Shown in pieces: positions 1 to 64,000 of a DNA stretch of 64,000 bases. Every line of letters begins with the position of its first letter. The stretch's first letter is position 1. This DNA comes from an uncultured Alphaproteobacteria bacterium. Lineage in GTDB: Bacteria > Pseudomonadota > Alphaproteobacteria > HIMB59 > GCA-002718135. The stretch lies in the NCBI GenBank assembly GCA_902595425.1, contig CACJPV010000001.1, positions 124,001 to 188,000 on the forward strand. The letters are read 5' to 3'. The position numbers were made by a program, and so were the translations under genes. Under the pieces are notes generated by a model. That model worked only from the letters and a program-made list of their open reading frames with translations. It was not told the DNA's origin and did not search any database.

Positions 1-85
1 GTACAGGATCACGCCATTGTCTGTCCCAACTTTTTTGGCCAGTAAAACCATTTTTAAATACATTCCAGGCATTAAAACGTGTCAT
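1..85 (-). CDS. soxB: Sarcosine oxidase beta subunit, N-terminus only (runs off the window)
   Basis: Reading the minus strand from the ATG at 85 gives 28 codons beginning MTRFNAWNVFKNGF and containing WDRQWRDP before the window edge. This matches the conserved N-terminal leader of the beta subunit of heterotetrameric sarcosine oxidase, a pattern like MxRFxAxxLxxxxLxGxxxWxxxWRxP just ahead of the FAD-binding GxGxxG motif, which lies outside the window. The enzyme oxidises sarcosine to glycine and a C1 unit. It diverges from the reductase gene at 238. Only the leader is visible, so the call rests on a short match recalled from memory. Confidence 0.65.
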   Translation of the reverse strand, partial: MTRFNAWNVFKNGFTGQKSWDRQWRDPV

Positions 86-237
86 AAAAAATCCTATATC
101 TTCAAATATTTTGACCTAAATAAAAAGTTTCAGATCTTGAAACAATTTAAAATATACATATATCTTTAGCCATTTAATCCTTATTGTAAATGCGCTATAA
201 ATAGACATTTCACATTTGATTTAATAAGAGGAATATT
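86..237. promoter_or_regulatory. Divergent promoter region between soxB and the Ldh2-type reductase, with an inverted repeat
   Basis: This 152-base spacer is the only shared control region for two divergent catabolic genes. A -10-like TATAAA sits at 196-201 on the plus strand with a weak TTTAAT -35-like hexamer at 173-178. An inverted repeat, GTTTCA-gatct-TGAAAC, lies at 127-143 and could be an operator for a dimeric regulator. The plus-strand gene has an AGAGGAA ribosome-binding site. Promoter and operator are inferred from sequence alone. Confidence 0.35.
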
Positions 238-1239
238 ATGACAACTACCGATTTATCCCTGGAAGAAATATATAACTTAGCCTTAAAAACACTCAAATTT
301 AATGGATGTGATGATCTTAACGCAGAAGCTGTTGCCCATACAGTAACGAATGCGGAAAAAGATGGAAGTGTATCCCACGGACTTTTTAGAATTCCTGGAT
401 ATATTGCTTCTTTAAAAAGTAAAAAAGTTAAAGGTGATGCACGGCCAAAAAATAATTATCTAACTCAAAACGCAATAAGAGTGGAAGGTGATTATGGATT
501 CGCCCCAACTGCTATTGGTGTAGGAATTCCAGCTTTAGTAGAGGTTACAAAAAAACATGGTGTAGGTGTTTTAACTATTACTAATACTCACCACTTTGCT
601 GCTTTATGGCATGAGACCGAGGCTTTAGCAGAAAATGAATTAATTGGCATTGCATGTACTGCTTACAAACCAAGTGTTGCACCCGCTGGTGCAAAAAAAC
701 CATTATTTGGAACTAATCCAATTTCCTTTGCTTGGCCAAGAAAAAATAAAACTCCTGTAGTTTATGATATGGCAACTTCAACAATGGCGATGGGTGAAGT
801 ACAAGTTGCTGCAAGAGATGGTCATAAAGTTCCATTCGGTACTGGATTAAATAAAGATGGTGAAAAAACAGATAATCCTTCTGAAATAGCTAATGGAGGA
901 GTTCTATTAACTTTTGGTGATTATAAAGGATCTGCGATTGCCATGATGATAGAGTTATTAGCAGCTGGATTAGTTGGTGACTTATTTAGTTTTGAAGCAA
1001 AAGAGGCTGACAATAATGATGGTGGTCCTGCACGAGGTGGTGAATTTATAATGGCACTATCTCCAGAATTAATTGCAGGTAATAATTGGAATGATCATGC
1101 AGAAAAATTTTTTGAACAAATGAAATCGCTTAAAGGTGTAAGACTACCTGGTGAGAGAAGACATAAAAATCGTTTAGATACTGGTTCAAGAAGTATTAAT
1201 ACAGAGTTAGTAAATAAAATTATTTCACTATCAGAATAA
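238..1239 (+). CDS. Ldh2/malate dehydrogenase-2 family reductase, likely Δ1-pyrroline/Δ1-piperideine-2-carboxylate reductase (DpkA-like)
   Basis: A 333-aa NAD(P)H-dependent oxidoreductase of the Ldh2 family, which does not have a classical Rossmann fold. Landmarks are GSVSHGLFRIPGY near residues 43-55, NTHHFAALWHETE near 115-127, PLFGTNPISFAWPR, and a DYKGSAIAMMIELLAAG segment. The THHFAALW and FGTNPI blocks fit the DpkA/LhpD subgroup, which reduces cyclic imino acids such as Δ1-pyrroline-2-carboxylate to proline, better than malate or lactate dehydrogenases. It starts at ATG 238 behind AGAGGAA. It is convergent with a proline-racemase-family gene only 5 bases away, and that family includes hydroxyproline dehydratases that make the same cyclic imine. 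Substrate is inferred; ketogulonate or lactate reductases are alternatives. Confidence 0.75.
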   Translation: MTTTDLSLEEIYNLALKTLKFNGCDDLNAEAVAHTVTNAEKDGSVSHGLFRIPGYIASLKSKKVKGDARPKNNYLTQNAIRVEGDYGFAPTAIGVGIPALVEVTKKHGVGVLTITNTHHFAALWHETEALAENELIGIACTAYKPSVAPAGAKKPLFGTNPISFAWPRKNKTPVVYDMATSTMAMGEVQVAARDGHKVPFGTGLNKDGEKTDNPSEIANGGVLLTFGDYKGSAIAMMIELLAAGLVGDLFSFEAKEADNNDGGPARGGEFIMALSPELIAGNNWNDHAEKFFEQMKSLKGVRLPGERRHKNRLDTGSRSINTELVNKIISLSE

Positions 1240-1244
1240 AAGTA

Positions 1245-2267
1245 TTAGAGATCTGGCCAGGTATCATTAAGTCTGTAGCCTTCAGGAAAAGGGTCTTTTT
1301 TCGAAACATAAAATTCTTGTTTACCTGTAATAAACGCTGAACCTTTAATTTGGGGTTTAATCATTTTTTTACCATTACTGTTAAATTCTTCTTTTATTTT
1401 TGTTTCAAATGTAGATCCAATAATTGATCTAGAAATAAATGTTTCATTTATATCTATCTCTTTTTTTTCTCTCATAAGTGCAAGCCTAGCTGATGTTCCA
1501 GTCCCACATGGAGATCTATCTAATTTACCAGGTCTAATACTAACTGTATTCCATCCTTCTTTTTGATTTAGATTATTTATTTTGACAGGTTCAATAAATT
1601 GACAGAATGAAATATAGTTTAAAGATGGGAGTGTAGGGTGAGAAAAACCAAACTCATTATTTGCAATTTTTATTATTTCCTTAGATATTTCAACAAATTT
1701 TTTTGCATTCTTAGGTTCAATTGTTAGGTTAAAATCTTTTGCATTGCAAATTATAAATGTATCTCCTCCAAATACAGTACTGACTGTTATTTCTCCAAAA
1801 TTTTGTGATTTAAGTTTAACATCTAATAAATCAACAAAAGATGGGAGATTTTCTATTTCTACCGATTGTACACAATTATTTTTTACTTCAGCTTTTATTG
1901 ATATTAAACCTCCAGGTGCTTCAAGAATAAATTCACTTAAAGGTTCAGTAGATTGAATTATTTTTTTTTCTAATAAAACGGTTGCAACACAAATACTGTT
2001 TGAGCCACTCATTGGTGGATTATCTTCTGGCTCCATAATGATGAAGCCTGCAGATGCTTTCGTATTTTTTGGAGGAACAATTAAATTACAATGTTTAAAA
2101 ACCCCACCTCTTGGCTCATTTAATACAAAATTTCTCAGTTTTTTATTATCAAATAAATATTTCGATTGTTCAAATATTGTCTCACCCTCTAATTTGATAT
2201 CACCTGAGACAATAACATCCCCTATTTCCCCACAACAGTGAGTATTATAAACTTCAATGATTGGCAT
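1245..2267 (-). CDS. Proline racemase superfamily protein, Ser/Cys type (likely 4-hydroxyproline 2-epimerase or related)
   Basis: A 340-aa protein with the superfamily's HCCGEIGDVIVSG N-terminus and the C-terminal active-site block DRSPCGTGTSARLA. The first catalytic position, normally the Cys of an MCGH motif, is Ser here (MSGSNSI), so the acid/base pair is Ser/Cys. In this superfamily Cys/Cys enzymes are proline racemases or hydroxyproline epimerases, Cys/Thr enzymes are trans-3-hydroxyproline dehydratases, and Ser/Cys enzymes have been linked to 4-hydroxyproline epimerase activity (from memory). It is the last gene of the eight-gene operon; its ATG overlaps the upstream stop as TAATG. Exact substrate is uncertain. 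Confidence 0.82.
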   Translation of the reverse strand: MPIIEVYNTHCCGEIGDVIVSGDIKLEGETIFEQSKYLFDNKKLRNFVLNEPRGGVFKHCNLIVPPKNTKASAGFIIMEPEDNPPMSGSNSICVATVLLEKKIIQSTEPLSEFILEAPGGLISIKAEVKNNCVQSVEIENLPSFVDLLDVKLKSQNFGEITVSTVFGGDTFIICNAKDFNLTIEPKNAKKFVEISKEIIKIANNEFGFSHPTLPSLNYISFCQFIEPVKINNLNQKEGWNTVSIRPGKLDRSPCGTGTSARLALMREKKEIDINETFISRSIIGSTFETKIKEEFNSNGKKMIKPQIKGSAFITGKQEFYVSKKDPFPEGYRLNDTWPDL

Positions 2268-3415
2268 TAAATAATAAGATCCTCAATTTTTTTTGAAAAA
2301 TTTGTAATTTGCTCATAACCATCTTCAGTAATGATGAAACTGTCACCAACTTGAGCACGAAATGTTTCTTCATTTGCAGATCCATCAACAGCAAAAACCA
2401 TACCTGGTTGTAATATAGTTTTATTACCTGCTACTAATTGCGGCTCTTCTAACATGCTAAAACCAGTAGCTCTTCCACATCTAAATGTCGGATATGGATA
2501 GCCTGCACTTTGAATAGTGTCCGCATAAGCTGCATGCACATCTTCAGCTTTCACACCTGGACCTAAAACACTTAAAGCTGCTTTTTGAGAATGAACAGCT
2601 GTTTCGTAAGTTTTAATTTGCGTTTTATTACGAATTTCTTTTAGCCAAAATGTTCTATCAAAACCAAGTTTAAATTTATGAAAGTTTGTCATACCACAAA
2701 AACACAAAAAAACAGGGTCTCCATCCTTGATTAATTTTATTGAGGATCGGTGGTGAGTTTTAGGCAGGTCTTTTCCTGAAGCCATAATTTGCAAAAAGTG
2801 AATTAGAGGTGATATATCACTTTCTTTAAATTCATTTTCTAATATCTCAGCAGCTTTTCTTGTTCCTGCTTGAGCAGTTGCTAACGCTACTTCATATTCA
2901 GGAACATTGTGTCCAATTGCATTTTTTCCAGCATACATCATAGCTTCTGCGACTTTGCCAGCAGACTTGGCAATTTTTAGCTCATCTTGAGTTTTAACCA
3001 TTCTTATTAAGTCTAAAATTGGAGTAATATTTTTAAATATCCTTTGTTCATATAGAGATGATACGTAATTTAATACTAGAGTACTAATCTTAAATTTTTC
3101 AATTGCTATATTTGTATTTTTTTTAAAATACTTTGGGAGTTCTTCTCTCCATTCATTGTCAACACCATCGTTCCATGTGACTATTTTATCAACAGGACAG
3201 TTTTTCTTTACTAAATGTGCATCAATCAGAGGCGTAATTAAAACTGTATCTGAATCTTTTGGAACTAATAGAATAGTTGGTCTTCCAAAAGACATATGAA
3301 GAAAATCAAAGTAACCTGTGAAATAATAAATAGAGTCATCATCAGTAATTACAGCTAAATCAATATTATTCTTATTGAGATCTTGCTTTAATTTTTCAAG
3401 ATTTTTTTTAAACAT
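2267..3415 (-). CDS. M24 (creatinase/Xaa-Pro aminopeptidase fold) hydrolase, creatinase-like
   Basis: A 382-aa two-domain pita-bread-fold protein. It shares blocks with bacterial creatinase recalled from memory: SFGRP at 42-46 (the creatinase substrate-binding Arg region) and VPEYEVALATAQA in mid-protein. The dinuclear metal ligands of true M24 metallopeptidases are not evident, as in creatinase. Several creatinase catalytic positions also appear changed: the GHSFG block is GRATG, and Glu seems replaced by Asp in GFDRTF and in FAVDG. It may therefore act on a different C-N bond. In eut/doe loci the M24 protein is ectoine hydrolase (EutD/DoeA), and this gene occupies a comparable place but does not read like EutD. 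It begins 21 bases after the M20 gene. Confidence 0.7.
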   Translation of the reverse strand: MFKKNLEKLKQDLNKNNIDLAVITDDDSIYYFTGYFDFLHMSFGRPTILLVPKDSDTVLITPLIDAHLVKKNCPVDKIVTWNDGVDNEWREELPKYFKKNTNIAIEKFKISTLVLNYVSSLYEQRIFKNITPILDLIRMVKTQDELKIAKSAGKVAEAMMYAGKNAIGHNVPEYEVALATAQAGTRKAAEILENEFKESDISPLIHFLQIMASGKDLPKTHHRSSIKLIKDGDPVFLCFCGMTNFHKFKLGFDRTFWLKEIRNKTQIKTYETAVHSQKAALSVLGPGVKAEDVHAAYADTIQSAGYPYPTFRCGRATGFSMLEEPQLVAGNKTILQPGMVFAVDGSANEETFRAQVGDSFIITEDGYEQITNFSKKIEDLII

Positions 3416-3436
3416 CTCGAATATTCATTAAAAAAT

Positions 3437-4594
3437 TTATATTTTCAATTGTTGTTCAGCAAGCTCTACCCAATAAGAAGAGCCTTTAACTAATAACTCG
3501 TCATTAAAATCATAATCTGCTGAATGTAGTGGCCTTCCATATGAACCTGAGGTTCCATTACCCATTAATACAAAACATCCAGGAGTATTCTCTGACATAA
3601 TTGAAAAATCCTCTGAAAAAGGTCTTGGATCAATGTCGCCATTACATTTATCTTCACCTAATAAGGTGATTGCAGCTTTTGTGGCTGCATCTGATTGTTT
3701 TGGCTGATTAAAAGTCATTGGGCAAGTTGTTTCATATTTTACTTCAGCTGAAACTCCAAAAGAATTACAGATACCTTCAACAAGTTGTCGCATATTTTTT
3801 TCAATCATTGTGTTTGTATCTTGAGAAAATGCTCTCGCATCTCCTTTGATCAAACCATTACCAGGCAAAACATTTTTTTTTCCATCAGTAATAAACTCAG
3901 TCACAGAAACAACTCCAGCTGCTACTGGATCTAATTTACGTGAGACAATTGTTTGTAAAGCTAATATTATTTGACTACCAATTGTAATTGTATCTTTTGA
4001 CATATGAGGTAAAGCGGCATGACCTCCCTTACCTTTAATTAAAATTTCAAATAAATTTTCACTAGTGGTAATGCCTCCTTTTCTTGTTCCGAATGTTCCT
4101 AATTCCATTCCAGGTATGTTGTGCATTCCATAAACTTCATCTATTGAAAAATTAATAAACAAACCTTCCTCAATCATTGTTTTGGCCCCAAGGGTATTTT
4201 CTTCATCTGGTTGAAAGATAAAATAAACAGTGCCATCAAAATTTCCTTGTTCTGCTAAATATTTTGCAGCACCTAATAACATCGTTGTATGTCCATCATG
4301 ACCACAAGCATGCATTCTATTTTCAATCTTAGATTTATAAGAAAAAGTATTTATTTCATGTATTGGTAAAGCGTCCATATCGGCTCTAATACCTATACTT
4401 TTATTACTACTTCCTTTTTTTAAAACACCCACTACTCCAGTTTTAGCAATTCCTTGATGCACTTCTACCCCAAAATCTTTCAGCAAGGTAGCTACTTTAT
4501 TTGAAGCATATTCTTCTTCAAAACTTATTTGGGGATGCATGTGCAAATCATGTCTCCACTCAACCAACTGATTGTGAAGTCCTTGTGTTTTCAT
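3437..4594 (-). CDS. M20 family amidohydrolase (N-acyl amino acid deacylase, HipO/AbgB/DoeB2-like)
   Basis: A 385-aa cytoplasmic metallo-amidohydrolase that splits an N-acyl group from an amino acid. The metal and catalytic blocks are present: RADMDALP at 70-77, MHACGHDGHTTM with Cys97 and His99, QPDEEN with the catalytic Glu pair near 131-132, and YGMHN with His158. The length is usual for M20D enzymes such as hippurate hydrolase. In ectoine operons a deacetylase of this kind (DoeB2) removes acetyl from N-acetyl-diaminobutyrate, so a similar deacylation step fits here. It lies 4 bases downstream of the PLP-enzyme gene. Substrate is inferred from context only. Confidence 0.85.
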   Translation of the reverse strand: MKTQGLHNQLVEWRHDLHMHPQISFEEEYASNKVATLLKDFGVEVHQGIAKTGVVGVLKKGSSNKSIGIRADMDALPIHEINTFSYKSKIENRMHACGHDGHTTMLLGAAKYLAEQGNFDGTVYFIFQPDEENTLGAKTMIEEGLFINFSIDEVYGMHNIPGMELGTFGTRKGGITTSENLFEILIKGKGGHAALPHMSKDTITIGSQIILALQTIVSRKLDPVAAGVVSVTEFITDGKKNVLPGNGLIKGDARAFSQDTNTMIEKNMRQLVEGICNSFGVSAEVKYETTCPMTFNQPKQSDAATKAAITLLGEDKCNGDIDPRPFSEDFSIMSENTPGCFVLMGNGTSGSYGRPLHSADYDFNDELLVKGSSYWVELAEQQLKI

Positions 4595-4598
4595 TTAA

Positions 4599-6041
4599 CT
4601 ATAGAGAATTAAACTCTTTAATTTTCGGATCAAGTGAAATCATATCTTTGTAATGCTTATCCCAGAATGATTGACTTCTTCTACTTTCAAATTCGTCTAT
4701 ACTAGTTCCTTGTTGTTCAACCCATGTATAATAACCTAAATTAAATATTCTCTCTTTATCAATTTGGCTTAATTCTAAAGTATGATCAACAGTTATTGCT
4801 TCAAAATTTTTAGCAAAAATTTCTGCACAAGTTACCTCGTCATAAATTTTGTTAAATTGTTTTTTCGTTTTCTCTAGTTCTGTTTCATATAAATCAGCAC
4901 CATCAGTTGCTACTGTTATAATAGCATCGTTTTTTGATAACTTCATTTTTTTAGCAAGTTTTATAGAAGCAATAATATTAGCAATTGAAGAAAACCCAAA
5001 TTCGGGTAATCTATTTACAAAATCTTTTTCAAATCCTTTTCTACTTTCTAAATATTTTTTTCCTTCATTAGTATTAAACAATAGATTTAAATTATTTGTA
5101 GCCTCATCTGATACGCCAACTACAAAATCTGAATTCATGACATTATGAATTAAGGGTACATGCTTATCTCCAATACCTTGGATGTTATGCTCTCCATAAC
5201 CATTATAAAGAAGAGTTGGGCATTCAATTGCTTCAACAACTGCTATTTTTGTATTGAGATTTTCTTTTAGATAATCCCCCGCTGCAAGTGTTCCACTTGA
5301 ACCAGAAGCTGAAACATAAAATCTAGCTTGTAAATTTGTATTTCCTTTTACCTTTAAAAAAGATTTTTCAAAGGATGAACCTGTAATAGCTCGATGAGTT
5401 GCATAATTATAATATTCATTAAATTGATTAATAATGTCATTATTTTTATTTTTTTTTAGCTCGTTGCATGCATCATAAATTTCTTTAACATTACTTTCAG
5501 TACCTTTTGTTTTAATTATATCATTTTTATCTTCTACCCATTTTTCAAGCCAATTAAATCTTTCCTGACTCATGCCTTCAGGTAAAATAGCAATACTTTT
5601 TAATCCAAGTATTTTTGAAATTGCCACCCCTCCTCGACAATAATTACCAGTTGATGGCCATACGGCTTTATGTTTTGAATAATCAAATGAACCATTTAAA
5701 ATTCGTGGAAGCAAGCATCCATATGCAGCTAATACTTTATGAGCTGTAATTAGTGGAAAATATCGACCTAGATTGACAATAATTTTTGCATCAACGCCTG
5801 TAAATTCACTAGGTAAAACGATATGCTCTGGGACATCTAAAAAATTACTATGATCTCGTTGATTAAACCAGTGTACTCTAAATAAATTAGCTGGATCCAT
5901 TGCATCTTTGTCTAGAGTTAAAACTTTATTTTTAATTTCTTCACTAATTAAATTAGGATTTTTCAATTCGGCTATTGTTGGAAGAATAACACCTTTTCCT
6001 CTAAAATAAGCCGCAGTTTTTTCTACAATACTTGAATTCAT
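4599..6041 (-). CDS. Fold-type II PLP-dependent enzyme of unknown substrate (cysteine synthase/threonine dehydratase superfamily), 480 aa
   Basis: The layout is that of a beta-family PLP enzyme: a likely Schiff-base lysine in PLITAHKVLAAYG (Lys102), a substrate loop STGNYCRGG at 130-138, the ILPEGMSQERF helix that aligns with LTMPETMSLERR of cysteine synthases, and a Gly/Ser-rich phosphate loop SASGSSGTLA near 244-253. At 480 residues it is about 150 longer than cysteine synthase or threonine dehydratase, with an N-terminal extension before the lysine and an extended C-terminus. I do not recognise a characterised member. It could be an ammonia-lyase or beta-replacement enzyme acting beside EutB. 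It starts 30 bases after eutC. Confidence 0.75.
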   Translation of the reverse strand: MNSSIVEKTAAYFRGKGVILPTIAELKNPNLISEEIKNKVLTLDKDAMDPANLFRVHWFNQRDHSNFLDVPEHIVLPSEFTGVDAKIIVNLGRYFPLITAHKVLAAYGCLLPRILNGSFDYSKHKAVWPSTGNYCRGGVAISKILGLKSIAILPEGMSQERFNWLEKWVEDKNDIIKTKGTESNVKEIYDACNELKKNKNNDIINQFNEYYNYATHRAITGSSFEKSFLKVKGNTNLQARFYVSASGSSGTLAAGDYLKENLNTKIAVVEAIECPTLLYNGYGEHNIQGIGDKHVPLIHNVMNSDFVVGVSDEATNNLNLLFNTNEGKKYLESRKGFEKDFVNRLPEFGFSSIANIIASIKLAKKMKLSKNDAIITVATDGADLYETELEKTKKQFNKIYDEVTCAEIFAKNFEAITVDHTLELSQIDKERIFNLGYYTWVEQQGTSIDEFESRRSQSFWDKHYKDMISLDPKIKEFNSL

Positions 6042-6071
6042 AATTTTTTATTACTAGAATACGATCTATAC

Positions 6072-7055
6072 CTATTCTATATTCATTCCTAGATTTTTAT
6101 TTTTAGCAATTGAGTAAGTGTAACGGGCAATCGCAGTATCTTGAACTCCAGTTCCAGTTAAATCAGCCACAGTAATGTCGTTATTACTTTTTCTTCCAAG
6201 TTCTGGATTTAAAATAATTTTTCCTAAATCATAAAATAATGTTTCCTTTGTTATAAGATTTTTTTTAATAGCGTGATTTAGCTCTCCTAAAATCGTTGTT
6301 TGAGCCTGATTATCTGGAACATAAATATCACAATTTTTTATTATTTCTGGATCTAACTCATTTTTTTCCTCTGCATCAGATCCCATTGCCGTAATATGGA
6401 TGCCTTTAGGTAAGGAAGAAAATTTAATAAGAGGATTTTTACTGGGAGTAGTTGTGATTAAAATATCGACATCTTTGACTAGATCATGAGTATTATCAAA
6501 TGCTTGAAAATTAAAATCATAGATTTTTTTTAAAGTTTTTATGAAGTCATTAGTCTTATTAATATCCCTTGACCAAACTTTTACATTTTTTATGTCCCTA
6601 ACTAAAGAAAGAGCCTCAAGTTGCATACGCGCTTGTATACCAGCTCCAATTATTGCAAGTGTAGAAGATTCTGGATTAGATAAATATTTCGAAGCAATTG
6701 CACCCGCAATAGCAGTTCTCACATCAGTTAAATATCCTTTATCTAAAAGTACAGATTTGATAATTCCTGTTTGAGAGTCTAAAAGAATCATTAAACCATT
6801 ACTAGATGGCAAACCTAATTTTGAATTATTAAAAAATCCTGAAGCAACTTTCACTGCAAAACTATCTAAACCTTCAACATAAGCTGCCTTTACATCTGAC
6901 TCACCATGATATTTTTCTATATCAACTCTTAATATTGGTGGCATAACTGTTTTTCCCAGTGATAAACTTTTAAATGCATCTTCAATTATAGGAATAAGAT
7001 CTTTATTAAATTTTACACAATGCTTTATTTCATTTGAATTGAGTACAAGTGTCAT
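6072..7055 (-). CDS. eutC: EutC, ornithine cyclodeaminase/mu-crystallin family (hydroxyectoine utilisation)
   Basis: A 327-aa NAD(P)-binding protein. It matches EutC of ectoine/hydroxyectoine loci over long stretches: MPPILRVDI near 40, AYVEGLDSFAVKVASGFF, KLGLPSSNGLMILLD, LLDKGYLTDVRTA and the nucleotide-binding AIIGAGIQARMQLEAL. The ornithine cyclodeaminase family also includes iminosuccinate and pyrroline-2-carboxylate reductases, so EutC probably reduces an imine made by the EutB dehydratase; this is inference. Its start overlaps the eutB stop by 4 bases, so the pair is translationally coupled. Confidence 0.85.
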   Translation of the reverse strand: MTLVLNSNEIKHCVKFNKDLIPIIEDAFKSLSLGKTVMPPILRVDIEKYHGESDVKAAYVEGLDSFAVKVASGFFNNSKLGLPSSNGLMILLDSQTGIIKSVLLDKGYLTDVRTAIAGAIASKYLSNPESSTLAIIGAGIQARMQLEALSLVRDIKNVKVWSRDINKTNDFIKTLKKIYDFNFQAFDNTHDLVKDVDILITTTPSKNPLIKFSSLPKGIHITAMGSDAEEKNELDPEIIKNCDIYVPDNQAQTTILGELNHAIKKNLITKETLFYDLGKIILNPELGRKSNNDITVADLTGTGVQDTAIARYTYSIAKNKNLGMNIE

Positions 7056-8002
7056 GAAATTATTTTATTAAAAAGTTCAGCATCGATATTTCCACCACAT
7101 ATTAAACTAATAATATTTTTACCAATTTTATCAGACATATTATCTTTCACTACCATAACACCTGTAGCAGCAGCCCCTTCTGTTACAATTTTATGTTCAA
7201 TAAAATTAAATTTTATACCTTCAGCAATTTTATTTTCACTTATTAGAACAAAATCATCAATCACATCTTGAGCTATTTTAAAAGTATATTGATTATCTAA
7301 GCCTATGCTTCCACCCAAGCAATCAGCCAAAGTTTCTAATTCTTCAACATCTGTTGGTTTACCATTTTTTAAACTTTCATACATGGAGGGTCCTCTTTCC
7401 ATTGAAACAGCAATTATTTTCACAGATGGTTTTTGTAATTTAATAGCTAAAGCAATTCCTCCAATTAATCCACCACCAGAAGTAGGAATGATAACAGTAT
7501 CTACCTCAGGAAAATCTTCTAACATTTCTAAACCCACAGTTCCTTGACCTGCAATTACCTCTTCATCATCAAAAGGATGGATTAATGTGATATTTTTTTC
7601 TTTAGCGAGTTTTTTTGCATACAAGTCAGCTTCATCACTATTATTTCCAATAATTTCAACTTTAGCACCTAATGCTTCAATTGCTTCTTTACGGTATTGA
7701 GGAACCATTGAAGACATATAAATTGTGGATTGAATTCCAAGAACACTTGCAGCATAAGCAACACCCTTACCATGATTGCCTGTTGAGACAGCAATAACAC
7801 CTTTTTGTTTTTGCTCATTATCTAAAGACAATAATTTATTTGTCGCACCTCTTAATTTAAAGGAGTTAGTAATTTGAAGTGACTCTAACTTTAACTTAAC
7901 AATTCTATCCTTAGATAAATAATTTGATAATATTAATGGAGTCCTATTTATATAGGGAGAAATAGCTTCATGTGCTTTTTTAATTTTTTCTAAATTAATC
8001 AA
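7052..8002 (-). CDS. eutB: EutB, threonine dehydratase-like PLP enzyme (hydroxyectoine utilisation)
   Basis: A 316-aa fold-type II PLP enzyme. The Schiff-base lysine is in TNSFKLRGA, the substrate loop is STGNHGKG, the phosphate loop is TSGGGLIGG, and LADCLGGSIGLDNQYTF is a block I associate with EutB rather than with general threonine dehydratase (IlvA), whose C-terminal regulatory domain is also absent. The reaction is expected to be elimination of water from a beta-hydroxy amino acid, giving an enamine or imine for EutC. It lies between eutA and eutC. A serine/threonine racemase or hydroxyaspartate dehydratase is the main alternative. Confidence 0.85.
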   Translation of the reverse strand: MINLEKIKKAHEAISPYINRTPLILSNYLSKDRIVKLKLESLQITNSFKLRGATNKLLSLDNEQKQKGVIAVSTGNHGKGVAYAASVLGIQSTIYMSSMVPQYRKEAIEALGAKVEIIGNNSDEADLYAKKLAKEKNITLIHPFDDEEVIAGQGTVGLEMLEDFPEVDTVIIPTSGGGLIGGIALAIKLQKPSVKIIAVSMERGPSMYESLKNGKPTDVEELETLADCLGGSIGLDNQYTFKIAQDVIDDFVLISENKIAEGIKFNFIEHKIVTEGAAATGVMVVKDNMSDKIGKNIISLICGGNIDAELFNKIIS

Positions 8003-8038
8003 TTTTTTTTATTATGCCTCATTTGAAAATTTCATATT

Positions 8039-8791
8039 TCAGTTAATAAATAATTTACCATATCCCTTTATTTTTGAATCAATACCAACTGACCTTAAGC
8101 AATCCCATATAATAGCCTGATTACTCGATATTACTATAGTATTTTGAGAGCTCTCAACTCTGTCCAATACATCAACAATTTTAAGGGCAGTGCAGGAAAC
8201 AAACAATCCATCAACATTACTTAGGTCTATTTTTTTAATCTCTTTTTCCAAGCTAGATAAACTTACTTGAGCAATTTCAGAGTCATATTCTAAATTAAAT
8301 GAACTAAAAGACTCAATATTAATATTATTATCAATTAAATAATTATAAACAGTTACATTTACATCTTTTGGATAAGGAGTTAGAACTGCAATATTTTTTA
8401 AACCCAAATGATTAAAAGCTTTTAATGCTGCTGTTATTGGAGTTGTGACTTTGGCTTTAGGTTTGGTTTTATTGATCTCTTCTTTTATTCTATCTAAGCC
8501 AATAGCAATTGTTCCAGATGTACATCCGTATGCAATAATATCTACGTCCTGCGATGGTAAAATTTGTGAAGAAACTTCACTAATATGATTTGCCATTTTC
8601 AAATAATTTTCATGATTTAATGGATTTTCAAAAGGTATACGATTAACAAAAATATCAACAGGGATTGAGTGACAGATATTTCTATAATCTTGTTCAATAG
8701 TAAAATCTGTTGATAAAGCTATTACTCCTATTCTTGGATTATTCGTTTTAACAATGTCTGCAGTTAAATCATGCTGTGTAAAATTATTCAT
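8039..8791 (-). CDS. eutA: EutA, Asp/Glu racemase superfamily protein (hydroxyectoine utilisation)
   Basis: A 250-aa protein of the arylmalonate decarboxylase/maleate isomerase/Asp-Glu racemase fold. The two expected catalytic cysteines are in IIAYGCTSGTIAIG and LFVSCTALKI. The blocks RIGVIALSTDFT, ENYLKMANHI and VTTPITAALKAFNHLG agree with EutA proteins of ectoine clusters. No characterised reaction is certain for EutA. With EutB and EutC it is linked to processing of the hydroxylated solute. Its start overlaps the amidinotransferase stop by 4 bases, and 36 bases separate it from eutB. Confidence 0.82.
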   Translation of the reverse strand: MNNFTQHDLTADIVKTNNPRIGVIALSTDFTIEQDYRNICHSIPVDIFVNRIPFENPLNHENYLKMANHISEVSSQILPSQDVDIIAYGCTSGTIAIGLDRIKEEINKTKPKAKVTTPITAALKAFNHLGLKNIAVLTPYPKDVNVTVYNYLIDNNINIESFSSFNLEYDSEIAQVSLSSLEKEIKKIDLSNVDGLFVSCTALKIVDVLDRVESSQNTIVISSNQAIIWDCLRSVGIDSKIKGYGKLFIN

Positions 8792-9894
8792 GGTTGATTA
8801 GGAAAATAATCTTCACATTCACCTTCTCTATAAACATCAGTTGTTGCGCAATGAAGACTACCACCAAAAGCATAGGCATCTCGAAAAGGAACAGGAATAA
8901 CATCCATTCCAAAACCCTCCATTTGCTTAATCATTTTTTCCTCAGAAGCTTCAACACAAATTGTTTTAGGGTTTAAAATTAATACATTCATAGATAGCCA
9001 AATTGATGAGTAACACATAGGAGGTGGAGAATTATGGATTGATGGAGCAGCTTCATGAATTTCCCATTTATTATCATCAAAAATTTTTCTTTGCTCATTT
9101 GATATTTTTCTATTTGGATTAATAATCATTAACCCTGGTTTAATTGGTGTAAAACATGCATCAATGTGCGTTGGAATTAAATCTCCAGGTAAATTAATTT
9201 GATGAACACGGTGTTTTGGAAAATGTCTTTTTAACCAATTTAATCCTTTTAAATTTGATGTAAAATTATTGTGATAGAATAAATCTTTTCCAAAACGCAG
9301 TACCTCTGCAGCATCAAAAAGAGGCTCTTGCTCAGTTAAGATCATATCTCTATCTTCAATTTTTTTATGTCTTTCTTCTTCAGTAATACCTTCGGGTAAA
9401 TAATTTTTTTTATAACTTTCTAAAGTTAAACGCGGTTTAGGAGCTGACTCCCAACGCATATTAGGGTCTTCATCATAATATTTTTCAAGGAGAGGCCTGT
9501 ATGCAAGATACTCAAACCAGCGACAACGATAAGACATTGGTGCTTCTAGCATCTCATTTCCAACTGTTAAGATAACATCTCTTGGTGGCATCGATCCAAA
9601 TTGACCGTCATTATTCCAATCAGGAGTAGCAATTGCTTTTGTAAAATCAATTGGAGTTGGTCGATCAACTCTAACATTATTGGCTTCAAGAATTTTTATA
9701 AAATTTTCAAGTTGAATATTTGCTTTCTCAATCGACTCTTGACTCCTCGGTCCGTGTGAGCCAACCATACCGCTGTCTTTGCTAATTTTAGGTTCTAATG
9801 CCGGTTCCATAGGAGGGACGTTTGAATTTTCAACAGTACCTACAATGACATGTTTAAGTGGATCCCATTCATTCCAAGAGTTAACTATTGTCAT
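8788..9894 (-). CDS. Arginine:glycine amidinotransferase family protein (AGAT/StrB1-like)
   Basis: A 368-aa guanidino-transferring enzyme that moves an amidino group through a covalent Cys intermediate. The catalytic triad of human AGAT is conserved: Asp194 in LFDAAEVLRFGKDLF, His243 in PTHIDACF, and Cys349 in GGSLHCATTDV. The segments GLNWLKRHFPKHRVH and KPGLMIINPNR also align with the human enzyme. THID rather than the vertebrate MHID suggests a different acceptor pocket, as in bacterial members. The gene heads the eut-like operon and is coupled to eutA. Acceptor and donor are unknown; the reaction would release ornithine if arginine is the donor. Confidence 0.88.
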   Translation of the reverse strand: MTIVNSWNEWDPLKHVIVGTVENSNVPPMEPALEPKISKDSGMVGSHGPRSQESIEKANIQLENFIKILEANNVRVDRPTPIDFTKAIATPDWNNDGQFGSMPPRDVILTVGNEMLEAPMSYRCRWFEYLAYRPLLEKYYDEDPNMRWESAPKPRLTLESYKKNYLPEGITEEERHKKIEDRDMILTEQEPLFDAAEVLRFGKDLFYHNNFTSNLKGLNWLKRHFPKHRVHQINLPGDLIPTHIDACFTPIKPGLMIINPNRKISNEQRKIFDDNKWEIHEAAPSIHNSPPPMCYSSIWLSMNVLILNPKTICVEASEEKMIKQMEGFGMDVIPVPFRDAYAFGGSLHCATTDVYREGECEDYFPNQP

Positions 9895-9961
9895 ATTTGC
9901 CTCTATAAATTAAAAGTTAAAAAGAGTAATGTAGTAAATCTATAAATAAGAGGAAGTAAAT
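9895..9961. promoter_or_regulatory. Divergent intergenic region, amidinotransferase operon / aldehyde dehydrogenase
   Basis: Sixty-seven AT-rich bases separate two divergent starts. Each side carries a short AGAGG-type ribosome-binding site. Promoters for both directions must lie here or overlap the flanking coding ends, but I see no convincing -35/-10 pair and no inverted repeat. Confidence 0.3.
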
Positions 9962-11413
9962 ATGGAACTTAAAAATAATGCACTTTTCAAAGAAAATTGT
10001 CTAATCGGTGGTAAATGGATTGAAAGCAACTCTGGTGAAAAAATTGATGTAGACAATCCCGCAAATGGTGAAATTATTGGTAAAGTTCCTAAATGTTCAA
10101 CATCTGAAACTAGTAAGGCAATTGATGAGGCTCAAAAAGCTTTTCCTGCATGGAGAGATAAAACTGCAAAGGAAAGATCTGTAATACTCCAAAAATGGGC
10201 AAGATTAATTGAAAATAATGTTGATGATTTGGCAAAAATTATGACAGTCGAGCAAGGAAAACCTTTGGCTGAAGCAAAAGGTGAAATTTTAATGGGAGTA
10301 ACATATATTGATTTTTATGCAGAAGAAGGAAAAAGGGTTTACGGTGATATCATTCCTGATCCAATGCCTGATAGAAGAATAGTTGTTATTAAACAACCAG
10401 TTGGTGTTGTTGGAGCAATTACACCTTGGAATTTCCCTAGCACAATGATTACCAGAAAATGTGCCCCTGCACTTGCTGTAGGTTGTACTGTTGTAATAAA
10501 ACCTGCTAGTCAAACTCCTTATTCAGCGCTTGCACTTGGAGTTTTGGCAAAAGAAGCTGGGTTTCCTGATGGTGTTATAAATATTATCACAGGATCAGCA
10601 GGTGCTATTGGTAAAGAATTAACAGAGAACCCCATCGTAAGAAAAATATCATTTACAGGTTCAACAGAAGTTGGAAAAATTCTTTTACAACAAAGTGCTT
10701 CTACAGTGAAAAAAGTTTCAATGGAATTAGGGGGTCATGCACCATTTGTAGTATTTGATGATGCAGATATTAATGAAGCAGTTACAGGAGCTATGCAAAG
10801 TAAGTTTAGAAATTCAGGTCAGACCTGTATCTGTGCCAACAGAATTTTTGTTCATGAAAAAGTTTATGATGATTTTTTAAATAAATTTATTCAGGAAGTT
10901 AATAAAATAAAAGTTGGCAATGGTTTGGATGAAGGTATTGCATCTGGACCCCTTATTGATCAACCATCTCTTATAAAAGTACATGATCAAGTAAAAGATG
11001 CTGTTAATCAAGGTGCAAAAATTGCCGTAGGGGGAGATGTACATCCACTAGGAGGTAACTTTTATCAACCAACAATTCTCTCAGATGTTACTACAAAAGC
11101 AAAAATTACATATGAAGAAACTTTTGGTCCTGTTGCTCCTTTGTACAAGTTTAAAACAGATGAAGAAGTAATTAAGCTTGCGAATGATACGCCTTATGGC
11201 CTTGCATCATATTTTTACTCAAGAGATATAGGTAGAATATGGAGAGTGGCAGAGGCACTTGAATATGGAATGGTTGGTGTTAATACAGGACTAACAACTA
11301 AAGCAGAAATACCTTTTGGTGGAGTTAAAGAATCAGGTCTTGGAAGAGAAGGTTCTCGCTATGGTCTTGATGATTATTTAAACATAAAATATATTTCAAT
11401 GGCCGGTATTTAA
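9962..11413 (+). CDS. gabD: NAD(P)-dependent succinate-semialdehyde dehydrogenase-like aldehyde dehydrogenase (GabD family)
   Basis: A 483-aa aldehyde dehydrogenase. The cofactor block PWNFPSTMITRKCAPALA is near 157, the general-base Glu is in SMELGGHAPFVVF, and the catalytic Cys is in SGQTCICANRIFV. These blocks and the length match GabD, which oxidises succinate semialdehyde to succinate. In ectoine pathways a related enzyme (DoeC) oxidises aspartate semialdehyde, so in this neighbourhood it could take a semialdehyde from the divergent operon. It starts at ATG 9962 behind AAGAGGAAGT. Its TAA and the TAA of the convergent ROK gene share the four bases TTAA. Confidence 0.88.
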   Translation: MELKNNALFKENCLIGGKWIESNSGEKIDVDNPANGEIIGKVPKCSTSETSKAIDEAQKAFPAWRDKTAKERSVILQKWARLIENNVDDLAKIMTVEQGKPLAEAKGEILMGVTYIDFYAEEGKRVYGDIIPDPMPDRRIVVIKQPVGVVGAITPWNFPSTMITRKCAPALAVGCTVVIKPASQTPYSALALGVLAKEAGFPDGVINIITGSAGAIGKELTENPIVRKISFTGSTEVGKILLQQSASTVKKVSMELGGHAPFVVFDDADINEAVTGAMQSKFRNSGQTCICANRIFVHEKVYDDFLNKFIQEVNKIKVGNGLDEGIASGPLIDQPSLIKVHDQVKDAVNQGAKIAVGGDVHPLGGNFYQPTILSDVTTKAKITYEETFGPVAPLYKFKTDEEVIKLANDTPYGLASYFYSRDIGRIWRVAEALEYGMVGVNTGLTTKAEIPFGGVKESGLGREGSRYGLDDYLNIKYISMAGI

Positions 11414-12300
11414 GAGAGCCAAGCAGCCCCTCTTACTCCGCCAGAGTCACCGTGAATATTTTTTACAACTTTTGTATGAAAAGTATCACTAAAAATATAT
11501 TTTTTTAGAACAGTATTTATATTTTCATAGATGTATGTGATGTTTGACATCCCTCCACCTAAGACAATTATATCTGGATCTAATATATTACAAACGAGAG
11601 ATAAGCCTCTTGCAAGATGATCCACATAATTATCTAAAGCCTCTATAGCTCTTTTCTCATTACTCTCAAACTCTTGCAAAATTGCATGTGAGTCATAATT
11701 TGTATTATGTTTAAGATTAAAGCAATTTGCAAATCCTGGGCCAGATACGTAAGTTTCCATACACCCACTTTTTTGACAATAACACTGGCTTACAAATTTT
11801 TTTTCCTCATCAGATCTATTAGGTAAACCTACATGGCCCCATTCTCCAGCTATATTATTTCTTCCTGTTAATACTTTCTTGTTAATAGATATACCTCCTC
11901 CTGTACCTGTTCCAATTATAACACCGAATACTACAGGATGACCTTTGCCAGCCCCGTCTACTGCTTCTGATAATGCAAAACAATTTGCATCATTTTCTAG
12001 ATTAACTTTTCGATCAAGTTCTTTTTCTAAATCTTTCCTAAAAGGTTTTCCATTCAACCATATTGAATTAGCATTTTTTACTAAGGCTGAATCGGTAGAA
12101 ACTGCTCCAGGCATTCCAATTCCAACAGATGTTGAGTTACCAAAATCACTTTCAAACTTTTTAACTATAGATATTATACCTTGAACAGTTCCATCATAGT
12201 TTTTTTCAGTTTTAATTCTTGTTCTTGAGAGTTCTTTACCAATATCATCAATTAAAATACCTTCGGTCTTCGTTCCACCGAGATCGATGCCTATTTTCAT
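11410..12300 (-). CDS. ROK family sugar kinase (fructokinase / N-acetylhexosamine kinase-like)
   Basis: A 296-aa ATP-dependent hexose kinase. It has the phosphate motif GIDLGGTKTEG at the N-terminus, the catalytic Asp in NLENDANCFALSEA, the ATP loop GVIIGTGTGGGI, and the ROK zinc site GHVGLP followed by CYCQKSGCMETYVSGPG. It lacks the N-terminal DNA-binding domain of ROK repressors, so it is an enzyme. The substrate cannot be read from the sequence; fructose, mannose, glucose and N-acetylglucosamine are possible. It is the last gene of the run tRNA-Leu, gshA, gshB, bioY, ROK. Confidence 0.87.
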   Translation of the reverse strand: MKIGIDLGGTKTEGILIDDIGKELSRTRIKTEKNYDGTVQGIISIVKKFESDFGNSTSVGIGMPGAVSTDSALVKNANSIWLNGKPFRKDLEKELDRKVNLENDANCFALSEAVDGAGKGHPVVFGVIIGTGTGGGISINKKVLTGRNNIAGEWGHVGLPNRSDEEKKFVSQCYCQKSGCMETYVSGPGFANCFNLKHNTNYDSHAILQEFESNEKRAIEALDNYVDHLARGLSLVCNILDPDIIVLGGGMSNITYIYENINTVLKKYIFSDTFHTKVVKNIHGDSGGVRGAAWLS

Positions 12301-12306
12301 CTAGAA

Positions 12307-12870
12307 TTATTTTATAATTTTATGAAGAGTTGGTATCAACAGAACAGCTAGTGCTATTTTAAATAACTCACTAGGAATAAAAGGTAACAATCCTGCTTGT
12401 ATAGCTTTAGTGTATCCAATAATTGAACCTAAATATAAAACACCGCAAGTAAAAATTATGATTGAGCCAATAATGATACTGATAAAAGACTTTATATAGG
12501 ATGTGCTGTATCCCATATTAGCAAAGTAACTTATGGCTGCAGCTGCTATTGTCATTCCATACAAATATCCTGCTGTAGGACCAGTTAAATAGGCAATACC
12601 CCCTCCAGCAGCAAATACTGGTAGGCCTATTGCGCCTTCAACTAAATATGCGAATAATGTAAGAAATGATAAACGAACACCGTAAGTAGATCCAATTAAA
12701 AATACCACGAACGTTTGCATTGTCATAGGAACAGGCCAAAATGGTACTTGGACTTTAGCTGATATTGTTAGCAATAAGGTTCCAAAAAGAATAAGCAATA
12801 CGTTGATTATATTTTGGTTAAATCCTTGAAAAATTTTTAAATTATTAATTAGAATTCTGCTATTGTTCAT
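12307..12870 (-). CDS. bioY: Biotin transporter BioY (ECF substrate-binding component)
   Basis: A 187-aa integral membrane protein with about six hydrophobic helices. The BioY blocks are visible: AKVQVPFWPVPMTMQTFVV near 40-58 and GGGIAYLTGPTAGYLYGM near 87-104. It captures biotin. BioY can work with the ECF module BioMN or, in many bacteria, without a dedicated one; no bioM or bioN is present here. This suggests biotin uptake rather than synthesis, in keeping with a reduced genome. It lies 6 bases before the ROK gene. Confidence 0.93.
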   Translation of the reverse strand: MNNSRILINNLKIFQGFNQNIINVLLILFGTLLLTISAKVQVPFWPVPMTMQTFVVFLIGSTYGVRLSFLTLFAYLVEGAIGLPVFAAGGGIAYLTGPTAGYLYGMTIAAAAISYFANMGYSTSYIKSFISIIIGSIIIFTCGVLYLGSIIGYTKAIQAGLLPFIPSELFKIALAVLLIPTLHKIIK

Positions 12871-12894
12871 AAACTTTCCTTTAATATGTATCCT

Positions 12895-13836
12895 TTAAAC
12901 TATTTTATATTTTGCTTCAAGTTTATCCCAAAATACTTCTTCTAGTTTAACATTATTTAGTTGATTTATTTGTTTTATACCAGTGGGTGAAGTAACATTA
13001 ATTTCTGTTAGAAAATTACCTATTATATCAATGCCCACAAAAAAAAGATCGAGTTCTTTTAGTTCTGCTCCAAGTGCTTGGATTATTTCGCTATCACGAA
13101 ATACTAAATCTGTTTTTTGTGCTATTCCACCAGCATGAAAGTTAGCTTTAATACTACCATCTATTGGAATTCTTGCAACAGAGCCAACGTATTCTCCATC
13201 AAAAAAAATTATTCTACGATCTCCCTCATTTATTTCAGGAATATATTTCTGTGCTATTATAGGCATATCTAAATATTCACTTGCTGTTTCAATACCTACA
13301 AGACTGCCATTATGACTTCTATTTATACCCTCTCCACCATTACCATATAGAGGTTTTGTAATGACATCTTTGTGAATGTTTAAAAAATTTTCAATGTCCT
13401 TAATATTTTGCGTAATGAGGGTTGGAGGCATAAATTCTTTGAATTTAAAAGGAAGAATTTTTTCAGTGCAATTACGTACTGAGGTAGGATTATTTATAAC
13501 GACAGTACTATCTGGAAGACAATCTAATAGGTAAGTAGATGTTATATAATGCATATTAAATGGGGGATCTTGTCTTAAAAAAATAAATTTAAATTCATCT
13601 AAATTTATCTCAATCTTTTCAGATAAAAATTTAAAGTAATTATCATCTTGTTCAAACAATTCTATATAATATCCCCTAGCCTTAACTATTCCAGAATCAA
13701 TAAATAAGTCATTTGGATGATAATAAAATAGTTCATAATTCCTTTTTTGACTTTCAAGTCCAATCATAAAAGATGAATCAAATGCATAATCAATCAACTT
13801 TATATCATCCATTTGAATTGCAATTTTTTTATTCAT
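12895..13836 (-). CDS. gshB: Glutathione synthetase
   Basis: A 313-aa ATP-grasp ligase that joins glycine to gamma-glutamylcysteine. Typical features are the start KKIAIQMDDIKLID, FLRQDPPFNMHYI near 85-97, the ATP-grasp loop KPLYGNGGEGINR, the QKYIPEINEGDRRIIFFDG segment, and the C-terminal INVTSPTGIKQIN. The length matches the bacterial enzyme. It is adjacent to gshA, with one base shared between stop and start, so the whole two-step glutathione pathway is encoded together. Confidence 0.95.
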   Translation of the reverse strand: MNKKIAIQMDDIKLIDYAFDSSFMIGLESQKRNYELFYYHPNDLFIDSGIVKARGYYIELFEQDDNYFKFLSEKIEINLDEFKFIFLRQDPPFNMHYITSTYLLDCLPDSTVVINNPTSVRNCTEKILPFKFKEFMPPTLITQNIKDIENFLNIHKDVITKPLYGNGGEGINRSHNGSLVGIETASEYLDMPIIAQKYIPEINEGDRRIIFFDGEYVGSVARIPIDGSIKANFHAGGIAQKTDLVFRDSEIIQALGAELKELDLFFVGIDIIGNFLTEINVTSPTGIKQINQLNNVKLEEVFWDKLEAKYKIV

Positions 13837-15173
13837 TAAAAAATCATTTCTTCATAAATAGGCATTGTTGATTTATTCCAATTTGAAATAAAATTATTTA
13901 TTAAACTATCAGCTGGTGAGCAACCGTTTTGTAGATTTTTCTCTAAATCCTTCATATGAATACTTTCATCAAACTCACCATTTTTAGATAATCGGTTTCT
14001 TTTTTTAAGACCTTTTTTGGATAGTTCAAAAAACTCTTGAGCAAATGAGATTAATTTTTTTTCTTTAAATGTAGAGTGCAACCCTTTTTGAGGTACTGTT
14101 TTGTTCAAATATTCTCTATCCTCATTTGTCCAACTTTCAGTGATTTCTTTTACATTATCTATGACTTCACCATCATACAAAATTCCAATCCAAAAGGCTG
14201 GCTGTGAACAAATTAAATCCCAGTTACATGCATCCATAGAACGAATTTCTAAATATTGTTTTAATCGAACTTGTGGAAATAAAGTTGTTAAATGATCTTC
14301 CCAATCTTTTAAAAGAATTTCATCATCTTGATTATTCGAATTTTCATTTAAATACTCTTTAAAAGTATATTTAGTCATATCAATATATTTATGATTTCTA
14401 TGTATAAAATACATTGGTACATTTATTGCGTAATCAGTATATTTTTCAAAACTAAACCCATTTTCAAAAACAAAAGGAAGTAATCCGGTTCTATCCGAAT
14501 CCGTGTGATGCCAAAAATGTGAACGCAAACTTTTATATTTAGAGATTTTGCCCTGATCAAATGGAGAATTAGCAAACATTGCTGTGGCAATAGACTCAAG
14601 ATTAAACATTAATCTTAATTTTTCAACCATATCTTCTTCCGAAGAGTAATCTATGTTAACTTGATTCGTGCAAGTTCGCTTCATCATATGATGACCTAAA
14701 GTTCCAACTTGGGTCATATATTTTTTCATGATGTCATAGCGCTGTTTTGGCATCCAAGGAATATCATCTAAACTTTGATTAGGTTCAACGCCCATTCCTA
14801 ACAAAATAAAGTTAAGTTCATTGCCAATCTTTTTTAGTTCTTTAAGATGATTAGTTGTTTCTTCACAAGTTTCATGAATATTATCTAAAGGAGCACCAGA
14901 TAATTCAATTTGTCCGCCTGGCTCCAAAGTAATAGACTCCTTACCCCTTTTGAGAGCAATAATTGTTTGTTGATTATCATCATACAAAGGAGTCCAACCG
15001 ATAGTTGTAAGTTGTTCTAGAATATTTTTGATACCATTGTGCTCCTCATAGGAAACGGGCTTAAAATTATTTTTATTTAAAATAAATTTTTCATGCTCCA
15101 CACCAATTTTTAAATTGGTCTTAGGTTTTATTCCTTTAAAAAAATACTCAGTTAGATCATTCTTTTTAATCAT
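13836..15173 (-). CDS. gshA: Glutamate-cysteine ligase, plant/alphaproteobacterial type (GCS2)
   Basis: A 445-aa enzyme that makes gamma-glutamylcysteine. The blocks LKIGVEHEKFILN, ITLEPGGQIELSGAPL, GMGVEPNQ, MPKQRYDIMKKYM, and MMKRTCTNQVNIDYS identify the plant-like GshA class found in alphaproteobacteria, which is distinct from the E. coli type. The start is the ATG at 15173, without a clear ribosome-binding site and 34 bases after tRNA-Leu on the same strand, so the tRNA and gshA are probably cotranscribed. Confidence 0.95.
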   Translation of the reverse strand: MIKKNDLTEYFFKGIKPKTNLKIGVEHEKFILNKNNFKPVSYEEHNGIKNILEQLTTIGWTPLYDDNQQTIIALKRGKESITLEPGGQIELSGAPLDNIHETCEETTNHLKELKKIGNELNFILLGMGVEPNQSLDDIPWMPKQRYDIMKKYMTQVGTLGHHMMKRTCTNQVNIDYSSEEDMVEKLRLMFNLESIATAMFANSPFDQGKISKYKSLRSHFWHHTDSDRTGLLPFVFENGFSFEKYTDYAINVPMYFIHRNHKYIDMTKYTFKEYLNENSNNQDDEILLKDWEDHLTTLFPQVRLKQYLEIRSMDACNWDLICSQPAFWIGILYDGEVIDNVKEITESWTNEDREYLNKTVPQKGLHSTFKEKKLISFAQEFFELSKKGLKKRNRLSKNGEFDESIHMKDLEKNLQNGCSPADSLINNFISNWNKSTMPIYEEMIF

Positions 15174-15207
15174 ATGCGTTTATATCATGAATTTTTAAAA
15201 ATGTATT

Positions 15208-15294
15208 TGGTGCGGCTGAGAAGACTTGAACTTCCACAGGATAAATCCCACAGCGACCTCAACGCTGCGCGTATACCAATTCCGCCACAGCCGC
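15208..15294 (-). tRNA. tRNA-Leu (anticodon GAG)
   Basis: The minus strand folds into a class II tRNA: acceptor GCGGCTG pairing with CAGCCGC, D-arm with GGAATTGGTATAC, anticodon stem CAGCG/CGCTG with loop TTGAGGT (anticodon GAG), a long variable arm, T-loop TTCAAGT, discriminator A and an encoded CCA at 15208-15210. Confidence 0.95.
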
Positions 15295-15346
15295 ATATTT
15301 ACTAGAATTAAATAACAGATAAGTTAATAATAGCAATAAGGTTAAA

Positions 15347-15997
15347 ATGATGAGTATAGAAATTAAAAAACAGTATGATCTAGTAGACTATGAGACTGCT
15401 GTAAAATTTATGCAACTCAGAGTTAGAGAAATTTCTAATAATTTGCAAAAAGAACTAATTTGGTTTTTAAGCCATGATCACATTTATACGCAAGGCACAA
15501 GCGCTAATGAAAATGAAATATTAAAAATGAATGAAATTAAAATACTAAAAACAAATCGAGGAGGAAAAACCACATATCACGGGCCAGGTCAAAGAATTGT
15601 TTATTTCATGATTGATCTCAATAGTAAAAAAAAAGACATAAGAAAGTTTATTACAATTATTGAACAATCACTCATAGATTTTTTACAAAACTACAACATC
15701 AATGCTAAAACTTTTAAAGATCGAGTTGGTATTTGGGTTATAGGTAAGGATGGAAAAATATTTGATAAAGAAGAAAAAATTGGTGCTATAGGTTTAAGAT
15801 TACAAAAATGGATAACCTACCACGGATTAAGTTTTAACATCAAACCAGAAATGAAAAATTACGAATATATAAATGCTTGTGGTCTTGAAAATTATAAGAA
15901 TACATCCTTGTACGAATTAGGTATAGATATGGATGAAAAATATTTTGATAATAAATATTCAACTATTTTTATGAAAAACTTAAAAAAACTAAAATAG
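15347..15997 (+). CDS. lipB: Octanoyltransferase LipB (lipoate biosynthesis)
   Basis: A 216-aa enzyme that transfers octanoyl from acyl carrier protein to lipoyl domains. It shows the RGGKTTYHGPGQ block near 71-82, the conserved Lys in EEKIGAIGLRL, HGLSFNI, and the catalytic Cys in NACGLENY. The ATG at 15347 is followed at once by a second ATG at 15350; either could be used. This is the only plus-strand gene between 11.4 and 46.4 kb. It is convergent with rluC at a zero-base gap. Confidence 0.95.
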   Translation: MMSIEIKKQYDLVDYETAVKFMQLRVREISNNLQKELIWFLSHDHIYTQGTSANENEILKMNEIKILKTNRGGKTTYHGPGQRIVYFMIDLNSKKKDIRKFITIIEQSLIDFLQNYNINAKTFKDRVGIWVIGKDGKIFDKEEKIGAIGLRLQKWITYHGLSFNIKPEMKNYEYINACGLENYKNTSLYELGIDMDEKYFDNKYSTIFMKNLKKLK

Positions 15998-16888
15998 TTA
16001 TGTTGTAAAATTAATCTGCTTTAGTTTCATATAATTTGTAAAATCTTTTGGCAGATTTGATTTAAAGCTAAACTCGTTTTCATCTATTTTAAATTCTAAT
16101 TTGTGAGCATTTAATTTTAAATTTTCATTTTTATTTGAATGATTTAAATTATATTTACTATCGCCTACAATTGGGGAGCCAAGATTTTTCGCAACAATTC
16201 TTAATTGATGTTTTTTTCCAGTTTTTGGCTCAAATTGTATGAGTGATGTTCTTTGATTATTTGATAATATTTTATAAAAAGTTTTTGTTTGAAGTTTATC
16301 TTTTTTTTCATTATTCAATAATAAATCAACATAAGACTCTTTCATCTTTGGTTTGCCATCACATAATGCCAAATAAGTTTTTTTTATATTTTGAAATTTA
16401 AAAAGTTTGCCAAATATTTTGGTATACTTTAAATTTTTTGCAATAATTAATAATCCTGAAGTCTCTTTATCCAATCTATGAACTAAATTATAATTTTTTG
16501 AAATATTTTTAATAATATTATCTATTGAAATATTAATATTTGTACCACCTTGTGTTGATATCCCGCACCACTTATCAATAACTAAAAAATTATCATTTTG
16601 AAAAATAATAGAATTTTTAAAATTCTTGAGTTGAGTTATGTTGATGTTTTTCTTTTTACTTTGTGTTTTATGATTTGCATAAATTTCTATAGAATAGTTT
16701 TTTATTATTATTAAATCATTTTCCTTAACTAAGTATTTTGATTTGACACTTAAATCATTAACTAAAATATTTTTTTTTCTTAAGTTTTTTTCAATAAAAC
16801 TTTGGGTCAAATTAGAAAATAATTTTTTTAAATATTTGTCTAATCTTTGATCTTCAAAACCTTGAGCAATTTTAATTTTTTTAATCAA
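15998..16888 (-). CDS. rluC: RluA-family 23S rRNA pseudouridine synthase (RluC/RluD-like)
   Basis: A 296-aa protein with an N-terminal S4 RNA-binding domain (QRLDKYLKKLFSNL and KKNILVNDLSVKS) and a pseudouridine synthase domain. The catalytic Asp is in LVHRLDKETSGLLIIAK near residue 140, with further family blocks TGKKHQLRIVAKNLG and PIVGDSKYN. Composition is very AT- and Lys-rich. RluC rather than RluD is the likely subtype but cannot be settled here. It overlaps crcB by 4 bases. Confidence 0.88.
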   Translation of the reverse strand: MIKKIKIAQGFEDQRLDKYLKKLFSNLTQSFIEKNLRKKNILVNDLSVKSKYLVKENDLIIIKNYSIEIYANHKTQSKKKNINITQLKNFKNSIIFQNDNFLVIDKWCGISTQGGTNINISIDNIIKNISKNYNLVHRLDKETSGLLIIAKNLKYTKIFGKLFKFQNIKKTYLALCDGKPKMKESYVDLLLNNEKKDKLQTKTFYKILSNNQRTSLIQFEPKTGKKHQLRIVAKNLGSPIVGDSKYNLNHSNKNENLKLNAHKLEFKIDENEFSFKSNLPKDFTNYMKLKQINFTT

Positions 16889-17265
16889 TTAATTAATTTG
16901 TTAATATTTAAACCAAGAAATGTAAATAATAAGCATAATGACAGTGATAAAATCATATAAGAAAATGCCTGTAAAAATTTTTTACTTAAAATCAATTCTA
17001 TACTTTCTAATGAGAAAGTTGAAAAAGTTGTAAAAGACCCTAAAACACCAATTATTAAAAAATATTTTATAGCATATGAAGATAAATATTTAGTTTCCAT
17101 AAGCGTTATCAGTAATCCAATGAGAAAAGATCCTAATATATTAACAAAAAGTGTGCTCAGAAATATATGATTTGTAAATAAATAAGATTTAAAGAATAAA
17201 TAAGAAAAATATCTTAAGGATGCACCAACAGATCCACCAAGGGCGACTAAAAATATATTAAACAA
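16885..17265 (-). CDS. crcB: Fluoride ion channel CrcB/Fluc
   Basis: A 126-aa, four-helix membrane protein that forms a dual-topology fluoride exporter. Conserved blocks are GGSVGASLRYF near 10-20, the Asn in NILGSFLIGLL and the GVLGSFTTFSTFSLE segment with the channel-lining Phe and Ser/Thr residues. Length is standard. There is no fluoride riboswitch upstream; it follows rplQ by 2 bases and is probably transcribed with it. Confidence 0.93.
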   Translation of the reverse strand: MFNIFLVALGGSVGASLRYFSYLFFKSYLFTNHIFLSTLFVNILGSFLIGLLITLMETKYLSSYAIKYFLIIGVLGSFTTFSTFSLESIELILSKKFLQAFSYMILSLSLCLLFTFLGLNINKLIN

Positions 17266-17267
17266 TT

Positions 17268-17702
17268 TTAGTTTTGAGGCAGCTGTTCTTCTTCAGTTAT
17301 TTTCTTTTCAATAACAGGTCCGGAGTCTAAACCCTTTGCATCCTCATCTCTATCCACAAGTTCTATTATGGCAGTAGGTGCATTATCTCCATATCTATTA
17401 CCTAATTTTACAATTCTTGTATACCCACCGTTACGATCTTTGTAACGATCAGCTAAAGTATCAAAAAGTTTTTTTGACATTTTTTCATCTTGAAGAATAG
17501 AAATAGATTTTTTTCTTGCAGCTAAATCACCTTTTTTGCCCAAAGTTATTAATTTCTCAACAAAAGGTCTCAGCTCTTTAGCTTTGGGAAGAGTAGTTTT
17601 GATTTGTTCATGCTTTATAAGTGAATTAGATAAATTCATTAATAAAGCCTTACGATGAGAAGAAGTTCTGTTTAATTTTCTATGTTTAATATTATGTTTC
17701 AT
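17268..17702 (-). CDS. rplQ: 50S ribosomal protein L17
   Basis: A 144-aa protein beginning [24 protein letters not shown], the highly conserved L17 N-terminus (shown here as the [16 protein letters not shown] block), with the [15 protein letters not shown] segment following. L17 sits near the peptide exit tunnel. The last roughly 25 residues form an acidic, lineage-specific tail ([10 protein letters not shown] end). It lies 5 bases after rpoA and ends the translation superoperon proper. Confidence 0.97.
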
Positions 17703-17707
17703 TTGAG

Positions 17708-18730
17708 TTACTTATTAAATGGATCCTCATATTTTTTTGCTAATTCATCAATATTTTCAGGAGGCCAGTCAGGAACTGACATGCCTAAATTTAATTCCAT
17801 TTGGGTAAGCACCTCTTTAATTTCATTGAGCGATTTTCTTCCAAAGTTAGGTGTTCTTAGCATTTCTGACTCAGTTTTTTGAACTAAGTCCCCAATGTAG
17901 ATAATATTGTCATTTTTTAAGCAATTAGCAGACCTAACTGATAACTCTAGCTCCTCAACCTTTTTTAGAAGATTAGAGTTAAAAGGTAATTTTTCAGAGG
18001 TATCCTGATCTTGTTTAACCTCAGGTTCATCAAAATTTATAAATGCCTGTAATTGATCTTGCAATATTCTTGCTGCCAAGGCAATAGCATCGTCTGGTGA
18101 AACTACACCATTCGTTTCAACATCAAAGATCAGTTTATCGTAGTCAGTTACTTGACCAACTCGACTATTTTCGATTTTATATGTAGCTTTAACAACAGGA
18201 CTAAACATAGCATCCAATTTTATTTCTCCAATGATTTTGTTTTCATCTTCTGCAACTTCTGCTGAAACATATCCTTTGCCCATCTCAATATTAGCCTCAA
18301 TCTCAACATCAGCATTAGTATCAAGGGTCATAATAATTTGATCTTTATTCATGATTTCTGTTTCTGAGTCTGTTTCAAAATTACCTGCTCTTATTTCCCC
18401 TGGTCCTTTAGCTTTAATATACATTTTTTTTAAACCAGGAGAGTGAACTTTAACAGCAATTGCTTTTAGATTTAATAAAATATCAGTTAAATCCTCTTTA
18501 ACACCAGGTATAGTTGAGAATTCATGAACTACACCTTTCATTTTTACAGAAGTAATAGCAGCACCCTGAAGAGATGATAAAAGTACTCTTCTAATTGCAT
18601 TGCCTAATGTTAGTCCAAAGCCTCTTTCTAAAGGTTCCGCTATTAATCTTCCAACCTTACCGTCGTTTTCTTGAACGTTAACGTCCATTTTACTTGGTTT
18701 AATCAGTTCCATCCAATTTTTTTGTAACAC
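17708..18730 (-). CDS. rpoA: DNA-directed RNA polymerase alpha subunit
   Basis: A 340-aa subunit that nucleates polymerase assembly and contacts promoters and activators. The N-terminal domain carries [22 protein letters not shown] near 32-53 and the [13 protein letters not shown] dimer region. A linker near 240 leads to the C-terminal domain with [14 protein letters not shown] and [16 protein letters not shown] helices that bind UP elements. The length is as expected for alphaproteobacteria. Confidence 0.98.
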
Positions 18731-18745
18731 TCAGTACTCCTTTAT

Positions 18746-19132
18746 TTAAACTCTTCTTCTTTTCCTAGGTCTGCATCCATTATGAGGTATTGGAGTAACA
18801 TCCTTAATAGATGTTATAATATATCCTATTGCTTGAAGAGATCTAAGAGCAGATTCCCTTCCAGAGCCAGGCCCAGACACCTCAACTTTTAATGTTTTTA
18901 AACCATATTCTTTCGCTTTGTTTCCTACGTCCTCAGCAGTAACTTGTGCTGCATATGGAGTTGACTTTCGAGATCCTTTAAAACCTTTATGACCAGCAGA
19001 GGACCAAGCTAAGGCATTCCCATTATCATCAGTAATAGTGATTATTGTATTATTAAATGAAGAAACTACATGAGCTACCCCTGAAGAAACTCTTTTTTTT
19101 ATTTTATTTTTTGTTTTCTTTTTGTCTGCCAT
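18746..19132 (-). CDS. rpsK: 30S ribosomal protein S11
   Basis: A 128-aa S11 with [18 protein letters not shown] near 18-35, the [17 protein letters not shown] block, and the C-terminal [17 protein letters not shown] signature. It sits on the small-subunit platform near the E-site mRNA path. It lies 2 bases after rpsM and 15 before rpoA in the alpha-operon order. Confidence 0.98.
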
Positions 19133-19134
19133 AA

Positions 19135-19515
19135 TTAACCTTTGGTAACTTTTTTCTTACCAGCAATTGCAACAGCCTTACCTTTTCTAGTTCTTGCATT
19201 TGTATGAGTTCTTTGTCCTCTAACAGGTAATTTTTTTCTATGTCTCAAACCTCTGTAGCATCCAAGATCATTAAGTCTTTTAATGTCCAGAGAAACTTTT
19301 CTTCTTAAATCACCTTCAACAGTATGATGTTGATCAATGATGTCCCTAATTTTATTAAGTTCATCATCATTTAATTCACTTATTCTTTTGGCCAAGTCTA
19401 TTGAAGCTAAGTTGCAAATATCACTCGCAATTTTTGGCCCAATGCCAAATATATAAGTTAGAGCGACATTTACTTTTTTATTAGTCGGAATATTTACACC
19501 TGAAATTCTTGCCAT
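19135..19515 (-). CDS. rpsM: 30S ribosomal protein S13
   Basis: A 126-aa S13 starting [15 protein letters not shown], with the helix-hairpin-helix segment [15 protein letters not shown] and the conserved basic tail [17 protein letters not shown]. It contacts P-site tRNA and the large subunit in the head of the 30S. An 83-base gap separates it from adk; that gap is too short for rpmJ and holds no recognisable element. Confidence 0.98.
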
Positions 19516-19598
19516 TAGATTAGCCTATAAATAAAATGAATGAGGGTGAATACATTAAAAAATGCACTTAAGTCAAGGGTTGAAATAGTAATTTTCAT

Positions 19599-20177
19599 CT
19601 AATTTTTGCCGTTTTCGATGATTTTCATTATATTATTTTCTATTTCTGAAACTTTTTTAGAAGCATCAATTTTAAAGTAATTTTGACTAAATTTATCAGC
19701 AAAAAAATCGGAAACCGGTAAAGTCTCATCGAGATATTTACTAAGTCGAGTTTCAATTACATCTATACTATCATCAGATCTTTGTTCTTTTTCAGATCTT
19801 AAAACTATTCTTTCTTTTACGATATTAAAATTAATTTCAAAACCAAATATGAAATCAAAGCTTATTTTTTTGGTTTTAGAAAAAGACAATAGGAACTCTG
19901 ATTGAGTTAATGTTCTTGGATAACCATCTAAAACAAAGCCTTTCATAGAAGAATCACTAATTAATTTAGAAGAAATAATTTGATTTAATATATTATCTGA
20001 TACTAAGTTTCCTGATGACATTATTTTTTTTAATTGAAGAGACAGTTCGTCATTATCGTTTAACTTCTCTCTCAGAATATCACCAGTTGATAAATGGGCA
20101 ATATTTAATTTTTGACATAATATTTTGGCCTGAGTGCCTTTCCCTGATCCAGGGGGACCAAAAAAAATTATTTTCAT
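19599..20177 (-). CDS. adk: Adenylate kinase, short-lid form
   Basis: A 192-aa kinase interconverting ATP plus AMP and 2 ADP. The P-loop is FFGPPGSGKGTQAK at 5-18, followed by LSTGDILRE and GFVLDGYPRTLTQ. The LID region is short: no zinc-type insertion lies between the VKERI segment and ETRLSKYLDET, as is usual in alphaproteobacterial enzymes. It directly follows secY, a common position in this operon. Confidence 0.95.
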   Translation of the reverse strand: MKIIFFGPPGSGKGTQAKILCQKLNIAHLSTGDILREKLNDNDELSLQLKKIMSSGNLVSDNILNQIISSKLISDSSMKGFVLDGYPRTLTQSEFLLSFSKTKKISFDFIFGFEINFNIVKERIVLRSEKEQRSDDSIDVIETRLSKYLDETLPVSDFFADKFSQNYFKIDASKKVSEIENNIMKIIENGKN

Positions 20178-20180
20178 TAA

Positions 20181-21521
20181 CTATCTTCGACCCTTTAATT
20201 TTGTTTTCTTTAGCAAACCTTCGTATTGGTGTTGGAAGAGATGTGATTGTACTTGAGTGATAAAATCAATCATTACGACTACTATTATTAACAAGCTAGT
20301 ACCACCTAAGTAAAACGGAATAGACGTTTTAGATATCAAAAATTCAGGCAAAAGTGCAACAAGAGCCAAGTAAATAGTTCCAACTGTTGTCAACCTAGTT
20401 AAAACGTAGTCAATATATCGTGAGGTATTTTCACCCGGTCTTATGCCAGGAATAAAACCTCCATATTTTCTTAAATTTTCTGCTTGTTCATCTGGATTGA
20501 AAACAATTCCTGTATAAAAAAAACCAAAAAATATTATCATTGCCGCAAAAAGTGCTAAATAAAGAGGCTGACCCCTTCCTAAATAACTAGAAATGAATAA
20601 AAAAATATCACTGGAAGATCCAGCGCCAAAACCTGACATAGTATTTGGAAGTAGTAATATTGATGAAGCAAAAATTACAGGAATGACACCTGCTGTATTA
20701 ATTTTGAGTGGTAGATGAGAACTTTGACCTCCATAAATTTTATTTCCAACTTGTCTTTTTGGGTATTGAACTACAAGCCTTCTTTGTCCTTTTTCTACAA
20801 AAACTATAAAAATTATAAGAAAAAGAATTAATAATAAAATACCCAAGATAAAAGCAAGACTTAATTCACCAGTTCTTCCTAGCTGAAGTGTACTAACTAC
20901 TGCACTTGGTAAATTTGCAATAATACCTGCAGTAATTATTAATGATATTCCATTTCCAACACCCCTTGAAGTAATTTGTTCACCAAGCCACATAAGAAAA
21001 ACTGTTCCGCCAACTAGAGTGATTACAGTTGTAATTCTAAAAAAAATACCAGGTTCAAAAACAATATTTCCATAGGCTGTTTGCATTGACTCCAAACCAA
21101 TCGAAACACCATAACCTTGAAGAGCAGCAATAATTACAGTAACATATCGTGAATATTGAATAATTTGTCTTCTGCCTTTTGATCCCTGTTCTTTTAAATT
21201 TTTAAGGTGTGGTATACTTGATTGCATCAATGTCATTATGATTGAGGAAGATATATATGGCATTACTCCTAAGGCAAAAATTCCCATTCTTCCAAGTGCA
21301 CCTCCAGAAAAAGTATCAAAAATACCAAGTATTCCAGATGATTGTTGCTCAAAAAATTGTTGTAAAGCTGTAGGGTTAATTCCAGGAATAGGCAAAAAAG
21401 TCCCTAGTCTAAAAACAATTAGAGCACCTAGTGTAAAAAGTAGACGATTTCTTAATTCCGTAGCTTTTCCTAATGCTCCAAAATTTAAATTATTCGCAAG
21501 TCTCTCAGCAGCTGTAGCCAT
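20181..21521 (-). CDS. secY: Protein translocase subunit SecY
   Basis: A 446-aa membrane protein with ten predicted helices forming the protein-conducting channel. Landmarks are RLGTFLPIPGINP near 39-51 (plug and first helix region), PYISSSIIMTLMQ, LWLGEQITSRGVGNGISLII and FVEKGQRRLVVQYPKRQVG in the ribosome-binding loop. It follows rplO by 1 base in the spc order. Confidence 0.97.
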   Translation of the reverse strand: MATAAERLANNLNFGALGKATELRNRLLFTLGALIVFRLGTFLPIPGINPTALQQFFEQQSSGILGIFDTFSGGALGRMGIFALGVMPYISSSIIMTLMQSSIPHLKNLKEQGSKGRRQIIQYSRYVTVIIAALQGYGVSIGLESMQTAYGNIVFEPGIFFRITTVITLVGGTVFLMWLGEQITSRGVGNGISLIITAGIIANLPSAVVSTLQLGRTGELSLAFILGILLLILFLIIFIVFVEKGQRRLVVQYPKRQVGNKIYGGQSSHLPLKINTAGVIPVIFASSILLLPNTMSGFGAGSSSDIFLFISSYLGRGQPLYLALFAAMIIFFGFFYTGIVFNPDEQAENLRKYGGFIPGIRPGENTSRYIDYVLTRLTTVGTIYLALVALLPEFLISKTSIPFYLGGTSLLIIVVVMIDFITQVQSHLFQHQYEGLLKKTKLKGRR

Positions 21522-21522
21522 A

Positions 21523-21984
21523 CTATTTATTAGTTGTTATTGTCACACTGCCGCCATTTTTTTTAATTTTTTCAATTGCAGTTTTTGAGGCATAAGAAAT
21601 TTCAATATTAATCTTATCAGTGACTTCTCCTACATTTAATAACTTAAGACTCCCATTTGACTTTGTGAAGATTTTTTTTGCAAATAAATCAGCTTCTTTA
21701 ATATTGTTGGGGTCAATTCTATGCTTTGTAATGATTTTTGCAATAGTATTGAAATTAATATTCTGAATTTTTTTTTGAAAGATGTTCTTAAAACCTCTTT
21801 TAGGCAACCTTCTATAAAGAGGCATTTGGCCACCTTCAAAACCTTTTATTGAAACGCCAGATCGAGATTTCTGACCTTTCACACCTCTGCCAGATGTTTT
21901 TCCAAGACCCGATCCTGCACCCCTTCCTCTTCTTTTTCTTTTTTTACTTGAAGTCAAACTAGAGGGTAATTCATTTATTTTCAT
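21523..21984 (-). CDS. rplO: 50S ribosomal protein L15
   Basis: A 153-aa L15 with the glycine- and arginine-rich N-terminus [21 protein letters not shown] and the block [27 protein letters not shown]. It stabilises 23S rRNA domain interactions. It begins 18 bases after rpsE, where rpmD (L30) normally lies, so L30 is absent from this operon. Confidence 0.97.
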
Positions 21985-22002
21985 CTTATTACTTTCCTTT
22001 AA

Positions 22003-22512
22003 TTAGTCTTTCTTTGTTTTGATAACATCAGATATTTTTTTTGATCTTTTTGCTGCAATTGATTTAGGTGACTCAGACTCATTAAAAGCATTGAAAGTAG
22101 CTTTAAGCATGTTGTGAGGATTAGAGGTTCCAGTAGATTTTGCGACAACATCTTTAATTCCTAAAGACTCAAAAAGAGCTCTCATAGGCCCACCTGCAAT
22201 TATACCCGTTCCTGGTGCGGCAGATCGTAGAATTACCTTTCCTGCACCAAATCTACCGACAACATCATGATGTAATGTCCTGTTATCTTTTAGATGAACT
22301 CTGATCATTTTATTTTTTGCATTTTCAGTGGCTTTTCTTACTGCTTCTGGAACTTCCTTAGCTTTACCTGTTCCGTAACCAACTCTTCCTTTATTATCAC
22401 CAACTATCATAATAGCTGCAAAACCAAATCGTCTTCCACCTTTTACAACCTTAGCTACTCTATTTATAGCTACTAGATGTTCACTTAATTCGCTATGTTC
22501 ATTATTCATCAT
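22003..22512 (-). CDS. rpsE: 30S ribosomal protein S5
   Basis: A 169-aa S5 that helps decoding accuracy. It shows [17 protein letters not shown] near 23-39, [13 protein letters not shown], and the RAAPGTG-type block seen here as [20 protein letters not shown]. Two ATGs stand together at the start; the first is used by default. The C-terminal tail is Lys-rich. Confidence 0.97.
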
Positions 22513-22521
22513 AATTAATCC

Positions 22522-22857
22522 TTAAAAATTTAAACCTTCAGCTCTTGCAGATTCAGCTAATATTTTAATAAGTCCGTGATATTTATATTCACCCTTATCA
22601 AAAGCTACTTCCTTAATACCTTTTTCAATTAACCTTTTTGCTATATTTTTTCCAATAATTTCTGCTAGTTCTTTTTTTGCACTTTTGGAATTTACTAATT
22701 CTTTTTCTAACGATGATGCGCTCGCTATAGTAACACCTTTTAAATCATCTATCGCCTGCGCATATAAGTGATTATTAGAACGAAATACAGTAAGTCTTTT
22801 TCTTGAAGAAACTTTTTTTAATTTATATCTGATTCTCTTTGACCTTTTGCTAATCAT
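22522..22857 (-). CDS. rplR: 50S ribosomal protein L18
   Basis: A 111-aa L18 that binds 5S rRNA. The RIRYKLKKVSSRKRLTVFRSN N-terminal region, YAQAIDDLKG block and the C-terminal FDKGEYKYHGLIKILAESARAEGL agree with the family. It lies between rplF and rpsE in standard order with 8-9 base spacers. Confidence 0.97.
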   Translation of the reverse strand: MISKRSKRIRYKLKKVSSRKRLTVFRSNNHLYAQAIDDLKGVTIASASSLEKELVNSKSAKKELAEIIGKNIAKRLIEKGIKEVAFDKGEYKYHGLIKILAESARAEGLNF

Positions 22858-22865
22858 ATATATTC

Positions 22866-23399
22866 CTATTTTTTCTTACCTTCTTTTCTAAAAATAAATT
22901 CGTTATCATATTTTATACCTTTACCTTTGAATGGCTCAGGTTTTCTATATGATCTAATTTTAGCAGCAGTAGCTCCTAGTATTTCTTTGTTAAAACTTGT
23001 TAACTTTACTATGTTTTGTTTAGGACATTCAATTTTTACATCTTTTGGAATTAAATGATCAATATCATGACTAAAACCTAACTGAAGTTTAAGTGTATTC
23101 CCAGATACACTAGCTCTGTACCCTGTTCCATTTAATTCAAGAGTTTTAGAGAAACCTTTACTTACGCCAGCAATTATATTTGAAATTAATGATCTCATTG
23201 TGCCCCAATTTGGGTTTTGTTTATCTTTATCATCAATAGGCTTTACAAAAACTTCATTCTCTTGAATATCAACAGTGTATAAAGGATTAACAGTTAAACT
23301 CATTTCCCCAAGTTTCCCTTTTGCGCTAAAGTTGCCATTTTGAAAACTACACTTAATATCGTTGTCTATTTTTATACTATTTTTTGCTATTCTAGACAT
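22866..23399 (-). CDS. rplF: 50S ribosomal protein L6
   Basis: A 177-aa L6 beginning MSRIAKNSI, with two similar RNA-binding domains and the terminal signature PEPFKGKGIKYDNEFIFRKEGKKK. It binds near the sarcin-ricin loop and the factor-binding site. The start at 23399 follows rpsH by 2 bases. Confidence 0.97.
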   Translation of the reverse strand: MSRIAKNSIKIDNDIKCSFQNGNFSAKGKLGEMSLTVNPLYTVDIQENEVFVKPIDDKDKQNPNWGTMRSLISNIIAGVSKGFSKTLELNGTGYRASVSGNTLKLQLGFSHDIDHLIPKDVKIECPKQNIVKLTSFNKEILGATAAKIRSYRKPEPFKGKGIKYDNEFIFRKEGKKK

Positions 23400-23401
23400 A
23401 G

Positions 23402-23800
23402 TTAAAAAACCTCACAGAGTATTTCTCCACCAACATTATTTTTTCTTGCCTCATTATCAGACATTACACCCTTAGGGGTAGATAGTATAGATATACCTAG
23501 GCCACCGTAGATTTTAGGAAGTTCTGATATTTTTGAATATACTCTAATTCCCGGTTTAGATACTCTCTTGATATTTTTGATTACAGGTTTACCGTTAAAG
23601 TACTTTAAATCGATTTTTATATTAGAGATACCTTTTCTAACCTCAATATTTTTAAAATCCCTAATGTAGCCCTCATCTTTAAGAACTGTTAATACATTTA
23701 AGTTAAGTTTAGAATTATAACACGAAGTAAAAGACTTCCTTGCTTGGTGAGCATTTTTTATTCTTGCCAACATATCAGATAAAGCATCATTAAAAGCCAT
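23402..23800 (-). CDS. rpsH: 30S ribosomal protein S8
   Basis: A 132-aa S8 with the N-terminal LSDMLARIKNAHQARK and the C-terminal family signature GISILSTPKGVMSDNEARK. It binds the central domain of 16S rRNA, and in enteric bacteria it also represses the spc operon; whether it does so here cannot be seen. Confidence 0.97.
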   Translation of the reverse strand: MAFNDALSDMLARIKNAHQARKSFTSCYNSKLNLNVLTVLKDEGYIRDFKNIEVRKGISNIKIDLKYFNGKPVIKNIKRVSKPGIRVYSKISELPKIYGGLGISILSTPKGVMSDNEARKNNVGGEILCEVF

Positions 23801-23810
23801 TATATACCTC

Positions 23811-24116
23811 CTACCAACTTGACTTTACTACACCAGGAAGGTCCCCTGACATAGAAAGTTCCCTAATTTTAATTCTTGATAGACCAAATTTTCTGTAAAC
23901 ACCTCTTGTTCTACCTGTTAACTTACACCTGTTTCTATAACGAATTGAAGAGCTATTTCTTGGAAGATCATTTAATTTATTTTGAATCTTTAATCTTTCA
24001 TCCATAGTCAAATCTTTTTGCATTACCTTAACCTTTAAAGAATTTCTTTTACTTTTAAATTTTTTTATAAGTTTTAATCTATTTGAGTTTTTTTGAATTG
24101 AACTGAGTTTAGCCAT
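23811..24116 (-). CDS. rpsN: 30S ribosomal protein S14
   Basis: A 101-aa S14 of the long, zinc-free class: the C-terminal region reads RNRCKLTGRTRGVYRKFGLSR without a CxxC zinc pair. It assembles in the 30S head. Spacers of 7 and 10 bases join it to rplE and rpsH. Confidence 0.97.
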   Translation of the reverse strand: MAKLSSIQKNSNRLKLIKKFKSKRNSLKVKVMQKDLTMDERLKIQNKLNDLPRNSSSIRYRNRCKLTGRTRGVYRKFGLSRIKIRELSMSGDLPGVVKSSW

Positions 24117-24123
24117 TTTTCAC

Positions 24124-24675
24124 CTATTGTTTTTTACTGCCCTTAAATGGCATATTAAATTGTTTTAATAACTCTAAAGCGTCTTCATTATTTTTTGCCG
24201 TCGTGCATATTGTTATATTTAGACCTCTTACTTTATCAATTTTATCATAATTAATTTCTGGGAAAATAATTTGTTCCTTAACTCCAAATGAATAGTTTCC
24301 ATTTCCATCAAAACTTTTAGATTCTAAGCCTCTAAAGTCTCGAATTCTAGGAATGGCTATATTAACTAATCTATCAAGAAATTCGTACATAATTTTATTT
24401 CTAAGAGTTACAGAAACTCCTAAAGACATACCAGCTCTAATTTTAAAACCTGCAATTGCCTTTTTTGCTTTAGTTTTAATAGCTTTCTGCCCTGCAATTA
24501 AGGATAACTCTTCTTGTGCCTTATCGACAATTTTTGTATCATCTTTTGCTTCTCCTAAACCTATATTTAAAACAATTTTAGATATTTTTGGAACCTCATG
24601 AATATTTTTACAATTTAGCTTGCTATGCAAATTTTTTAAGATTTCTGTTTTGTATTGTTCTTGAAGTCTACTCAT
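24124..24675 (-). CDS. rplE: 50S ribosomal protein L5
   Basis: A 183-aa L5, the 5S-rRNA-binding protein of the central protuberance. It shows [14 protein letters not shown] near 32-45, [19 protein letters not shown] and [12 protein letters not shown] towards the C-terminus. It follows rplX by 3 bases. Confidence 0.97.
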
Positions 24676-24678
24676 ATG

Positions 24679-24996
24679 TTATATCTCTTTTCCTGATTTT
24701 TTATTAATTCGGATTTTTTTTCCATCTTTGCCAAAAGAGTAGCCAAGTCTCACTCCTTTATTAAGTGATGAGTCATAGAATGCAACATTTGAAATATGTA
24801 TTGGCATATCTTTTTCGATAATGCCACCTGGTTCATTATTTCCTGGTTTTTGATGTTTTTTATATTTGTTGATTTCGCTAACGATTATCTTTCTTGTATG
24901 TGGAATTACTTTTAAAATTTTTCCTCTTTTACCCTTATCTTTACCTGCAAGAACTATAACTTCGTCACCTTTTTTAAGTTTAATTTTATTTTTCAT
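24679..24996 (-). CDS. rplX: 50S ribosomal protein L24
   Basis: A 105-aa L24 with a KOW motif at the start (KKGDEVIVLAGKDKGKRGK at 8-26) and the downstream EKDMPIHISNVAFYD. It is an early assembly initiator of the 50S. Its first base overlaps the last base of rplN. Confidence 0.97.
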   Translation of the reverse strand: MKNKIKLKKGDEVIVLAGKDKGKRGKILKVIPHTRKIIVSEINKYKKHQKPGNNEPGGIIEKDMPIHISNVAFYDSSLNKGVRLGYSFGKDGKKIRINKKSGKEI

Positions 24997-25364
24997 TATA
25001 GTACCTCGGGCGCTAAACTAATTATCTTCATAAACTTTTTGGTCCTAAGCTCTCTAGTAACAGGTCCAAATATTCTTGTTGCAATAGGTTCCTCTTGCTT
25101 GTCTAATAAAACGGCTGCATTTCTATCAAATCTAATTGTTGAACCATCATTTCTAGAAAATTCTTTGGAGGTTCTAACAATTACTGCTTTAAATACTTCA
25201 CCTTTTTTTACTTTTGCTCTTGGTATAGCATCCTTTATCGAAACTACAATTATATCTCCAATTGAGGCAAACCTTCTTTTAGAGCCTCCAAGAACTTTGA
25301 TGCATTGTATCTTTCTTGCACCTGAATTATCAGCTACAAACAAATTTGATTGCATTTGTATCAT
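24996..25364 (-). CDS. rplN: 50S ribosomal protein L14
   Basis: A 122-aa L14, among the most conserved ribosomal proteins. The start [19 protein letters not shown], the [14 protein letters not shown] block, and the [11 protein letters not shown] segment are all as expected. It lies at the subunit interface. It begins 2 bases after rpsQ. Confidence 0.98.
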
Positions 25365-25366
25365 TT

Positions 25367-25612
25367 TTACAAATTCTCCTGATTATCATTTATAACCATC
25401 CAAGTCTTAAGCTTTGAAATTGGCTTTGATTCAATAATTTTAACAGTATCTCCAACTTTAAAAGAATTATTTGCATCGTGTGCATGATATTTTTTTGATT
25501 GACTAATAATTTTTTTATAAAGCTTGTGCTTTACTCTTCTTGTCACTTTAACAATTATAGTTTTGTTTGAACTTGAGGAGACTACTGTTCCTGTTAAAAT
25601 TCTCTTAGGCAT
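25367..25612 (-). CDS. rpsQ: 30S ribosomal protein S17
   Basis: An 81-aa S17 if started at the ATG at 25612, giving [18 protein letters not shown], which matches the family's usual N-terminus; the reading frame is open further upstream to 25696 but that part overlaps rpmC. The C-terminal block [15 protein letters not shown] and the ESKPISKLK segment are typical. The chosen start lies inside the last codons of rpmC, so the two are translationally coupled. Confidence 0.95.
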
Positions 25613-25796
25613 TATTTTCTCCATAAATTTTTGAAATCTTTGTCTTAAGTCTAGCGATTTGAATGCGCATCTTTTTAATTTCTGAAGTTTTCTCAAGCTG
25701 ACCAGTAGATTTTTGAAACTTTAAATTCATTAGGGATTTTCTCAAATTGAATAATTCAGATTTAATTTTATCAATACTTTTAATCTTCTCAGCCAT
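25605..25796 (-). CDS. rpmC: 50S ribosomal protein L29
   Basis: A 63-aa two-helix L29 with [21 protein letters not shown] and [14 protein letters not shown], the usual family blocks. It sits at the peptide exit tunnel where nascent-chain factors dock. Its start overlaps the rplP stop by one base and its 3' end overlaps rpsQ. Confidence 0.95.
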
Positions 25797-26212
25797 TAAA
25801 TATTTCTCCCGATAAACTTACACTTAATTGGTAATTTAGCAGCTGCTAGTTCCATGGCTCTTCTTGCATCTTCAACAGCAACACCATCAACTTCAAACAT
25901 AACTCTACCTGGCTTAACTCTACAAGCCCAGTATTCGTTTGATCCTTTTCCTTTTCCCATTCTGACCTCTGCAGGTTTTTTAGAGACTGGTACATCTGGA
26001 AATATTCTAATCCACATTTTACCAGCTCTTTTTAAGTGTCTTGTAATAGCTTTTCTTGCTGACTCAATTTGTCTGGATGTCACCCTTTCTGGCTCCATAG
26101 CTTTTAGACCGTAACTGCCATAGTTAAGTGTAAAATTTCCTTTAGCGTTACCATGAATTCTACCTTTGAACTGCTTTCTGTACTTAGTTTTCTTTGGAGA
26201 TAACATATTCAT
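25796..26212 (-). CDS. rplP: 50S ribosomal protein L16
   Basis: A 138-aa L16 with [20 protein letters not shown] at the start and the mid-protein [23 protein letters not shown] and [21 protein letters not shown] region (quoted in part). The ATG at 26212 forms a TAATG overlap with rpsC; a second ATG at 26206 gives the more usual MLSPKK start, so either may be right. L16 positions the A-site tRNA. Confidence 0.96.
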
Positions 26213-26889
26213 TATCTAACACTCCCCTGTTCAACTTGTTTTTTTTCACTTGCATAAGGATCTTTATTTAATATTTCACCCTTGTTTATCCAAACCTTAA
26301 TGCCACATATACCATAAGTAGTTTCTGCCTCTGCTGTAGCGTAATCTATATCACTTCTTAAAGTATGAAGAGGCACACTTCCTTCATGATATTTTTCAGT
26401 TCTAGCAATTTCCGCTCCACCTAATCTTCCACTACACAATACTTTAACTCCTTTGGCACCAAGACGCATCGATGATTGAACCGCTTTTTTCATCGCTCTT
26501 CTAAATGAAACTCTTTTTTCTAACTGACTCGCAATATTTTCAGCAACTAATTTAGCCTCAACCTCAGGTTTCCTAACTTCTTTAATATCCAAAAATACCT
26601 CAAGATTAGATATTTTAGAAAGGTTATTTTTTAAAGACTCAATATCGGCACCTTTTTTTCCAATAATTATTCCAGGTCTTGAACTAAATATAGAAATTCT
26701 AAGTTTTTTAGCCGCTCTTTCAATATTAATTTTAGAAATACTTGCATTTTTTAGTTTTTTTTCAACATATTTTTTAATCTCTAAATCTTGATGCAACAGT
26801 TTTGCATAATCTGATTTAGAGAACCACCTTGATGACCAAGTCCTATTAATTCCTAATCTAATTCCATTTGGATGAACTTTTTGACCCAT
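26212..26889 (-). CDS. rpsC: 30S ribosomal protein S3
   Basis: A 225-aa S3 starting [20 protein letters not shown], with a KH domain ([19 protein letters not shown]) and the C-terminal [19 protein letters not shown] segment. It forms part of the mRNA entry channel. Overlaps of one base join it to rplV and rplP. Confidence 0.98.
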
Positions 26890-27260
26890 TATTTTTCCTC
26901 ACCTTTTAATTTTTGTAATCTCTCTTCAACAACTATTGTAAGTTTACTAAATGGCTTCAGAATACTAGAAGCTCTACCTTTTGCTCTAGGTCTAAATCTC
27001 TTCATAGATAAGCTTTTTCCTACATAAGCTTCTTTGATGTATAAATTATCTATGTCTAATTGGTTATTATTTTCTGCATTAGCAATTGCTGCATTTAGAA
27101 CCTTTAGAACAGTATATGAAATTCTTTTATTTGAAAATTTAAGTTGGTTTACAGCATTATTAGCTTTTTTATTAACTATTGATCTCACAACATTTGCAAG
27201 CTTAAGAGGGCTAGTTCTGATAGTATTGTCCTTGGCTATTGCTGTTAACTTATCGCTCAT
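26889..27260 (-). CDS. rplV: 50S ribosomal protein L22
   Basis: A 123-aa L22 with [20 protein letters not shown] near 15-34 and the tunnel-lining hairpin around [19 protein letters not shown]. It reaches into the peptide tunnel where macrolide-resistance changes occur. It overlaps rpsS by 4 bases. Confidence 0.97.
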
Positions 27261-27535
27261 TTTCCTGCCTTTTTATCTGCTGCCGTATGGCCTTTGAATG
27301 TTCTAGTTGGGGAAAACTCTCCTAGTTTGTGGCCAACCATATGTTCAGTTACACTAACAGGTACAAATTTTTGTCCATTATAAACGCCGAAAGTTAAGCC
27401 AACAAATTGTGGTAATATTGTCGATCTCCTAGACCAAGTTTTAATAACTTCATTTCTTCCAGAATCTGATACTTTTTTTGCTTTTTTGATAAGCGTCATA
27501 TCAACAAAAGGCCCTTTCCATACAGATCTTGTCAT
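27257..27535 (-). CDS. rpsS: 30S ribosomal protein S19
   Basis: A 92-aa S19 starting [12 protein letters not shown] with the block [20 protein letters not shown] and the ending [18 protein letters not shown]. It lies in the 30S head near S13. The stop and start of neighbouring rplV and rplB overlap by 4 and 1 bases. Confidence 0.98.
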
Positions 27536-28356
27536 TATTTTTTCCTTTTCTTAATTATAAAAACGTTTGTTTTTTTATTTCTTCTTGTTTTTTTACCTTT
27601 GGTAGACACGCCCCATGGAGTGACAGGGTGTCTTCCTCCAGAAGTTCTTCCCTCACCTCCACCATGTGGATGGTCAACTGGATTCATAACAACACCTCTT
27701 ACTTTAGGTCTTTTACCTAAATATCTATTTCTTCCTGCCTTACCTAATTTAACATTTTTATTATCTGGGTTTGATAGAACACCAACAGTGGCAAGTGAGT
27801 TTTTATTAATCAATCTTATTTCACCTGATACCAGTCTAATTTGCACATTAGTTTCTTCTTTTGAAATTATTTGAGCAGTGGTTCCAGCTGATCTTACAAG
27901 TTGACCACCTGCACCTGGTTTCATTTCAATATTATGCACATTTGAACCAACAGGTATGTTCTTTAGAGGAAGTGTATTACCATCTTTTATTTCAACATTT
28001 TCTCCAGAAATTACTTTATCTCCTACGTTTAGAGATTTAGGAGATAGTATATATCTGTATTCTCCATCATCATACTTAAGAAGTGAAATAAATGCCGATC
28101 TATTTGGATCGTATTCGTTTCGAATAACCACTGCATTGATATCAAATTTATTTCTTTTAAAGTCAATTTCTCTATACTTTCGTTTAACTCTTCCACCCTT
28201 TCTTCTTGAAGTAATCCGACCTTGATTATTTCTACCACCAGATGATTTAATAGAGGTAGTTAGCGTTTTAAACGCCGGTTGATTAGATAAATGTTTTTTG
28301 GAAACTAAAACTGTTCCTCTTTGTCCAGGTGTATTTGGCTTTAGTTTGTTAAGCAT
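27535..28356 (-). CDS. rplB: 50S ribosomal protein L2
   Basis: A 273-aa L2 needed for peptidyl transferase activity and subunit joining. The [23 protein letters not shown]-terminal region and the diagnostic C-terminal [20 protein letters not shown] block with its functional His are intact. Length is normal. Confidence 0.98.
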
Positions 28357-28670
28357 TATTTAATCTCCAATGACGAGTCTATTGTATTGCCCTCAACAAG
28401 AGTAACAATTGCTTTTTTTTGATCTTTCTTATAACCCATTGAACCTTTAAAAGATTTCAATTTTCCTCTGCTTATTAAAGTATTAATTCTTAATACCTTT
28501 ACTTTGAAAATATTCTCAATCGCTTGTTTTATTTCCTGGGCATTACAATCTTTAGATACAAAAAAACTATATTTATTAAATTGATTTAAATTAGTTGATT
28601 TTTCAGTCATAATAGGACTTTTAATGATATTTAGAGAACGTTCATTTGAAATTGTTTTAAACTTTTTCAT
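28356..28670 (-). CDS. rplW: 50S ribosomal protein L23
   Basis: A 104-aa L23 with the [21 protein letters not shown]-terminal block and [17 protein letters not shown]. It is the main docking site for trigger factor and SRP at the exit tunnel. It overlaps rplD by 4 bases and rplB by 1. Confidence 0.96.
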
Positions 28671-29290
28671 AATAGCCTCTCAGATATTTGTGCCAACGAT
28701 TTTTCTTCAATGAATATTTTTTCGAATGAAATCAAATCTTTAACGTTAATACCTTTATGACTCAATGATGCTACACCAGGCAAATTTGACGAAGCTTTTT
28801 TAAAATTTTCATTAAGTTTTTCATCTCCATATACAAATAAGGCCGTTTTGAATTTAAACTTTGTTAGTTTAGAATGGAGATTTTTTGTTTTATGTGTATC
28901 AATTTCAAAAGAGTCTATGAAAATAATATTATTTTCTAACATCTTTGAAGAGAGCGCTGACTTTAAAGCCAAAATTTTTTCTTTTTTATTCATAGAAATT
29001 GAATGATCTCTATTCACAGGTCCCATAGAAGTTGCCCCACCTCTAAAATGAGGGGGCTTACTACTTCCCTGTCTAGCATTACCAGTGCCCTTTTGAGAAA
29101 AAGGTTTTTTTGCTCTTCCATTTACTTCTGATCTAGTTTTAGTTTTGTGTGATCCTTGTCTAGACTTTGCATTTTGGTATCTTAGATATTGATGGATAAG
29201 ATCTGGAAGAATTTTAATTCCAAAAATTTTTTCACTTAAATCAATATCTTTGATTTTCTTATTATTTAAATCTAGAATACCTTTTTTCAT
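28667..29290 (-). CDS. rplD: 50S ribosomal protein L4
   Basis: A 207-aa L4 whose extended tunnel loop reads KTRSEVNGRAKKPFSQKGTG followed by ARQGSSKPPHFRGGA. The protein lines the peptide tunnel. In enteric bacteria L4 also regulates the S10 operon; no S10-leader-like structure is visible here, in part because rpsJ directly follows fusA. Confidence 0.97.
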   Translation of the reverse strand: MKKGILDLNNKKIKDIDLSEKIFGIKILPDLIHQYLRYQNAKSRQGSHKTKTRSEVNGRAKKPFSQKGTGNARQGSSKPPHFRGGATSMGPVNRDHSISMNKKEKILALKSALSSKMLENNIIFIDSFEIDTHKTKNLHSKLTKFKFKTALFVYGDEKLNENFKKASSNLPGVASLSHKGINVKDLISFEKIFIEEKSLAQISERLL

Positions 29291-29940
29291 TTCTGACTCT
29301 TTTTAATTGCATCTTTGATAATTATAGTTGAGTTTTTCTTTCCAGGAACAGATCCCTTTATTACTAATAAATTGTTTAACTCATCTACTTCAAGAACTTT
29401 TAGATTTTGAATAGTAACTTTTTTTGCACCCATATGGCCAGCCATTTTTTTTCCTTTAAATACTCGACCTGGATCTTGATTTTGTCCAGTTGAACCATGA
29501 GACCTATGCGAAATTGAAACACCATGAGAAGCTCTCAATCCTCCAAAGTTATGTCTTTTCATAGCCCCTGCAAAACCTTTACCAATTGAAAATGATGTCA
29601 CATCAACATATTGATTGGTTTTAAAATGAGCGACATTAAGTTTAGAACCAATATCTAATGTATTACTTTCATCAATTCTGAATTCTTTTATAATTTTTTT
29701 TGGACTTAGATCTAAGTTAGCAAATAACTTTTGCTGCGGTTTACTAATTTTTTTTAAATTTTTTTTAAGATTTATTGAAGCTAACTGGATTGATGAGTAA
29801 CCATGCTTTTCGAGAGTTTTTACATTTGATACTACACACTCATCAACTTTTAAGATAGTCACAGGTATTGATTTACCCATCTCATCATAAAAAGAAGAAT
29901 TACCAATTTTTGTTCCAATTAATCCTGTTCTTTTGCTCAT
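29287..29940 (-). CDS. rplC: 50S ribosomal protein L3
   Basis: A 217-aa L3 with RTGLIGTKIGNSSFYDEMGK at the start and the central GKGFAGAMKRHNFGGLRASHG and RVFKGKKMAGHMGAKKVTIQ blocks that reach the peptidyl transferase centre. It lies 2 bases after rpsJ. Confidence 0.98.
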   Translation of the reverse strand: MSKRTGLIGTKIGNSSFYDEMGKSIPVTILKVDECVVSNVKTLEKHGYSSIQLASINLKKNLKKISKPQQKLFANLDLSPKKIIKEFRIDESNTLDIGSKLNVAHFKTNQYVDVTSFSIGKGFAGAMKRHNFGGLRASHGVSISHRSHGSTGQNQDPGRVFKGKKMAGHMGAKKVTIQNLKVLEVDELNNLLVIKGSVPGKKNSTIIIKDAIKKSQK

Positions 29941-29942
29941 AA

Positions 29943-30251
29943 CTAAATTTTAATATCTACCTCAACGCCCGCTGATAAATCTAATTTCATTAATGCATCA
30001 ACAGTTTGAGGTGTTGGGTCAATAATATCAATTAACCTATTATGAGTTCTTATCTCAAGTTGGTCTCTACTTTTTTTATCAATATGAGGGGATTTATTAA
30101 CAGTAAATTTTTCAAATCTTGTGGGTAGAGGAATCGGTCCTTTGACTTTAGCTCCAGTTCTTTTTGCAGTGTTAATGATGTCACCAGTACTATTATCCAA
30201 AAGTTTACTATCAAATCCTCTTAGTCTAATTCTGATATTTTGTGAGTCCAT
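29943..30251 (-). CDS. rpsJ: 30S ribosomal protein S10 (NusE)
   Basis: A 102-aa S10 with [18 protein letters not shown] and the block [21 protein letters not shown]. Besides its ribosomal role it is the antitermination factor NusE, which partners NusB and NusG (nusG is also in this window). It follows fusA with a one-base overlap, with no tuf gene between them. Confidence 0.98.
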
Positions 30252-32329
30252 TATGCTAACTTTGCCTTTACTTCATCTGCAACATTTGAAGGAACCTGTT
30301 CATAATGATCAAATTGCATTGAATAGTTTGCCCTACCTTGAGACAATGACCTTAGGTTGTTCACATATCCAAACATATTAGCTAAGGGAACCATTGCATC
30401 AATTACATTTGCATTACCTCTTGTTGTCATTTCTTGAACTTGACCCCTTCTGCTGTTCAGATCACCAATTACATCACCCATATATTCTTCAGGAGTAACT
30501 ACCTCAACCTTCATCATAGGCTCCAATAAAACAGGGCTAGCCTTACTTATCCCCTCTCTAAATGCAGCCCTAGCAGCAATCTCAAAAGCTAAAACACTAG
30601 AGTCAACATCGTGAAAAGCTCCATCAAAAAGAGTTGCCTTAAAATCTATACATGGAAAACCTGCCATTACACCTGTTTGTTGTTGAGCAATAAGACCTTT
30701 TTCAACACCTGGTATGAATTCAGTAGGTATGTTTCCTCCCTTAATTTTATTTATGAATTCATATCCACTTCCAGGTTCACCTGGTTCAAAAATAATTTTA
30801 ACTCTAGCAAATTGACCTGCTCCTCCAGATTGTTTTTTATGAGTATAATCAACCTCAAAAGAACTAGAAATTGTTTCTCTATAAGCAACCTGAGGTGCCC
30901 CAACATTTGCTTCAACTTTAAACTCTCGCTTCATTCTGTCGACAATAATTTCTAAATGAAGTTCACCCATTCCTTTAATAATAGTTTGTCCACTTTCATG
31001 ATCAGTGGTAACCCTGAAACTTGGATCTTCTTGTGCTAATCTACCAAGAGCTGTCCCCATTTTTTCATGATCTGCTTTTGTCTTTGGCTCAACTGCAACT
31101 TCTATTACAGGATCTGGAAAATCCATTTTTTCGAGTACTATTGGTTTATTGATATCACATAAGGTTTCACCAGTAGTTACATCTTTTAATCCAACAAGTG
31201 CTACAATATCTCCAGCATTTGCAGTTTTAATCTCTTCTCTATTGTTTGCGTGCATTAATAACATTCTACCAATATTTTCTTTTTTTCCAGATACTGAATT
31301 TAGCACTGAGTCTTTTGCATTAATTGTACCTGAGTATATTCTTGCAAATGTTAAGCTTCCAACGAAAGGATCCGTCATTATCTTAAAAGCTAGAGCGCTA
31401 AAAGGCTCGTTATCATCACAAGATCTTGATATTTCAATTTTATCATCTTTGACATCAACACCTTTAACACTATCAACGTCTTTTGGAGAGGGCATATAAT
31501 CAATTACAGCATCGAGTAGAGGTTGAACCCCTTTATTTTTAAAAGCTGAGCCTGTTAAAACAGGAACAAAAGAACCATTTATGGTGCCCTTTCTAATGCA
31601 TTTTTTTATATCTTCGACTGAAAGTTCACCTCCATCAAGGTAACCTTCCATAATTGTATCATCTTCCTCTACAACTTTTTCAATTAATTTTTCTCTATAT
31701 TCCTTGGCTTTTTCTTTTAAATCATCTGGAATTTCAACAATATCAAATTTAGCACCTAAACTTTCATCTTGCCAAACTATTGCTTTGTTTGAAACCAAAT
31801 CAACTACTCCTTTTAAATTACTTTCAATTCCGATTGGTAACTGTAAAACTAATGGGTAAGAACCTAATCTTTCTGTAATCATATCAACACACATGAAAAA
31901 GTTAGCTCCGGTTCTATCTAGCTTATTAACAAAACACATTCTTGGAACATTGTATTTGTCAGCTTGTCTCCATACCGTTTCTGACTGAGGCTCAACACCA
32001 GCTACACCATCAAAGACAGCGACTGCACCATCAAGAACCTTGAGAGATCTCTCAACTTCAATAGTAAAATCTACGTGGCCAGGTGTATCAATAATATTTA
32101 TCCTATGATCATTCCAAAAACATGTTGTAGCTGCTGATGTAATTGTAATTCCTCTTTCTTGCTCTTGTTCCATCCAATCCATAGTAGCAGCACCATCATG
32201 GACCTCACCAATTTTATGAGACTTTCCAGTGTAATAAAGAATTCTTTCGGTAGTAGTTGTTTTTCCAGCATCAATATGAGCCATAATACCAATGTTTCTA
32301 TATTTATCTAATGGATGAGTTCTTGACAT
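30251..32329 (-). CDS. fusA: Elongation factor G
   Basis: A 692-aa translocation GTPase. G1 is [21 protein letters not shown]3 is [10 protein letters not shown]4 is NKLDR; the C-terminal domains carry the [13 protein letters not shown] and [13 protein letters not shown] blocks. The ATG at 32329 is preferred because an AGGTGG ribosome-binding site stands right before it; the frame is open 9 bases further to a GTG that is part of that site. It begins 2 bases after rpsG ends. Confidence 0.98.
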
Positions 32330-32331
32330 AA

Positions 32332-32802
32332 TTACCACCTAAAATGAGAGAAAGCTCTATTTGCCTCAGCCATTTTGTGAGTTTCTTCTCTTTTTTTTAC
32401 AGCATTTCCTTTGTTATTAAATGCATCAACAATCTCATTAGCAACTCTCTCAGGCATAGTTTTCTCATTTCTTTTTATAGCTGAGTCAACTATCCATTTC
32501 ATAGCAAGAGTTTGCGCTCTCTTAGGTCTAACTTCCATTGGAACTTGATAAGTTGCACCACCTACTCTTCTTGATCTTACCTCTAAACTAGGCTTAACAT
32601 TGTTGAGAGCCTCATGAAAAAAATCAATGGGAGATTTATCAGTTTTTTTAGAAACAATATCAAATGCTCCATAGACAATCTTCTCTGAGATAGACTTTTT
32701 CCCATCAATCATTATCCTATTCATAAACTTTGCTAATACTATGTCTTTAAATTTATGATCAGGTAAAATTGTTCTTTTTTCTGCTGCTCTTCTTCTTGAC
32801 AT
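32332..32802 (-). CDS. rpsG: 30S ribosomal protein S7
   Basis: A 156-aa S7 starting [12 protein letters not shown], with [20 protein letters not shown] near 76-95 and the end [13 protein letters not shown]. It nucleates assembly of the 30S head and lines the E site. It lies 5 bases after rpsL. Confidence 0.98.
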
Positions 32803-32807
32803 TTTAA

Positions 32808-33179
32808 TTACTTTGGTTTTTTAGCCCCATATAGAGACCTTCTTTGTTTTCTTGTGCTGACACCTTGAGTATCAAGAGTTCCTCTTAAAATATGATATCT
32901 TACTCCCGGAAGATCTTTTACTCTTCCTCCTCTTAACAAAACTACTGAGTGCTCTTGTAAATTATGTCCTTCACCAGGTATATAAGCTGATACCTCTTGA
33001 CCATTTGTAAGTTTAACTCTTGCAACTTTTCTTAGAGCAGAATTTGGTTTTTTTGGAGTAGTGGTATAAACTCGTGTGCATACACCTCTCTTTTGAGGGC
33101 AAGATGATAAAGCTGGAACTTTATTTCTCTTTTTTTGCGGTGTACGGCCTTTTCGTACTAATTGGTTAATTGTTGGCAT
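32808..33179 (-). CDS. rpsL: 30S ribosomal protein S12
   Basis: A 123-aa S12 starting [12 protein letters not shown], with [20 protein letters not shown] and [20 protein letters not shown] around the decoding-site loops where streptomycin-resistance changes fall; the Lys residues in PKKPNSA and GRVKDLP are the sensitive-type ones. It heads the str section, 107 bases after rpoC. Confidence 0.98.
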
Positions 33180-33240
33180 CAGTTATCCTTTGTTAAGCGT
33201 TTGGAATTCATTTTCCACTACCATCAACAAATTTTAGGGG

Positions 33241-33269
33241 TCTTTATTAATTGATAGAGACAAAGTCAA
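33241..33269 (-). promoter_or_regulatory. Candidate sigma-70 promoter ahead of rpsL
   Basis: On the minus strand a TTGACT hexamer (33264-33269) is followed 17 bases on by TAAAGA (33241-33246), about 60 bases upstream of the rpsL start. It lies in the 107-base rpoC-rpsL gap, one of the longest in the superoperon, so an internal promoter here is plausible. The -10 is a poor match. Confidence 0.4.
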
Positions 33270-33286
33270 GAAAATATCTTAGTTTT

Positions 33287-36200
33287 TTATGAAATTTCGC
33301 TATTTTCAGACTTGTTTTTTTGGTCAAGTATTTCCCTATCTTTTATTCCTGCTAATTTCTCATAATCAGTTGTAACTTTTCCTGTACCTGCAGGAATAAG
33401 TCTACCGACAATTACATTTTCTTTTAAACCATTAAGAGAGTCAGTTTTCCCTAAAGTCGCTGCATCAGTTAGTACTTTTGTAGTTTCTTGAAAAGAAGCT
33501 GCAGATATAAACGAGGAAGTTTGTAAACTTGCTTTAGTTATGCCAAGTAACACAGGCTCATATTCTATTAATTTTTTACCAGAACTGCTTAAATCAGAAT
33601 TAAGTTTAATTAAATCCTTTTTTTGAATTTGCTCTCCAACCATCAACTTACTGTCACCTGAGTCTTTTATAAGTACTTTTTGTAGCATTTGTCTTGCGAT
33701 AGTTTCGATATGCTTATCATTTATATAAACACCCTGAAGCTTATAAACAGATTGAACTTCTCTTACCAAATATCTGGCCAATTCTTCTACTCCTAGAATT
33801 CTAAGAATATCATGTGGAACTGGAGTACCCTCAACAAGAATGTCACCTTTTTTTACAAAATCACCTTCTTGAACATTCAAATATTTTGCCCTTGGAATTA
33901 AAATTTCAAAGTTTTCACTTTCATCTAAACTAGTTATTATTAATCTTCTTTTATTTTTATAGTCTTTACCAAAAGAAATCTTACCGTCAATTTCACACAT
34001 TATAGCAGGATCTTTAGGTTTTCTAGCCTCAAATAATTCTGCAACTCTTGGCAGTCCACCAGTTATATCTTTTGTTTTTGAAGATTCTTTTGGTATTCTT
34101 GCCAAAACTTGACCTGCAAATACCTCTTGTCCATCTTCAACACTTAATATTGTATCAATTGACATTGGATAATTTGAGAAATTTTCAGGATTTGAATTTC
34201 CATTTTCAAGATTTTCTTGAATGTTGATTGCAGGTTTAAAATTTTTAGATTTAGGATTTTGGCTCCAATCAATAACAATTTTACTTGAAATACCAGTTGT
34301 ATCATCGATAGACTCTCTAAATGAAATCCCTTGCTTTAAATCAACATAATTTATAAAACCCTTTTTCTCTGCAATTATAGGCAATGTATAAGGATCCCAC
34401 TCAGCAATAATTTGATTTGTTTTTATTGACTCCCCATCTTTGACAAGAACTTTTGAACCAAATGGTATATTGACAGAGTATTTGTCAATTTTTTCAGACT
34501 CGATTTTAATTTTACCATTTCTGCTTAAAGAAATTGAATTAGAAAACTTATCTTCAATTAGTTTAACATTTTCAAATCTAACAGTCCCATCAATTGGAGA
34601 TAAAGAATTAGATTGTTCAACTGAAGAGCTAGCTGCCCCACCTATATGAAATGTTCTCATTGTTAACTGAGTTCCAGGCTCTCCAATAGATTGAGCAGCA
34701 ATAATTCCAACTGCTTCTCCAACATTAACTGAAGTACCTCGAGCCAAGTCTCTTCCATAACATTTAGAACAAATACCCTCCTCAGTTTCACAAGTTAGAA
34801 CTGATCTGATTTTAAGAGATCTGACTCCGAGTTTAATTATTTTATCTAAATGTTTTTCTTCAATTATTTGACCTTTTTTTACAATCACTTCATTATTTAA
34901 ATCATTTAAATCTTCACAAGGTGTTCTACCTAGAATTCTCTCAGATAAGGGTGATGTTATGTTGCCAGACTCAATTATTTCTTCAACTGTTACTCCTTTA
35001 TTTGTCCCACAATCAATCTCTCTTATGACTGCATCTTGAGCAACATCAACTAATCTTCTTGTTAAATAACCACTGCTTGCAGTTTTAAGAGCTGTATCAG
35101 CTAAACCTTTTCTTGCTCCGTGGGTAGATGTGAAATACTCTAATACCGATAAACCTTCCTTAAAATTTGACTTTATTGGATTTTCAATAATTTCTCCTGA
35201 TGGCTTTGCCATTAATCCTCGCATTCCAGCAAGTTGTTTTAGCTGGGCAGCAGATCCCCTAGCTCCAGAATGTGCCATCATGTATACAGAATTTATTGGT
35301 TTGTCGCTCTCTGGGCTTGAGATTACTTCTAACATCTTGTCAGCAACTTTATTTGTACATTCTGACCAAGCATCTACAACTTTATTGTATTTTTCTCCTT
35401 GGGTTATAAGACCATCCTGATATTGATTTTCATATTCCTGGACTTTGGCTTGAGTGTTTTGAATTAATTTTTCTTTTTCATCTGGAATAATTAAGTCATC
35501 TTTTCCAAATGATATTCCCGCTATAGCGGCATATTTAAAACCAATTTGCATTATATGATCAGCAAAAAGAACGGTCTCTTTTTGACCACAAAATCTATAG
35601 ACAGTGTCAATTATATTACTTACTTCTTTTTTTGTAAGAGTTTTATTAATTAAATTGAAACTAATTTTTTTATTTTTTGGTAAGGTATTAGATAATATCA
35701 TTCTACCAGGTGTAGTTTCAACTTTAATGGTATCACCATTAAAATTTTTTACTCTTGCAAATATTTTAGAATGTAAAGTTACGTCCTTTTGTTCAAGAGC
35801 TTTTAAAATTTCATTAATATCAAGAAAGTGCCTATTTTCACCTTTTTGTTTTTCTCTCATTATTGAGAGGTAATATATTCCTAATACAATATCTTGAGAT
35901 GGAACAATTATTGGTTTACCACTAGAAGGTGATAAAATATTATTTGTACTCATCATTAAAACTCTTGCCTCTAGTTGAGCTTCTAAACTTAGAGGAACAT
36001 GAACAGCCATTTGATCACCATCAAAGTCAGCATTAAAAGCTGTACATACTAATGGATGAAGTTGAATAGATTTTCCCTCAATTAAAATCGGTTCAAATGC
36101 CTGTATTCCTAATCTGTGGAGTGTAGGTGCTCTATTAAGAAGTACAGGATGTTCTCTTATAACTTCCTCAAGTATATCCCAAACTCTTGGATCTTCTTTT

Positions 36201-37411
36201 TCAACTAGTTTTTTTGCAGCTTTTATCGTGTTAGCCCATCCATAGATATCTAACTTATGAAAAATAAAAGGTTTAAATAATTCAAGAGCCATTTTTTTTG
36301 GGATTCCACACTGATGTAATTTAAGATTAGGTCCAACAACAATGACTGATCTTCCAGAATAATCAACTCTTTTGCCAAGAAGATTTTGTCTAAATCGACC
36401 TTGCTTTCCTTTAAGCATATCAGATAGTGATTTAAGTGGTCTTTTGTTAGTAGAAGTTATAACCCTTCCCCTTCTTCCATTATCAAAAAGAGCATCAACT
36501 GATTCTTGAAGCATTCTTTTTTCATTTCTTATGATAATATCTGGTGCTCTTAAATCTATTAATCTTTTTAATCTATTATTTCTATTTATAACCCTTCTGT
36601 AGAGATCATTAAGGTCGCTCGTGGCAAACCTTCCACCATCAAGAGGTACTAACGGTCTTAGTTCGGGAGGAATCACAGGAAGAACTCTTAAAATCATCCA
36701 TTCCGGCTTATTTTTAGATACAATAAATGACTCTAGTAGTTTAATTCTTTTTGTTAGCTTTGTTTTTTTTAGCTCAGATTTAGTCTCTGTTAGTTCAACT
36801 TTTGCTTTTTCGAAATCTGATTCTAAATCAATATTGTTAAGCATTTGCTCAATTGCTTCAGCGCCAATAGCAGCACTGAATGAATCCTCACCATATTCAT
36901 CCTGATAGTCTATGTATTGTTCTTCAGATATTACTTCACCTTTTTTAAGATCGGTCAATCCTGGTTCTACGACAATAAATTGTTCAAAATAAAGAACTTT
37001 TTCCAAGTTTTTTATAGTCATATCAAGTAATGTTGCTATTCGACTAGGAAGAGATTTCATAAACCATATATGTGAAACAGGAGCAGCAAGTTCAATATGT
37101 CCCATTCTATCACGTCTAACTTTTGAAAGAGTAACTTCAACACCGCATTTTTCACAAATTACTCCTCTAAATTTCATTCTTTTGTATTTACCACACAAAC
37201 ACTCATAATCTTTGACTGGTCCAAAAATTCTTGAACAGAACAGTCCATCTTTTTCTGGTTTAAAAGTTCTATAGTTAATAGTTTCTGGTTTTTTAATTTC
37301 TCCAAATGACCAAGAACGTATATCGTCAGGACTTGCAATGGTAATTTTAAGACTATTAAAGCTTTGTATTCCTTGGTTTTGATTAAATATGTTAACTAGT
37401 TCTCTATTCAT
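33287..37411 (-). CDS. rpoC: DNA-directed RNA polymerase beta' subunit
   Basis: A 1374-aa catalytic subunit. The N-terminal zinc site [20 protein letters not shown], the rudder/lid region, the absolutely conserved Mg-binding [12 protein letters not shown], and a second zinc cluster ([13 protein letters not shown]) are all present. The ATG at 37411 behind AGGTG is preferred; the frame runs 9 bases further to a GTG lying in that site. It overlaps the rpoB stop by 8 bases (ATGAATAG), so the two subunits are coupled. Confidence 0.99.
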
Positions 37412-40400
37412 TTTCAACACCTGTACTTTCTATACTATCTATACTTTCAATATTCTCTATGGATTTCAATTCATTTTTAAAATCCAAATTAAGTCCCAAG
37501 GACCTTAATTCTTTCACCATTACATTAAATGACTCTGGTGTACCTGACTCGAAATTATTATCTCCCTTTACTATTGACTCATACACTTTTGTTCTACCAG
37601 CTACATCATCTGATTTGATTGTTAAGATTTCTTGAAGAGTATAAGCTGCACCGTATGCTTCCAAAGCCCAAACTTCCATCTCACCAAATCTTTGCCCACC
37701 AAATTGAGCCTTACCACCAAGAGGTTGTTGAGTAACTAAACTATATGGTCCGATTGATCGGGCATGAATCTTTTCATCAACTAGGTGATGTAGTTTCAAC
37801 ATGTAAACATATCCGACTGTTACAGGTCGCTCAAACTTTTCACCAGTAATTCCATCATATAATATTTCTTGACCAGTTTCAGATACTCCTGATTTTTTGA
37901 GTAATTCAGTTATATCTTTTTCCTTTGCTCCATCAAATACAGGGGTTGCAAATGGGATACCTTCTTTTAAATTTTCTGCAAGCTCTAATAGCTCATCATC
38001 ATTCATTTTAGAAATTTTATCTGAATGATCTTGATAATCGTAAATTTCTAAAAGCTTTTCTTTTAGATTTAAAGTTTGCCCATCTTTCTTAAGTTTTGTG
38101 ATCATTTGATTTACTTGATTACCTAAAGAGGCTGATGCCCAACCAAGATGAGTCTCTAGTATTTGTCCAATATTCATTCTGCTAGGAACACCTAATGGGT
38201 TTAGCACAATATCTACAGGCGTACCATCTTCGAGATAAGGCATATCTTCAACCGGACAGATTTTAGAAATAACACCTTTATTCCCATGTCTACCTGCCAT
38301 TTTATCTCCAGGTTGAAGTTTTCTTTTTACAGCTATAAATACTTTTATTAATTTAAGTACTCCTGGAAGCAATTCATCTCCACTCTGAATTTTATCTATC
38401 TTGTTCTCAAATTTTTGATTTATGTTTCCAAGCTGATTTTCATAACTTTTAATTAATGCCTCTATTTGCCCAGTAGTTTTGCTATCGTCTATGTTAATTC
38501 TCATCAAATCATCAACTTTCAAAACATCTAATTGATCGAAATTTAATTTTGTGTTCTCTGAAAAACCACTAATTCCTGAAACATATTTTTTACCAGTAAG
38601 AAGCTCTTTTAAATGATTTCCAAAACTTTTTCTGAGTATATTTAGCTCATCTTCCCTATCCCTAGAAATTCTCTCAATTTGAGCATTTTCTATGCTTATA
38701 GCTCTTTCATCTTTTTCAATCCCTCTTCTAGAAAAAACTCTGATCTCAACTACAGTACCTTTTACACCTGGGGGGACACGAAGACTTGTATCTTTTACAT
38801 CTGCTGCTTTTTCTCCAAAAATAGCTCTTAACAATTTCTCTTCAGGAGTCATTGGTGACTCTCCTTTTGGAGTAACTTTACCGACTAGTATATCTCCAGA
38901 GGATACTTCTGCGCCAATATAAACAATACCAGTTTCATCCAAATTAGTGAGCATTTCTTCACTTGCATTAGGAATATCTCTTGTTACATCTTCAGGTCCT
39001 AGCTTAGTATCCCTTGCCATTACTTCAAACTCTTCTACGTGAATTGATGTAAATACATCATCTTGAACAACTTTTTCAGATATCAAGATAGAGTCCTCAA
39101 AGTTATATCCATTCCAAGGCATAAAAGCCACAAGTACATTTCTTCCAAGAGCAAGTTCACCCAATTCTGTAGCTGGACCATCTGCAATGACTTGGTTTTT
39201 TTTAACCTGATCTCCTACGTTTACAAGAGGTCGTTGATTAATACACGTATTTTGATTAGATCTTTGAAACTTTTGAAGATTATAAATATCAATTTTATTA
39301 AGAGATCTATCTTTATTGTCAGTAACTCTAATAACGATCCTATTTGCATCTAATTGATCAACAATGCCCTCTCTTTTTGCAACTAGAGTTGATCCGCTAT
39401 CTTTTGCTACAGTAAACTCCATTCCTGTTCCAACTAGTGGTGCTTTAGGTTTAATAAGAGGCACCGCTTGTCTCATCATGTTAGAACCCATTAAAGCTCT
39501 ATTTGCATCATCATTTTCTAGAAAAGGTATTAAAGATGAGGCAACAGAAACAAGTTGCTGCGGTGATACATCCATTAGATCAATTGCATCAATTTCAGCA
39601 TTGATAAATTCACCATTTTTTCTTGAACTCACAACTTTTTTGAGAAACTTGCCCTGATTGTCTACCTCAGAGTTAGCTTGAGCAATAACAAAGTCTTCTT
39701 CATTAATTGCACTTAAATAAATAACATCACTTGTTACTTTTCCATCTTTAACAATTCTATAAGGAGTTTCGATAAAACCATATTGGTTAATTCTTGAGTA
39801 TGAAGCTAGACTATTTATCAATCCAATATTTGCGCCCTCAGGAGTTTCTATGGGACATATTCTACCATAATGTGTTTGATGGACATCTCTTACTTCAAAT
39901 CCTGCTCTTTCTCTATTTAATCCCCCTGGACCCAAAGCTGATACTCTTCTTTTATGAGTTATTTCACTTAAAGGATTAGTTTGATCCATAAACTGACTTA
40001 ATTGACTAGTTCCAAAAAATTCTTTTATCGAAGAAGCAACTGGTTTTGCATTAATAATGTCCTGAGGCATTATATTGTCAACCTCAAGCGAACTTAGCCT
40101 TTCTTTGATTGCCCTGTCCATTTTTAAGAGACCCACACGATACTGATTTTCAAGAAGCTCTCCAACTGATCGAACTCTTCTGTTAGCCAGATGATCAATA
40201 TCATCGATATCACCCTTTCCATCAATTAGATTGTGCATATGTTTCACAACATCAATTATGTCAGTTTTATCAAGTATTCTTTGATTTATTTCTGTCTGTT
40301 TTTTGAACTTGGCGTTTATTTTTAATCTACCTACTGAAGAGAGGTCATATCTGTCTGAATTAAAAAAAAGATTGTTAAATAGCATCTCTGCAGTTTCTAT

Positions 40401-41630
40401 AGTAGGTGGTTCACCAGGTCTTAAAATTTTGAAGACTTCGAAAAGAGCCTCTTCACGAGATCTTGCTTTATCTAATTGCAAGGTATTTCGGATGTATGAA
40501 CCTATTTCTATGTTATCTACTTTTAATAAATCAATTTTTTTTATGTTGTTTGAATTAATAAAACTTATGAATTCTTCATCAATTTCAAATCCTGCTTCAA
40601 AAAATATCTTTCCAGTTTTTTCATCAATTATATCAGATGCTAAATAAAAACCTATTAGAGAACTTTCTTCTAAACATATTCTAGAAATGTTTTTTTTCTT
40701 TGTATCATTAATAATTTTTTGATTTACCTTAGTTCCTTTGCTTATAATTATTTTTCCATTTGTAGGATTTAAAAGATCAAAACCTAGTATTTTAGATTTG
40801 TAAAAGGACAAATCTTCTTTGTAGTCCCAACCATATTCATTTTTTTTGAAAGTTAAATGATCGTAAAATAGAGATAAAATCTCCTCACCCCTCATCCCTG
40901 ATATTTTTTTTGAATCAATTTCAATTTTATTTTTTTCACAGTCTTGCATATATTTTTCAGACGAACTACCAAGAAGACATTTTAATAAAGTTGTTACAGG
41001 GAACTTTCTTTTTCTATCAATCCTAGCATGAATATTATTTTTTGCATCATGTTCAAAATCTAACCATGATCCTCTGTATGGAATGATTCTAGCATTGAAC
41101 AAATATTTTCCACTTGTATGAGTATTTCCAAAATCATGATCAAAAAACACGCCAGGGGATCTATGCATTTGGCTTACAACAACTCTTTCTGTTCCATTAA
41201 CAACAAAAGTTGCATTTTTTGTCATCAACGGAATATCACCCATATATACTTCTTGCTCTTTGATATCCCTAACAGATTTAGTTCCTGCTATTTCATCTAT
41301 ATCCCAAATTATCAATCTAAAATTTACAAGAAGAGGTGCACCATATGTCATTCCTCTCTGGGAACACTCATCAACTTCATATTTTGGCACTCCTATATCA
41401 AAACTTACATAATCAACTGTTGCTCTTTCAGTATAATCATTAATTGGGAAAACAGATTTAAATATTGCATGTAAACCTATATCTTGTTTTTTTTCAGGAG
41501 AAACTTTAAGTTGTAGAAAATTATCAAATGATCTTTTTTGAACTTCAACTAAATTAGGTAGGGACGTTACTAAAGGAATTTTTCCAAAAGATTTTCTAAT
41601 TTTTTTTTGATTGATATAATCTAAACTCAT
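37404..41630 (-). CDS. rpoB: DNA-directed RNA polymerase beta subunit
   Basis: A 1408-aa subunit with the rifampicin-pocket region [19 protein letters not shown] and [14 protein letters not shown], in wild-type sensitive form, and the C-terminal blocks [18 protein letters not shown] and [20 protein letters not shown]. The C-terminal tail after about residue 1385 is a short Ile/Glu/Ser-rich repeat ([12 protein letters not shown]), unlike typical homologues. It starts 56 bases after rplL, past a terminator-like hairpin. Confidence 0.99.
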
Positions 41631-41657
41631 TTATTCACCTTTGTTTAAAAATTTAAA

Positions 41658-41681
41658 AGACCCCCGTAAAAACGGAGGTCT
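41658..41681 (-). terminator. Terminator-like attenuator between rplL and rpoB
   Basis: On the minus strand AGACCTCCG and ACGGGGGTCT form a stem around a T-rich loop, followed by TTTTAAATTTTT. This is a standard intrinsic-terminator shape placed where many bacteria reduce rpoBC transcription relative to L7/L12. The stem has one G-T pair. Confidence 0.75.
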
Positions 41682-41686
41682 AAAAA

Positions 41687-42064
41687 TTATTTTAGTTCTA
41701 CTTTAGCCCCTGCAGCTTCAAGAGCTTTTTTCATTTCTTCTGCATCAGCTTTAGCAACCCCTTGTTTGAGAGGTTTCGGAGCGCCTTCAACAAGATCCTT
41801 AGCTTCTTTTAAGCCAAGACCTGTTATTGTTCTAACTTCTTTTATTACAGCAATTTTATTTGATCCTGCTTCTGCCAAAACAACATCAAAGTCTGTCTTC
41901 TCTTCAGCTCCTGAATCGCCTTGAGCAGCGCCCGGAGCTGCTGCCACTGCAACAGGTGCAGCTGCTGAAACACCCCATTTCTCTTCCAAAAGCTTGCTAA
42001 GTTCAGCAGCTTCTAGAACTGTAAGAGATGATAATTCATCAACTATTTTGTTTATATCAGCCAT
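41687..42064 (-). CDS. rplL: 50S ribosomal protein L7/L12
   Basis: A 125-aa stalk protein: an N-terminal dimerisation helix region ([21 protein letters not shown]), an Ala/Gly-rich hinge near 35-52, and the C-terminal factor-binding domain with [20 protein letters not shown] and KDLVEGAPK. The base composition of the hinge is noticeably GC-richer than the neighbours. It lies 18 bases after rplJ. Confidence 0.98.
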
Positions 42065-42082
42065 TTTTTTCTCCTTTAAAAC

Positions 42083-42604
42083 CTAATTAGACTTTTCCAA
42101 ACTTTTATTCTGAGCACTTATCAATCTTGCTACTTGTGCAGATGGTTCCTTCATTAATGAAGCAACTTTTTGTGCAGGAGCAGATATTAATCCAACAATT
42201 TTTCCTCTTAACTGATCCATAGAAGGGAGGGTTGCAAGAAAATTTATTTTATCGAGATTTATTTTTTCTCCATCATAACCGCCACCAATAACTTTGAATT
42301 TTTCAAATTTTTTGTCAAAATTAACAGCAACTTTTGCGGGAGCTACAGGATCATCAGAATAAGCAATTGCAGTTGGTCCTGTAAATAAATCTGCCATATC
42401 TTTAAATTGAGTTTGCTCAAATGCGAGTTTTGCAAGTCTGTTCTTAGTAACTTTGAATTTAGCTCCACTGTTTCTCATTTCAGATCTTAGTTCTTGTGAC
42501 TCAGCCACAGTAAGACCAGAGTAATGAGCTACAATAACTGAAGAAGATGAGTCAAGTTCATCTTTAAGTTTTTGAACTAATTCTTTTTTTTCAGAACGTT
42601 TCAC
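42083..42604 (-). CDS. rplJ: 50S ribosomal protein L10
   Basis: A 173-aa L10, base of the stalk that holds L12 dimers. It starts at a GTG (42604), giving KRSEKKELVQKLKDEL, behind a CCGAGG ribosome-binding site. The VIVAHYSGLTVAESQELR and FKVTKNRLAKLAFE blocks are typical. Its mRNA leader carries an L10-binding structure, so synthesis is expected to be feedback-controlled by the L10(L12)4 complex. Confidence 0.97.
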   Translation of the reverse strand: MKRSEKKELVQKLKDELDSSSSVIVAHYSGLTVAESQELRSEMRNSGAKFKVTKNRLAKLAFEQTQFKDMADLFTGPTAIAYSDDPVAPAKVAVNFDKKFEKFKVIGGGYDGEKINLDKINFLATLPSMDQLRGKIVGLISAPAQKVASLMKEPSAQVARLISAQNKSLEKSN

Positions 42605-42676
42605 TTTAACCTCGGTTTAGTTTAGGTAAAAACCTAAATTTAGCTGCCTTATGTTTGCTAATCAAACTAAGACAAG

Positions 42677-42752
42677 CCTGTCAAGAAGCCAGCAATGGCT
42701 CGCTTCAGTCTATGCAGGAAATTAAGCAAAAGCTCCTGCAGTCTTTGACAGG
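42677..42752 (-). ncRNA. L10 leader (autoregulatory mRNA structure upstream of rplJ)
   Basis: In the 181-base rplA-rplJ gap the minus strand folds into a three-way junction. An outer 8-bp helix, CCTGTCAA with TTGACAGG (42745-42752 and 42677-42684), encloses one hairpin with GCAGGA/TCCTGC arms (42714-42739) and another with GAAGC/GCTTC arms (42685-42706). The linker TGCATAGACTGAAGC resembles the conserved L10-binding core of proteobacterial leaders. Its position about 70 bases before the rplJ start fits the family. Confidence 0.8.
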
Positions 42753-42753
42753 T

Positions 42754-42772
42754 GATAGTCTATTAGACTATC
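42754..42772 (-). repeat. Palindromic hairpin after rplA
   Basis: GATAGTCTA and TAGACTATC meet in a near-perfect 19-base palindrome 13 bases after the rplA stop codon and directly ahead of the L10 leader helix. There is no T-run, so it is unlikely to terminate; it may protect the upstream mRNA 3' end or mark a processing site. Confidence 0.45.
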
Positions 42773-42785
42773 AATTGAACTAATA

Positions 42786-43475
42786 TTAACGCACACTAGC
42801 TGAGTTAATCTCAAGTCCAACACCCATAGTTGAAGCTATGGTAATCTTTTTTATAAATGATCCCTTCACATTATCTGGTTTATTTTTAATTATGGAGCCA
42901 ACAAAAGCTATCAAATTTTCTAAAAGATCATTTTCATTAAAATTTATTTTTCCAATACCTGCGTGAATTATGCCACCTTTATCATTCTTAAATTGAACTT
43001 GACCAGACTTTGCATTTTTCACTGCAGTTTTAATATCCTGAGTCACAGTTCCTAATTTAGGATTAGGCATAAGACCTTTTGGTCCTAAAATTTTTGCAAC
43101 TTTACCAACAGATGGCATCATGTCTGGAGTAGCTATAATAAGATCAAAATCAATTTTACCGCTAGAAATTGTATCAATTAAATCTGCTTCACCTATTATA
43201 TCAGCACCTGCTTCTTTTGCTTCAGACTGTTTTTCACTTTTAGCAAGAACTGCAATCTTTACAGTTTTACCATTTCCTTTTGGCAAAGTTATAACACCTC
43301 TTACGTTTTGATCAGTTTTGTTAGTATCAATGCCTAAGTTAATGGCTACTTCAAGAGACTCTTCAAATTTAGTATATGAATTACTTTTTAATATTTTAAT
43401 CGCTTCAATTGGTTCATATACTATAGAAGTATCAATATTTTGGAGTAGTTTTTTGTTATTTTTTGTTATTTTCAT
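42786..43475 (-). CDS. rplA: 50S ribosomal protein L1
   Basis: A 229-aa L1 with the two-domain family signature: RGVITLPKGNGKTVKIAVLA and IATPDMMPSVGKVAKILGPKGLMPNPKLGT (quoted in two parts). It binds 23S rRNA at the E-site stalk. Its start immediately follows rplK. L1 commonly represses translation of rplKA, but no clear target mimic was identified. Confidence 0.98.
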   Translation of the reverse strand: MKITKNNKKLLQNIDTSIVYEPIEAIKILKSNSYTKFEESLEVAINLGIDTNKTDQNVRGVITLPKGNGKTVKIAVLAKSEKQSEAKEAGADIIGEADLIDTISSGKIDFDLIIATPDMMPSVGKVAKILGPKGLMPNPKLGTVTQDIKTAVKNAKSGQVQFKNDKGGIIHAGIGKINFNENDLLENLIAFVGSIIKNKPDNVKGSFIKKITIASTMGVGLEINSASVR

Positions 43476-43904
43476 TTAACCAACGACCTCCATACCCATT
43501 GAAACTGCAGAGCCTTTAACCATATTTATTGCACCTTTCAAATCAATTGCATTGAGATCTTGCATTTTTTCTTTAGCTATTTTCTCAATATCTGACGAAC
43601 TAACCTTGCCAACTAAACTTCTTCCTGGAGTTGAATTGCCTTTTTTTATTTTTGCAGCTTTTTTTAAATAATAACTTACTGGTGGCAATTTAGTAACAAA
43701 ATCAAAGGATCTATCTTTGTAAGCAGTAATAACTACAGGTATGGGAGCGCCTTTTTCAATATCTTTAGTTTTTTCATTAAATGCTTTACAAAAATCCATA
43801 ATATTTAAACCACGTTGTCCAAGTGCAGGACCTACAGGAGGTGAGGGATTTGCTCCACCAGCTGGTATTTGAAGTTTTATATAACCTAGTATTTCTTTTG
43901 CCAT
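43476..43904 (-). CDS. rplK: 50S ribosomal protein L11
   Basis: A 142-aa L11 with [20 protein letters not shown] and [17 protein letters not shown] in the N-terminal domain that binds thiostrepton and takes part in the stringent response. The C-terminal rRNA-binding domain ends [18 protein letters not shown]. It lies 19 bases after nusG. Confidence 0.98.
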
Positions 43905-43923
43905 AATTAACTTACTTTCTATT

Positions 43924-44457
43924 TTATACCTTTTCTACTTGCGAATATTCTAAATCAACTGGAGTTGATCTGCCAAATATAGAAACTGCTACTCTTAATC
44001 TAGCTTTTTCTTCGTCAATTTGCTCAATTTCCCCATTGAAAGAAGCAAATGGACCATCTATCACTTTAACTTGTTCGCCAACGTCATACATAACTGCCGG
44101 TCTTGATTTTTCAACTCCATCTATAACTTGTTCAGATATTCTTTTAGCTTCAGCATTACTTATGGGAATGGGTTTTCCTTTATTGCCCAAAAAACCTGAG
44201 AGTTTTGGAGTATTTTTAATTATGTGCCATGTGTCATCATTCAAATTCATTTTAATTAATATGTATCCTGGAAATATTTTTCTTTCAGTGTTGACTCTTA
44301 CGCCTCTCTTAACTTCCACAATATTTTGAGTAGGAACAGATACTTCCTCAATATGTTCAGAAATACCTAATTTGTCTGCTTGATCTAGAATACTATCTGC
44401 AACTTTTTTTTCATAACCAGAATATGCATGAAGCACGTACCATCTACATTTAAGCAT
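43924..44457 (-). CDS. nusG: Transcription termination/antitermination protein NusG
   Basis: A 177-aa NusG. The N-terminal domain starts [19 protein letters not shown] and includes [13 protein letters not shown]; the C-terminal KOW domain carries [21 protein letters not shown] and contacts S10 or Rho. Length is usual. It lies one base after secE. Confidence 0.98.
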
Positions 44458-44458
44458 A

Positions 44459-44674
44459 CTAAAAGCCTGAACCTATCTCTATAATTTTTTTAATTAAAAA
44501 AGACCACAGTTGATCACTTAAAAGAAAAAAAATTGCAAACAAAAATATTAACAAGATTACTATAGCAGATGAGATAAAAGTATCTCTTCTTTGAGGCCAA
44601 GTAACTTTTAACAGCTCTTGTCTTACCTGTCTAACAAACTGAGCTGGTGTAGTTTTTTTCTTATCTGTATTCAT
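44459..44674 (-). CDS. secE: Protein translocase subunit SecE
   Basis: A 71-aa single-helix SecE. The amphipathic segment FVRQVRQELLKVTWPQRRDT, the hallmark of the family, precedes one transmembrane helix near 35-58. It clamps SecY (also in this window). The gene sits between tRNA-Trp and nusG, the typical arrangement. Confidence 0.97.
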   Translation of the reverse strand: MNTDKKKTTPAQFVRQVRQELLKVTWPQRRDTFISSAIVILLIFLFAIFFLLSDQLWSFLIKKIIEIGSGF

Positions 44675-44696
44675 AATTGCATAAACTTCATTATTT

Positions 44697-44772
44697 TGGC
44701 AGGAGTGGCAGGACTTGAACCCGCAGCCCCCGGTTTTGGAGACCGGTGCTCTACCAGTTGAGCTACACTCCT
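44697..44772 (-). tRNA. tRNA-Trp (anticodon CCA)
   Basis: The minus strand gives acceptor AGGAGTG/CACTCCT, D-arm GCTC-GAGC, anticodon stem CCGGT/ACCGG around CTCCAAA (anticodon CCA), T-arm GCGGG-TTCAAGT-CCTGC, discriminator G and an encoded CCA. It lies between tuf and secE, a frequent order in bacteria. Confidence 0.97.
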
Positions 44773-44815
44773 AACATTTTGAGATAGCTAAAACTAGTAG
44801 AGCGGTCTCAAACAC

Positions 44816-46006
44816 CTATTCAATAATTTCAGCAACAACTCCAGCACCAACAGTTCTACCACCTTCTCTAATTGCGAATTTCAAACCTTTGTCCATTGCA
44901 ATTGGAGATAGAAGGGTAACTTCCATTGCTATGTTATCTCCTGGCATAACCATTTCAGTTCCTTCAGGAAGTTTAATGGTGCCTGTAACATCTGTTGTCC
45001 TAAAATAAAACTGAGGTCTGTAATTTGAGAAGAAAGGAGTGTGCCTTCCGCCTTCTTCTTTTTTAAGAACATAAGCTTCAGCTTTAAATTTAGTATGGGG
45101 CTTAATTGAGCCTGGCTTAGCTAAAACTTGACCTCTTTCAACTTCTTCTCTTTTGGTTCCTCTAAGTAATACTCCTACGTTATCACCAGCCTCACCTGAG
45201 TCTAGAAGTTTTCTAAACATCTCTACACCAGTACATGTAGTTTTTTGTGCTTCTCTTATACCTAAGATTTCTATTTCCTCACCAACTTTAACTTGTCCTT
45301 GCTCAATACGACCTGTTACAACAGTTCCTCGACCAGAAATTGAGAAAACATCCTCTACTGGCATAAGGAATGGTTGGTCAATAGGTCTAGATGGTTGTGG
45401 TATAGACTCATCAACAGCTTTCATTAGTTCAATAATTGAATTTTTACCTATTTCATCATCTCTACCTTCTAAAGCAGCAAGTGCAGACCCTTTGATGATT
45501 GGGATAGTGTCACCAGGGAATTCATATGAAGTAAGAAGTTCTCTTATTTCCATTTCAACTAAATCGATTAATTCTTTATCATCAACTTGATCAACTTTAT
45601 TCATGTAAACAACTAGTGCAGGGACGCCAACCTGTCTTGCTAAAAGTATATGTTCTCTAGTTTGAGGCATAGGACCATCAGCAGCATTAACAACTAGAAT
45701 ACCTCCATCCATTTGTGCAGCTCCAGTAATCATATTTTTAACATAATCTGCGTGACCAGGACAATCTACGTGTGCATAGTGTCTAGCTTCTGTTTCATAT
45801 TCAACATGAGCTGTTGAAATTGTAATTCCACGTTCTCTTTCCTCGGGTGCTTTATCTATATTTGCATAATCAGTAAATTCTGCCCCTCCTGCTTCAGCAA
45901 GAACTTTAGTTATTGCTGCAGTTAAAGTAGTTTTACCGTGATCAACGTGTCCAACAGTACCGATATTACAATGCGGTTTATTTCTTTCAAATTTTGCTTT
46001 AGCCAT
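44816..46006 (-). CDS. tuf: Elongation factor Tu
   Basis: A 396-aa GTPase delivering aminoacyl-tRNA. G1 is [11 protein letters not shown]3 is DCPGHADY, G4 is NKVD; domain 2 and 3 blocks such as [13 protein letters not shown] and [20 protein letters not shown] are intact. This is the only tuf in the window. The place after fusA, where a copy is usual, is empty. It is flanked by tRNA-Gly upstream and tRNA-Trp downstream. Confidence 0.99.
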
Positions 46007-46037
46007 TTTATTTTACCCCAGTATTAAATATTCATTT

Positions 46038-46111
46038 TGGAGCGGGTGAAGGGAATCGAACCCTCGTAGCCAGCTTGGAAGGCTGGAGCTTTACCACTAA
46101 GCTACACCCGC
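46038..46111 (-). tRNA. tRNA-Gly (anticodon TCC)
   Basis: Minus strand: acceptor GCGGGTG/CACCCGC, anticodon stem CCAGC/GCTGG with loop CTTCCAA (anticodon TCC), T-arm GAGGG-TTCGATT-CCCTT, discriminator T and an encoded CCA at 46038-46040. It lies 31 bases upstream of tuf and is probably cotranscribed. Confidence 0.97.
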
Positions 46112-46160
46112 TTTATAACCGACTCACTCACTCTACACTTTTTTTCCTACTCTCCATTTA

Positions 46161-46246
46161 TGGTGGAGGGGGTAGGATTCGAACCTACGTACGCTCACGC
46201 GGGCGGATTTACAGTCCGCTGCCTTTAACCACTCGACCACCCCTCC
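46161..46246 (-). tRNA. tRNA-Tyr (anticodon GTA)
   Basis: Minus strand class II tRNA: acceptor GGAGGGG/CCCCTCC, anticodon stem GCGGA/TCCGC with loop CTGTAAA (anticodon GTA), a long variable arm (CCGCGTGAGCG region), T-loop TTCGAAT, discriminator A and an encoded CCA. It is the first transcribed element of the long minus-strand run. Confidence 0.97.
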
Positions 46247-46263
46247 AGATTTGAAGAAAATGG

Positions 46264-46293
46264 CACATACTAATTAATTAGTATGATTGTCAA
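46264..46293 (-). promoter_or_regulatory. Candidate promoter of the tRNA-tuf-rif superoperon, with a 20-base palindrome
   Basis: A consensus -35 TTGACA (46288-46293) is followed by an 18-base spacer and TATGTG (46264-46269), upstream of tRNA-Tyr. A perfect 20-base palindrome with half-site CATACTAATT covers 46266-46285, filling the spacer and overlapping the -10. The position makes this the likely entry promoter for the whole run. The -10 match is weak, and the palindrome could be an operator or simply AT-rich symmetry. Confidence 0.5.
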
Positions 46294-46418
46294 TCTAAAA
46301 CAACTAACTTTCCACCATAAGATACATAAGTTCTTAAAAGCGCGCCCCTTTTAGACAAAAAATTAGATTTTGTATATATCTAGATTGTATTTAAATAACA
46401 AATCTGTGATAATCCAAA

Positions 46419-47183
46419 ATGGCCAAAAAAAAACATCAAAAACCTCATAATACAGGGAAAATTCAGATAATTTATGGTATTCATGCTGTAAGAGCTGCTC
46501 TTTTAAATAGTAAAAGAGCGCATGAGGAGCTCTACATTACTGAAAATAATAAACAAATTTCAGAAAATTTAAGATCAAAAATTCAAAAAATAACAATCCT
46601 GGATCAAAAAGAATTTAAAAAATTGCATGGAGAAATAAAATCTAATCAGGGAATAGTGTTAATAACTAATGATTTTGAAAAGCCCACCCTACAACAATTC
46701 TTAAAAAACGAAGATAAAAAGGACAAATCAATTTTATTAGCATTAGATCAAATTACAGACCCTCAAAATATTGGTTCAATAATGCGTTCATGCGCCTTAT
46801 TTAATTGTTCAGGAATAATAGTAGCAAAAGATAACGCTCCTGATTTAACATCTTCATTATACAAAGCTGCATCAGGTGCTGCGGAAATTGTAAATTATTT
46901 CAAAGTTACCAACCTAAAGAGAAGTATCTCAGAATTAAAAAAGTTTGGTTATTGGGCTTATGGTTTTGACTCATCCAATGATAGTAAATCTGTAAATGTG
47001 AATTTTTCAAAAAAAGCAATTTTTGTTTTTGGCTCTGAAGGAAAAGGTATGAGAGATATTGTGAAAAAAGAATGCGATGAAATAATACAATTAAAAATGC
47101 AAAAAAATACAGACTACATGATCGATAGTTTAAATGTTTCAAATGCTGCTTCGATTGCACTTTACGAATTTTTTAAATCTTAA
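46419..47183 (+). CDS. rlmB: TrmH-family (SPOUT) 23S rRNA 2'-O-methyltransferase, RlmB-like
   Basis: A 254-aa SAM-dependent RNA methyltransferase. After a Lys-rich start it has the substrate-binding domain (IYGIHAVRAALLNSKR near 19-34) and the SPOUT knot motifs LLALDQITDPQNIGSIMRSC, VFGSEGKGMR and DSLNVSNAASIALYEF. RlmB methylates G2251 of 23S rRNA; other TrmH members cannot be excluded. It diverges from the tRNA-tuf run across a 172-base spacer. Confidence 0.9.
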   Translation: MAKKKHQKPHNTGKIQIIYGIHAVRAALLNSKRAHEELYITENNKQISENLRSKIQKITILDQKEFKKLHGEIKSNQGIVLITNDFEKPTLQQFLKNEDKKDKSILLALDQITDPQNIGSIMRSCALFNCSGIIVAKDNAPDLTSSLYKAASGAAEIVNYFKVTNLKRSISELKKFGYWAYGFDSSNDSKSVNVNFSKKAIFVFGSEGKGMRDIVKKECDEIIQLKMQKNTDYMIDSLNVSNAASIALYEFFKS

Positions 47184-47200
47184 TTTCAATTTTTGATAAA

Positions 47201-47276
<76 letters not shown>

Positions 47277-47327
47277 ACTAGGAAGCCATTTACAATTAAT
47301 TTAAAATTTCGACAAGTAATTTATATT

Positions 47328-47447
47328 TTAAATTCCAGGAATATATGGCACACCGTCACCTTTAGCTTTTTCATTAATTTCACTCAAAGTTGAACAAGAT
47401 GTTAAAGGCATAATTACTAGAAATAATATTAGTATTAATTTTTTCAT
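47328..47447 (-). CDS. 39-aa putative lipoprotein, last gene of the formate dehydrogenase operon
   Basis: A short open frame on the minus strand encodes 39 residues. It begins MKKLILILFLVIMPLTSCST: a Lys-Lys start, a hydrophobic helix and a lipobox PLTSC with Cys18 as the expected lipidation site. The mature part would be only 22 residues, ending DGVPYIPGI. The start lies 4 bases after the fdhA stop, so it is probably cotranscribed. I know no family for it. The clear lipoprotein signal argues for a real gene despite the size; position suggests, but does not show, a link to formate dehydrogenase. Confidence 0.6.
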   Translation of the reverse strand: MKKLILILFLVIMPLTSCSTLSEINEKAKGDGVPYIPGI

Positions 47448-47451
47448 ATTT

Positions 47452-50208
47452 TTAGATTATCTTTTCAATTTTTGCTGCGCAATACTTAAATTCTGGAATT
47501 TTTCCATATGGATCAAGTGCTGGATTTGTGAGTAAATTTGCTGCTGCTTCATTATAACAAAATGGAATAAATATAACACCTTCTGGAATAGCCCTATCTT
47601 CCCTTACTCTGATTTTTATCGAACCTCTTCTTGTGGATACTCGTATTTCATCGCCTGGTCTCATATTATTTTTTAAAATTTCATTTGGTGATATTGAAAC
47701 TGTTGCCTCTGGTTCTATTGCATCTAGATTAGATGCTTTTCTAGTCATTGCCCCGGTATGCCAATGTTCGAGCTGCCTTCCTGTAGTTAATATTAAAGCA
47801 AACTCATCATCAGGTAATTCATTTGGAGAGGTAACACTTGCTGGGACAAATTTACCTCTACCATTATCGTTTGGAAATTTATCACCAAAAACAATTTCGT
47901 CTCCAGGACTAGTGGGTGATTTACTTGGATATGTTACAGAGTTTTCATGCTCAAGCCTGTCCCAAGAAATATTATTTAGAGAAGGCATGGTTTTACACAT
48001 CTCATCATATATTTCTTTAGGATGTTTGTAATCCCAGTTTAAACCCAACCTTTTTCCAAGTTCATTTGTAATCCACCAATCCTCTTTAGCTTTACCAGGT
48101 GCATTGAGAGCCTTTCGTCCCATTTGAACTTGTCTATTAGTATTAGTCACTGTACCATTCTTTTCAGGCCAAGCTGATGCAGGAAATATAACATCAGCAT
48201 AAGTAGCGGTTTCTGTTAAAAATATATCTTGAACAACTAAGTGATCTAACATTTGTAATGCTTCTCTTGCATGATTTAGATCAGGATCTGACATTGCTGG
48301 ATTTTCACCGAGTATATACATACCTTTTATTATTTTTTCATGAATAGCATCCATAATTTCAACTACAGTTAAACCTTTTTTATCATCTAAAGATGTGTGC
48401 CAAAAATTCTCAAAAAATTCTTTTTTTTCATCTTTTTCAACTAATTGATAATCTGGGTACATCATTGGAATTAATCCTGCATCTGAGGCACCCTGAACAT
48501 TATTTTGTCCTCTTAGTGGATGAAGTCCTGAACCTCTTCTGCCTACATTACCTGTCATGAGTGCAAGAGAAATTAGACATCTTGCATTATCAGTTCCATG
48601 AACATGCTGAGAAACTCCCATTCCCCAAAAAATTATACCTTTATTAGTTTTAGCAAATAATCTTGCGACCTCGCGTATCATATCAGCATCAATCCCTGTT
48701 TGATCTTGCATTAATTCTGGAGGATAATTTTTAAGATGTTTTTTGAGTTCATCAAAACCAGATGTTTGCTTTTTTATGTATTCTTCATTAAATAAATTTT
48801 CTTCTATAATGACATTCATAATAGAATTAAGAAGTGCAACGTCTGAACCAGGTTTAAATTGCAACATATGAGTAGCGTGTTTTTTTAGAGAATGACCTCT
48901 TGGGTCCATTACAATTAATTTAGATCCATTTTTTGCAGCGTTTTTAAAAAAAGTTGCGGCAACTGGATGATTTTCAGTAGGATTTGCTCCAATAACAATG
49001 ATAACATCAGAATGCTGCACCTCATAAAAAGGTGCGGTAACTGCACCTGAACCTATTGTTTCTAACAATGCTGCTACTGAAGAGGCATGACAAAGACGTG
49101 TACAGTGATCTACATTATTTGTATTAAAACCAGTCCTTATAAGTTTTTGAAAGAGATATGCTTCTTCGTTAGAGCATTTCGCAGAGCCAAAACCAGCTAA
49201 ATTACTTTTGCCATTTCTCTTCTTTTTAATTTCTAGAAAGCCATTTGCAGCATAATCAAGAGCTTCTTCCCAAGAAGCTTCTCTAAAGTACTCATGCATA
49301 TTAGAAAAATTAATACTAGGATGTAAATCTTTTTCTTTTCCTCTAATTCTAATTAGAGGTTTGGTAAGTCTTTCTGGATTACTTACATAATCAAAACCAA
49401 ATCTGCCCTTTACACAAAGTCTATTTTTATTTGCAGGTCCATCAATTCCGTTAACGTATTTAATGTCGTTGTCTTTAACATTATATTCTATCTGACAGCC
49501 TACTCCACAATAAGGACAAACACTATTAACTTTTTTTTCAACTTTGCTGTGACCAACTCCTTCCTTGTCTACTATACTAGAAGGCATCAAAGCGCCCGTT
49601 GGACAAGCTTGGACACATTCACCACAAGCAACGCAGGTGCTGTCACCCATAGGATCATCAAAATCAAAAACTATTTTTGAGCTTTCTCCTCTATATGCCA
49701 TTCCAATAACATCATTAACTTGAACCTCTCTACAAGCTCTAACACAAAGATTACATTGGATGCATGCATCTAAATTAACAGCCATACTTGGGTGTGAACT
49801 ATCAGCTTGGCATGGAGTTTTTTTTGGAAAGCGGCTCTCTTTAATTTCAACTTTATCAGCCCAATTCCAAAAATGAGAATTACTATCATGAGCTACTTCT
49901 CTCTCTGGTTGATCTGCTAAAAGTAATTCGAAAACTAACTCTCTTGATTTTTTTGCTTTGTCAGAATTAGTTCTAACCTTCATATTGGGAGTTGGTTTTC
50001 TTACACATGACGCAGCTAAAACCCTTTCACCATCAATCTCAACCATGCAGGCTCTACAATTTCCATCAGCTCTATAGCCAGGTTTATTAGCATAGCACAG
50101 ATGAGGTATTTCAGTGCCTAATCTATTCGCAGCTTGCCAAATTGTTTCATCCTTATTAGCTTCAACTTGCTTATCATTAAGATAAAAACTAACTTTTTTA
50201 TCAGTCAT
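47452..50208 (-). CDS. fdhA: NAD-dependent formate dehydrogenase alpha subunit (Mo/W-bis-pterin)
   Basis: A 918-aa catalytic subunit oxidising formate to CO2. An N-terminal NuoG-like part carries a [2Fe-2S] site (CYANKPGYRADGNCRACMVE), then two ferredoxin-like clusters (CIQCNLCVRACREVQ, CVACGECVQACPTGA), then the pterin domain's [4Fe-4S] CPYCGVGCQIEY. The metal-ligand Cys is in VDHCTRLCHASSVA, so it is a Cys, not selenocysteine, enzyme. No Tat signal is present, so it is cytoplasmic. The ATG at 50208 overlaps the fdhB stop as ATGACTGA and is preferred over an upstream TTG at 50226. Confidence 0.95.
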   Translation of the reverse strand: MTDKKVSFYLNDKQVEANKDETIWQAANRLGTEIPHLCYANKPGYRADGNCRACMVEIDGERVLAASCVRKPTPNMKVRTNSDKAKKSRELVFELLLADQPEREVAHDSNSHFWNWADKVEIKESRFPKKTPCQADSSHPSMAVNLDACIQCNLCVRACREVQVNDVIGMAYRGESSKIVFDFDDPMGDSTCVACGECVQACPTGALMPSSIVDKEGVGHSKVEKKVNSVCPYCGVGCQIEYNVKDNDIKYVNGIDGPANKNRLCVKGRFGFDYVSNPERLTKPLIRIRGKEKDLHPSINFSNMHEYFREASWEEALDYAANGFLEIKKKRNGKSNLAGFGSAKCSNEEAYLFQKLIRTGFNTNNVDHCTRLCHASSVAALLETIGSGAVTAPFYEVQHSDVIIVIGANPTENHPVAATFFKNAAKNGSKLIVMDPRGHSLKKHATHMLQFKPGSDVALLNSIMNVIIEENLFNEEYIKKQTSGFDELKKHLKNYPPELMQDQTGIDADMIREVARLFAKTNKGIIFWGMGVSQHVHGTDNARCLISLALMTGNVGRRGSGLHPLRGQNNVQGASDAGLIPMMYPDYQLVEKDEKKEFFENFWHTSLDDKKGLTVVEIMDAIHEKIIKGMYILGENPAMSDPDLNHAREALQMLDHLVVQDIFLTETATYADVIFPASAWPEKNGTVTNTNRQVQMGRKALNAPGKAKEDWWITNELGKRLGLNWDYKHPKEIYDEMCKTMPSLNNISWDRLEHENSVTYPSKSPTSPGDEIVFGDKFPNDNGRGKFVPASVTSPNELPDDEFALILTTGRQLEHWHTGAMTRKASNLDAIEPEATVSISPNEILKNNMRPGDEIRVSTRRGSIKIRVREDRAIPEGVIFIPFCYNEAAANLLTNPALDPYGKIPEFKYCAAKIEKII

Positions 50209-51904
50209 ATGAAATCTCTTTTGCAAAATATTTTAATACGGAATTTAGTGGATTAGTTGCAGCCTGACCTAAACCACAAATCGAAGCTTGCGCCATGACT
50301 TCAGATAAATCACTTAATTTTTGCTTGTTCCAAATCTTTTCTTTCATAAGTTTAACAGTTTTTTCTGTTCCAACTCTACATGGAGTGCATTGACCACAAC
50401 TCTCTTCTTCAAAAAATTTTAATAAATTTAGAGCAACATCTTTCATGCTATCTTTATCAGACAAAACGACAATGGCGGCAGAACCTAAAAAACATCCAAG
50501 ATCAGCCAAATCTTTAGAACCATAATCAAGGGGAATATTATTCATCTCAGCCGGTAATATTCCACCAGAAGCTCCCCCTGGAAGGTATCCTTTAAATATA
50601 TGACCTTCCTGCATTCCTTCACAATATTCATTAATCAATTGTTGAATTGTAATTCCAGCAGGAGCAACTTTTACACCTGGATTTTTCACTCGCCCTGAAA
50701 CAGAAAAGCTATGAAATCCCTTGTTTCCATTAAGTCCTTTATCTGCAAACCATTTGGATCCTTTTTCTAAAATATCACGAACCCAAAAAAGTGTTTCTAA
50801 GTTATTAGTGAGTGTTGGTTTGCCAAATAAACCAACTTCTGCAACATATGGTGGTCTATGTCGTGGCAAACCCCTCTTGCCTTCGATACTTTCTATCATT
50901 GCAGACTCTTCTCCACAAATATAAGCTCCAGCACCTCGTCTTAAAATAAAGTGTCCTTTTGATACAATTTCTTCATTTTCTAACTTTAGAATTTCATCAC
51001 TTAGAATTTTAATTACAGAAGGATATTCGTCTCTCATATAAATATATACATTTGATGCTTTAAGAAATAATGATGCAATGAGAGCACCTTCTAAAAATCT
51101 ATGGGGATCTCTTTCAAGATAAGTTCTATCTTTAAATGTACCTGGTTCACCTTCATCTCCATTAACCGCTACATATTTTTTTCCATTATATTTTGAAACA
51201 ATTTCCCATTTCATTCCTGTTGGAAAACCTGCTCCTCCTTTGCCCTTTAATCCACTATCTTTTAAAGTTTCTATAATATTATTATTGGATATTTCACCAT
51301 TACGAATTTGATTTACAATATTATATCCTCCATTTTTTTTATATTCATTTAATGAAATATAATTTGGAACTACCACTTCAAATCTATTTTCTTGAATTAC
51401 CTTTTCAACTTTAGATACTGAAGCATTGTCAACATAATTTTTACCAACACAAACAGTTGGAGCAACATCACATCTTCCCATACAAGGACCGGGCACAACT
51501 TTAATATTTTTATTTTCCGAAGATTTTAAATCTGAGAGTAATTTTTGTGCACCAAATAATTCACAAGTCAAACTTTCACAAACTCTTATAATTTTTATTG
51601 GCTCAAAGGTGTCTGAGTTTTTAACTATATTAAAATGTGCGTAAAATGTCGCTACTTCATAAATTTCTGAGAGAGGTAGATTAATAATTTCAGATAAAGC
51701 TACAAGATGCTTATCATATAGCACTCCAAAATTATCTTGTAATAAGTGTAAATATTCTATTAGTTCATCTCTTTTAAATCTTATTCCATGGAAAAGCTGT
51801 GAAACCTCTTCATAAAAACTATTTTCTATCTGCCTACCTTTTGGCCTCCATCTTCTCTTCTTTTTTTTCAAAGAGCTATCAGTTTGAGAAATAAATTTAT
51901 CCAT
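50201..51904 (-). CDS. fdhB: Formate dehydrogenase beta subunit, NuoE-NuoF fusion
   Basis: A 567-aa diaphorase subunit passing electrons from fdhA to NAD. Residues about 20-180 are NuoE-like with a [2Fe-2S] set (CESLTCELFGAQ and GPCMGRCDVAPTVCVG). From about 200 it is NuoF-like: GLKGKGGAGFPTGMKW, the NADH/FMN loop NGDEGEPGTFKDR, GAGAYICGEESA, and the [4Fe-4S] block ESCGQCTPCRVGT. Separate FdsG and FdsB are usual; the fusion resembles FDH1 of Methylobacterium, a tungsten enzyme (from memory). It diverges from tusA across 40 bases. Confidence 0.93.
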   Translation of the reverse strand: MDKFISQTDSSLKKKKRRWRPKGRQIENSFYEEVSQLFHGIRFKRDELIEYLHLLQDNFGVLYDKHLVALSEIINLPLSEIYEVATFYAHFNIVKNSDTFEPIKIIRVCESLTCELFGAQKLLSDLKSSENKNIKVVPGPCMGRCDVAPTVCVGKNYVDNASVSKVEKVIQENRFEVVVPNYISLNEYKKNGGYNIVNQIRNGEISNNNIIETLKDSGLKGKGGAGFPTGMKWEIVSKYNGKKYVAVNGDEGEPGTFKDRTYLERDPHRFLEGALIASLFLKASNVYIYMRDEYPSVIKILSDEILKLENEEIVSKGHFILRRGAGAYICGEESAMIESIEGKRGLPRHRPPYVAEVGLFGKPTLTNNLETLFWVRDILEKGSKWFADKGLNGNKGFHSFSVSGRVKNPGVKVAPAGITIQQLINEYCEGMQEGHIFKGYLPGGASGGILPAEMNNIPLDYGSKDLADLGCFLGSAAIVVLSDKDSMKDVALNLLKFFEEESCGQCTPCRVGTEKTVKLMKEKIWNKQKLSDLSEVMAQASICGLGQAATNPLNSVLKYFAKEISYD

Positions 51905-51944
51905 TTAAATTGAATTATTAATATATATTTTGTATCAGATTAAA

Positions 51945-52196
51945 ATGAAAGATTCAGTTGAAAATGATGAAATAATTCTTGATACGAGCGGTACAGAATG
52001 TCCCATCCCAGTATTGAAAGCAAGAAAACTTGCTCAAGAATTAAAAAATGGTGACATAATTAAAGTTATAGCAACTGACCCTCTCGCAAAAGCCGACTTT
52101 GAACATTATTGTTCACAATCAGGCTTTGATTTTCTTGAAAGTTATAATGAAGGTAAAAAATTAATAATAAAATATAGATTTCAAAATATTAATTAA
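51945..52196 (+). CDS. tusA: TusA-family sulfurtransferase
   Basis: An 83-aa sulfur carrier from the ATG at 51945 (the frame extends 15 bases upstream to a TTG, but family length favours the ATG). The active-site motif GTECPIPVLKARK carries the persulfide Cys. TusA proteins deliver sulfur for molybdenum cofactor and tRNA modification. Its place between formate dehydrogenase and moeA suggests a role in sulfurating the cofactor together with FdhD. The end overlaps the convergent moeA by 8 bases. Confidence 0.9.
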   Translation: MKDSVENDEIILDTSGTECPIPVLKARKLAQELKNGDIIKVIATDPLAKADFEHYCSQSGFDFLESYNEGKKLIIKYRFQNIN

Positions 52197-53406
52197 ATAA
52201 TTTATCAAAATCATAATAATCAAAAGTATCGCCTTTCTTGATTGAGCTGATGTGTTCTGGTATTTCAACTATACCATCTGAATATGAGATGGATGAAATC
52301 ATACCTGAGCCTTGTTTAGGATGCTTAACAACAACATATTCATTTTTAATAAACTTTTTTGATACTCTTAACCATTCAAGTCTTTTTGTTTTTTTTATCA
52401 TTGCAAAGTTTGTTTTTAATTTTTCGGTACTAATTTTTAGTGTTTGTGCACCCAACAATTTTAAAATCAATGGTTTAACAATAAAAGCATAAAGTAATTG
52501 AACCGATACTGGATTACCTGGTAAGCAGACAATATAAGTATTTTGAATCTTTCCAACCGCTATTGGTCTTCCTGGTTTTATCGCAGCTCTCCAAAAAAAA
52601 ATTTTACCATTATTTTCTAAGGCTTTCACGAGATGATCTTCATCTCCAACAGATGCTCCGCCTGTAGTGATTATCATATGAAATTTAGAAATATTTTTTA
52701 GTAAACTATGCTCAACTTTTTTATAATTATCTGACAAATTTCCTAAAAATCTTTTTGTTATATAATTTTTATTTAAAAGTGAGTTTAGTAGAAAATAATT
52801 TGAATTATTAATTTTTGATTTTTTTAGTTTTGTTGTAGGTCTAACAAGTTCATTCCCACTAGTAAAAAAACCAATTTTTATTTTTGAATATACTTTTACT
52901 TTATTGTATCCGATAGCAGCAATTAAGTTTAGATTTTTGACATCTATTTTTGATCCTTTTTTTAATACCAACTTACCTTTAGAAATATCTTCTCCTTTGT
53001 GCCTACAGTTTTCACCATAGTTAGGTATTTTTATAAGTTTGAGTTTATTATTTTCTAATTTTGTATTTTCTTGCATCACAACAGTATTTGAATTCAATGG
53101 CATTTTTGCACCTGTAAAAATTCTTACTACCTCACCTTTATTTATTTTTACCTCTTTATCATCTCCAGCTGCAATTCTTGTTTTAGAAATTTTTTTATGA
53201 ATATCATTTAAATCATGCTTTAATATTGCATATCCATCGACTGCAGAATTTTTAAAAGGTGGTAAATTAATTTTTGAGTATATATTTTCTGCTAAAATTT
53301 TATCTTCTGCATCTAATAAATTTATTAATTCAATTTTTTTTACTAAAATTGCTTGTTTTTTAATGAAACTTAAAATTTGTTTTAAGTAAAAAGGTTTTTT
53401 ATTCAT
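52189..53406 (-). CDS. moeA: Molybdopterin molybdenumtransferase MoeA
   Basis: A 405-aa enzyme inserting the metal into adenylylated molybdopterin. It shows the NLPPFKNSAVDGYAI block (here INLPPFKNSAVDGYAIL), VVRIFTGAKMP, MIITTGGASVGDEDH, WRAAIKPGRPIAVGK and VCLPGNPVSVQLL. Domain IV at the C-terminus is present. It is the third gene of tupB-mobB-moeA, overlapping mobB by 4 bases. Composition is especially Lys/Asn/Ile-rich. Confidence 0.95.
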   Translation of the reverse strand: MNKKPFYLKQILSFIKKQAILVKKIELINLLDAEDKILAENIYSKINLPPFKNSAVDGYAILKHDLNDIHKKISKTRIAAGDDKEVKINKGEVVRIFTGAKMPLNSNTVVMQENTKLENNKLKLIKIPNYGENCRHKGEDISKGKLVLKKGSKIDVKNLNLIAAIGYNKVKVYSKIKIGFFTSGNELVRPTTKLKKSKINNSNYFLLNSLLNKNYITKRFLGNLSDNYKKVEHSLLKNISKFHMIITTGGASVGDEDHLVKALENNGKIFFWRAAIKPGRPIAVGKIQNTYIVCLPGNPVSVQLLYAFIVKPLILKLLGAQTLKISTEKLKTNFAMIKKTKRLEWLRVSKKFIKNEYVVVKHPKQGSGMISSISYSDGIVEIPEHISSIKKGDTFDYYDFDKLFN

Positions 53407-53888
53407 AAAAATTTATTTATAATAAATTCAGTTAAACTCTCAATATCATTCCTCTTAAACAAAGGTATATTAGATTTTATTTTCTCATCAGTAACAAAAG
53501 CAACTACATTTTTGATTTCATTATTAACGATTTTAGTGTTCTGACTTATTATTTCAATTTTCGGATGATTTTCTTTTTTAAAACCCTCAACTATAACAAC
53601 ATCTACATCAATAAATTCTCGCAACAATTCGTTAAGTTTTTTTTCATTTTTGTTATTATTTTCTATAATTTTTGACCAACGCTTAGAAGAGCTAATTATA
53701 ACTTCGCTAGCACCCGATTCTCGATGCTTAAAACTATCAGTTCCTGGTTTATCAATATCAAAATCATGATGAGCATGTTTTATCGTACCCACTTTGTATC
53801 CTCTTTTAACCAATAAATTGATTATCTTAGTTGCAAAAAAAGTTTTGCCAACATCTTTCCAACCTACTATGCCAATTACTTTTGTCAT
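53403..53888 (-). CDS. mobB: Molybdopterin-guanine dinucleotide biosynthesis adaptor protein MobB
   Basis: A 161-aa P-loop GTP-binding protein with GIVGWKDVGKTFFATKI at 6-22, YKVGTIKHAHHDFDIDKPGTDS, and VVIVEGFKKENHPKIE. It assists MobA in forming the bis-MGD cofactor used by both FdhA and SoeA in this window. It overlaps tupB by 4 bases at its start and moeA by 4 at its end. Confidence 0.94.
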   Translation of the reverse strand: MTKVIGIVGWKDVGKTFFATKIINLLVKRGYKVGTIKHAHHDFDIDKPGTDSFKHRESGASEVIISSSKRWSKIIENNNKNEKKLNELLREFIDVDVVIVEGFKKENHPKIEIISQNTKIVNNEIKNVVAFVTDEKIKSNIPLFKRNDIESLTEFIINKFL

Positions 53889-54574
53889 ATTTTTCTTTTA
53901 TTCAAAATATATACCAGTGAATAAATTAAAACTGTTAAAAGTATTAATACTATACCTAGAGCCATTGCGTATTCTAAATTTCCCATTCTTGTCTCTAAAG
54001 AAATTGCTGTTGTCATTACTCTAGTGAAATGATTGATATTCCCCCCAACAATCATTACAGCACCAACTTCTGATATAGCCCGTCCAAATGCTGAGAGAAG
54101 AGCCGTTATTACAAGAAAATAACTATGTTTTGAGATAATAAATAATATTCCAAAAAAGGTCATATTAATAGAACGTAGTTGATCTTTATATTCTCGCCAA
54201 TTTTGATCAAAAATCTCTTGCGACAAAGAAGTTACTATTGGAAAAATAATAATCACTTGAGCTATAATCATTGCAGTTGGGGTGTAAAGCAATTGAAGAA
54301 CGCCAAGTGGACCTCCAGAGGCAAACATAAAGTACACAATTAAACCAACAACAACTGGAGGAATTCCCATTAATGAATTCAAAATTATTAAAATAAAATT
54401 TTTTAAAAAAAAATTTTTAATAGCTAGATAGTAACCAATAAGTAAGCCAAAAAATGACGCAAAAATTAGAGCTGTGATACTGACGTATAATGACAACAAT
54501 ATAATTTCCCACAAATCTCTATCAAATGAAAAGATTAAACCTAAAGATTTAGTGAAAATTTCTATAATGTTCAT
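53885..54574 (-). CDS. tupB: Tungstate-type ABC transporter permease (TupB-like)
   Basis: A 229-aa inner-membrane permease with about five helices. The blocks WEIILLSLYVSITALIFAS, LNSLMGIPPVVVGLIVYFM, LYTPTAMIIAQVIIIFPIV and the EAA-type loop AFGRAISEVGAVMIVGGNI match the TupB family more closely than ModB. No substrate-binding protein (TupA) or ATPase (TupC) gene is present nearby, so partners must be encoded elsewhere. Cotranscription with mobB and moeA supports an oxyanion (tungstate or molybdate) role. It diverges from fdhD over just 24 bases. Confidence 0.88.
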   Translation of the reverse strand: MNIIEIFTKSLGLIFSFDRDLWEIILLSLYVSITALIFASFFGLLIGYYLAIKNFFLKNFILIILNSLMGIPPVVVGLIVYFMFASGGPLGVLQLLYTPTAMIIAQVIIIFPIVTSLSQEIFDQNWREYKDQLRSINMTFFGILFIISKHSYFLVITALLSAFGRAISEVGAVMIVGGNINHFTRVMTTAISLETRMGNLEYAMALGIVLILLTVLIYSLVYILNKRKI

Positions 54575-54598
54575 ATAAAGTTATTATCAGAATATATT

Positions 54599-55417
54599 AT
54601 GAACAAAAAAATTAAATATTTAGTTGCTCCAAACCCTAAAGATAAAAAGCTTACAGAAGAAATTACTGGTTTTGACGAAAGTTTTAAAAGAATAAAAACT
54701 AAGGTTATTAAAGAAAAAGATCTAACAATTTATTTAAATAATCAAGAAATTGTAACTCTTATGACTATAGGTGATCACGCAAATTATCTTGCTGTAGGAT
54801 ATTTACTAAATCAAAATATGTTGAAATTTAACGATCAAATTAAAAAAGTTGAGTATGATCCTGATTTGAAAGTTATAGTTGTAAGGACATTAAGAAAAAC
54901 AAATTATGAGAATAAATTAAAAAGAAAAGTAACCACGAGTGGGTGTGCTGTCGGTACAGTTTTTGGAGATGTTTATGATGAGATTTTAAAAACTAAAATT
55001 AAGTCAAAAAAGAAAATTAGGCATTCATGGATTTATGAAATATCAAAGAAAATAAATTTAACTCCAAGTTTATATTTAGAAGCAGGTGCTATACATGGGT
55101 GTGCTATTATTCATAATAACAACCCGATTATTTATATGGAGGATGTTGGGCGTCATAATGCAGTTGATAAAATTGCTGGTTATATGTTTTTAAAAAAAAT
55201 TACTGGTACAAATAAAATATTTTACACCACTGGAAGATTAACAAGTGAAATGGTTATTAAAACTGTAAAAATGAAAATTCCAATATTAATATCAAGATCT
55301 GGTTTTACATCTTGGGGTGTTGAGCTAGCAAAAAAAACTAATCTTACGCTTATAGGAAGAGCAAAAGGTAAGAAATATTTAGTACTATCAGGCGAGAAAA
55401 GAATTGATTATAGATAA
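54599..55417 (+). CDS. fdhD: Formate dehydrogenase accessory sulfurtransferase FdhD
   Basis: A 272-aa protein that passes sulfur to the metal of the bis-MGD cofactor. The N-terminal half has VTLMTIGDHANYLAVGYLL and the sulfur-carrying loop TTSGCAVGTVFGD with Cys116; the E. coli CxxC is reduced to one Cys here (CAVG). The C-terminal half has the signature IYMEDVGRHNAVDKIAG. It shares 14 bases with mobA. The target is presumably FdhA encoded on the other strand. Confidence 0.94.
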   Translation: MNKKIKYLVAPNPKDKKLTEEITGFDESFKRIKTKVIKEKDLTIYLNNQEIVTLMTIGDHANYLAVGYLLNQNMLKFNDQIKKVEYDPDLKVIVVRTLRKTNYENKLKRKVTTSGCAVGTVFGDVYDEILKTKIKSKKKIRHSWIYEISKKINLTPSLYLEAGAIHGCAIIHNNNPIIYMEDVGRHNAVDKIAGYMFLKKITGTNKIFYTTGRLTSEMVIKTVKMKIPILISRSGFTSWGVELAKKTNLTLIGRAKGKKYLVLSGEKRIDYR

Positions 55418-56027
55418 ATCAAAAACACATTTAGTAATTCTTGCAGGAGGACAATCTAAACGCTTTGGAGGAGGTTTTAAAACTTTACATAAATTTAATA
55501 ATGCTTCTCTTTTAAAAAGAATTTTAGATAATTTTAAAAATTTAAATATTGAGATTGCATTAAATATAAATTCGGAAGAAAGAGAGTTTTTTGATACAGG
55601 TCTAAATCTAATAAGAGATCAAATAGAAAATTTTCAGGGCCCGCTTGTTGGAATATACTCTTCGATAAAATGGGTTATGCAAAATAATAAAAAAATTGAA
55701 TGGGTGCTAACAACTCCATCAGATACTCCTTTCTTATTTGAAGAAATAATTAATAAATTCTTTGAGACTGAATTTAATGAAAATTCAAAAATAATTTTAG
55801 CAAAAAGCGCTAATAAAATTCATCCAGTCATAGGTCTATGGCATGTGTCCTTACTAAAAGCCCTCGGTGAGTTTCTTGCAAAAAAAGATAGAAAAATTAT
55901 GAATTGGGTAAATATGCAAAATTATGAAATTTTGAATTTTGAGAACGAAAATTATTTTTTTAATATTAATACTAGATCTGATTTAGAGGAAGCGACTAAA
56001 ATTGAGAACTCATTAAAAATACAATAA
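55404..56027 (+). CDS. mobA: Molybdenum cofactor guanylyltransferase MobA
   Basis: A 207-aa nucleotidyltransferase that adds GMP to molybdopterin. The nucleotide-binding loop LVILAGGQSKRFGGGFKTL is near the N-terminus, followed by GPLVGIYSSIKW and TTPSDTPFL with the metal-binding Asp. It begins at a TTG (55404) inside the fdhD end, since no ATG precedes the essential loop; this implies coupled, weak translation. Confidence 0.92.
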   Translation: MIIDKSKTHLVILAGGQSKRFGGGFKTLHKFNNASLLKRILDNFKNLNIEIALNINSEEREFFDTGLNLIRDQIENFQGPLVGIYSSIKWVMQNNKKIEWVLTTPSDTPFLFEEIINKFFETEFNENSKIILAKSANKIHPVIGLWHVSLLKALGEFLAKKDRKIMNWVNMQNYEILNFENENYFFNINTRSDLEEATKIENSLKIQ

Positions 56028-56075
56028 TTTTCTGGATAATCTTAATAATAAGAATATAAATTAATATTAGAAATA

Positions 56076-56990
56076 ATGTCAATTTATCTTCCCATTGCAG
56101 AAATTAATATAAATATCTTCTTAATAGTATTTATAGGTATGCTAGTAGGAGCTCTATCAGGTCTATTTGGAGTTGGTGGAGGTTTTTTAATGACTCCTCT
56201 TTTAATATTTCTTGGCATACCCCCAGTTGTAGCAGTAGGGTCTGAAGCTCCTCACGTATTAGCATCAAGTGTATCTGGTGTAATTGCACACTGGCGAAAA
56301 AAAAATGTAGATTTCAAGATGGGGTTTTTTTTATTATCAGGGGGTATAGTAGGTTCAACTTTGGGAGTAAATTTATTTAAACTGCTAAAGACTTATGGAC
56401 AAATTGATATTGTAATTCAATTTTTATTTTTAATTTTTCTTGGGTTTATTGGTGTATCAATGGCTTTTGAGAGTGCCAAAACTACCATTAAAAACTATAG
56501 AACAACTTCTGCAATCAGAACAAAACTTCATCAACACTCTTGGATACACGGTCTTCCTTTTAAACTAAGATTCCATCGCTCAAAATTATACATATCTGCA
56601 ATCCCCCCAATTTTGATTGGTTTTTTTGTTGGTGTTTTATCAGCAATGATGGGTGTAGGCGGAGGTTTCATCATGATACCTGCAATGGTTTACATATTAG
56701 GAATGTCAACAAATGTTGTTGTAGGAACTTCATTGTTTCAAATCATTTTTGTAACAGCTAACTCAACTTTCTTTCAATCATATCTTAATCAAACAGTTGA
56801 TATTGTATTATCTGCTTTAATGATTCTTGGTGGTGTTATTGGAGCTCAAATAGGTGTTAGAATAGGTACAAAACTAAAAGCCGAATATTTACGAGGCATT
56901 CTAGCAATTTTAGTTTTACTTGTTTGTGCAAAAATTTTGACAGATTTGATTCTTACGCCTTCTGATTTATTTTCAACATCACTAATTTAA
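56076..56990 (+). CDS. tauE: TauE/SafE family anion exporter, probable sulfite exporter
   Basis: A 304-aa membrane protein with about eight helices and the two family repeats: LFGVGGGFLMTPLLIFLGIP near 31-50 and MMGVGGGFIMIPAMVYILGM near 190-209, each followed by a V(A/V)VG(S/T) turn. The family exports sulfite or organosulfonates. It is coupled to soeA by a one-base TAATG overlap, so export and oxidation of cytoplasmic sulfite are encoded together. Direction and substrate are inferred. Confidence 0.9.
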   Translation: MSIYLPIAEININIFLIVFIGMLVGALSGLFGVGGGFLMTPLLIFLGIPPVVAVGSEAPHVLASSVSGVIAHWRKKNVDFKMGFFLLSGGIVGSTLGVNLFKLLKTYGQIDIVIQFLFLIFLGFIGVSMAFESAKTTIKNYRTTSAIRTKLHQHSWIHGLPFKLRFHRSKLYISAIPPILIGFFVGVLSAMMGVGGGFIMIPAMVYILGMSTNVVVGTSLFQIIFVTANSTFFQSYLNQTVDIVLSALMILGGVIGAQIGVRIGTKLKAEYLRGILAILVLLVCAKILTDLILTPSDLFSTSLI

Positions 56991-59917
56991 TGAACCCATT
57001 TAAAAATCAAAAAGAAATTGTAAAAACTTCACCGCGAGTAAGTGATGAAATAAAGCAAACCACCTGTTACATGTGTGCTTGCAGATGTGGGATTGATGTA
57101 CACATGTTAGATAATCAAATTCGATTCATTGAGGGTAACAAGAATCATCCTACAAATAAAGGAGTTCTTTGCGCAAAAGGCTCTGCGGGAATTATGCAGC
57201 AAAATTCTCCCGCTAAGTTATCCAAACCTCTTCTAAGAATTGGTGAGAGAGGCAAGGGAGAATTTAAACAAATTGAGTGGGATGAAGCTATGCAAATCGC
57301 AACAACTTGGTTATCTGATATTAGAAATACAGATCCTAAAAAACTTGCTTTTTTTACTGGAAGAGATCAAAGCCAATCATTAACTGGTTGGTGGGCTAAT
57401 CAATTTGGAACTTGCAATTTTGCTGCCCACGGAGGTTTTTGTTCTGTTAACATGGCAGCAGCAGGACTTTATACAATTGGAGGGTCATTTTGGGAATTTG
57501 GTGAGGTTGATTGGGAACACACTAAATATTTTATTTTATTTGGATGTGCCGAAGATCATGACTCCAACCCAATAAAAATGGGTTTGGGTAAATTAAAATC
57601 AAAGGTTGATAGTAAATTTGTTTCTGTGAATCCTGTAAAAACGGGCTATTCGGCTATTGCTGATGAGTGGATAGGCATACGACCAGGTACTGATGGTTTA
57701 TTTGTTCATAGTTTAATTTACGAGTTATTAAAATCTAATAAAGTAGATTGGAAGTACTTAAGCAAATATACGAATGCTAATTGGCTAGTCTATAATAATC
57801 CTGGGAATGAAAAACATGGTTTATTTGCAAGAGATGAAAATAATCTTCCAGTTGTATACTGTAAAAATACTAAAATTGTTTCTTCTGATATAGAAAATAC
57901 AAACTCTGCTTTCTTTGGAAAATATAAATATAATAATGTAGAGGTGATTCCTTCCTTTGAGTTTTTATCAAAGGAATATTTAAATCCAAAATACAAACCA
58001 GAAAATATTTCCAAACTAATTGATATTGATGCAAAAGTAATAAAAAAAATTGCTGCAGAAATAGCTGAAACTGCTTTTGAAAAAGAAATAGAAATCAAAG
58101 TTGATTGGGAAGATCATAATGGAAAAAAACACTCATCTTTTAAAGGAAGACCAGTTTCAATGCATGCTATGAGAGGTATTTCTGCCCATTCGAATGGATT
58201 TAATACATGTAAATTAATTCACATTCTTCAAACTTTAATTGGATCTATAGATGTACCAGGGGGGTTTAGGTACAAAGCGCCATATCCAAAACATGTAGTC
58301 CCTGGACCAAAGCCTGCAGGTAAAATAGTAAAGCCTAACACTCCAATTGGAGGAATGCCATTAGGGTTTCCAAAATCTCCTGAAGATCTTCTTACCGATG
58401 AAGATGAAAAACCACTAAGAATTGATAAAGCATACAGTTGGGAAAATCCATTATCCGCACATGGTTTAATGCATATGGTCATTAACAATGCTTGGAAGGG
58501 TGACCCATATAAAATTGATGTTCTTTTTATGTATATGGCAAATATGGCATGGAATTCATCAATGAATACCGAGCAGACAATTAAAAAATTAACCGATAAA
58601 GACAAAGAAACTGGAGAGTATAAAATTCCTAAAATTATTTATAGTGATGCATATTATTCTGAAACGGTTCCTTATGCAGACCTTGTATTACCTGATACAA
58701 CATATTTAGAGAGATGGGATTGTATATCTCTCTTGGATAGGCCCATAAGTTCCGCAGATAGTGCAGCCGATGCAATTCGACAACCAATTATAAAACCGAC
58801 AAGAGATGTAAAACCATTTCAGGACGTACTAATTGATCTTGGAGCAAGGTTAGGACTTCCAGGTTTTGTAAATGAAGATATGTCGCCAAAATATCCAAAT
58901 GGATATAGCGATTATATTGTTAATCACGAAAGACAACCTGGCATAGGACCTTTAGCAGGTTGGAGAGGAAACGGAAATCAGTTTGGGAAAGGTGAAGTAA
59001 ATAAAAATCAACTTGAAGAGTATATTCAAAACGGATGTTTTCATAATTATGAATTTAATGACAATCAAAAATATTATAAATTCACAAATAAGCATTATTT
59101 AAATTTCGCCTATGAAATGGGATGGATAAATAAAAAAGTACCTATTGTTATCCAAATGTATAGTGAAGAAATGCAAAAATTTAAACTTGCAGGTGAAGGT
59201 TATGGAGATAAAATTCCACCTGATCATTTAAAAGATAGGATCAAAAAATATTTTAATCCTGTACCGACTTGGTACCAACCATTTGAAGAAAAGATCAATA
59301 AAGAAAAGGGCAAAAATTTTGATCTTTATGCGGTAACTCAAAGACCACCTCATATGTATCATTCATGGGGTTCACAAAATGCGTGGTTAAGACAAATAAC
59401 TAACCTTAATTATCTCTATATAAGTGAGTACATAGCTCAAGAAAATAATCTCAAAAATTTAGATTGGGTATGGGTAGAGAGCTTTAGTAGTAAAATAAAA
59501 GTTCAATGTCGTGTTATGAAAGGTGTAAACAAGAATACTGTTTGGACATGGAATGCAATTGGAAAAAGAAAAGGTGCTTGGAATTTAAGTCCAGGAGCTC
59601 CTGAATCAAATAAAGGTTTTTTATTAAATCATCTAATTTCAGATGTTTTGCATAATGAGGGTAATAGAAATTCACAGTTGTCAAACTCAGACCCTATTAC
59701 AGGTCAGGCTGCGTGGTATGATTTAAAAGTAAAAATATACAAATGTAAAGATGAAGAAATAGATGGTAAAATTTACCCTAATTTCGACATCATAAAAAAT
59801 AAATCTCGAAAAAATATATATATTAGTGATTATGGCAAACAGTTCACAAAAGAATTTAAAGATAATAATTTAACTTTAAATCAAGAATATATAGGAAATA
59901 GTAAAAACATAAAATGA
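56990..59917 (+). CDS. soeA: Sulfite dehydrogenase (quinone) molybdopterin subunit, SoeA-like
   Basis: A 975-aa bis-MGD oxidoreductase. A [4Fe-4S] site uses Cys26, Cys29, Cys33 and Cys61 (TTCYMCACRCG, CAKGSAG), and the metal-ligand Cys is likely Cys151 in AAHGGFCSVNMAAAG. There is no Tat signal, so it faces the cytoplasm, as SoeABC does, unlike periplasmic thiosulfate or polysulfide reductases of the same family. With soeB, soeC and tauE the best call is oxidation of sulfite to sulfate with electrons going to quinone. Other CISM enzymes remain possible. Confidence 0.85.
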   Translation: MNPFKNQKEIVKTSPRVSDEIKQTTCYMCACRCGIDVHMLDNQIRFIEGNKNHPTNKGVLCAKGSAGIMQQNSPAKLSKPLLRIGERGKGEFKQIEWDEAMQIATTWLSDIRNTDPKKLAFFTGRDQSQSLTGWWANQFGTCNFAAHGGFCSVNMAAAGLYTIGGSFWEFGEVDWEHTKYFILFGCAEDHDSNPIKMGLGKLKSKVDSKFVSVNPVKTGYSAIADEWIGIRPGTDGLFVHSLIYELLKSNKVDWKYLSKYTNANWLVYNNPGNEKHGLFARDENNLPVVYCKNTKIVSSDIENTNSAFFGKYKYNNVEVIPSFEFLSKEYLNPKYKPENISKLIDIDAKVIKKIAAEIAETAFEKEIEIKVDWEDHNGKKHSSFKGRPVSMHAMRGISAHSNGFNTCKLIHILQTLIGSIDVPGGFRYKAPYPKHVVPGPKPAGKIVKPNTPIGGMPLGFPKSPEDLLTDEDEKPLRIDKAYSWENPLSAHGLMHMVINNAWKGDPYKIDVLFMYMANMAWNSSMNTEQTIKKLTDKDKETGEYKIPKIIYSDAYYSETVPYADLVLPDTTYLERWDCISLLDRPISSADSAADAIRQPIIKPTRDVKPFQDVLIDLGARLGLPGFVNEDMSPKYPNGYSDYIVNHERQPGIGPLAGWRGNGNQFGKGEVNKNQLEEYIQNGCFHNYEFNDNQKYYKFTNKHYLNFAYEMGWINKKVPIVIQMYSEEMQKFKLAGEGYGDKIPPDHLKDRIKKYFNPVPTWYQPFEEKINKEKGKNFDLYAVTQRPPHMYHSWGSQNAWLRQITNLNYLYISEYIAQENNLKNLDWVWVESFSSKIKVQCRVMKGVNKNTVWTWNAIGKRKGAWNLSPGAPESNKGFLLNHLISDVLHNEGNRNSQLSNSDPITGQAAWYDLKVKIYKCKDEEIDGKIYPNFDIIKNKSRKNIYISDYGKQFTKEFKDNNLTLNQEYIGNSKNIK

Positions 59918-60654
59918 CATCTTTACCTGCAAAACAAAATAAAAAACTTGGACTTGTAATTGATTTAGATATTTGCGTTGGCTGTCATGCTTGTGCAGTA
60001 AATTGTAAAGAATGGAATACTTCAGGTCATTCATCACCTCTCCATGATATTGATCCTTACGGAGATGATCCTACTGGAGTTTGGTTTAATAGAATTCATA
60101 CTTTTGAAGTAGAGTCTGAAATAAATGGAAGTAAAACAGTTCATTTTCCTAAAAGTTGCTTGCATTGTAGTGATGCTCCTTGTGTTACAGTATGCCCAAC
60201 TGGCGCCTCATACAAAAGAGAGGAAGATGGTATAGTTCTAGTAAACCCTGAAACATGCATAGGTTGTAAATTATGTTCATGGTCTTGCCCTTACGGTGCA
60301 AGAGAATATGATGAAGAAGCCGGTATAATGAAAAAATGTACATTATGTGTAGACAAAATTTATAATGAAAATATCCCTGAAAGTGATCGAGTACCAGCAT
60401 GTGTTTCTACATGTCCAGCAGGCGCCAGAAGTTTTGGAGATTTAGGTGATGAAAACTCTAATATATTCAAACTTGTAGAAGAGAGAAATGGTTATGATTT
60501 GATGCCTGAGCAAGATTGCTTGCCAACAAATAAATATTTACCACCAAGAGAAAAAAATAATCAATTTAAAAATGATGCACTTAATTCCATAACTAATGAT
60601 AATGATTTTTCTTTTGATACTTGGAAAGAAATTATTGAAGATGCATCCAAGTAA
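59914..60654 (+). CDS. soeB: Iron-sulfur subunit SoeB
   Basis: A 246-aa electron-transfer subunit with four ferredoxin-type cysteine clusters: CVGCHACAVNCKEWN, CLHCSDAPCVTVCPTGA, CIGCKLCSWSCPYGA and CTLCVDKIY with CVSTCPAGARSFGD. No signal peptide. It would carry electrons from SoeA to the membrane subunit. It overlaps soeA by 4 bases and soeC by 14. Confidence 0.93.
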   Translation: MTSLPAKQNKKLGLVIDLDICVGCHACAVNCKEWNTSGHSSPLHDIDPYGDDPTGVWFNRIHTFEVESEINGSKTVHFPKSCLHCSDAPCVTVCPTGASYKREEDGIVLVNPETCIGCKLCSWSCPYGAREYDEEAGIMKKCTLCVDKIYNENIPESDRVPACVSTCPAGARSFGDLGDENSNIFKLVEERNGYDLMPEQDCLPTNKYLPPREKNNQFKNDALNSITNDNDFSFDTWKEIIEDASK

Positions 60655-61582
60655 ATCAATAATTTTTTTTACTGTCATGTCTGGTACTGGTTATGGGATA
60701 ATTATTTGTCTATCATTTTTAGCGTTAATTGCAGAAATAAACTTTAATTATGGTTTTAAATTATCACTTATTTTAATTAGTTTTTTATTTATCACCCTCG
60801 GCCTATTATCCTCTACTCTTCATTTAGGTCATCCTGAAAGGGCATGGAGATCATTTAGTCAATGGAGATCTTCTTGGTTATCAAGAGAAGGTTTGGCTGC
60901 AATTTTGACATACATACCTCTAATGATATTTTATTTACTATGGTTTCTTGAAATGGATATATTTAAATATTTTCTTTATAGCGCTTCAATTTTGTCTGTG
61001 ATTACAATTTACTGCACAGGACAAATGTACGCTAGTTTAAAAACTGTACCTGCTTGGCACAATGTATATGTCACTCCAATCTATTTAATTAATGGCCTAT
61101 CTATTGGCTCTTTAAGCATTTATTGCCTAACACGTTTCTACGAGTCTGAAATTCAACATTTGTATCAATTTACTCTACTAAGTTTAGCTTTATGCTTATT
61201 GTTAAAAATTACTTATTGGTTTCACATTAGAACTAAGTCCACTAGCTCTATAAACACAGCAATTGGATTAGGAAAAGATAATAAAGTATCGTTTTTTGAA
61301 GGGCCTCACACTGGAAAAAATTTTTTAACGACTGAGATGATTAATAAAATAAAAAAAGAAAAAGCAAATTTTTTAAGATTATGCTTTATCATTCTTTCTT
61401 GCGTCTTACCTATGTATATGATTGTGCAAGAAGCAACACTTATAATCGATGCTTTTATATTAAAATTATCTTTTTTTATTACTTTAGTTTTTGCTCTAAT
61501 TGGAATGCTGATTGAAAGATACTTATTTTTTATCCAAGCGAAACATGTTGTAAGTTTATATTATGGAGAAAATAAAGTTTAA
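60641..61582 (+). CDS. soeC: Membrane anchor subunit SoeC (DmsC/NrfD-like)
   Basis: A 313-aa integral membrane protein with eight predicted helices, taking the ATG at 60641, which gives MHPSKSIIFFTVMSGTGYG, the usual DmsC-type N-terminus; the frame is open 45 bases further upstream. The block LHLGHPERAWRSFSQWRSSW after the second helix is typical of DmsC/SoeC. It anchors SoeAB and passes electrons to quinone. Confidence 0.9.
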   Translation: MHPSKSIIFFTVMSGTGYGIIICLSFLALIAEINFNYGFKLSLILISFLFITLGLLSSTLHLGHPERAWRSFSQWRSSWLSREGLAAILTYIPLMIFYLLWFLEMDIFKYFLYSASILSVITIYCTGQMYASLKTVPAWHNVYVTPIYLINGLSIGSLSIYCLTRFYESEIQHLYQFTLLSLALCLLLKITYWFHIRTKSTSSINTAIGLGKDNKVSFFEGPHTGKNFLTTEMINKIKKEKANFLRLCFIILSCVLPMYMIVQEATLIIDAFILKLSFFITLVFALIGMLIERYLFFIQAKHVVSLYYGENKV

Positions 61583-61583
61583 A

Positions 61584-62327
61584 ATGAATAGCAAAAAGTT
61601 CTTACTAACTATATTTTTTATTATAACATCTCTCGTTAAAATAGTTTCAGCTGAAGCATATTTTGACCTCTCAGAAAATAACATTAAAATTCAAACAGAT
61701 TTCAATGGAAAAGAAATAATTATATTTGGAATATTGAACGAAGATCAAGACACTCTTATAACTATTAAAGGACCTGAAAAAAATGCATTAATCCAAAAAA
61801 AAGAGAGAATTTTAGGTTTTTGGTTTAACACTAAGCAAATCACTTACAACAAAATACCTAGTATTTTTTTTATAGCATCATCTGGAAATCTAAAAGATAT
61901 TCTTCCCATGTCAACAATAATAAAAGAAGAACTCAGTTTTGATTTATTGCTAGAAAATAAACTATCAAAAAGAAATTTTATCTCAGACATTTCTCTTGAT
62001 GATTGGAAAGATAACTTCGTAAGAATAAAAAAAGATAAGAGCTTGTTTAAGGAATACAATGTAGAAAAAATAGAAAACAAACTCTTTCAAACTAGAGTGT
62101 TCTTCCCAGCTGAGTCAATTCCAGGAGATTACTCAGTTAACGTGTATCAAATAAAAAATAATGTGATTTTAAATAAAAAAGAAAAAATTATTACTCTAAA
62201 AAAATCAGGGATTGGAAGTCAAATATATGATTTTGCACACAAGAATTCTGCAGCTTATGGTTTGTTTGCAATCATATTTGCTATATTATCTGGTTTTCTA
62301 GCCGCTACATTATTTAGGAGGTCTTAA
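61584..62327 (+). CDS. TIGR02186-like membrane-anchored protein, function unknown
   Basis: A 247-aa protein from the ATG at 61584, which follows the soeC stop by one base. It has an N-terminal signal peptide (cleavage likely near VSAEAYF), a roughly 190-residue periplasmic domain with alternating beta-like segments, and a C-terminal transmembrane helix ending LFRRS. It resembles the TIGR02186 family of alphaproteobacteria, often found beside TauE-type exporters and sulfur genes (from memory). Function unknown; a role in sulfite handling at the membrane is suggested by operon position. Confidence 0.65.
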   Translation: MNSKKFLLTIFFIITSLVKIVSAEAYFDLSENNIKIQTDFNGKEIIIFGILNEDQDTLITIKGPEKNALIQKKERILGFWFNTKQITYNKIPSIFFIASSGNLKDILPMSTIIKEELSFDLLLENKLSKRNFISDISLDDWKDNFVRIKKDKSLFKEYNVEKIENKLFQTRVFFPAESIPGDYSVNVYQIKNNVILNKKEKIITLKKSGIGSQIYDFAHKNSAAYGLFAIIFAILSGFLAATLFRRS

Positions 62328-62800
62328 TGAATGATAATCGATATATATTAGTTATTGCAGATGAGTCACCAGAGATGGAAATTGCTTTAGAATATGCATG
62401 TGCGAGATCAAAAAAAACAAGTCGTAAAATAATTATTGCAACATTTATAGAGCCATTAGATGTTTTAACAACTCAAGGTGTAACGGAAATAATGAAAAAT
62501 GAAGCTAGAGAAGAAGCAGAAAAAATTCTCCAAAAAGCAGCGAGCTATGTCAAAGAAAAAACAGGCGAAATGCCTGCTTTAGCAGTGCGAGAGGGAGAGA
62601 CCATCACAGAACTAAAAAAACTTATTGATGAAGAAGAAAATATTAATGTCTTAGTTTTAGCTGCAAACTCAGATCCAAAAAGCAAAGAATCAAATGTAAT
62701 TATAAACTCTTTGGTTAGTCAAGAAATAACAAATCTGAGAGTGCCTGTTATGATTGTTCCTGGCAACTTTTCAAAAGATCATATTGCTTTAATAACATAG
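62327..62800 (+). CDS. Universal stress protein family (UspA)
   Basis: A 157-aa single-domain Usp fold with YILVIADESPEMEIALEYA at the start and a C-terminal nucleotide-loop region ending NLRVPVMIVPGNFS. The ATP-binding GxxGxxxxG(S/T) pattern of some members is not clear; the loop reads AANSDPKSKESNVI. A strong AGGAGG site precedes the ATG, which overlaps the upstream stop by one base. It closes the tauE-soeABC operon or links it to pyrE. Confidence 0.85.
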   Translation: MNDNRYILVIADESPEMEIALEYACARSKKTSRKIIIATFIEPLDVLTTQGVTEIMKNEAREEAEKILQKAASYVKEKTGEMPALAVREGETITELKKLIDEEENINVLVLAANSDPKSKESNVIINSLVSQEITNLRVPVMIVPGNFSKDHIALIT

Positions 62801-63436
62801 ATGTCAGAAATAATAGCTGAAAAATTAATTGATATAGAGTCTGTAAAATTTTCTTTTGAAAATCATTTTACTCTAACTTCAGGCTTGAAATCTCCTGTTT
62901 ATGTAGATTGTCGTAAAATTATTTCATTTATAAATGAAAGAGAATTCATTATGAATGAGGCTTTAAATTATTTTAAAAAAAACAAAATTCAATTTGATTT
63001 AGTTGCTGGAGGTGAAACCGCAGGTATTCCTTATGCTGCTATAATTTCTGAAAAAATTAAAAAGCCAATGGTTTATATAAGAAAAAAACCAAAAGGATTT
63101 GGTCAAAACCAACAAATCGAGGGACATTTTAAAGAAAAAGAAAAAGCTATTTTAATCGAAGATCTGGCAACTGACGGCGGAAGTAAAGTTGTATTTGTTG
63201 AGGCTATGAGAAAAGCTGGATTAGTAGTAAATGATATTTTTGTAATCTTTTATTACGATATCTTTAATTTAGAAAACTCTGAGTTATCTAAATTAAATGT
63301 TAATATTCATTCTCTTTGTACATGGAAAGACATTATATCGGTCATAGAAAAGAAAAGTACTTATAAAGAAAATGATATAAAAAACTTAAAAAAATTCCTA
63401 TCTAATCCAGATGATTGGAGAAAAGATAATGCCTGA
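62801..63436 (+). CDS. pyrE: Orotate phosphoribosyltransferase
   Basis: A 211-aa enzyme of pyrimidine synthesis converting orotate and PRPP to OMP. It shows FTLTSGLKSPVYVDCR near 23-38, AGGETAGIPYAAIIS, the RKKPKGFGQNQQIEG loop with catalytic basic residues, and the PRPP-binding VLIEDLATDGGSK-type motif (AILIEDLATDGGSK). It starts on the base after the Usp stop. Confidence 0.95.
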   Translation: MSEIIAEKLIDIESVKFSFENHFTLTSGLKSPVYVDCRKIISFINEREFIMNEALNYFKKNKIQFDLVAGGETAGIPYAAIISEKIKKPMVYIRKKPKGFGQNQQIEGHFKEKEKAILIEDLATDGGSKVVFVEAMRKAGLVVNDIFVIFYYDIFNLENSELSKLNVNIHSLCTWKDIISVIEKKSTYKENDIKNLKKFLSNPDDWRKDNA

Positions 63437-63860
63437 CATAATTTTAGTAAGTGGTGGATTTGATCCTATCCATAGTGGACATATAAAATTAATCAATGAA
63501 GCAAATAAATATGGTGATGTAGTTGTGTTATTAAATTCTGATCAGTGGTTAAGAAATAAAAAAGGAAAAGAATTTCTTCCATTTGATGAAAGAAAAGTAA
63601 TAATGAATAACATAAAAGGAGTTATAGATGTTATTGCATTTGATGACAGTGATAAAAGTTGCATTGATGGTCTAAAAAAAGCTAGAGCAAAATATTCTGA
63701 AAGGTTAATCAAATTTGCAAATGGAGGGGATAGAAATGACAAAACTACCCCTGAGACAACTTTTTGTGAACAAAATAGCATTACACCTTTATGGGGTGTT
63801 GGTGGACATAATAAATCAAATTCCAGTTCCTGGATCTTGAAAAAATGGAATGAAAAATAA
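63429..63860 (+). CDS. Cytidylyltransferase-like nucleotidyltransferase
   Basis: A 143-aa single-domain protein from the ATG at 63429, which overlaps the pyrE stop (ATGCCTGA). The HxGH-type motif is in VSGGFDPIHSGHIKLI at 7-22, the usual cytidylyltransferase signature, and the second motif region reads FANGGDRNDKTTPE. Related proteins activate glycerol phosphate, heptose or FAD precursors; the substrate here is not identifiable. It ends one base before the convergent pdxH. Confidence 0.85.
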   Translation: MPDIILVSGGFDPIHSGHIKLINEANKYGDVVVLLNSDQWLRNKKGKEFLPFDERKVIMNNIKGVIDVIAFDDSDKSCIDGLKKARAKYSERLIKFANGGDRNDKTTPETTFCEQNSITPLWGVGGHNKSNSSSWILKKWNEK

Positions 63861-64000
63861 TTAGGGGTACAACTTTTTAGTTACCCATACATTATCAATA
63901 TTAGTGTATATTTGACGATCATGGACACGGTAAGGCATTTCTTGCCAAAACTCAATTAAACGGGGAATTACTAAATAACCATTCCAATGTGTTGGACGTG
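63861..64000 (-). CDS. pdxH: Pyridoxamine 5'-phosphate oxidase, C-terminus only (runs off the window)
   Basis: Reading the minus strand to the TAA at 63861 gives the last 46 residues: RPTHWNGYLVIPRLIEFWQ, then PYRVHDRQIYTN and the ending KKLYP. The W-x-G-Y-x-V-x-P-x-x-IEFW pattern with RxHDR is the C-terminal active-site signature of PdxH, which makes pyridoxal phosphate. Only this part is present. Confidence 0.9.
   Translation of the reverse strand, partial: RPTHWNGYLVIPRLIEFWQEMPYRVHDRQIYTNIDNVWVTKKLYP

Follow-up and report, generated by a model that had tools for sequence, protein, structure and literature searches.

A creatinase-like M24 protein of a marine alphaproteobacterium points to a third metal-free lineage beside creatinase and EutD/DoeA

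Introduction

The M24 fold is shared by the Xaa-Pro dipeptidases and aminopeptidase P (M24B), which carry a set of metal ligands, by creatinase (EC 3.5.3.3; structures 1chm, 7yto and 1kp0), which has no such set, and by EutD/DoeA (6twk and 6yo9), which has an M24 amidine hydrolase fold, is paired with a deacylase and has Eut-type neighbors. Spt16 is a non-enzymatic protein of the same fold. In creatinase we take H232 to be the catalytic residue and F62 and R64 to bind the substrate; EutD/DoeA has no equivalent of R64. Part of one paper describes the cooperation of EutD with EutE, and the same part states that the reactions of EutABC are unknown (PMC8739950). Creatine degradation was predicted in 2024 for an AEGEAN169 clade, on the basis of eggNOG annotation checked with Pfam/TIGRFAM models (PMC11366302).

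Here, we describe a gene of an abundant marine bacterium whose product is creatinase-like and differs from creatinase at positions that do not vary among the 17 creatinases compared. By its sequence the protein appears to belong to a third metal-free M24 lineage, marked by an Asp/Asp/Arg signature, that is conserved both within a marine operon and more widely among Alphaproteobacteria. We set this lineage against creatinase, EutD/DoeA and the M24B peptidases, and weigh what its substrate may be.

Results and Discussion

The M24 gene lies in an operon of eight genes

The window, by which we mean the whole stretch of 64,000 nucleotides that was analyzed (G000:C1:124001-188000), comes from a draft genome of 1.49 Mb that is 84% complete, of a lineage that we take to be HIMB59/AEGEAN-169. 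The M24 gene is the seventh of eight minus-strand genes separated by gaps of -4 to 36 bases. The features of this region, in the order in which the operon is read, are as follows.

9962..11413, plus strand: succinate-semialdehyde dehydrogenase (TIGR01780, 716.7 bits, cut-off 646.35), a divergent neighbor retained in most relatives
8788..9894, minus strand: Arg:Gly amidinotransferase-like (AGAT-like) protein (1jdx, E 1.2e-74; SLHC, HIDA and FDAAE blocks)
8039..8791, minus strand: EutA homologue of the arylmalonate decarboxylase family (206.7 bits to EutA, cut-off 318)
7052..8002, minus strand: EutB homologue (386.5 bits, cut-off 413)
6072..7055, minus strand: EutC homologue (PRK08291, 441.7 bits, cut-off 408; TIGR02992, 413 bits, cut-off 471.65)
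4599..6041, minus strand: PLP fold-type II enzyme of 480 aa (PLP480), with weak cysteine-synthase-like matches
3437..4594, minus strand: M20 amidohydrolase (TIGR01891, 313 bits, cut-off 153.75; DoeB2, 308 bits, cut-off 550), HACGHDGH intact
2267..3415, minus strand: creatinase-like M24-fold protein, 382 aa, ATG start, with H221, D253, R315, D344, F43 and R45
1245..2267, minus strand: protein of the trans-3-hydroxyproline dehydratase/proline racemase family (435 bits, cut-off 550)
238..1239, plus strand: Ldh_2 family dehydrogenase (Pfam, 289 bits)
1..85, minus strand: 5' end of soxB, sarcosine oxidase beta (TIGR01373, 600 bits, cut-off 529.45)

Past the operon and the divergent Ldh_2 gene the row continues with soxB, soxA, a soxG-like gene and a second M24 gene. 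The start codon of soxB is at window position 85 and its remainder lies past the window edge (gene G000:C1:122820-124085), as do soxA, soxG and the second M24 gene. The last of these, about 5 kb past the edge, encodes a homologue of EutD (463 bits, cut-off 613; 6twk, E 1.7e-110). The EutA, EutB and EutD homologues thus score below the NCBI equivalog cut-offs, and EutC above that of PRK08291 and below that of TIGR02992. Near-identical copies of the operon are found on contigs titled as uncultured Alphaproteobacteria or Pelagibacteraceae.

The earlier note on this DNA had placed the M24 gene in an island with an amidinotransferase and, at the window edge, soxB. Both genes and the linkage to sarcosine oxidase are borne out; that account left out the EutABC genes of the operon, the EutD homologue outside the window and the M20 gene, which proves to be the commonest partner (below).

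A search for EutE (TIGR02994, cut-off 402.7) found no gene above the cut-off in 20 genomes of the order; two of these, including the window's own, gave weak matches (91 and 93 bits). The M20 protein is therefore the sole deacylase candidate in the operon. PLP480 could not be aligned to diaminopropionate lyases.

Although human AGAT structures match the AGAT-like protein at E 1e-74, neither Pfam nor NCBIfam gives a hit to it at E 0.001; a relative with 62% identity lies in locus L234 beside genes that we named by eye as MttB-like and DmdA/GcvT-like.

The M24 protein belongs to the creatinase-prolidase fold and to a lineage of its own

The M24 protein scores 70.1 bits against Pfam Creatinase_N (PF01321, cut-off 22) and 77.6 bits against Peptidase_M24 (PF00557, cut-off 23), and with a model Z of 40.8 to 1chm it is placed within the creatinase-prolidase fold. 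Its reading frame holds the blocks SFGRP (42-46) and VPEYEVAL (171-178), on which the earlier note had based the likeness to creatinase, and GRATG (314-318). Close relatives are publicly annotated as 'Xaa-Pro peptidase family protein'; against the EutD/DoeA model TIGR02993 the protein reaches 59.7 bits, far from the cut-off of 613.

Sequence scores and structural ranking order the relatives differently. In a single-sequence search of the PDB, prolidases come first (83 bits), creatinase 1chm is eighth (72.7) and EutD scores 38.8. A HMMER profile of the protein's own family (A1) matches 1chm over profile positions 4-375 (E 2.7e-25), and four prolidase chains score above it with a lead of no more than about 3 bits (95 versus 92 bits). 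The structure, in contrast, was predicted from a 44-sequence alignment with a pLDDT of 91.8 (an earlier 13-sequence model with a pLDDT of 51 was poor and was left out of the comparisons), and in the VIA structural ranking three creatinases stand ahead of the prolidases and EutD: 1chm at Z 40.8, 7yto at 40.2 and 1kp0 at 40.2, with the best prolidase at 38.7 and EutD at 37.7. The model fits 1chm with an rmsd of 2.5 across 368 residues. Because the input alignment held 15 creatinases, which may tilt the geometry towards creatinase, this ranking is supportive rather than independent; the Foldseek E-value order mixes prolidases with creatinases, with a prolidase at the top. The description of the protein as creatinase-like is supported, with a likeness over the whole length of the fold, but creatinases come first only in the structural ranking.

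In a maximum-likelihood tree obtained by a quick search, the careful search being incomplete, 17 creatinases form one group (SH-aLRT 99) and the 32-member M24 lineage is separate from them, together with a sister group of about 40% identity (support 92). Identity to creatinase is about 27%. From these comparisons the M24 protein appears to represent a lineage distinct both from creatinase and from EutD, a homologue of the latter being present in the same gene row.

The sister group (L162:7992-9134, L163:7989-9134 and L234:8955-10172) shares the active-site signature, and its genes sit with ABC transporters of the polyamine type, joined in Rhizobium and Paraburkholderia by an amidase gene and racemase-like genes.

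Active-site residues are changed with respect to creatinase, EutD and prolidase, and are invariant

Residues were compared in a multiple alignment of 55 rows in which 1chm (Pseudomonas putida creatinase), 6twk (EutD) and Pyrococcus prolidase served as references. The creatinase residues F62, R64 and H232 are kept as F43, R45 and H221, whereas E262 and E358 are replaced by D253 and D344, H324 is R315, and R335 stands opposite a gap; C298 and H376 are not kept either. The replacement of two glutamates by aspartate and of a GHSFG block by GRATG, both read from the sequence in the earlier note, is thus seen in the alignment to 1chm. E262, H324, R335 and E358 are retained throughout the 17 creatinase rows, of which one is from the PDB and the other 16 come from genomes of the class. 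EutD/DoeA, in turn, has residues at 262, 324 and 358 that differ from those of the M24 protein. The metal ligands of Pyrococcus prolidase, D209, D220, H284, E313 and E327, read C238, G251, R315, E323 and D344, so that four of the five are altered and only E313 is kept. With these four ligands changed, the protein is no Xaa-Pro peptidase with an intact metal site, and its description as a non-metal member of the family is supported.

The residues F43, R45, H221, D253, R315 and D344 are common to 32 of the 33 rows of the M24 lineage; the remaining row (C_40_L149, at a contig edge) was mis-extracted and is excluded from the counts. A wider survey of 118 loci, 9 of them duplicates, gave 109 distinct relatives, and H221, C238, G251, D253, R315, E323 and D344 are present in every one. 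Divided by identity, H221, D253, R315 and D344 occur in 96/96 relatives at 55% identity or above and in 13/13 at 35-55%, and F43 together with R45 in 94/96 (the other two lacking coverage there) and 13/13. The sharing of these residues by all 109 relatives points to an active site that is selected and uniform, not decayed.

An M20 hydrolase is the usual partner of the M24 gene

A genome scan found 344 relatives of the M24 gene, of which 80, mostly from the window's order, were retained. Of 20 loci fetched from the order, 19 have the M20 gene adjoining the M24 gene and soxB in the row; the one that departs from this, L061, lies on a contig of 3.6 kb, with a EutA-like gene ahead of the M24 gene. 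Outside the order 36 loci were examined, 33 of them distinct. The M20 gene adjoins the M24 gene in 14 of these and lies within the locus in 18, a EutA-like/AMDase gene is adjacent in 9, soxB is present in 7, and an Ehu-type ATPase and a Rieske oxygenase in 5 each. By frequency, then, the partners are the M20 deacylase followed by the EutA-like gene and soxB; M20, EutA-like and soxB genes are all absent nearby in 8 of the 33. On plasmids of Roseovarius and Aminobacter the row reads Lrp, binding protein, EhuC, EhuD, EhuA, LysR, M24, EutA-like, soxB, soxD. In L160 the gene for an EhuB-like protein (5895-6743) neighbors the M24 gene; carriers of the M24 gene include Roseovarius pelagicus HL-MP18 and Pseudophaeobacter sp. 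EL27.

The M20 proteins fall into subgroups. One, represented beside the M24 gene in L133, is 70-75% identical to the M20 protein that adjoins a diaminopropionate ammonia-lyase in Ruegeria and Shinella. This M24-linked subgroup and a diaminopropionate ammonia-lyase (282.7 bits, NCBI cut-off 276) are both present in the Aminobacter plasmid region. The M20 protein of the window falls into a second subgroup and shows 51-52% identity to those of L133, Ruegeria and Shinella.

Two loci on contigs titled Trichodesmium and Verrucomicrobiales (L123 and L100) carry the order's gene row with an M24 protein of 65% identity, and are probably mis-binned.

A proposed metal-free amidine or guanidine hydrolase coupled to the M20 protein

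The reading that we favor, with moderate confidence, is that the M24 gene encodes a metal-free amidine/guanidine hydrolase, of a third lineage beside creatinase and EutD/DoeA, whose activity is coupled to that of the M20 protein. The slight lead of prolidases in the sequence scores and the outside loci that lack the usual partners speak against it. The fixed changes in catalytic residues, together with the M20 partner, indicate that the protein probably digests a nitrogen-rich small molecule other than creatine.

By analogy with creatinase and EutD, we infer hydrolysis by the M24 protein, the roles of its residues and its coupling to the M20 protein as follows. R45 and F43 would bind a small zwitterionic substrate by its carboxylate. 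The aspartates D253 and D344, which stand where creatinase has E262 and E358, would position the amidinium and activate a water molecule, while H221 would protonate the leaving nitrogen. The M20 neighbor suggests that the product may be an amino compound of N-acyl or N-carbamoyl type, or else an amine, handed on as EutD hands its product to EutE. The PLP enzymes and soxBDAG could then convert the skeleton into central metabolites.

A more specific version of this proposal, which we regard as distinctly unlikely in its details, would have the M24 and M20 proteins work together as a new hydrolase and deacylase, much as EutD and EutE do, on an undescribed osmolyte derived from 2,3-diaminopropionate, a five-ring cousin of ectoine, or on an N-methylated relative, whose amidine the M24 protein would open. 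The M20 protein would then free the diamino acid, from which pyruvate and ammonia would be formed by a PLP ammonia-lyase; any N-methyl group would be taken off by soxBDAG. That the AGAT-like protein acts in reverse, that PLP480 is a diamino-acid lyase and that N-methyl-diaminopropionate is the substrate are guesses. If the diaminopropionate-osmolyte reading is true, an abundant marine lineage and many Rhodobacteraceae use an unmeasured pool of dissolved nitrogen. Should the substrate be something other than creatine, mechanistic comparisons would gain a third metal-free M24 hydrolase, one that has an Asp pair.

Creatine is an unlikely substrate

The strongest of the alternatives, although we consider it unlikely, is that the protein still functions as a creatinase through an active site that has shifted; it would convert creatine to sarcosine and urea and leave soxBDAG to make glycine. 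The retained F62, R64 and H232, the sox genes of the row and the published prediction of creatine degradation would all agree with it. Against it, no correctly read member of the lineage has either glutamate, H324 or R335, and neither the EutA-like gene nor the M20 gene, the usual partner, has a role in the step from creatine to sarcosine.

The distribution of true creatinases also argues against this alternative. Full-length creatinases with 58-75% identity to 1chm are present in 16 of 190 genomes of the class, and they stand beside the M24 lineage in two genomes (G239 and G335) and beside the sister group of about 40% identity in three (G277, G319 and G343), so that the two kinds of protein are not orthologues. 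On residues, tree and this co-occurrence, we reject the M24 protein as a creatinase orthologue. In the window's order, none of 162 genomes has a creatinase above 30% identity, the best matches being the M24 lineage itself, which occurs at E 1e-60 or better in 75 of them.

An association with urease would be a further sign of creatine use. Across the order urease is present in 44/75 carriers of the M24 gene and 21/87 non-carriers (p 1e-5), but within the genus the proportions are 43/68 and 20/34 (p 0.67), and shared ancestry is most likely the source of the order-wide signal. No urease was found in the window's own genome, at 84% completeness, and the link of the M24 gene to urea was dropped.

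The absence of creatinases above 30% from the 162 genomes of the order weakens the prediction of creatine use, as it appears in the part of that paper cited here (PMC11366302). Our result likely conflicts with this prediction, although the gene counted is not named there. The portions of the open PubMed Central literature consulted otherwise tie no M24 gene to homarine or creatine in marine bacteria, and contain no description of the M24 lineage; the words ectoine, creatin and sarcosine are all absent from PMC10308909. If the substrate is not creatine, an ecological claim on nitrogen use in the surface ocean changes. From the earlier proposal of a non-metal hydrolase with a new specificity we retain the lost metal ligands, the Asp pair and the probable difference in specificity from true creatinases, with creatine kept as a substrate of low probability.

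The ectoine-type context and other alternatives

Less probable than either the diaminopropionate or the creatine reading is that the protein serves (hydroxy)ectoine catabolism as a further enzyme beside EutD, with a hydroxylated or epimerised ectoine intermediate as its substrate. The EutABC homologues in the operon, whose counterparts have reactions stated as unknown in the cited part of PMC8739950, the nearby EutD homologue and the relation of the M20 protein to DoeB2 would fit such a role, as would L045, in which genes for EhuA (397.6 bits, cut-off 345.4) and EhuB (288.9 bits, cut-off 190.9) are inserted in the operon. No ectoine transporter genes were seen in the window's own operon, as judged from the open reading frames and the upstream row. 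The active-site residues of EutD are not common to the M24 lineage, and eutD lies beside the M24 gene in none of the 33 distinct loci outside the order. EutD is carried by 21/25 M24 carriers (mostly Rhodobacteraceae-type, f24) and 14/20 f24 non-carriers (p 0.30); with no significant rise in its carriage, these counts do not support a link with ectoine itself, and co-occurrence with EutD was set aside as a guide to function.

A non-catalytic or regulatory protein, or a peptidase without the usual metal pair, is highly improbable: the loss of four metal ligands and the M24-fold relatives such as Spt16, at lower Z, would be consistent with it, but H221, D253, R315 and D344 are invariant and the gene sits in a tight operon with hydrolases, which together argue for a selected active site.

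Several further features of these loci were observed. Transporter cassettes vary among relatives: in L045 (854-6777) EhuA/EhuB and Lrp genes separate eutC from the PLP gene, a place taken in L062 by a PotA-type transporter gene (at 3730), and in L043 (10336-14463) the dehydratase and Ldh_2 genes have a ProX-like betaine ABC set between them. In Pseudophaeobacter (L142:1017-5538), a trio of an Asp/Glu-racemase-like gene, an M24 gene with all five metal ligands intact and a dimethylglycine-dehydrogenase-like gene adjoins the parallel trio of an M24-lineage relative, a EutA-like gene and soxBDAG. Elsewhere in the window, at 47452-62327, lie genes that we named by eye from their translations as formate-dehydrogenase-like and other molybdopterin oxidoreductases, together with molybdenum cofactor genes.
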